A stretch of 31,086 nucleotides of DNA from Zoopage sp. CT-All (Eukaryota; Zoopagomycota; Zoopagomycetes; Zoopagales; Zoopagaceae). A model generated the notes under the pieces. It made no database searches, was not told where the DNA came from, and was given only the letters and a program-made list of their open reading frames with translations. Where the stretch lies: NCBI GenBank assembly GCA_004114245.1, contig QZWS01000064.1, positions 1 to 31,086 on the forward strand. The letters run 5' to 3'. A program made the translations under genes and the position numbers. Numbering within the stretch: position 1 is the stretch's first letter; each line of letters starts with the position of its first letter. Shown here piece after piece: positions 1 through 31,086 of the stretch.

Positions 1-164
1 GCCCCGCCGCCGCCTTGATGCCGCCGCAGCTTGCGCCCCATGTCGCCTGCATCAAGACGGTGCGCTTCAGCCGCTTCGAGAAGATCGGGACCACGCACGC
101 CGGGGACGAGTACGATCGGAGGCCGCTGACGCCGTGCTACGACTCGTTTGAGGCGGGCGCGTAG
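1..164 (+). CDS. 3' end of a protein with a C-terminal PP1-docking motif (partial)
   Basis: An open frame (codons from base 3) enters from the left edge and stops at TAG 162-164, giving the last 53 residues. The tail carries KTVRFS at about 54-71, an RVxF-type protein phosphatase 1 docking motif, followed by a Thr-His pair and EYDRRP at about 105-122. The arrangement V-x-F-S, a short spacer, Thr, then Y-D-R-x-P is known from fungal PP1 regulators of the Bni4/Afr1 type, which bring PP1 (Glc7) to sites of wall growth. The assignment rests on this motif only; the rest of the protein is outside the window. It could be another PP1-binding scaffold. Confidence 0.55.
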   Translation, partial: PAAALMPPQLAPHVACIKTVRFSRFEKIGTTHAGDEYDRRPLTPCYDSFEAGA

Positions 165-441
165 CCAGGCGCTGGTAATCGTCGACGTGGTGCGGTGTGT
201 TTGAGATGCATGGAGACGGCCGGCGGCGGATGCAGCACCGCGGCCTATCGCTCCTCACGGCGCTGGCGGATGCAGCCCGCCAGCCACCGTGATAATGCCG
301 TTTCACAAATGCTTATTGCTGTGTTTAACAACAGAGTGTGCATGTTGGGCCGCGCACCGCGCACGCCTTCCTTTCTAACCATCCTCCCCCGCAGGCAGTC
401 ACGCGATATTGCCACCGTCTTTGTAGCATCGTGTCCTCACC

Positions 442-672
442 ATGGTGCGCATCTCCGCCCGTCGTAGGAACTAACGCCGCCGGATGCAGGCCGCCCCGAC
501 AATGAAGCAGCGCAGCAACCTGCATGCGCAGAACATCCACCGCCGTGGCAACGTCCCCGCAACCCTCAACCCCAAGAAGAAGGTCGCCGCGCCCATCGCC
601 CCCGCCGCTCTTGCCCTGCTCGTGTTTATCGTCATCGGGGGCGCCGTGTTTGAGCTGCTCAAATGGATTTAG
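442..672 (+). CDS. RAMP4/SERP1-type stress-associated ER membrane protein
   Basis: A tail-anchored protein of about 61 residues that acts at the Sec61 translocon in the ER membrane (RAMP4/SERP1; yeast Ysy6). Seen: KQRSN near the N-terminus, then NIHRRGNV, which matches the family core (KQR..AN...NI..RGNV), a basic PKKK stretch, and one C-terminal membrane segment (ALALLVFIVIGGAVFELL). I prefer a two-exon model: ATG at 442 in a good context (tcaccATGG), intron 445-489 (45 nt, GTGCGC..CAG, with a CTAAC branch site about 15 nt before the acceptor), giving MAAPTMKQRSN. The unspliced alternative starts at ATG 484 (MQAAPTMKQRSN), and 442-474 would then be a 10-codon upstream ORF. The two products differ by one residue. 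Family assignment is strong; the start is less certain. Confidence 0.85.
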
Positions 673-784
673 GAGGGTGTGGTTGATGATGCTCCGCCGA
701 ATGTACAAGTCCACCGCCTCACTGGCAAGCAATGATGGAATGCCATTTATTTTCGTGGCATAAGAATACCGCCTTCTTGCCACC

Positions 785-1684
785 CTATTTTATACCCGTA
801 TGTAGCACACTGTGCACCGCGTCGCGAACTATCGTGCTCGTTGCCATACCCGTGCCGGCCTGGATCGCGGTCTCTGTCAGCCACGACGACGAACTTGCTG
901 CGGCCGCCGGCGCGGTGCGGACGGTCGAGAGCAGGCGACTTGCAGCCTTGGTTACTGCACCACTGGCGCCATTCACCATTGGCGCCAGCTGGGTCGCCGC
1001 CCACTTCCCCACAAACGCGCCCACCACACCGCCTGCGGCGGCCACCAGCACCGGCATCGTGTTCTTCCGCGCGCTTTCCCTCAGCCGGTCAATCAGCTGG
1101 GTCGCGTTGTCGATTTTACGCCGAGGGATGCCGCGCTTCTTTCGCTTGTAATGGGCCTCGATGCCCTTGCTGGTGCCCTCTGCCACGCCAGCGCCGATTG
1201 CGGAGGCCACGGCGAGGTTGCCGACGGATGAGAATGCAACGAGGGTGCCCGTGGCAAACCCCGCGAGCATCCCGCCGGTGTACGAGGCGATTCCGGTCTT
1301 GTGCTGCCGAATCGGTTCTGTCGCATTATGAAGCTTTGCGTGTGCTCGGCGAAACCGCTTTCGTATGTGCTTCCGGCGGGGGTGGGATGCGACGGTGGCG
1401 CGAGCACGCGAGCGTTTATTGCGGATGGGTGGCACAGCGGTGGGCTTGGACTTCACCGCAACGGGTGCTGGTTCCACCGCGGTGAGCTCGGGCTTCACCG
1501 CGACGCGTTCGGGTTCCACAACGGCGGGCTCGGCCTCCACCGCATCCAGCGCGCTGCTCACCGGAGCATTTACAGTGCTGGGGCCAACGCTATCGCCACC
1601 GTCGATGGGTGCAGCAAGCGTCCCGAGCACCATGACCGCAAGCAGCGAGGCCATGAGGATCCAGCGTCGCCTCAGCGGCGGCAT
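785..1684 (-). CDS. secreted or membrane-associated hypothetical protein with glycine-rich hydrophobic segments
   Basis: 299 residues from ATG 1684; an upstream extension of the frame has only a GTG. The N-terminus is a clear signal peptide (MPPLRRRW, then a hydrophobic stretch ending near GTLAAP). Next comes a Val/Glu/Pro/Lys-rich degenerate repeat (units like AVEPEPxxV, AVKPExTAVEP), then a very basic stretch (KHIRKRFRRAHAK). Two Gly/Ala-rich hydrophobic segments (about residues 135-170 and 205-235) flank another basic patch (HYKRKKRGIPRRK) and resemble the glycine-zipper segments of small membrane-inserting proteins. I recognise no family. The basic clusters between membrane-like segments could allow membrane association or dibasic processing, but that is inference. 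An alternative start is the Met at 1654. Confidence 0.65.
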   Translation of the reverse strand: MPPLRRRWILMASLLAVMVLGTLAAPIDGGDSVGPSTVNAPVSSALDAVEAEPAVVEPERVAVKPELTAVEPAPVAVKSKPTAVPPIRNKRSRARATVASHPRRKHIRKRFRRAHAKLHNATEPIRQHKTGIASYTGGMLAGFATGTLVAFSSVGNLAVASAIGAGVAEGTSKGIEAHYKRKKRGIPRRKIDNATQLIDRLRESARKNTMPVLVAAAGGVVGAFVGKWAATQLAPMVNGASGAVTKAASRLLSTVRTAPAAAASSSSWLTETAIQAGTGMATSTIVRDAVHSVLHTGIK

Positions 1685-1878
1685 TCTAGCAGGGGTTCTA
1701 GCAGGAGTTCTATGCGTCGTCTTCACGATTCGATCCGTGGGATGCGATGAGAGCGGAAGGTCGAGGGTCGTTACCGAGGATTTCTATGGCGTCGCGTGTA
1801 GCAAAGAAGTTTGGGTGGGTGGCAGTTTGGCCGACCATCGTATGTTTTCGAGCACGAAGAAACGTGGCGAAGGGGGAA

Positions 1879-1975
1879 TGCAGATTCCGGTGCAGATTCC
1901 GATGCAGATTCCGGTGCAGATTCCGGTGTATAGACAGCTCCGTGCACAGACAGCTTCCGTGCATAGACAGCATTA
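1879..1975. repeat. 12-bp minisatellite plus a second ~17-bp tandem repeat
   Basis: Four head-to-tail copies of TGCAGATTCCGG occupy 1879-1926, the second ending in A. They run directly into about three degenerate 16-17-bp units of the form TGYAYAGACAGCTTCCG (1927-1975). The array lies about 200 bp upstream of the secreted-protein gene at 785-1684 and about 420 bp upstream of the small gene at 2398, so it is in intergenic or promoter DNA. Confidence 0.9.
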
Positions 1976-2091
1976 GTGCGCCCAGAATATACGGTGTTCT
2001 GCACCCCACGTCCTTTCCCCCTCCCAATACAACGTTTGGCATCGGAACACTTGGATTCCCAATGAGCACAAGTAACATTGCTAACCTCTGG

Positions 2092-2118
2092 CAAGAGTGT
2101 GCAATGCAAGCACTCTTG
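2092..2118. repeat. short perfect inverted repeat
   Basis: CAAGAGTG (2092-2099) and CACTCTTG (2111-2118) form an 8-bp perfect stem with an 11-nt loop. It lies in the intergenic region 1685-2397, which otherwise holds only the minisatellite and the presumed promoter of the 2398 gene. It could be a binding site for a dimeric factor or chance. Confidence 0.4.
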
Positions 2119-2290
2119 ACGGTGCACGTCCTTTTTAGGCAACCGATCGGCTCGTTCCGAATGCTGTCCGTTCAGGTACAGTTCAAATTGCCTGTGCTGA
2201 CTCAGCAAATTTGGTTCCGATACACATTTTGATGACAAATTGTAAGCAATCGGGGGGCAATTTATTTCCTCTGTCAGCAAATCCCAGGCC

Positions 2291-2297
2291 TTAAAAG
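2291..2297 (+). promoter_or_regulatory. TATA-like element before the Tyr-rich mini-gene
   Basis: TTAAAAG lies about 105 bp upstream of ATG 2398. It is followed by a C/T-rich stretch (CCGCCCCCTCCTACCACTC and beyond) and an A/C-rich leader, a typical fungal core promoter and 5' UTR layout. Position and composition are the only evidence. Confidence 0.35.
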
Positions 2298-2397
2298 CCG
2301 GCTCCCACCGCCCCCTCCTACCACTCTTTCCCCCCCACTCGCTCACCAGCCACCACCGCATCGCACCGCGCATCTTACACAGCACTCTCACAGCATC

Positions 2398-2493
2398 ATG
2401 TCGTATTCCTACTGGTCTGATTGGTACGATCGCTACTACGGTCGTCGCGACAGCTACCACTACCGCTCGTACAGCTACAGGAGCTGGTGCTAG
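2398..2493 (+). CDS. 31-residue Tyr/Trp/Arg/Ser-rich mini-protein
   Basis: ATG 2398 to TAG 2491-2493 encodes 31 residues, with nine Tyr, four Trp, six Arg and seven Ser, beginning MSYSYWSDWYDRYYGRR and ending in Cys. There is no signal peptide or membrane segment. The composition is far from random for GC-rich DNA, and a TATA-like box plus pyrimidine-rich leader sits upstream. The next downstream gene on this strand is far away, so it would be its own transcription unit. No family is recognised. Such Tyr-rich peptides could be cross-linking wall or spore-coat components, or RNA-binding low-complexity peptides; both are speculation. It could also be the first exon of a longer gene, but I see no clear donor before the stop. 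Confidence 0.5.
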   Translation: MSYSYWSDWYDRYYGRRDSYHYRSYSYRSWC

Positions 2494-3175
2494 GCGTACA
2501 GTAAATAGGAGGAGAGAGGGGGCCGTTGCCGATTAAGTTTGTATGCGGATGTTACATGGAGAATGTATGTTGATCCGAGTACCTGCCCGCTGCCTTGTAC
2601 AGCATAGAATGAGCGATTCGTATGGGACAATGACCTTGTCGCTGGGCTTGACGCATTGCTGCTCTGGCCTGCTCATTAGCACGCCGGTGGTTCATGCGAC
2701 GATAAGGGGTGAATGATTCACGCAAAATTTTACACGGCAGCGAGGTTTGAGCAATATAGAGAGGATTCACGAGGGTGTCTGATACGGGGTGAGCTGCGAT
2801 TCACAGATCCGGCGAAGAGGGCAATGTAAGAGCAGTATAGACATTGTTCCAGCAATCAGCATCCTGAGGAGCCGTGCTCGGTCTCCAAGACACATACGGA
2901 ATCGCGAGAATGGTTGAGCTAGAGCAGTGACGCGCTGTAAATGATGGCATGCCGGACGCGACACAACTAGAAGTGAGAAGGAGCAGGTGACCTGGCAGCA
3001 CGTATGCAATATCTCCTAATCAAGTTCATTATCTTGACCTCGGAGAGCGGGATTATCGCACGTGGCATTGGATGAGTGTCTCGGCTGGTGCCTTTTCACT
3101 CAACAAGGCAGAGATGCATTTCTTAATGGTTCATCTGATTTCTGCACCATCTCCTCGTCCCTTGTGGCAGTGGTT
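2494..3175. other. intergenic region without a supported gene
   Basis: About 680 bp between the 3' ends of two convergent genes. Frames here on the minus strand (up to 80 codons) begin with GTG or TTG rather than ATG and show no domain. No RNA gene or repeat was seen. Confidence 0.6.
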
Positions 3176-3556
3176 CTACGCGAGCATCTCACTGCGCTGC
3201 TTCCTTGCATATGCAATAGTGGCCCTTAATTTAGCATCGAGGCTTTCAGATGGCGGACCGGCTGCGAGCTGGGCTTCAATCTGGGCAATTTGCTTGTTGA
3301 GGAGATTGGGCTCGTGTAGTTCGTCCAAGACGCTGTTGTATGTGGCGGCATACACTTGCTGTCGAAGTGTTTCATCATATGTTTCCCTGACATCTGGAGG
3401 CTGGTGGCGTGTACGTTTGGGCTCTGGCTCTGGTGCTGGCTCCCTGGTATGCCCGCTTTGGACAACAGCTTTGTCGCGGCCAGCGGCATTGACTGAGGCA
3501 GAGATACAGACGACAGCAAGAGCGACGAGTGCAAAGGATGAGCAGCGGAAGAGCAT
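3176..3556 (-). CDS. small secreted hypothetical protein (126 aa)
   Basis: ATG 3556 opens a classical signal peptide (MLFRCSSFALVALAVVCISA, cleavage probably near VNA-AG). A charged Pro/Glu-rich linker follows (REPAPEPEPKRTR), then a helical, coiled-coil-like C-terminal half (QQVYAATYNSVLDELHE, then NLLNKQIAQIEAQLAA) ending in a stop at 3176. The frame stays open 59 codons upstream, but that part is low-complexity translation of the 5' region, so the Met before the signal peptide is chosen. No family is recognised. It is divergent from the small secreted gene at 3928, with 371 bp between the two starts, which presumably hold both promoters. Confidence 0.65.
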   Translation of the reverse strand: MLFRCSSFALVALAVVCISASVNAAGRDKAVVQSGHTREPAPEPEPKRTRHQPPDVRETYDETLRQQVYAATYNSVLDELHEPNLLNKQIAQIEAQLAAGPPSESLDAKLRATIAYARKQRSEMLA

Positions 3557-3927
3557 GGTTTCCTGTGAGTTGCAGTTGTGGAGGTGTAGTGTGCGGTGGA
3601 TGTGGGGCTGGTGGTCTTGATGGTTCAACCCCAATTCAAGCAGCCGGCCGACGCAGCCGGACCTTCTGCCGCCACCCGCGTCTGCCGCCCTCCCCTCTCC
3701 ACGCTCTGCCGCCGCACCTGGTGTTCGGCGCATTCAACCCACCGCAACGTCTCTGTTGCCTCTATCTGCCCGCTCATCCCTGCTGGAAACAGAGCCATAC
3801 ATCCTGAAAGCATCAGCTCCCACTGTTATCTGCACTCACCGCGCTCAGCAACCAGCCAACCAGCTATCCACTCGCCTGACCAGAAAGCAGCGTCGTGATC
3901 CATCACTCCTCATAACAGCAGCGTGTC

Positions 3928-4200
3928 ATGTTGGGCAGCCCGGTTGCAGGTCACATCCTCGTTGCTCTGCTCGCCGCCTTCTTGGCTCCCACCGCCGCCG
4001 CCCCCAGCCCCACAGGCACTGTCGAAACAACACCCATGCAGCATATGCACCTCTTTCGCCGCGCAAGCATACCCAACCCGGCACTCGTGCGCGCCCAGCC
4101 GATGGAGCCTGTGCAGCTCCAACGCAGTGGGGGATCCAGCGCGCCGTATCCTGTGGGCAAGAGCGGGTGGTCGCTAAAGACAGCCAAAATTGGGCGGTAG
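3928..4200 (+). CDS. small secreted hypothetical protein (90 aa)
   Basis: ATG 3928 to TAG 4198-4200. Residues 1-25 form a signal peptide (hydrophobic core ILVALLAAFLAP, cleavage near TAAA-PS). The mature part of about 65 residues is Pro/Ser/Arg-rich with no cysteine and no recognisable domain. A potential dibasic site (FRRAS) falls about 20 residues into the mature chain. The same DNA lies in an upstream in-frame extension of the Rab GEF frame, but that extension has no domain content, and the signal peptide favours this frame. Function unknown. Confidence 0.55.
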   Translation: MLGSPVAGHILVALLAAFLAPTAAAPSPTGTVETTPMQHMHLFRRASIPNPALVRAQPMEPVQLQRSGGSSAPYPVGKSGWSLKTAKIGR

Positions 4201-4406
4201 CCTCCGCAGGAGCCAATAAATGTATTCTCGTCCTCCACCCGTGCATGGTCACGAGAAAGGCCGCCCTCACTGGGCGCTCTCTCCCTTGTGAGCTACCCAC
4301 GGTCGACGTTGAAGGGCGCGGGGACAGGACGCTAAAACAGCCGTGTGGCCACTCACTGTTTGTGCGTGCCAGGCAATCAAATATACCCAAACCAAGTCTC
4401 CCAAAT

Positions 4407-6191
4407 ATGAGCCTGCAAGAGCTCAACCACGACGACATCCCCGCGCCGCTCTTGCCGCTCTCCCCATCCTTTGCTCCATCCATCTCTCGCATCGACTCGC
4501 TCAACTCGCGCCTCCAAGAGTCCCTGGCCATCGCGCACAACCAGCTCAACTCGCGGTCATCCTCCACGCAACCCCCCGGCGACTCCGATTCCGATGACCA
4601 TGCATCCAACGTCTCGCGCAAGGTGGCCCCACTCGAGGTAGCGACAATGGCACATCCCATACCGCTGTCGTCCTCGCACTCCCCCGGCATCAGGGGCGCC
4701 CGTCTGCACCTTTCCCCGCGTCCGGTCTCCGCCTACGGCTCCCTCTCCCATGATTCACCATCCCTGGCGCCCTCCCGCGACGCTGATGCCGCCATTTTGC
4801 AGCTAAAATCAGACCTAGCCACTCTCAACGCAAAGCTCATCCAAGAATCCTCGCTGCGCCAGCAGCTCGAGCACGAGAAGCTCTGCATCGAGTTGCAATT
4901 GGAGGATCTCTCCCAGTCGCTGTTCCAGGAGGCTAATAAAATGGTCGTGGACGTGCGGCGTGATTTATCCCAGAGCCAGGAGCGTGAGGTGCTGCTCGAG
5001 GAGCTGCTGCAGGAAAAGGCACACGAGGTGGAGCGGAAAGTCAAGGAGCGCGATGGGTGGAAAATGCGCTGGGAGGAGGAGGTCGAGGCACGACGCATGG
5101 AGAAGGAGATGGTCGAACAGAGGCACAAGGCGTCTGCTGCCGGCGCTGCAGTCGCCCGAACGCGTGCTCGATCTGGGGCGTTGCTTGATGACAGCGCGGT
5201 GAACGACGCCGCCCTTCCCGACGACGATATTTCTCCGATGCGAGTACGTGGGGCATCGCAGATATACGCGTCCTCGCCGTCAAATCTCATTGGGCCGTGG
5301 ATCGATCCCGTATCACTGCATTTCCGACCCACGGACCCCGCGTTCCTTGAGTTTGTGGAGTTCTGTGGACCAACAGCGCTAGCCGTTGGCGGAACAACAC
5401 TCAATTCGTCCGTGGCAGCACCGTCGGTGGGTGCATCTTTCGCAGGCTCCCCGCCCCCGTCTCCTGATTCCTACATGCTGCCGCACCCCTCTATTTTCAG
5501 CCAGGCGTCGGCAGCAGCGACACTCGCCCCAATCGAGGTCAATTGGAACGCGGTCTGGGCATGTAAATTTTCACGCCGTGTTCAACAGGAAGACGTTGAT
5601 TCGTGCTTGAAGTTTGCCGCGGCGAGCTGGAAAATGTCGCGCAAACTGCCCGCTGCATGCCGCGCTGGCTCCGTGTTTCTCGAGCTTGTGCCAGCCACCC
5701 CGTCACGCGCAGCAACGGCACCGGTGAGCAAGACTGCGAAGCGGCGCAGTTTCTTTTTTGGCGGGACTGTGGACGTGCTTACCGATCCGAGCGTTCCGTC
5801 ATCGCCGCTCCCTGACTCGGTGTGCGCCCTCTGTGCCGCTTCAACGCGAGCCGCGCACATTCCAGCATCGCCGCCTGTGTACCAGCTCCGATTTGACGGC
5901 GAACCGCCCCCAGCCTCTACAGATCTCGAGCAACTTGTGTGTTCTGACTGCCGGTCCCGGCTCGTTGTCGTGTGCGAGTTTTGGGCGTACCTGCGCATGA
6001 TCAAGCTCGGACTGGTTCGCCGGTCGCTTGTGTTCATCTGGGCAGAGGTGCAGCGGCGACGCGTCGGAATGTGGGCGGTCCGAAACGGAGTGCGATGGGT
6101 TTCATCCCCCGACGATCGGCGAGACTCGGGCGAGGTGGAGCACGGGTGGATGCAGGTCGATCTTGCCCAAGAAGCAGATGAGGGAACGTAG
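4407..6191 (+). CDS. Sec2/Rabin8-like Rab guanine nucleotide exchange factor
   Basis: 594 residues from ATG 4407. The frame is open further upstream, but that part is domain-free and overlaps the gene at 3928. Residues about 126-241 are a long coiled coil containing LEDLSQSLFQEANKMVVDVR, the Sec2 core that opens the nucleotide site of Sec4/Rab8-type GTPases on secretory vesicles. About residues 375-575 match the C-terminal half of Rabin8-type proteins, including two Cys pairs (CALC near 473, CSDC near 513) and CEFWAYLRMIKLGLV. The N-terminal 125 residues are Ser/Pro-rich and disordered. In this family the protein drives polarised exocytosis downstream of Ypt31/32 or Rab11. It lies head-to-tail with RasGEF A, 211 bp upstream of it. 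No intron is needed. Confidence 0.9.
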   Translation: MSLQELNHDDIPAPLLPLSPSFAPSISRIDSLNSRLQESLAIAHNQLNSRSSSTQPPGDSDSDDHASNVSRKVAPLEVATMAHPIPLSSSHSPGIRGARLHLSPRPVSAYGSLSHDSPSLAPSRDADAAILQLKSDLATLNAKLIQESSLRQQLEHEKLCIELQLEDLSQSLFQEANKMVVDVRRDLSQSQEREVLLEELLQEKAHEVERKVKERDGWKMRWEEEVEARRMEKEMVEQRHKASAAGAAVARTRARSGALLDDSAVNDAALPDDDISPMRVRGASQIYASSPSNLIGPWIDPVSLHFRPTDPAFLEFVEFCGPTALAVGGTTLNSSVAAPSVGASFAGSPPPSPDSYMLPHPSIFSQASAAATLAPIEVNWNAVWACKFSRRVQQEDVDSCLKFAAASWKMSRKLPAACRAGSVFLELVPATPSRAATAPVSKTAKRRSFFFGGTVDVLTDPSVPSSPLPDSVCALCAASTRAAHIPASPPVYQLRFDGEPPPASTDLEQLVCSDCRSRLVVVCEFWAYLRMIKLGLVRRSLVFIWAEVQRRRVGMWAVRNGVRWVSSPDDRRDSGEVEHGWMQVDLAQEADEGT

Positions 6192-6402
6192 CTATCCTCC
6201 TATGCAGTCATCATCGGCACGTTTGCTGAGTGTAGATAGCACAGCACGGCAATTGCAACATTCCGGTGGCAGTTTACGGGGAGCTGCGATAATCAACAAG
6301 GACTCGGTCATCGTTGCCGTGACCAGCCAGCTCCCTCCAGTCAAGGCAGCCGCAGTCCACCGGCCCTGTCTATCATCACCTCCCCACGCCTCGCCTCGCC
6401 GC

Positions 6403-9400
6403 ATGACCGCCGCGGCTGCGGTGCTCGCCGTCGTCGCCGCACACCAACCCTTCAATCCGTCCGAGCCCGACTGCCTTGCTCTCACCGCCGGCGATCGCAT
6501 CCTCGTCTTCAAGCACGACGCGTCCGGGTGGTCCTACGGCGCGCGCTCGGGCCCTGACCCCGCCCACGGCTGGTTCCCCGCAAACTTCTGCCAGGCCGTG
6601 GATGAAGACGAATCAAAGCTGGTGATGGAAGAGGAGGCGGAGCGGGCCGCGAGTCTGGAGCCCGGGAGTCTGGTCATGGCGGCACAGACGACACTGGCCT
6701 CCGGGAATTATCCCTCCGGGGCGTCAGTCTCCATCGGTGATGGATCATCCGTGCTGGGAGCAGCCGGGAGTGTGTTGGCAACTTCCGACGCAAGTGGTGC
6801 CGAGTGCGCTCTATCAGGCGAGCATAATCCTCCGAGAAGATTCCGCGCCACGCCAATTCTCACCGTCGCCACGAACATCGCATTCAGCAGTCCTAGCACC
6901 ACGGCGACCGCTGATTCCGCGGCCACTCTGGTCAGGCAACCAGTCGCTGAGCATCACTCGTCCTCGACAACCCAACGAAATACCCCGGCCTCACTCCTAT
7001 ACACGTTCCACAATCACCTCGCCGCGCTGACCTCTGCCTCCACCACCGCCAAGGAGAAGCATGTCGCGCTCCAGCAACTTTTGGCCGTCGTTCGCGCCCT
7101 CTTCCGAATCGCACCAACGTCATCCGACAAGGATGCGCGCGTCAAGGACATGAAGCGCGAAGTCATCGACGCCCTGCGCGAACTAGGCGAAGCAGGTAAA
7201 TTGCTGCTGGGATTTGGACGGAAACAAGCGGATCAGCACCGCCGCAATCGCTCCGACGAGACCCTGATCACGCCTCGCCACGAGCGCGACCTTTGGGATC
7301 AGCTGCGTGCACGAGCCGAGCGCGTTCGACAAGCCGTGGAATGGTATGTGGAAATGGTAGACGGCGAGCCCGAGATCGTGGAGCTACAAACCACGTCGCT
7401 CAGAGTCGCAGCGCAAGAGATGCCTGCGACTCCAACCAGTCCGACTCGAGCATTCGCCCTTGGTCTCAAAGGTGCTCAGCATAGGAGAGGGGCTAGTTCG
7501 GCGGACGTGGATCGTGCGCTGCTCACTTACCTCGACGAATTACACGGACAAGTTCGTGCTTCTGCCAACGTGGTCCTGCGCCGCCTTACGACCATCAAGC
7601 GAGAATCAGTAAGCTCGCGCATGACCTCTGCATCCACGGGAAGTGGAGGTGCATCGCGACTCTACGCCGAACTCTCCGAGCCAGTGCGAGACACACTGCA
7701 TCATGCTGGCCAATTGCTGTCCTTTGTCAGTGACCTGCGAATTCCAGATGCCGAAGAGCTGGTTGCTTGTCGCGATGATCCTGCCGCAGTTGTGCAGGCA
7801 TCGATGATCAACGCCTTTTCTCACCACCGTGAAGCTGTTTACGCAGAGCTCAACGATTTATTTACCACCGCCGCAACCTACGTCAATCTTCCGGCCGCTG
7901 CGGCGGGTGTTGCGGGAGCGATGCTTGCTGGTCGAGCATCGATGGACATCGAAGACTTGTCGTCGTCTTCGACCTCTGGCCTCATGCTCATCTCACAGGC
8001 TGTCACGAGCGTGTCATCTTCCGTCGGTGCGCTGGTCGAGGTTACCCGGACAGTCATCCCGCTGCAACGATTGCAGTCGCAAGCTGCCGAGCTGCAAAAG
8101 GCGGCATCTGATGCGCGTGCGATTGCGTCAAAGATAGCCCCGGAAACGCCAGAGTCGGCGTATTCATCAGGCTCGCCAATGATGCCAGCGGCGATGATTG
8201 CTGCCGGCATTAAAACCGCAGGGTTTCGACAAGAATCAAGCGAGCGAATGTCTTCACCGCTGATCTCCTCGTCCAGCATCACTTTCCCCCCCGTGAGATC
8301 TCAGTCGCCCAGTGCTGAGCGTCGATCTCCCGCTCCTATGCTGGTGTCACCTGCAACCGTGAGAAAGCTACGAGATTCAAGCAGCGTCGTTGCGCCGCAT
8401 CCGCTGCGCATTGTCACATCCACACAGAACGACCCTCCAGATACACCCGGACCTGTTGCTGCAGCCGTCGAGGGTACTCACCGAAGAAAGATTTCTGTTG
8501 CCTTGTTGGAAGCCATCGAGCAGCACGAACAACGTCGCATCCGTGCTGCCACACTCAATCCCACTCTTGCCCAGACACGCGTATTTAGCTTTGTCCAGCC
8601 ACTTCCGTTTTCCAGCCGGTATTCAGCATATTCGTCGCGAGCTGTCCTCCAAGGCACCGTTGAGTACCATGCGCCGGCTGAACTACGAGGCGCCAGCATC
8701 CATGTTCCCGACCGGCTGACGGAAGCCACATGGGGTTCTCGCGACAAAGCCGCTGCTGTGTCGAATGATGAAAGTAGTGCTTTGTTGCGGGTTCACGGTG
8801 GCAATGTATCAGGAGCAAGCCCGCTTGGTAATGCCAAAGTGATCAAATTCTTTGGCGTTGAAAGCCATGCTGCGAGAGCAACAACCGAAGTAGGTTTTGT
8901 GCGAGCTTCAGGCAGACCGTTTGACGAATGATAGGACCGGTCTCTCTGGTTTATTAAGCGCGGGTACCCACCTACGGATGTGACCTACAACATGGAGAAT
9001 CAGCTGACGGGCGGAACATGGGAAGCACTGGTTGAGATGCTTACTCCCCACGATGGGGCAGCCGGTGGGTCCATATTCATGTGGGTGTTGATCTTGATTG
9101 CGTATAGATCCTGACTATTCGTCGGTATTCCTCCTGACGTTCCGGTGCTTTTCTACACCTCAAAAGCTATTGGAAGCCTTGGAGAGTCGGTTTTTTCTGG
9201 TGCCTCCTCCAGAACTGAATCCGGACGAGGTAGCCGTTTGGACCGACCGCGTGCAATCCCCAGTACGCTTGCGAGTGTTCAATGTGCTCAAGAGCTGGCT
9301 CGAATCGTATTTCTTTGATGGATTTGATGATGCTTGCCTGGACAAGATGCAAAGTTTCGCCGAGATACATTTCACGGGGGCAATGAGCCAGAACGGATCA

Positions 9401-10438
9401 CGCCTAGGCGAGTTGATTGCGAGGAAGGCCCACCCTGCGGGACAGGTCACTGCGATCTCGACGGTAAACAAATCTGCACAGCATTTGACGGCCAAGCCAG
9501 CTGCTTCTGCGGATGGCCTTGCACCGAATCCCATCGTCACCAAGCAATTGCTCAATAGCTTAAGAAATCGGGCCTCGATTTCAATAACGGACATTGACGT
9601 GCTGGAGCTCGCGCGTCAATTGACGATTATGGACTCGAAGCAATTCTGCGCGATCCAACCGTACGAATTGATTGGGCTGGCATGGACGAAGAAGGACAGC
9701 CGTGTAGCGGTGAATGTGCGCAACATGTCCGCGTTTTCGGTGAACATCACGACTTGGATAGCGGAGCAGATTGTCTACGAAACGGATGTGAAGAAGCGGG
9801 CTGGGATTCTCAAGTACGCGATCAAGCTAGCAGACAAATGCTCGCAACTGAACAACTACAACACTCTGATGTCGATTCTGGGCGCGATCAACTCGACGAC
9901 GATCGAGCGACTGTGGAAGACGTGGGCGCTCGTACCGAACCGCCACAGAGTTGTCCTGAGCGAATTGCGAAAATCGTCGGACCATAAGAGAAATTATGCC
10001 GAGTATCGAGCACGACTGCGCGATTTGGCACCGCCTGCAATTCCCTTTGTTGGACTGTATCTGACGGATCTGGTATTCACAGCCGATGGAAACCCGGACT
10101 ATCGTCGACCACTGCTTGTGTTGGACAAGGAGAATCCGCCCCAGATCATTAATTACGACAAGTATGCGCGATCGGTGCGCATAGTTCGGGAAATGCAACG
10201 ATTCCAAGGGCAGCCGCACGCATTGCAAGGGGTGGCAGAGGTGCAGGATTGGGTGCGGGAGGGAATGGAGAAGGGAAGGAGTGGCGGTGATGTTGCCAAG
10301 CTGTTTGAGCAGAGCCAGTTGATAGAGCCACCAGCGGGTGTGGCGATGGCTGCAGGAGCTGGCGGCCTAGGGGCTGCGGTGAATCATGTACCACTGTCGC
10401 CGGTTCAAGAGGAGTTTGGAGCAGGCGCACGCGGATGA
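6403..10438 (+). CDS. RasGEF A: Cdc25-type Ras exchange factor (SH3-REM-RasGEF)
   Basis: Three exons: 6403-8889, 8935-9064, 9108-10438; introns of 45 and 43 nt (GTAGGT..TAG, GTGGGT..TAG); 1315 residues. ATG 6403 immediately precedes an SH3 domain (about 7-67: GDRILVFKHDASGW, GWFPANF). A long helical and Ser-rich middle follows, then the KVIKFFG element conserved before the REM domain of fungal Cdc25 proteins. REM (RasGEF_N) covers about 830-960 (LWFIKRGYPP, LTGGTWEALVEMLTPHD, VFLLTFRCF). The catalytic RasGEF domain covers about 1030-1275 (LELARQLTIMDSKQFCAIQP, NITTWIAEQIV, IPFVGLYLTDLVF). It should load Ras with GTP and, in fungi, feed adenylate cyclase or morphogenesis pathways. The last 40 residues are Gly/Ala-rich. 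The intron between KVIKFFG and the REM tryptophan is required, because exon 1 otherwise stops at 8931. Confidence 0.92.
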
Positions 10439-10511
10439 TGAAATTGCATTTGTATTGCGTATTGTATATCGTGAAAGGCAGCATAGCTAGCCTTGATGCA
10501 ACATTCCCTTA

Positions 10512-11897
10512 TTAAGCCGTGGAGGATAGCAGAAGGGTGTTCTGGGCACGGTCAAGGATGACGGCGCCTAGCGTCCAGCCAAGGTCACTGCCGCCCAAGT
10601 CGTTGCTCCACCGAATGGGCTGCGAGAATGGGATGCGAAATGCGAGGGATGCGAGCTGTACCATATAGACGGCCTCAAAGCACACCCGATACAACTCGTC
10701 CTCGTCCTTGATATGACCAAAGTGGGAACGAGCCGTGGTGATGTCGAGAACGGTGCAGAGGCGGTTGGATGTGTCGCGGAGACACGACAGCGGTGCGGTG
10801 TGATCGTTCTCAGCCGTAGCACATTTGAGCTTTTTGGCCATACGAGCAAAGCTTGACACCGCGTAGATAGGCATGTGCGAAGGAATGACGGGCTGGTAGA
10901 CACCAAGGACGGAGCAGGGTGGTTGAGAGCAGAGCGGGGCGGGGGAAGGCAGCAGCAGGGAAGAGCGGATGAGGCGAGCGCAGGCTTTCGGGGAGCCGGT
11001 GCCTTGCACAACGACGGTGGTATCGGTGGACGTTCCCGAGGCGCTATCGACATTAATGGCGGTGACGTTGTAGGGTGCCGTGGTGGCAGAAGCCACGCGC
11101 CAAGAGCATGGATCTGGGATAGGCATGTTCTCGCCCCCACCGGACTGCTTAGACTTGAGCGCGGAATAGTACCGCCCACGGGCTTGCACTATACCAAGGC
11201 GTAGGTATGAGTGGGTGTAGATGGCGCGTGGCAGGGCGCCCGGCAGCTGTAGGGGGTAGCCACCAACAAGCGGTGGCTGGTCTTTGGGCGGCTCGAACGC
11301 AATCTGCGTACTCGCACCCCCGAGGTCAACGTACGCCACGGTGGAGAGTGTGCTCGATACCAGTCGGTGGCTCAGGTGATTGGCAGTTAGCCAGCCACTA
11401 AGGGCCTCTTGATCGCCGGAGATGGTCGTGGCCGCAGTATGCTGGTCAACGATAAATGGAGTGTGTGCACGCATGGCAACGCGAGCTGCGCGCATGAGAG
11501 CAAGGCGGTGAGTCTCAGAGACGAGACGCATGCCGGCAGTGGCGCGCAGGGCAATGACAGTAGCGTTGTGATGGCTGGCTGGGATGGCATTGGTGGCGGC
11601 AACGAGCAGCGGCGTAAGATAGGCGTCTACAGCCTCAGGATCGAGTGAGGCAATTCCAGGCTTTGTCTCAACCGACCACTGGTCGGAGCGGGTGACATCC
11701 GTGGGCAGAGGAGTGATGGCGATGGGATGAGCCGCAGGCGCGGTGTAGATGTAGATGCGTGTGCCGGTCGACCCAGCGTCCATGATGACCGAGTATTGCG
11801 TGGTATCGTCTATGACGGGGGGTGAGGAGGCGGTGTCGACTGAGGCTGAGGCTGTGGCCGCGGCCAGGGCAACGGCGGCGAGCAAGCGCAGGAGCAT
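10512..11897 (-). CDS. GDA1/CD39-family nucleoside phosphatase (apyrase 1)
   Basis: 461 residues from ATG 11897, which starts a signal peptide (MLLRLLAAVALAAATASAS); the frame upstream of it is ordinary promoter DNA. Apyrase conserved regions are present in order: ACR1 DAGSTGTRIYIY (about 40), ACR2 ALRATAGMRL, ACR3 SGDQEALSGWLTAN with the catalytic Glu, ACR4 YVDLGGASTQIAFE, ACR5 DLGWTLGAVI near the end. No second membrane segment is seen, so the enzyme is probably soluble in the Golgi/ER lumen or outside the cell. There it would hydrolyse nucleoside di- or triphosphates (GDP/UDP for glycosylation, or extracellular ATP/ADP). It converges on RasGEF A (73 bp between stops) and diverges from the gene at 12160. 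A paralogue lies at 23264-24832. Confidence 0.93.
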   Translation of the reverse strand: MLLRLLAAVALAAATASASVDTASSPPVIDDTTQYSVIMDAGSTGTRIYIYTAPAAHPIAITPLPTDVTRSDQWSVETKPGIASLDPEAVDAYLTPLLVAATNAIPASHHNATVIALRATAGMRLVSETHRLALMRAARVAMRAHTPFIVDQHTAATTISGDQEALSGWLTANHLSHRLVSSTLSTVAYVDLGGASTQIAFEPPKDQPPLVGGYPLQLPGALPRAIYTHSYLRLGIVQARGRYYSALKSKQSGGGENMPIPDPCSWRVASATTAPYNVTAINVDSASGTSTDTTVVVQGTGSPKACARLIRSSLLLPSPAPLCSQPPCSVLGVYQPVIPSHMPIYAVSSFARMAKKLKCATAENDHTAPLSCLRDTSNRLCTVLDITTARSHFGHIKDEDELYRVCFEAVYMVQLASLAFRIPFSQPIRWSNDLGGSDLGWTLGAVILDRAQNTLLLSSTA

Positions 11898-12159
11898 CAC
11901 GGGCGTCAGAATGGTTGATAAGGGCCACGTGGAATACGCAGTCAGCGAGATCGTAGTGAATAGCTGTGCAAGACAGCTTATGAGCCTGCTGAGGGCTGCG
12001 GCACGTGGCCGGACTTGATCATATGTTGTATCTGACCATGTGTCATAGCGCGTCACACAGGTAATTAATATGTGCACACGTGGCAGATTCGATTCGTGTA
12101 GCCGTTTCCCGATTTGGCTCACGATTCATTTCGTATTTCGATATGGCATTCCCCTACAA

Positions 12160-12492
12160 ATGTCCTCCGCTGAACCCACGCCCCGCGTCACCATCTACGG
12201 CTCGTCTGTTTCCGGCAACCGCAAGGTCAAGGACGCGCAAACCCGTGCCACCAATGCCCTCCTCGCAAACAAGATTCCCTCTGTCTTCCGCGATGTCGCC
12301 GCGGCCGAGCAGGACAAGGCCTACATGCGCAGCAAGAACAACGGCGCAACTGCCCTTCCCCAGTTCTTCACTGACGGCGAGTTTCGTGGTGTGTGGGAGC
12401 AGATGGAAGAGGCCATCGAGGGTGGGTATGTGCATGAGTTTCTCGGACTGGATCAACCAGCGCCTTCTGCCGCATCTGACCAAGGTGCCTAA
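12160..12492 (+). CDS. SH3BGR-like thioredoxin-fold (glutaredoxin-related) protein
   Basis: 110 residues from ATG 12160. It shows the SH3BGR/SH3BGRL pattern: a beta strand VTIYGSSVSGN, a helix with basic residues, KIPSVFRDVAA, then the cis-Pro segment ALPQFFTDGEFRGVWEQMEEA and the terminal HEFLGL. The CxxC of true glutaredoxins is absent (YGSSVSG in its place), as in SH3BGR proteins, so a redox function is unlikely and a binding or scaffold role is more probable. There is no signal peptide, so it is cytosolic. The C-terminal 12 residues are Ala/Ser/Pro-rich. It is divergent from apyrase 1 (262 bp between starts) and convergent with RasGEF B (157 bp). Confidence 0.85.
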   Translation: MSSAEPTPRVTIYGSSVSGNRKVKDAQTRATNALLANKIPSVFRDVAAAEQDKAYMRSKNNGATALPQFFTDGEFRGVWEQMEEAIEGGYVHEFLGLDQPAPSAASDQGA

Positions 12493-12649
12493 TCGAATGC
12501 ACTGCGCTATTCACACGAACCAGGAACTGCGCACCAGACACTATGCGCATGTCTGTCGAATCACATCCAGCACACTCACCGCTGCAGCTGTGAAGCACGA
12601 GAAGCAGACAACCGATTTCTACTTTTACAAGGACAATTACGCTCCCAGA

Positions 12650-15600
12650 CTATTCCGCATCGGCATATCCCTGACCATTGGAGAAAACTGGGCTCTGAAG
12701 CTCGTCGGTCGGCGAGTCGGGATCACCGCTCTGGGTCTCCTCTATGGGAGGTGAAGGCTGCGGCGGCATCTGCGGCACGAATGATGACTCTTCGCGCGGC
12801 TCAACCTGCAAGCTCAGGCTATACAACGCATCGGAGTCGCCACCCGAGACGCTGCTCTCGAACGACTCCTTGAGCCAGGTAATCATTTCCGGCACCTTGG
12901 TCAAGTTGTACCGCTGTTGAAACTTCCTCATATCTTGGATGATGCGCACGGTCTTGACGTACTTGTCGAAATTGACCAATTGCTTGGTCTCTGGCTGACC
13001 AGGGACAAAGCCTGGCGGGCGTCGGAAGTTTGGATTGCCATCATCCATGAACACAACGTCCGTGAGGTAGAGCCCAAAGAATGGAATACATGGCGGGTCC
13101 ATGGCACGAATTCGCGCCCGATACTCGGCGTAGTTGCGGCTGTGATCGACGGCTTTACGAAGCTCGTTCAGCGTTATCATGGACTTTGACTTACTTGATA
13201 GGTACTAGATAGTGTCAGCCCATTGTCAGCTTAATGTCAGCGTAGCCGCCGCCTAACTTACCGCCCAAGTCTTGCGAAGGCGGTCAATCGTCGACGAGTT
13301 GAGTGCACAGAGAACGGCAACGAGAGAGTTAAAGTTGCCCAGGACAAAACATTTTTCGGCCACCTTGATGAAGAATTTGATAATGGCAGAGCGCTTTCGT
13401 GCCTCGGGCTCCTTCAAAATGGTTTCGGCGACCCACGTGGTGATGTTATTGGTCAGCGAGCTCATCGCACGGACATTGACAGCAACGGTGCTCTCCTTGT
13501 TCATAAACTCTTGGCCGACCAGCTCAAATGCGTGAATGGCGCAAAAATGCGTGCTGTCCAGCAGTGTGAGCTGCCGTGCAAGTTCGAGAGGGTCAAGGTC
13601 GACCACGTTCACCTGGCGCTGACGCAGGTTATTGAGCTGCTGCCGAGTTATGACTGGCGTCGGCGCTTCTCCCGACTTTTCACTGGACGTAGCGGCAAGA
13701 ATTAATCGATCAATCGACTTTGACCGCGACATTCGAGCAGTATTGGAGCGGGCCGCAACCACGGTAACAGCGGGCTGCGAGCCTCGGCTGCTCTACAAGA
13801 CACATCAAGCAAGATCATTGCAACATTTGCAGCAGTACTCGATTTTGAATCAAATCGCCAAGCCGGGCAGAGTTTGACGGCATTGCCTCTCGGATGGTGC
13901 CATTCTGCGCGAAATCGATCATGAAAGGAATCGCGGCATCATCAACGCTGTCGAAGAAGTATTCCATCAGCCACGTTTTGAGAATGTTGAACACACGCAG
14001 CCGTGTCGGCATCTGCTTTCGTTGTCGCCAATTCGCAAGTTGCTCAGGAGCTAGGCCGTCGGGAGATGGACGATCGTAGCGCTCGACTAGGCACTTGAAA
14101 AAATGCTCAGGAGTGGCATAGCAGCGGAAGGTCAGCATAAAGACCATGGAAAACTCGGCATCTTATGATCAGCGTCAGTGAAGGCAAAGGAAGCGCAGCG
14201 CACCAATGGCAGTGTCGTGCAGCGTCAGTCGCTCGACCAGGGCCTCAAATGTGCCGCCGGTCACGCCGTTCTCCAAATTAAACGTAACGTCGTCTGGCTG
14301 ATAGTCGTAGCGTAAATACCATGGTGTCGTGTTATCAACGTCTTGGGCACCAGGTGTCTGACCGTCAAAGAATTTAATGACGCTGGCGCCCTTCGGCGCT
14401 GCAGGCTGGGCAGACGATACGGGAGACTGAGGCAAACTCAGAGGCGCGACAGCATTCGAATACTCTTGGCCGGGGCGAGGGGAGCTTGATATGGACGATG
14501 CCAGTCCATATCCCGCCTGATGCTGGAACACACCAGCACTTGCGCTCCGATTCATGGCCATGTCGATCGAGCCGGGAACCTCGCCGGCAGCATGGGCTAA
14601 TCGACGATACGGCATGGTGGCCGATGGCTGATGGAGTGGGATGGCACTCGGAATCGGATTGGACGAGGCAGCGAGTGCCTGGGCGCGAATCGCTGCAGGG
14701 GTTTGGGCAGACGACTGCATCGTTGTTCGACGCGGACCAGGCGCAGGATGTGACGGACCAGAGTTCAGCTGCTCATTTGATGGGGTTTGGTTGCGAGCTG
14801 CCATGTGCTGCAGACTACGAGTCTTGCGACGGAGCGCAAGCAGATCTGTCGTTGCGTTCGTAGAGATGCCTGCTTTGAAGCCAACGTTATTGGCCAGCAG
14901 CACCTCGACGAGTTCGCGTCGGCGCACAACGACCTTGGCGCAGTCCACCACCGAATCGGTGCAAAGCAGGATATCACGCACGGTCATGAAAATGTTCTCG
15001 ATAAAGTTGACTGGTGGGAGCGCACCGCCAACTGCCATACGCGCCGAGTTGAGCAGGTCGTTGAGCAGATTATAGAGCGCATCGCGGCGCGAGCCGAACT
15101 CTTCCAGCGGATCCTCGAGTGACTGGCGAATGGTGCGCGCTGGTATCGTGCACTCGTCTTCGGAAGTGGCGTCGTCAGCATCTGGGGTGAGCAGGTCGTC
15201 GGGTGCGCGAAGATCTTCCAGAAAAGAAAGCAGCTGCCCCGTCTTGTTCACTGTGTCTTTGACGCCAACAAGCAACGCGTCTGCAGTCAGGCGCTCCGAC
15301 ACCGGCTCGGACGAGTTGGGAGACTGCGAGACTGCGTGCAGCTCGAGCGACACCCGGCGCATCAGCTCGCCACCAACGCGGTTGATCACGCGACGATACT
15401 CATCAAGCTGGGCTATAAAAGCCTCTTCGCGGGCCTTGGCGCTCGTTTCGCCGAGAAACGGGAGGTTGCTTTCGTTGGCAGCGTCTGGACTGTGCGGAGC
15501 AGCATTGTTTGTCGGTAGCAGCCTGATGCGTTCTCGCTCAAGGGCCTCTGGGTCGAGGAGGAGCGGGAAATTCTCGGTCAACTTAACAAACTGCTTGATG

Positions 15601-16677
15601 CTATGGAGCACGGCCATGGCCTGATGGCGAAGGTGGTGCACAGCATCCGAAGGTGGCCAGACACCGAGCGCGACGCGGGCCGCAAGAGCGAGCTGATTCA
15701 AAGCACCGACAATTTCACGGCGTTTTTCGGCCAGAGAGGGATTGTCGTGCAGTGCGGGCGAGTTTTCCTGCAGGATGCCGCAGTAGGCAAACACCAGGCG
15801 GCAGGAGAGCGAGACGTCATTTGTAAGGCGCGCGAAACGAGACTTTGAGCTGGCTCCTGCGACGGCGAGTTCCGAAATGGGCTGGATAATGCAGTTGACG
15901 AGGGCATCAAACGTGGGCTCCGACGTGGTGTCGATGTGCTGATCGACGGGTGAGGCGGACGTCGCGACGGGCAGAACGGACATTGCTGCATAAATCGGAG
16001 CGGTGTTTGGCGGAAGACTCTTTTCGGTTGGATGCGGCCGACCAGTAAGCGTGGGCAATCGCGGGCGCATTGACTGAGATGCCGCACCATTGGTGTCGAT
16101 AGAAAGCTGATGGCTGCGAGGAGAGTGCGACGAAAAGGGGCGGTCATCCGCCGGACGCACATCATCGATATTCCAAGTGGTGGCATCGGTGACGGTGTTA
16201 TGATAGAATACACGACCGTCGGCGGTAAACACTGCCTTCCAGTTGGCGGGTAGGGCGGCGAATCCGCCACGATTCTCGCCACTGGCAAGATCCGTGATGG
16301 CGGCTGCAGGCGATGTGACTGGATAGCCCACGATCGATGACACCCCTGTGCTGCTTGCACCATTGGTGGTCGGCCCCGGCTGGGACTCGCTTTCCATCAT
16401 GGCCAACTCCGCCAGCGCCTTCTGAGCGATGCTTTCTGGAGCATTGCCGACGTACTCGCTGGGGAACCACCCGCGCTGGCCACTGCATACTCCGTCCCAC
16501 CATCCGCTCGCATCTCTGTTAAACACAAGGAGAATATCTCCGCGACGAAAAGGCAGGCATCCGGGCTCGGTGGGGCTGTACGTGTGCAGCGCTAGGGAGG
16601 GTTACAGGGCGCAGGACGTGGTGTGGGAACGTACCCTGCACGACATCGACGGATGTTTGCGGACCTTCCGTTAGCAT
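12650..16677 (-). CDS. RasGEF B: Cdc25-type Ras exchange factor (SH3-WW-REM-RasGEF)
   Basis: Five exons on the minus strand: 16677-16635, 16591-14204, 14161-13839, 13792-13262, 13204-12650. The sum is 3840 nt, or 1279 residues. Introns are 43, 42, 46 and 57 nt, all GT..AG. The first intron splits the SH3 domain: exon 1 ends DVVQ, exon 2 gives ALHTYSPTEPGCLPFRRGD then FNRDASGWWDGV and GWFPSEYV. A WW domain follows at about 128-160 (LPANWKAVFTADGRVFYHN, TTWNIDD). Later come the VIKFFD element, REM (about 775-915: PWYLRYDYQPDDV, LVERLTLHD, VFMLTFRCY) and the catalytic domain (about 975-1220: LELARQLTLLDSTHFCAIH, RNYAEYRARIRAM, CIPFFGLYLTDVVFMDDGNP). It should activate Ras; the WW domain suggests recruitment by Pro-rich partners. 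The start lies 574 bp from that of RasGEF C, in divergent orientation. Confidence 0.92.
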
Positions 16678-16813
16678 TGGTCCAGTGGCGTGTTGCATTC
16701 TTCAAAGCGAATACGGAATCGGGGCAAAGGACGGAGATAATGGCGCCAAGGCAAGGTGGAAGAGCACGATAGCGATGCAGCCAAGAGGATGCCACGGGGT
16801 CTGACACCCACAG

Positions 16814-17214
16814 TTAAGCACCAGCGGTTGCTACAGGGGGAGCGCCGGCGAAGGGAAGCCTGCGGCGAAAATTCGGGCGTAGACAGGAGGCGTTGCGGGT
16901 CGAGCAGGGTGTGAAGATGGCCGCGACAAGTTGAGAAAAGCAGCCATAAATAAAGCGCTGCACCGAGGAGTGAGTGCCGCCGGCCAGACTACCCTGGAGC
17001 TGCTCCAGAATGGCTCCGATTGCATTGCGCAGATTGGTCGATGCAGGTAAGCCATGTGTATTCGGCGCTGCTGACTGCGCCTGAGCGAGTGTCAACTGGC
17101 CAATCAGGTGGCAGCATGATGCCTCGGCTTGCCTCATCTGCCCTTCCCGCCAACGACCTGCGGCTCGCTGCGAACCTGTAAAATTTCAGCGTAAGTATCT
17201 GTGCGCGGCCCCAT
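16814..17214 (-). CDS. possible small two-exon gene of unknown function
   Basis: A 107-codon frame starts at ATG 17137 and ends at 16814. Splicing an upstream exon (17214-17176, MGPRTDTYAEILQ) across a 38-nt GT..AG interval (17138-17175) extends the N-terminal helix in frame, giving YAEILQMRQAEASCCHLIGQ and about 120 residues in total. Later segments (RNAIGAILEQLQGSLAG, VQRFIYGCFSQLVAAIF) look amphipathic and helical. No family is recognised. Against it: the putative start is only 37 bp from the divergent start of RasGEF C, and the donor (GTTCGC) is weak. It may be a real small adaptor-like protein or chance coding in a bidirectional promoter. Confidence 0.35.
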
Positions 17215-17251
17215 TCCGCTTCATTTGACCCGACTGTAGTGCATTCCCGCT

Positions 17252-20200
17252 ATGAAGTCGTCGTGGGGGTTCAAGCGCAATAAGGATTCAAACGTATGTC
17301 CTGCGTCGCGGCCCTCCCGCGACTGCCCTCCTCCGCTCACCACGCTTATTCTCCCCTAGTCTGACGCATCCTCTCCGCTCGAGACCCAGCATGTCGATGG
17401 CATACCGCGTGGGCACCAGATCCTGGGCAGGAGTAAAACAACGCCGCTGCCCGACATCGCCGTCTATGACAACACTGCTGCATTTCATGCCGGTGAATGC
17501 GCGAATAATATGGTGTCGCCGATGCCACAGGCATGGTCCGCGTCACCCGCTCCGGTCTCTGCAACGATTTACCAGTTCCCGGACACGGTAGCACCCACAC
17601 AGCCCGCCCCATCCTCCAACGACGAACTCATCCTCAACACTGCATCGCAATACATGCGCAATCTCGCCGAACTCATCTACGCAGCAGAAGAGACCGCCGC
17701 CACCCAGCAGCATCCCGTGCTGGAAATGACCGATATCGCCGCCACCTCGCTCAATCTCTGCCAAGACCTTGTCAAAGCCGTTACCTCCCTGCGTGTCCCC
17801 GGATCCCTCTTGTCCTCTCCCCACCGCACTGCAAGCGATAAGCTCGCGCTCAGCTGCAAGGATATGCGCAAGCGAAAGGACGAGTTTGAGCGCCAGGCGA
17901 AAAAGGTTCGTGAGCTCGTCACCAAGATGAACTCGGTCAGCGCTCGCGAGGAAATGAACGCTATCAAGGATTCCACCATGGCAATGGTGTTTCTACGCGA
18001 GCGAGCCGATAATATGGTCGCGTGTGCTGAGATCGTAGTGCAGTGCAAGGCCGAGGTTGTGTTCCTCAACAGTCAGCCGGCGCCACTCGTCTCATCCTCC
18101 ACCATGCCATTGCCAAGGAGTCATGGCCGAGCCAGCAGTGATCTGCCGCTACCGTCCTTTATTCCTCCCCGTAGCAGCTCCCTCGAACGTAATGGCGATG
18201 ACAGCGGCGGACCGCCATCCTCCACTGGCCTCAGTGTCCTCGGTTTGCGTCCTCGTGCCGCAACGGATCTTGGCCGTGGACGCGACAACACAGTCAAGGA
18301 TACCGGTCTGCTCCATCTTGGGCCAGAAAGGGAAAAGAAGCGATCCATCTCACCCATGCCTGGACTCAATACCCTCAAGGGCATGCTGCGCAGACCGTCG
18401 GTTCCCAACGTGGATGCAGCGACGCAGCCTTCCTCCGCTCGCAGCGAAACCGACTCATTTCCCGCGGTTTCCAGCAGTCCCTTTTCAGGCGGGTTCTTCA
18501 TGCGCCGTCCATCAGCTCCAGCTATCGTGCATAAGCATATGTCCACCAAGTCAGATGCCAGCGACCACTCGAACTCGCGGCCTCGGGAAGGCGGCGACGA
18601 CAGTGACAGCGATAGTGACAGCGATAGCTCTCTTCTGAGTGACCCACAGCAAGAAGACAATGTGGATGATTCAGACGTTGGCAATCATCCGCAGAATTCT
18701 GCCGAGGCTGGATTAGAACGTCATGTCACTGACGATCCAACGAATCACGATGCAGATGCTGAAACGCAGGCGGCTGCAGCGCGTACTGCTGGTGACAAGT
18801 CCACGACACCATCTCCTACTCGTGAGAGCGAAGAGGCAGCAAGCTCCAACGACGAGCACAGCTTGCTGGAAGACTCGGACGACGAGTACATTGACTCCGA
18901 GGAGGAGCGGGAGCGGATTCTTGCTGCTTCCAAAGTACGCAAGGCGTCCAAATTCCTCGGAATGGATGAAGAGGATATCCAGGAAGCGCAGGTTACCATC
19001 ATTGTAAGTACAAAGCAGGTTCACACTGTCTGTCTCACTACCCTGGCAGACGGAGCGCGAATGGTTTTTGAACTACGACTATGGCTCCAAGGATGTCACA
19101 ATCAACATGGAGGGCGATGTCACCGGAGCCACTGTTGATGCTCTCATTGAGCGCCTTACCATTCATGACTCGATGCCGGACCTGAATCTCTGCAAGGCCT
19201 TCTTTCTCTGCTTCCGCTGCTTTGTCAATCCAGTCGTATTGGCCGAAAAACTGGAGGCTCGGTTTCGTATTCAACCGCCGGATGGGCTTGTCGAGGGCCC
19301 GCTGGCGCTCTGGCGAGAGAGAAAGCAGACTCCGATCCAGACGAATGTGATTTCAGCGCTCCGCAGTTGGCTCGAAAACTATTGGATCCCAGACACAGAT
19401 GACGACGCGCTGGAGGATATCCTCGAGTTTTTACAGCATGACGATTTGGAAGAATTCCCCGGCACCGAAGGCCTGTTAGATTTGGTTGAGCGACGAGTAA
19501 GTCGGTGGTCGTATAGGCAGATCTCAACTGACTGGCTGTGCTAGATGGAGCTGGATGCGGACGATCCAACCAAACCCAAACTGGCATCGCTGCGATCGCG
19601 GAAGGAGGCGTCCGAAAAGATGCTTGGCTTGTCGGATTCGGTGCCGTCGACTTTCAAAGTGCCCGCCAATCCGATTGACATTGACCCGGTCGAGATCGCC
19701 AACCAGCTGACGCTGATGGATAGTCGCCTGTTCAATGCCATCACGTCACGCGAGCTTGTGGGTCAGGAATGGTCGCGGAAGAAAGGCAGCCTGGCTGTTA
19801 ATGTGCGGGCCATGTCTACGCTTGCGACGCAGATTACGACATGGGTTCAAGAGATGATTCTGTTTGAAGAGGATATAAAAAAGCGCGTCAGCACGATCAA
19901 GTTTTTCCTCAAGGTCGCCGATGTAGGCTGCAGCTTTTTTCTGATTTGCCTTGACACGATTAGCGATGTCTTGTCGTCAACAATTACGACACGCTTTTTG
20001 CAATCATGACCGGACTCAATATCTCGAATGTTCAAAGATTGAAGAAAAGCTGGAAGCTTCTGCAGCCAAAGTACATGGCGCTCCTGGAAAAGCTGCAGGC
20101 TTCGTCGGACTACTCGCGCAACTATGCAGCCTATCGACAAACGCTCAAAACACTATCGCCGCCCTGTCTGCCATTCATGGGCGTATACCTCACAGATCTG

Positions 20201-20458
20201 ACCTTTATCGACGATGGCAATTCGGGTGTGCGCCGAACGTCGGACGTCGATCGAGTCATGATCAATTTCGGCAAGTATTTGCAGACGGTGCGACTGCTGA
20301 ACGATATCCTTCGATTTCAAGTCGACGATGCGTACAAGCTGCCGGATAACCCAAATCTGCAGCTGGCAATCAAGCGCTGGGTGGAGAACTCTTTTACTGG
20401 GGGCGATGAGAACAAGCTGTATGAGCAAAGCCTGAAAGCGGAGCCTCGCGGATCGTAA
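17252..20458 (+). CDS. RasGEF C: Cdc25-type Ras exchange factor without SH3 (REM-RasGEF)
   Basis: Five exons: 17252-17293, 17360-19003, 19050-19496, 19545-19922, 19964-20458. The sum is 3006 nt, or 1001 residues. Introns are 66, 46, 48 and 41 nt, all GT..AG and all phase 0. The first exon encodes only MKSSWGFKRNKDSN. No SH3 or WW is seen. A helical region (about 100-245) resembles the middle of RasGEF A and B. A Ser/Asp-rich acidic stretch (DSDSDSDSDSS, DSDDEYIDSEEERER) precedes KASKFLG. REM covers about 565-710 (EWFLNYDYGSKDVTINMEGD, ALIERLTIHD, FFLCFRCF). The catalytic domain covers about 755-990 (VEIANQLTLMDSRLFNAI, ADRCLVVNNYDTLFAIMTG, CLPFMGVYLTDLTFIDDGN), with a shorter loop after RR than its paralogues. 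It presumably activates Ras through a different localisation route. The stop codon overlaps a perfect splice donor (GTAAGT at 20455), so a further 3' exon is possible. Confidence 0.92.
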
Positions 20459-20698
20459 GTGCAGTAATATATGGCTTGTGTAATGCGGCTCAGAGGCGGT
20501 TTGCTCAGGGCATGCAGCCAATCCCATAAAGCATGTGCAAGACAGTACTCCCCTGATGCCCAGGACGGGGGCCGGGTGTTAACGCGGTAATAGAGAATGT
20601 ATGAGACGACGATGTAGCGCAAATGATCGCTGAACTCGGGTCAACGGTAAAATGAATTTGTCACTCCTAATTTATCAGCTCCTCGCTCCGACACCACG

Positions 20699-20706
20699 TA
20701 TATACC
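20699..20706 (+). promoter_or_regulatory. TATA box of the secreted Ser/Pro-rich protein gene
   Basis: The sequence TATATACC follows CACCACG and lies about 30 bp upstream of ATG 20735, so the leader is very short or initiation is just downstream. Position and match to TATAWA are the evidence. Confidence 0.5.
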
Positions 20707-20734
20707 GCCAATCATTACACCGCCCTATACCAAC

Positions 20735-21349
20735 ATGCGCGTGTTAATTTCACATCTGTCGACGATTGTACTGCTGGCTGTTGTCACGGCGCCGCTCTCT
20801 GCGGCAGTGGGCATCGACCTCTCCACTGCAGAGGCTCCCGTGGAGTCGCCGGTGCATTTTAATGCCGCGTCCCAGTCTGACTCGGCAGTGGCGCCCCTTC
20901 ATACTGCCGCTGTCGCGCCGCCAACGTCGGTGCGCACTACTGCTGCCCCATCTCCGAATCAGCGCACCACTGCCTCCGTCGCCCATCGTCCAGTTCCGCG
21001 CGTTGTCCCGGACGGCCGTGGCGGGTTCCGCCCCGCACCACCCTCAACGATACAGCCCACCAACATCCGTGATTTGCCCCCTGGTCCGGCGCCGAATGGG
21101 AGACGGTGGGTAAGGGGTTCTCGAGGCGATTGGCATCTGGTTGAGACTCTTCCGAGCTCTCAGGCGGCGATGCCAAGCACTGGCACGACCGCGAACGCTC
21201 CGTCGTCGAGCAGGTCTGCTACTCCGCGTCCGCGTTCCAACGCTACTCGGCGTCCATCGTCTAGTACCTCTCAGCGCGCGTCCAGTCGCCCGAGCTCTAC
21301 CGCACGCCCACGCCCGCCGGCACCGGCTCCGGCTCCTGTGCGCCCTTGA
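20735..21349 (+). CDS. secreted Ser/Pro/Arg-rich hypothetical protein (204 aa)
   Basis: ATG 20735 begins a signal peptide (MRVLISHLSTIVLLAVVTAP, cleavage near LSAA-VG). The mature chain is low in hydrophobics. A Thr/Ala/Pro-rich half (PPTSVRTTAAPSPNQRTTA) is followed by RVVPDGRGGFRPAPPSTIQP and PNGRRWVRGSRGDWHLVE, the only compact stretch with aromatic residues. The tail is nearly pure Ser/Arg/Pro/Thr ending PAPAPAPVRP. It is probably O-glycosylated and extracellular or wall-associated, without a GPI signal. The VPDGRGGFRP/PNGRRWVRG segments look like two degenerate copies of one short motif. No family is recognised. Confidence 0.65.
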   Translation: MRVLISHLSTIVLLAVVTAPLSAAVGIDLSTAEAPVESPVHFNAASQSDSAVAPLHTAAVAPPTSVRTTAAPSPNQRTTASVAHRPVPRVVPDGRGGFRPAPPSTIQPTNIRDLPPGPAPNGRRWVRGSRGDWHLVETLPSSQAAMPSTGTTANAPSSSRSATPRPRSNATRRPSSSTSQRASSRPSSTARPRPPAPAPAPVRP

Positions 21350-21678
21350 GCGTACTCGTAAGCCTGATGCTGTGCATCTTGCATGTGCTAGTGCCTAGTG
21401 TGTGTGTGGTAAAATGGGCCGTTGGTATGACGCACCTGGTGTGCTGCAGCCGACCAGCCTCGGCTGCATAAACTAGACGCCGGTAGTTATTTTATTCTGC
21501 TTATCCAATATAACAACGAACAAATAAGCAAGCTGGGATGGTGGTAGCATATGTCACTGTTCGTTCGCAAGAAGTGCACTTTCACACCAACATTCCCATC
21601 ACGAGGCATGGCAGACACCTGTCGGCATATTCTATTCACATTGCCCAACAACACTGTAATAGAAGCCAGTGCAATATC
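21350..21678. other. intergenic region between convergent genes
   Basis: 329 bp between the stop of the secreted protein gene and the stop of the dehydrogenase. No ORF with a credible start, RNA or repeat is seen; AT-rich stretches such as the one at 21490-21515 could serve as 3'-end signals. Confidence 0.5.
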
Positions 21679-22398
21679 CTAGAACTTCTCAGCACTCGGC
21701 CGCAGCTCCAGCTCCCAAGTCCAGGTAGTAGGATTCTGTGAGCACAGCCGCCAGTACTCCTCCGCCACCGCATCCACATCCAGCATCTCCGTGGTAGCCT
21801 TGTTCGGAAACCAGGCACGCACGCGCGGGGTACCGATCAACCCGTCGAGCACGACATGCGCCACATGTATCCCGCGCGGGCCAAATTCCCGAGCCAGGGA
21901 CTGCGAAAGCGCGCGGGCAGCGAATTTCGATGGCGCGTACGCGGCAAATCCTGATGATCCACGCAATGCGGCCGTCGCGCCCGAAAAGATGATCGTTCCA
22001 TGGCCACGCTCCAACATTCCCGGGAGGACGGCGCGCGCGGCATGGGAGGCGCCAATGCAGGCCACCGCGAGGTTGTGCTCCAGCTCGGCCTCGGTGGTCT
22101 CCAGAAACGGTTTGGGGGAGAATGGCGGCGCAGGGTTGTACAGCAACACATCGACGGGGAGCTCGGACGGGAGAGAGGCAAAGCCCTGGCGAATAGAGTC
22201 GGCGGATGTCAAGTCGACGGGAATGCTCAGCGCCCGACCCCCGGCAGCTTCGATGGAGGTCTGCAGCGCGGTGAGGCTGTCCAGGCTGCGGGACATGAGT
22301 GCGACGGTGTAGCCTTCGCGAGCGAAGCGGTGCGAGAGGGCGGCGCCGAGGCCTGGGCCTGCGCCGATAACAGCGGCGATGGCGTTGCGCGGGGACAT
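21679..22398 (-). CDS. short-chain dehydrogenase/reductase (SDR)
   Basis: 239 residues from ATG 22398 (MSPRNAIAAVIGAGPGLGAA); the frame runs on upstream but into unrelated sequence. It is a classical Rossmann SDR: cofactor motif GAGPGLG near residue 12, an Arg-Ser after strand 2 (ALMSRSLDSL) that suggests NADP preference, DVLLYNPAP in place of the usual NNAG segment with its Asn kept, the catalytic Ser in IIFSGATAALRG, and YAPSK as the YxxxK pair. The segment GPRGIHVAHVVLDGLIGTPR is characteristic of an SDR subgroup common in bacteria and also present in fungi. Substrate unknown; probably cytosolic. A decayed retroelement lies immediately upstream (from about 22475) and may have replaced part of the promoter. 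Confidence 0.88.
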   Translation of the reverse strand: MSPRNAIAAVIGAGPGLGAALSHRFAREGYTVALMSRSLDSLTALQTSIEAAGGRALSIPVDLTSADSIRQGFASLPSELPVDVLLYNPAPPFSPKPFLETTEAELEHNLAVACIGASHAARAVLPGMLERGHGTIIFSGATAALRGSSGFAAYAPSKFAARALSQSLAREFGPRGIHVAHVVLDGLIGTPRVRAWFPNKATTEMLDVDAVAEEYWRLCSQNPTTWTWELELRPSAEKF

Positions 22399-22474
22399 GG
22401 CGTGGGAACAAGTGGGGCCCTTGGTTACCGGATTGCTCTCGTAGCCAGCAGAAATACGGAGCGATACTATTTCG

Positions 22475-23168
22475 GTGCACAAACATAGCCACCACAACTC
22501 CATGTACACGCGGAATGTCCTGGTCCACTACCATCCGGAGGTTAGTTCACCCAACTGTCCAAACTGTCCAGGAATTTGCGAAGATGTGGACCACCATTTC
22601 CAAAGCTGCCCGGCCACCTCTGCTCCCCTCTGGCGCTTTGTCCTGAATATGCTCAATTATCAAATAGCCCTGGATTGTGATTGGATCTGGTCTGGTCTTC
22701 CAAGTCGCAAAGGAATGCTCTCGGACTCTGCCTGCAAGATCGCATGGGCCGTGGCCATCTGGGCTATCTACCATGTATACACTGAGGTTATCTTCTTGGG
22801 TACCGAGAACTCCGACTCAAGATGGCCTGGATCACAGAATGCAAGACGGTGCTCTATGGCAAACGCCGCGCTGCCGCCGCCAAGTCCAATACTACTAGTT
22901 TTGACTGCTCATGGGAGCCTTTCAATCAAGCATTGCGTCTGGCACACAAGAATGTTGTGTAGAATGTTGTGTATTTGTAATGCCGTTCAAGTCAAATGAA
23001 TCGCGAATTGATCTCTCTACACCGGTTGCTCCTCCTCCTTCTTCTCCGGAACTTGCACCGACGTGCCCTAGGCAAGCCCGTGCAGCCAAGCTGTTCAAAG
23101 CCTTCGCACGCGTCAACGCATCACTCCGGGACCAGGGTGGATGGACTCGGTGGGCATGGCCAGTGTAA
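22475..23168 (+). mobile_element. decayed 3' end of a non-LTR retrotransposon
   Basis: Three consecutive coding-like segments sit in three different frames. Segment 1 (22475 to about 22800) holds a Cys/His cluster, CPNC at 22556 followed by CEDVDHHFQSC, then a Trp-rich helix (KIAWAVAIWAIYHVYTEVI). This is the pattern of the zinc-binding domain after the reverse transcriptase of LINE-type elements (zf-RVT). Segment 2 (22804-22962) continues it after a frameshift (RELRLKMAWITECKTVLYGK) and ends in TAG. Segment 3 (22980-23168) is a basic tail (PRQARAAKLFKAFARV) in the third frame. There is no reverse transcriptase core, poly(A) tail or target-site duplication that I can see. It is a dead remnant. 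Confidence 0.65.
22950..22973. repeat. 12-bp tandem duplication
   Basis: GAATGTTGTGTA is present twice head-to-tail (22950-22961, 22962-22973) inside the retroelement remnant, between its second and third coding segments. Confidence 0.85.
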
Positions 23169-23263
23169 CGCCCTGGCCCGGCAGCATGCCAGGGTGAACT
23201 TGCCCAGTCAGCTGGACTTTACGTTGTAGCTCAGTGGACGCAGCATTGCCGAAGCAATGAAAT

Positions 23264-24832
23264 TCAATTAGAAAGCCAGTCATCTGGCACCGCTATATTT
23301 TCCGCTGAACCGCGCAAGCCACCAGGGCCTACTGCGGCATAGCTAGGCAGCGCGGATGCCGACAGGCTTTGGAGTTTTGAGAAGCTTCGATCGAGGATCA
23401 CAGCACCCATCGTCCAGCCCAACTCCTTTCCTTCCCAGCGATCACTCCATCGGATCTTCCGCTTCAAGGGAATCCGGAACGCAGTTTGAGCGATCTGCAC
23501 AGCAAAGTTGGCAATGAAGCACATGCGGTGTAGCTCATCCGAGTCCTTGATGGTCGGGTATTTTGCCATGGCATCGTTCAAGCTCATCCTGCACCGCTCG
23601 TTTACCGCATTGGAGAGGCATTGGAGCGGCGCAATGTAGTTGTTACTTTCCGTGGCGCATCCCATCTGCTGGGCCATTTCAGCAAAGTTTGACACGGCAT
23701 GGATTTCCATATGCTCGGGAATGCTGGGCTGATAAACGCCATGAATGGCACACGGAGGTTGCGAGCAGAGGATGGGCGATGCGGGCATAAGCAGTGCTCT
23801 ACGAATGTTTAAAGCGCAGGCTCTCGGGACGCCGGTGCCGATGAGGTTGACCTTGTTGGTGGTGGCCGTACCTAAAATATTGTCGACGTGTATTGCAGTT
23901 CCGGTGTACGGTGATCCCTTCCAAGCACATGGATCCGGAATCGTGCTGGCTTTCGGGAACAATTTTTGCAGGTATGCATAGTAGCGTCCACGGGCCTGGA
24001 CAGCGCCGAGACGCAAGTATGAGTGTGTATAGACGGTGCGTCGCGGCGAATGTGGCAGCATTAGTGCAAAGTCGCCAACGAGCGGGGGCTGGTCCGGTGG
24101 CGTCTCGAACGCGATCTGGGTACTCGCACCGCCAAGGTCGAGGAATGCCACAGTGTTGTTGCCGGAATCAAGCGAGGGGTCCACAGTATGTTGGGGTGAG
24201 GGGTCCACAGTGTGTTGGGGCGAGCTGTCCTTCTCGGCAAGTCGATTCAGCAGGCTGTTGGCTGTGATCCACCCGCCAATGCCCTCCAGCTCACCAGAGA
24301 TGGTGAATGCAGAGGTGTTTGGATCAACTTCAAACTTTGTCTGTCTGCGCATGGCAAGGCGTGCTGCCTTCATAATGTCGATGCGATCTTGCTCCGGAAT
24401 CAAACGCATTCCAGCGGTGGCGCGCAGCTGGATAATGGTGGCTGGATGGCATTCAGCGGGAATGCGCTCGCTGGCAGCCTGGAGGAGCGGCGCGAGGTAG
24501 GCGTCCACCTCCTCGGCCTTGATGGAGGAGATGCCGGGGAACTTTTTCACGGCCCACTGGACCTTGGAGTGATCGTTTTGCGGAAGCGGAGTAAAATCGA
24601 CTGTCGATTTCGGCGACGTGTATATTGCGATGCGCGTGCCGGTCGACCCGGCGTCCATGATGACGGAGTATATGATTGGGGCGGCAAGGCGACCAGAGGC
24701 AGTTGAAGTCGGCGCGGCAGCAAATGCGGCGGGGAGATTTCCAACGGCGCCCTGGGGATGTGAAGCGACATTGACGGATGCCGCGAGTGCCAGAACCAGG
24801 GCAACGGCGGCTATATGCAAGCGGAGGAGCAT
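23264..24832 (-). CDS. GDA1/CD39-family nucleoside phosphatase (apyrase 2)
   Basis: 522 residues from ATG 24832, the start of a signal peptide (MLLRLHIAAVALVLALAAS). Conserved regions in order: ACR1 DAGSTGTRIAIY, ACR2 QLRATAGMRL, ACR3 ISGELEGIGGWITAN with the catalytic Glu, ACR4 FLDLGGASTQIAFE, ACR5 ELGWTMGAVI. It is clearly a paralogue of apyrase 1: shared MLLRL start, HSYLRLG.VQARGRYY, CSQPPC, GVYQP.IP.HM. It differs by a longer Ala/Pro-rich linker after the signal peptide, a duplicated octapeptide SPQHTVDP between ACR3 and ACR4, and a 35-residue C-terminal extension. No C-terminal membrane segment is evident, so it is probably luminal or secreted. It would hydrolyse nucleoside di- and triphosphates. 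Confidence 0.93.
   Translation of the reverse strand: MLLRLHIAAVALVLALAASVNVASHPQGAVGNLPAAFAAAPTSTASGRLAAPIIYSVIMDAGSTGTRIAIYTSPKSTVDFTPLPQNDHSKVQWAVKKFPGISSIKAEEVDAYLAPLLQAASERIPAECHPATIIQLRATAGMRLIPEQDRIDIMKAARLAMRRQTKFEVDPNTSAFTISGELEGIGGWITANSLLNRLAEKDSSPQHTVDPSPQHTVDPSLDSGNNTVAFLDLGGASTQIAFETPPDQPPLVGDFALMLPHSPRRTVYTHSYLRLGAVQARGRYYAYLQKLFPKASTIPDPCAWKGSPYTGTAIHVDNILGTATTNKVNLIGTGVPRACALNIRRALLMPASPILCSQPPCAIHGVYQPSIPEHMEIHAVSNFAEMAQQMGCATESNNYIAPLQCLSNAVNERCRMSLNDAMAKYPTIKDSDELHRMCFIANFAVQIAQTAFRIPLKRKIRWSDRWEGKELGWTMGAVILDRSFSKLQSLSASALPSYAAVGPGGLRGSAENIAVPDDWLSN
24178..24225. repeat. in-frame 24-bp tandem duplication within apyrase 2
   Basis: Two near-identical 24-bp units (GGTCCACAGTATGTTGGGGT and the copy with GTGTGTTGGGGC) encode SPQHTVDP twice on the minus strand. 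The units differ at about two positions, so the duplication is recent. Confidence 0.85.
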
Positions 24833-25077
24833 GGGGTTGGCGGTGGAGAGTTGTGTCGCAAAGGCCGGGCCAGTTGTCGGGCTTCCCCAGTTTATGCTCG
24901 CCAGGCTGCAAATCTCGTGCATTGCAGGTTCTGCAGTCACTTGAAGCGGCTGCTGTGTGTAGCACTGGCGCACCAGCCAGCATTCTCTTTTATCCATCCT
25001 GATCACTACACCACTGTCACCGCTACATGAATTCTCTCGCATAAGAACACCCAATCTTCATTTCACGAGTCCATGGA

Positions 25078-28000
25078 TCAACACACGCTCCACGTTCCAG
25101 ACAGTCCAACAACAACAGCCAGCGCAGCCGTCGACAAGTGTACTCGGCCAACTCCTGTACTCGCCTCGGCCTCCACCTCTATCGGCTTGGGCTTGACCGT
25201 CAGCTTCTTGGTCACGTTCTTTTTGCCCTTGCCTGGCTTGGTCGCATTGCGTGTCGCATTGTGTGTCGCATTGTGTGTCGTGTTCCCTGCCGCGTTCAGG
25301 TGCTTGCCCGTTTTGACTGGGTAGATGTACTTGGCCCCAGGCCTTGGCGTAGCCGCCGTCTTTGGATCTAGACTGCCTGGCAAAGGCTGCTGCGCTCGCG
25401 GAATCTCGGACGATCTCTCTTGATTCAGCGCCTGCTGATTAGATGGTGCAATCGGCAAGGCAATCGAGCTCACAGGTTCCTTGGTCACCATGAGAGGCAT
25501 TGGTGCAATGGCCATTGGTCGCGGTTCCATTGTCGACTGCAGCACAGGGCCAGGATCAGGTCCTCGGGTTTCTGACGAGAGCAGTTGCTGGTGCTGCTGC
25601 TGTCGTGAATCAAAAGCCATAGGGGTTTGGACAGATGGCGCAGCGTACGGCACAGACTGCGATATCTCGCGTTGAACGGTCGGCCTTGTTCTGGGCTGTG
25701 CCTCGTCGAGCAGGACTGCAAACGTTGGCTGCTCCTGAGACAGCGAGCGTGGGACCTCGGGCAGCGTTGCCAAGCCTGTGCCTGGGCGAGTCTCGGGGGC
25801 TAGGAAGGCTTGTGGCTGCGGCGCAGACAATGATGGCAGGCCGTCATCCCCAGCGTGCGTGATCAAGTTCTGAGGCGCTTGATTGGATTCGAGCGGCGCG
25901 GAAACCGGTGGATTGGTCCTCTCAATCGTTGATATGAACGATTCCGGGTGATGAACGGCAACAGGCACTGATTGCGCTGATGGAACAAACTCCATACGAG
26001 CTTGCTCGTTCGGAATCACGAAGGCCTCCGACATCCCGGTCGGCGACGAGGACATCTCACTAGGTAGAATTCCATGCGACTCTGGGCTGGCAGTATGGAT
26101 GGGCTGTAGGTGCCGGATCTCGGACTGTATCATTGGATGCACACTTTGAGACAGCTCGATTCTCCTGGGAGGCCCTGACACAGAGCTCAACCTGGGCGAC
26201 ATGGGCTTTGCCGGCTCTGTCGATCCTAGCGGCGTAATGAAAGGAACAACGATCTGACTCGGTTGCTCTCGCAAATGCGTGGCCGCGAGATGCGCCTCAG
26301 ACTCGTATTCAGTGCTTGGCTTGAGAGCCGGCGATGTCGTTAGCTCAGCAGCTTCCAGTGGCACCATAGACTGCTGGACTGGGGCAAATTGCGACGGCGA
26401 TTTAATTTCGACGGATTCGTGCACTGGCTCAGCAAACCGTGGTGTTGAAAGCTCCTTGAACTCCCTCGTCGGTACCTCGAACTCGCTCAACGTAGCAACG
26501 CGAGGAGTTTCAGCATGGCCTATCTTCTGTTGCTCGCGTGGAGAGCCTACGGCCTGGTATGGGGCGGTGTATAGCGGAATTGTCGCTTCCGTAGACACTT
26601 GTCCCGGCTGCACGTCCAGTTGAGGCGATTGTGCCCATTTGAGCTGACCAAGCTCTACCCTTGGCGAGTGCACGAACATTGGCGCCCTCGGCTCTGCTGA
26701 TTGAAAACTTGGAGACGTGGCGGTCATCTTGGACGGCTGTTCGTGCGGATCCTGGGGCGTGATATACTGTGGCGCTGTGACGTCCTCGTTTTGCTCCCGC
26801 TGCGAGTGGAACGAAGGCAGAGCTGAGGCCAGTGGCGGTGACAGAGCTGAAAAAGCTTCCAATTTCTCATCGCCAGCGTGTCTGTAGGGAGAATCGACAA
26901 GGACGTGCTCGTATGGAGATCGAACGCGACTGCCCTCGGGCATCGAAGCAACGAGCTGTTCGGTGACTGCAGACGGTGCAACCAGCTGCTGCTTGAATTC
27001 GGTCACTGGGGAGCTGAGTACGATGGGCTCAGAAGGCTTCGATCTCAGCACCTGATCTGCTTCAACAGGAGTCTGCTTCAACGGCAAATCCATCCTTTCG
27101 GTCAAAGCAAAGAGCGGCGCACCGGTACCCAATTCTTTTGATTTTTTCTCTGCGACAAATTTGGGCGAGAGCTGCATCGGCAAAGGCACCGGGAAAGCGG
27201 TTCCTTGGACGATTGCTGGAGAAGGTATGGCTGACCGTGGTAGCATAACTATCCGCTCGTCCTGCTGCTTTGACGGAGCAGCGATAACGCCGTGATGAGT
27301 GCTGATGCGTTCAGTAGGTACTGAAGCTTGCAGAAGCAGCGGAGAGTCTTCGGTCGTCTTGGGAAGTGCCGCGATCGAGCGTTGGGTGAAAGGCGCTGGC
27401 CTCTCAACCGTTGCCTCCTCCTGCCTCGTAGCCGTTTCCGAGCTCACCGGGGATACGAATTGGTTTGATGGAGATGGTAGCATCATCGCGGCCTTTTCGC
27501 TGATGTCCGCGTCGGAAAGCGCATGTTTGGTGATTTGGGGAGATGCCGCTGACAATTCGGCGTTTTGCTCGACCATCAACCGCCGCTCTTGCGATTCTGG
27601 TGCAGCTGTGATGTTTTCCGGGCTCTGGACGCGCCCTTCGTTGTCCTCGCGTGGATCCTGCCTTTGTGCCTCTGGAGCTGCAGCGGGCATTGAGGCCACG
27701 AGCATTGGGCGCGCTACGAGCTGATCCTCAGGGCGAACACCAGTCGGCTCGGTCACCACCACTTCACCAATCTAGGCACACGTCGTCAGCAAAGTCTGCC
27801 GCATTCATGGATGCTCACCTGATATGGGTCCCTTGCCAGACGAATCGTACTCTGGTACGTTCCCATGGCAGCGCGAGCATCTTTGCTTTGCATCGGTTCT
27901 AGCATTCGGCGCTGTGACGCCGTTGCGTACTGCTCTCGGCGATTTACCTGTCGCCTTTGGCCCCCTGTCGCGATATTCCCGCGATTGACAACATCTTGGA

Positions 28001-28436
28001 TCGACGCCTGAAGCTGACTGTGATGCTTTTCTGAACTGAACTGCAAGTCGGTGATTATCTGGCGAAGACGCTCGCTCCGGAGCCGTTGCATCGGATACCC
28101 GGCCACAAGCTTGCCGTGCATGAGTTCCTCGTACGAGATAGTATTCTGCGTGCCTCGAGGCGTTTCGGTTGGCTCGCTCTCTTGTTCGTCCTGACTCGGA
28201 CCATCCTGTTGCTCTCGGCGGCTCGCTGCTGGTTGGATTATGCGGGCAAAGGGAGACATTTGACCTTGGAGTTGCTCCAACAGCGATTGCAGATCGCCAG
28301 CCTCCACTTCCAGCGCCGCAGTAGATTGCGGCTGCTGCTCGGGCGCCATACGTCGATATCGTTGCTGAGAAGTCGGAGCAGCAAAGGTGGCAAAGGCGAC
28401 GACGAGTAAGGTCAGTCTGGAAAGGTGATGCCGCAT
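25078..28436 (-). CDS. large mucin-like GPI-anchored surface protein (two exons)
   Basis: Exons 28436-27819 and 27771-25078, joined across a 47-nt intron (GTGAGC..CTAG, branch GCTGACG), give 1103 residues. ATG 28436 starts a signal peptide (MRHHLSRLTLLVVAFATFAA). Exon 1 encodes a Gln/Arg/Glu-rich region (RLRQIITDLQFSSEKHHSQ) ending ARDPYQ. Exon 2 continues with IGEVVVTEPTGV and about 800 residues of Pro/Ser/Glu/Ala-rich disordered sequence with many SP and TP sites. Near the C-terminus lie a cluster of N-glycosylation sequons (NTTHNATHNATRNAT) and a Lys/Pro-rich stretch. The protein ends with a hydrophobic tail (HLSTAALAVVVGLSGTW) preceded by small residues, as in a GPI attachment signal. It is probably wall- or surface-exposed. 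No catalytic domain or known family. Confidence 0.75.
25241..25282. repeat. 12-bp tandem repeat encoding Asn-Ala-Thr sequons
   Basis: Units GTCGCATTGCGT, GTCGCATTGTGT, GTCGCATTGTGT and a degenerate GTCGTGTTCCCT run head-to-tail. On the minus strand they encode the N-A-T-H/R repeats, so repeat expansion directly multiplies N-glycosylation sites. Confidence 0.85.
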
Positions 28437-28663
28437 GATGGTGAGCAGTTCGTGCGTGGGTAGTGCGTGAGTGGGAAGCGGAAGAGGAAAGTAAGGAAGG
28501 TCGCTCGTCGGCGCGTTGAAGCTCACTTAAGGCTATTTGGAGCTTGATAGATTGGCATGGCCAAGCTCAAGTTGGGCAGCGCCTGATATATTCAAGCGTA
28601 CAGTTTGCAGCAGTTTAGGAATTTTTAACTGACAACTTCATTCCTTGTTCGAAAGCGATCATC

Positions 28664-29380
28664 CTAGAGCGTACCGATAAGACTGCCCATCGCCAATGCC
28701 ACCATGGATCCCAGAACGGTCGGACGAAGAGCAATTCCGAGGGAGATCGGAGGATTCGTCGTTGATGGCATGTCAGGCTGCGGCCGTGTATCGCTGGGCT
28801 TGTCCTGAGTGCTCGAACCTGAGACGCTAGCCGGGCTTTGCTGCGTCCCAGAAGACTTGGGTGCTGGAGGAGTGTTAGCAGCTGGCGTAGCACTCGCCCC
28901 AGGGCCAGATGCGGGCTGAGAAGCAGATTTGGCGGCATCCTGTTGCTGCTGTTGTTTCTGAGCCTCGTCCATAATGTTCTGGATCGCCCCGCCGAGTCCG
29001 CCCTTTGCATCACCGAACCCAAACTGTGCAAGCGGGTCGCCACCTTGTGTGCCAGAGCTGCCTGGCTGACCTTGCGCTGCAGATGGATTGCCACCACCCG
29101 GCTGTTGACCTGGAGAGGCGCCGAACTGATTGGGCTGGTTACCACCTTGGCCTCCAAACGGAGGCTGTCCACTATTGGGATTAAACTGTCCGCCAAGCGG
29201 TGAGATGGCATTCTGGTTGCCTGGAGCCGCCTGTCCGCCACCAAACCCGCCAGGCGCTGCGCCTGGGCTGCTGCCCTGCTGTTGCGCTCCTGGGAATGTG
29301 GCCGAGCCTTGCCCTAGGTTCTGCGCAGTAGTAAGCATCGTTGTGGCAAGAATGAAAAGGGAAAAAGTCGGAAGAAGCAT
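28664..29380 (-). CDS. Gln/Gly/Pro-rich secreted protein with GPI-type C-terminus
   Basis: 238 residues from ATG 29380. The signal peptide is MLLPTFSLFILATTMLTTAQ. The body is low-complexity: Gly/Gln/Pro/Asn-rich (SPGAAPGGFGGGQAAPGNQN, FGGQGGNQPNQFG), a short predicted helix (AIQNIMDEAQKQQQQQ, about residues 132-147), then a Ser/Pro/Thr-rich stalk. The last 20 residues are hydrophobic (ALRPTVLGSMVALAMGSLIG), consistent with a GPI attachment signal or a membrane anchor. The glutamine run is a CAG/CTG-type microsatellite at about 28938-28960. It lies head-to-tail with the mucin-like gene at 25078-28436. It is likely a wall protein or adhesin-like surface protein; no family is recognised. Confidence 0.7.
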   Translation of the reverse strand: MLLPTFSLFILATTMLTTAQNLGQGSATFPGAQQQGSSPGAAPGGFGGGQAAPGNQNAISPLGGQFNPNSGQPPFGGQGGNQPNQFGASPGQQPGGGNPSAAQGQPGSSGTQGGDPLAQFGFGDAKGGLGGAIQNIMDEAQKQQQQQDAAKSASQPASGPGASATPAANTPPAPKSSGTQQSPASVSGSSTQDKPSDTRPQPDMPSTTNPPISLGIALRPTVLGSMVALAMGSLIGTL

Positions 29381-29535
29381 AGTGCGTGTTGGAAGCAGTG
29401 TAAGAAGATGTGGATAGGGGAACTGGGTGTGGATAGGAAGGCTGGGTGTGGAGAGTACAATGCAAATTGTGCTGAATATTAAAGTCGTGGGAATTTGATT
29501 GCATCAAATGAGGTGATCAAGCTGAATTTGAATCT

Positions 29536-29569
29536 GCCTCCCTTCATGCAGCGCCTCCCTTCATGCAGC
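29536..29569. repeat. perfect 17-bp tandem duplication
   Basis: GCCTCCCTTCATGCAGC occurs twice head-to-tail (29536-29552, 29553-29569) in the intergenic region between the Gln/Gly-rich gene and the phosphatase gene. A looser CTGGGTGTGGA repeat lies nearby (29422-29455). Both are in the presumed promoter of the gene starting at 29380. Confidence 0.9.
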
Positions 29570-29662
29570 TCAATGGTGATGTGATTAGAGCAAGAATTTC
29601 TCATCACACATATATCTTCATTCTCAATCTGATACTGATCGAGTCCCTCGCGGGATCTAGCA

Positions 29663-30991
29663 TCACAATTTTAGCGTATCCATGAGCGCCCTGAGCTCAT
29701 CGCCAGTGCTCCTGGGCAGCCCCAGAGGGGGCGTCACATTGGCGACTGGCTCCGTGGGTGATGTCTCCTTGCCGGCATCTACATACGGATTGGTCTTGCC
29801 GGGCGGGTAGCAACCGCCCGAGCTGGGATCAATGTTGGCGATATCTGTGGCCGGGTCGTGAAACACAACCCACTGGTCGGCAGGAACGCCGCGAAAATCC
29901 CAGCGGAAGCGGGCAGGGGTGTTGATTTCGGCTTCATATTTTGGATCAAAGCCGGTCACTTGGCGAATGTAGATGCACCAGTTTTTGGTGCGCGCGGAGT
30001 CAGCGAGCATGGCTTCTCTGAAGAAAGTGCCGTAGATACTTGGATCAGCTAGGAAGAGTGTTAGGAGATGCAAGCAAGGGTGGATAAGACGCTTGCCCTG
30101 ACCACTGTCGCCTACGAGCATGAATGTCTTGAGGGGAAAATCCTGCAACAGCTGCCGAAGCACCCCAAGCTTGTGCGCCGTGGTATCTCTGAGAGCGTTG
30201 ATATTTATCGCGCTCTCGACTAGATGCATGGAACCAATCGGAAATTGATTATCTCTGAGGAACGTCTCCACGGGCTTGAGCAAGGCAACGGGCGATCCGG
30301 AGAGGTAGTGGAAGGCAGGATGCGAAGCGTGTAGCAGCTTGGCGAGGTGCTGGTAAAGCTGGGACATGCCGGGAACGGCTGCCATGGGATCGATGAAGGT
30401 GGACCGGAACAGCCTGGCACGATTCAACACGCCCGAGTTACGGATGGTGTCGTCGATGTCGCTGACGATGGACCAGCCCTGGGGGGAAACGAGCAAGATG
30501 TCGCCGGGAGAGGTAGGCACGATGACGGAGGCTGATGAGTGTGCGATGCTACAATAGAGTTGGTAGCGAACCACTGCGCCAGCGTGCAGGTCAGACGTGC
30601 TGGAGAGGTCAAAGGAGCTGCCCGGGAGTGAAAACTTGCCAGTGTCCGGCGAAGGCGCAATGGGAACGGTGAAATGATGATCGAGACTGCCATTGCTGGT
30701 GCGAGCCTGCTGCCCTTTCGAGCGACCCGAATTCGAGAGACCGTGGTACTTGATGCCAGTGACAACGGAATCGGCTGCCGGCCAAGCAAGCAGGTCCAGT
30801 ACACGGTGATCAAATGCACTCGCAGCAGCCTGCTTCGCATTCTCCGTCAGTCCACACCTCCACTTTACCATCCACAGAAGCGAGACCAACGCCGAGCGCA
30901 CAGAGACGGGCTGGAGCGCGACGGGCATTGCATCCTGCACATGCCAGTGTCCGTCGCCATTGACGGCGAGAAAGGCGTACCGCCGCGGCAT
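29663..30991 (-). CDS. App1-like phosphatidate phosphatase (DUF2183 family), 5' end uncertain
   Basis: The App1 catalytic domain is present: WSIVSDIDDTIRNSGV carries the DxDxT phosphatase motif (Asp nucleophile), followed by GMSQLYQHLA, FHYLSGSP and FMLVGDSGQ. The family dephosphorylates phosphatidate to diacylglycerol, at actin patches and endocytic sites in yeast. The N-terminal part (RRYAFLAVNGDGHWHV) matches the upstream beta-rich region. The frame stays open upstream of ATG 30991 through VEHKSVVIPMP up to 31042, and an AG at 31040-31041 could be an acceptor, so the true start probably lies in an exon beyond the window. Inside, a GC..AG intron of 48 nt (30049-30096) interrupts GDSGQ/ADPSIYG; its length is a multiple of three, so the unspliced frame is open too. 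The C-terminal 60 residues are Pro/Gly-rich. Confidence 0.88.
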   Translation of the reverse strand: MPRRYAFLAVNGDGHWHVQDAMPVALQPVSVRSALVSLLWMVKWRCGLTENAKQAAASAFDHRVLDLLAWPAADSVVTGIKYHGLSNSGRSKGQQARTSNGSLDHHFTVPIAPSPDTGKFSLPGSSFDLSSTSDLHAGAVVRYQLYCSIAHSSASVIVPTSPGDILLVSPQGWSIVSDIDDTIRNSGVLNRARLFRSTFIDPMAAVPGMSQLYQHLAKLLHASHPAFHYLSGSPVALLKPVETFLRDNQFPIGSMHLVESAININALRDTTAHKLGVLRQLLQDFPLKTFMLVGDSGQGKRLIHPCLHLLTLFLADPSIYGTFFREAMLADSARTKNWCIYIRQVTGFDPKYEAEINTPARFRWDFRGVPADQWVVFHDPATDIANIDPSSGGCYPPGKTNPYVDAGKETSPTEPVANVTPPLGLPRSTGDELRALMDTLKL

Positions 30992-31086
30992 AGGAATAAC
31001 GACGGATTTATGCTCAACGAAGGTGAGCCATCCGGATTGCTTTTAGAATGAATGTGGCCATATTGCTAGTTTGCATGCATTGTCCA

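What the first reader, a model, noticed from the sequence alone, without database searches (positions are those of the whole stretch)
4407..20458. Cluster of four small-GTPase exchange factors: one Rab GEF and three Ras GEF paralogues in 16 kb
A Sec2/Rabin8-like GEF is followed by three Cdc25-like Ras GEFs (A +, B -, C +) with only an apyrase and an SH3BGR-like gene between them. The Ras GEFs share REM and catalytic domains but carry different targeting parts: A has SH3, B has SH3 and WW, C has neither but an acidic Ser/Asp region. This looks like local duplication followed by specialisation of input, and proximity to a Rab GEF suggests linked control of Ras signalling and polarised secretion. 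Fungi usually have one or two Cdc25-type proteins, normally unlinked.
Basis: partly seen in the sequence, partly recalled or inferred. Interest (0 to 1): 0.75.

Follow-up and report, generated by a model that had tools for sequence, protein, structure and literature searches.

The report
Three linked Ras-activator genes in fungus
A stretch of fungal DNA holds three neighbouring genes for proteins that probably switch on Ras; they look like old relatives rather than a recent local burst, and the best-preserved one carries, beside its Ras-activating part, a domain that seems related to one found in animals on a separate adhesion protein.

The parts
4407..6191 (+). Sec2/Rabin8-type Rab exchange factor gene, 594 aa, single ORF
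   Evidence: Pfam Sec2p and RAB3A-like_C; SEC2 in PDB E 2e-4; only Sec2p match in the genome
6403..10438 (+). Ras GEF A, 3 exons, 1315 aa
6439..6588 (+). SH3 domain of A: reads AHQPF where SH3 domains usually have ALYDY, and GWSYG where B has GWWDG
   Evidence: which positions bind ligand is recalled
8935..10165 (+). REM and RasGEF domains of A
10512..12125 (-). GDA1_CD39 apyrase 1 (ORF)
   Evidence: one of two matches in the genome
12049..12492 (+). SH3BGR-like gene (ORF)
12650..16677 (-). Ras GEF B, 5 exons, 1279 aa
16449..16591 (-). SH3 domain of B (its first residues lie in exon 1)
16170..16253 (-). WW domain of B
15573..15920 (-). DUF7783 of B: four-helix bundle, probably homologous to the p130Cas FAT domain
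14874..15440 (-). second helical bundle of B, also FAT/vinculin-like in fold
12960..14264 (-). REM and RasGEF domains of B, interrupted by introns
16678..17251 (.). 574-base region between the divergent (head-to-head) genes B and C
17252..20458 (+). Ras GEF C, 5 exons, 1001 aa; no SH3, WW or DUF7783 detected
18580..18925 (+). acidic Ser/Asp/Glu-rich stretch of C (limits approximate)
   Evidence: read by eye from the translation
19119..20278 (+). REM and RasGEF domains of C
23264..25057 (-). GDA1_CD39 apyrase 2 (ORF), 51% identical to apyrase 1

Best explanation
The locus holds three anciently separated relatives of the fungal Ras exchange factor family that the literature calls SH3-class (Cdc25/Bud5 type), kept as neighbours in a small early-diverging fungus related to Syncephalis (organism inferred). 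Shown by sequence: each has REM and Cdc25 catalytic domains; inferred: each empties Ras of GDP by the usual helical-hairpin mechanism. B is the conservative copy: SH3, WW, a FAT-type helical bundle, a second bundle, REM, Cdc25. A has the same plan with a degraded SH3 and an eroded helical region. C shows no SH3, WW or DUF7783 and has a long N-terminus with an acidic stretch. The three therefore probably answer to different upstream partners while serving the same few Ras proteins (one canonical Ras was found; inferred). The helical region (Pfam DUF7783) is probably a homologue of the FAT domain of animal Cas adaptors, which in animals docks on the Cdc25-homology domain of NSP proteins; I infer that in the fungal protein SH3 and FAT are the localising and possibly the self-regulating part.
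Confidence: 0.75

Rival explanations
1. Local triplication in the common lineage of this fungus and Syncephalis, followed by fast divergence of C.
For: Tight linkage; A+B+C+Syncephalis not rejected (p 0.094, 0.0585, 0.288, 0.155); tandem duplication of this class has happened elsewhere: the two GEFs in the Terramyces model P0001 are sister sequences.
Against: 5.7 to 7.4 log-likelihood units worse than the free trees in the catalytic-domain tests, 4.7 in the full-length test; A+B+C alone rejected in two of three trees.
Confidence: 0.3
2. Ancient pair kept linked: an SH3-bearing copy (A/B type) and an SH3-less copy (C type) arose before Basidiobolus and the Zoopagales separated and have stayed neighbours; B. 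ranarum 002068/002067 and B. meristosporus P0025/P0008 are the same pair.
For: This grouping is the best tree under LG+F+G4; C with the SH3-less group is within 0.5 log units of the free tree under LG+C20 (0.46 lower; 0.01 higher); Basidiobolus SH3 copies group with A/B/Syncephalis 94/78, 93/87, 84/95; the pairs share a contig by printed contig length, with adjacent locus tags in B. ranarum. Two catalytic motifs are shared by C and few others (6 of 322 and 4 of 322, C included).
Against: The motifs were picked by eye; a systematic count of rare shared residues in 152 rows does not put the Basidiobolus copies among C's ten nearest. None of the groupings is significantly better than the rivals. 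Orientation and neighbours in Basidiobolus could not be read.
Confidence: 0.35
3. A functional cluster: Rab GEF and Ras GEFs are held together for joint control of Ras signalling and polarised secretion.
For: Adjacency only. B and C are head-to-head 574 bases apart and could share a promoter.
Against: Sec2 has a single match in the genome and is an ordinary gene; other genes lie between; RasGAP and RhoGEF matches are on other contigs; no synteny or expression data.
Confidence: 0.07

Closest known systems
Fungal SH3-class Ras GEFs (S. cerevisiae Cdc25/Bud5, Aspergillus fumigatus GefA/GefB)
   Same: REM plus Cdc25 catalytic domain; SH3 in A and B; all three fall in the clade with proteins named Sql2 (Ustilago) and cell division control protein 25 (Talaromyces) in the free trees
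   Different: Three linked copies; C has no SH3; A's SH3 lacks usual aromatic positions
Basidiobolus linked pairs P0012/P0023 (K7432_002067/002068) and P0008/P0025
   Same: An SH3-bearing and an SH3-less member of the class on one contig (domains of P0012 and P0023 rescanned)
   Different: Two rather than three; the SH3-less copy keeps DUF7783; orientation unknown
Animal CAS adaptors (p130Cas/BCAR1) with NSP proteins (NSP3/SHEP1), PDB 3t6g
   Same: SH3, FAT-type four-helix bundle and a Cdc25-homology domain as parts of one system (the CAS domain order and FAT-to-Cdc25 docking are recalled, the complex is in the title of 3t6g)
   Different: One chain in fungi, two proteins in animals; the fungal chain has REM and an apparently active Cdc25 domain, a WW and a second bundle; domain order differs
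Human SOS1
   Same: REM-Cdc25 core and hairpin
   Different: No Dbl/PH part (recalled for SOS1); SOS1 W729, an allosteric-site residue by recall, is not kept in A, B, C or in 7 of 7 other fungal rows with a residue in that column

Membership tests
Fungal SH3-class Ras GEF | Cdc25/RasGEF catalytic domain | tested here: met
   A, B, C: E 1e-56, 1.5e-59, 3e-58
Fungal SH3-class Ras GEF | REM (RasGEF_N) before the catalytic domain | tested here: met
   A, B, C: E 8e-25, 4e-22, 1e-22
Fungal SH3-class Ras GEF | N-terminal SH3, genes A and B | tested here: met
   B E 2e-11; A barely: SH3_9 30 bits at cut-off 30, SH3_2 22.8 at 21.8, SH3_1 below its cut-off
Fungal SH3-class Ras GEF | N-terminal SH3, gene C | tested here: not met
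   No SH3 found; C is called a relative of the class, not an SH3-bearing member
Fungal SH3-class Ras GEF | Place in the tree, A and B | tested here: met
   Clade II 100/100; with Syncephalis 100/94 and 99/93
Fungal SH3-class Ras GEF | Place in the tree, C | tested here: inconclusive
   In clade II in the free trees, but long branch and clade I not rejected, p 0.19
Fungal SH3-class Ras GEF | Nucleotide exchange on Ras or Rsr1 | not testable with these tools
   Several hairpin residues kept
CAS-type FAT domain (DUF7783 of B and relatives) | Sequence similarity to known FAT domains | tested here: met
   detected through the family, not with B alone
CAS-type FAT domain (DUF7783 of B and relatives) | FAT four-helix fold | tested here: inconclusive
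CAS-type FAT domain (DUF7783 of B and relatives) | Binds paxillin-type LD motifs or a Cdc25-homology domain | not testable with these tools
   No assay
CAS-type FAT domain, gene C | Presence of DUF7783 | tested here: not met
   3.2 bits with the A3 profile, against 140.5 for B and 1.3 for A
Sec2/Rabin8 Rab GEF | Sec2p coiled coil and Rabin8-like C-terminal domain | tested here: met

The most novel reading that the evidence does not exclude
Fungal SH3-class Ras exchange factors are the one-chain counterpart of the animal Cas-NSP complex: SH3 and a Cas-type FAT bundle joined to REM and Cdc25, with FAT touching the Cdc25 domain of the same chain as Cas FAT touches NSP3, so that the adhesion-signalling pair of animals and nutrient/polarity Ras signalling of fungi share one ancestral module. 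This window would be a natural series of it: intact in B, eroding in A, discarded in C, in a gene neighbourhood perhaps as old as the Zoopagomycota.
Probability: 0.35. Interest if true: 0.82.

Novelty: new variant of a known kind. Interest (0 to 1): 0.58.

Why it matters
The long N-terminus of fungal Cdc25-type proteins has a domain labelled 'unknown function'. If it is a Cas-type FAT bundle, that gives a testable idea of how fungal Ras activators are placed and held in check, and of where the animal Cas-NSP pairing came from. The three genes side by side give a within-genome comparison of the activator with, with an eroded, and without that module. The cluster also shows that linked copies of this class recur in early-diverging fungi.

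Tried and rejected
Recent local triplication: rejected as an exclusive clade in two of three trees (not in 79, p 0.0665). C as orthologue of the SH3-less Basidiobolus copies from two eye-picked motifs: a systematic rare-residue count did not put them among C's nearest kin, so it is kept only as a rival. C56 and C366 GEFs as members of the cluster: C366 has REM and GEF about 3 kb apart, like the LTE class (recalled); C56 has no detected REM; neither was put in the trees. Rab-Ras coupling: adjacency only. Papers: searches (0 papers; 7; 5; 4; 2; 0; 2; 0; 2), 102 (1); of these I saw listings with titles and starts of abstracts; none of those listed says that DUF7783 is FAT-like or describes a Ras GEF cluster in Zoopagales. 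van Dam 2009 was not read. Passages read: PMC6522298, PMC8146680, PMC10386755, PMC6784888. Of the homolog tables only the best 120 of each search were seen, so linked pairs elsewhere can be missed. Rows left out: the catalytic-domain trees used 114, 65 and 49 of 322 regions at hand (319 plus A, B, C); the full-length tree used 34 proteins; the DUF7783 profile used B and 18 of 41 relatives in alignment A2, four of the 22 pieces printed being left out (two as near-copies or badly aligned by eye, two without particular reason).

Full report
What is there. The window is one whole contig (C312) of an unnamed 8.62 Mb, 419-contig assembly. Gene models read from the sequence give a Sec2-type gene and three Ras GEFs with short GT..AG introns of 41-66 bases. 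Pfam confirms Sec2p plus RAB3A-like_C for the first, and REM plus RasGEF for A, B and C; SH3 in A (at the cut-off) and B, WW and DUF7783 in B, none of these in C. The apyrase and SH3BGR-like genes between them are also confirmed. B and C are head-to-head with 574 bases between start codons; A and apyrase 1 are tail-to-tail.

Is it more than chance. RasGEF matches five loci in the assembly, three of them here; REM matches four, three here. One other locus (C366) has REM and GEF about 3 kb apart, as in LTE-class proteins (recalled), and one (C56) has no detected REM. The assembly is probably incomplete: only two Rab-like genes were seen by my reading, so counts are lower bounds. One canonical Ras with a CAAX end was found (C36), and RasGAP matches on four other contigs.

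Kinship. Searches with the catalytic parts returned 1,387, 439 and 781 proteins at E <= 0.001 for B, C and A, nearly all of the listed named ones fungal (120 listed each). A's best relative is from Syncephalis plumigaleata (47% identity), which with the small genome suggests a zoopagalean fungus (inference; small genomes in that group: PMC10386755, passages read). Trees show two deep fungal clades, one rich in SH3+WW proteins (I), one with Cdc25- and Sql2-named proteins (II); A, B and C fall in II. A, B and the Syncephalis gene form a clade (100/94, 99/93, 100/98). C is a long, unplaced branch. Exclusive A+B+C is rejected in two of three tests (0.0011, 0.0027, 0.0665); adding Syncephalis makes it acceptable (0.094, 0.0585, 0.288).

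Linkage elsewhere. By the contig lengths printed in the tables, B. ranarum P0012/P0023 (adjacent locus tags 002067/002068) and B. meristosporus P0008/P0025 are linked SH3-less/SH3-bearing pairs; a Terramyces model (P0001) holds an SH3-bearing GEF followed by an SH3-less one, two WW, two DUF7783, two REM in all, and its two catalytic halves are sisters. In five species that I picked out with two or more listed members (Fimicolochytrium jonesii, Rhizophlyctis rosea, Calcarisporiella thermophila with five, Piromyces finnis, Allomyces macrogynus) the members lie on contigs of different length; the other listed Basidiobolus members, four per species, are also on other contigs. This is not a census.

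Introns. In the catalytic part A and C share a phase-0 intron, A and B a phase-1 intron, B and C a phase-0 intron, each at the same alignment column (the A-C column lies in a gapped stretch before B's row begins). The simplest reading is that the common ancestor had all three and each copy lost a different one, which speaks for old DNA-level duplication; introns of other species were not available.

What the parts do. Several hairpin residues that work on Ras are kept in all three; K939 and R826 of SOS1 are not, K939 being F in all 11 fungal rows. Each is probably active (inferred). B's N-terminus matches chytrid and blastoclad relatives from residue 10 to about 473, in some to 564, of the 755 given. 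A's matches B weakly over residues 10-449 (24%), its SH3 lacks usual aromatic positions, and the DUF7783 profile gives it 1.3 bits; C gives 3.2 bits and has no SH3. The difference between the copies is mainly graded loss of one regulatory module, plus an acidic stretch in C.

Verdict. Observation confirmed; interpretation partly right. The cluster alone is a moderately interesting case of linked old paralogues. The FAT identification, a property of the wider fungal family that this window's B preserves, is the more valuable result. Searches of the held library did not show it in print; most subscription papers are not held.

Noticed in passing
window 3179-3556 (-) and 30 further places in the genome, e.g. 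L036-L042: A family of predicted secreted proteins with a nearly constant start (MLFRCSS...) but very different bodies; 31 matches in the own genome with the window's own counted, most covering only the first 25-55 residues. In the 7 of 8 fetched loci that I could read, the DNA just upstream of the ATG is conserved too. It looks like a fast-diversifying secreted family.
   Followed up: partly
G000 contig C286: 2386-2862 (+), 3216-3701 (+), 11557-12039 (-): Three Ras-like genes on one contig whose switch II lacks the DTAGQE motif; the two whose ends were printed show no CAAX. Possible Ras-like pseudo-GTPases.
   Followed up: partly
window 10554-11807 (-) and 23372-24670 (-): The only two GDA1_CD39 apyrase matches in the assembly, 51% identical, both in this window, each downstream of and opposite to a Ras GEF.
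   Followed up: partly
window 22445-22999 (+): Leftover 3' end of a LINE-like retrotransposon; 20 matches in the genome with its own counted, one (C250) in a long reverse-transcriptase-like frame bearing YADD. By eye a similar tail lies beside the C56 Ras GEF (L013).
   Followed up: partly
window 785-1783 (-), 20651-21349 (+), 25078-27771 (-), 27786-28526 (-), 28664-29503 (-): ORFs with signal-peptide-like starts or GPI-like ends (judged by eye) and no NCBIfam match at E 0.05; the contig looks rich in secreted proteins.
   Followed up: no
P0001 (Terramyces sp. JEL0728, 1912 aa): One gene model with two Ras GEFs whose catalytic parts are sisters in the tree: a recent tandem copy or fusion, the second half without SH3.
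   Followed up: partly
window 29663-31042 (-): Phosphatidate phosphatase APP1-type catalytic domain.
   Followed up: no
window 17012-17040 (+): A short ATG-started stretch ending at a GTAAG donor lies in the B-C intergenic region; by eye it does not splice in frame to C and is unexplained.
   Followed up: no
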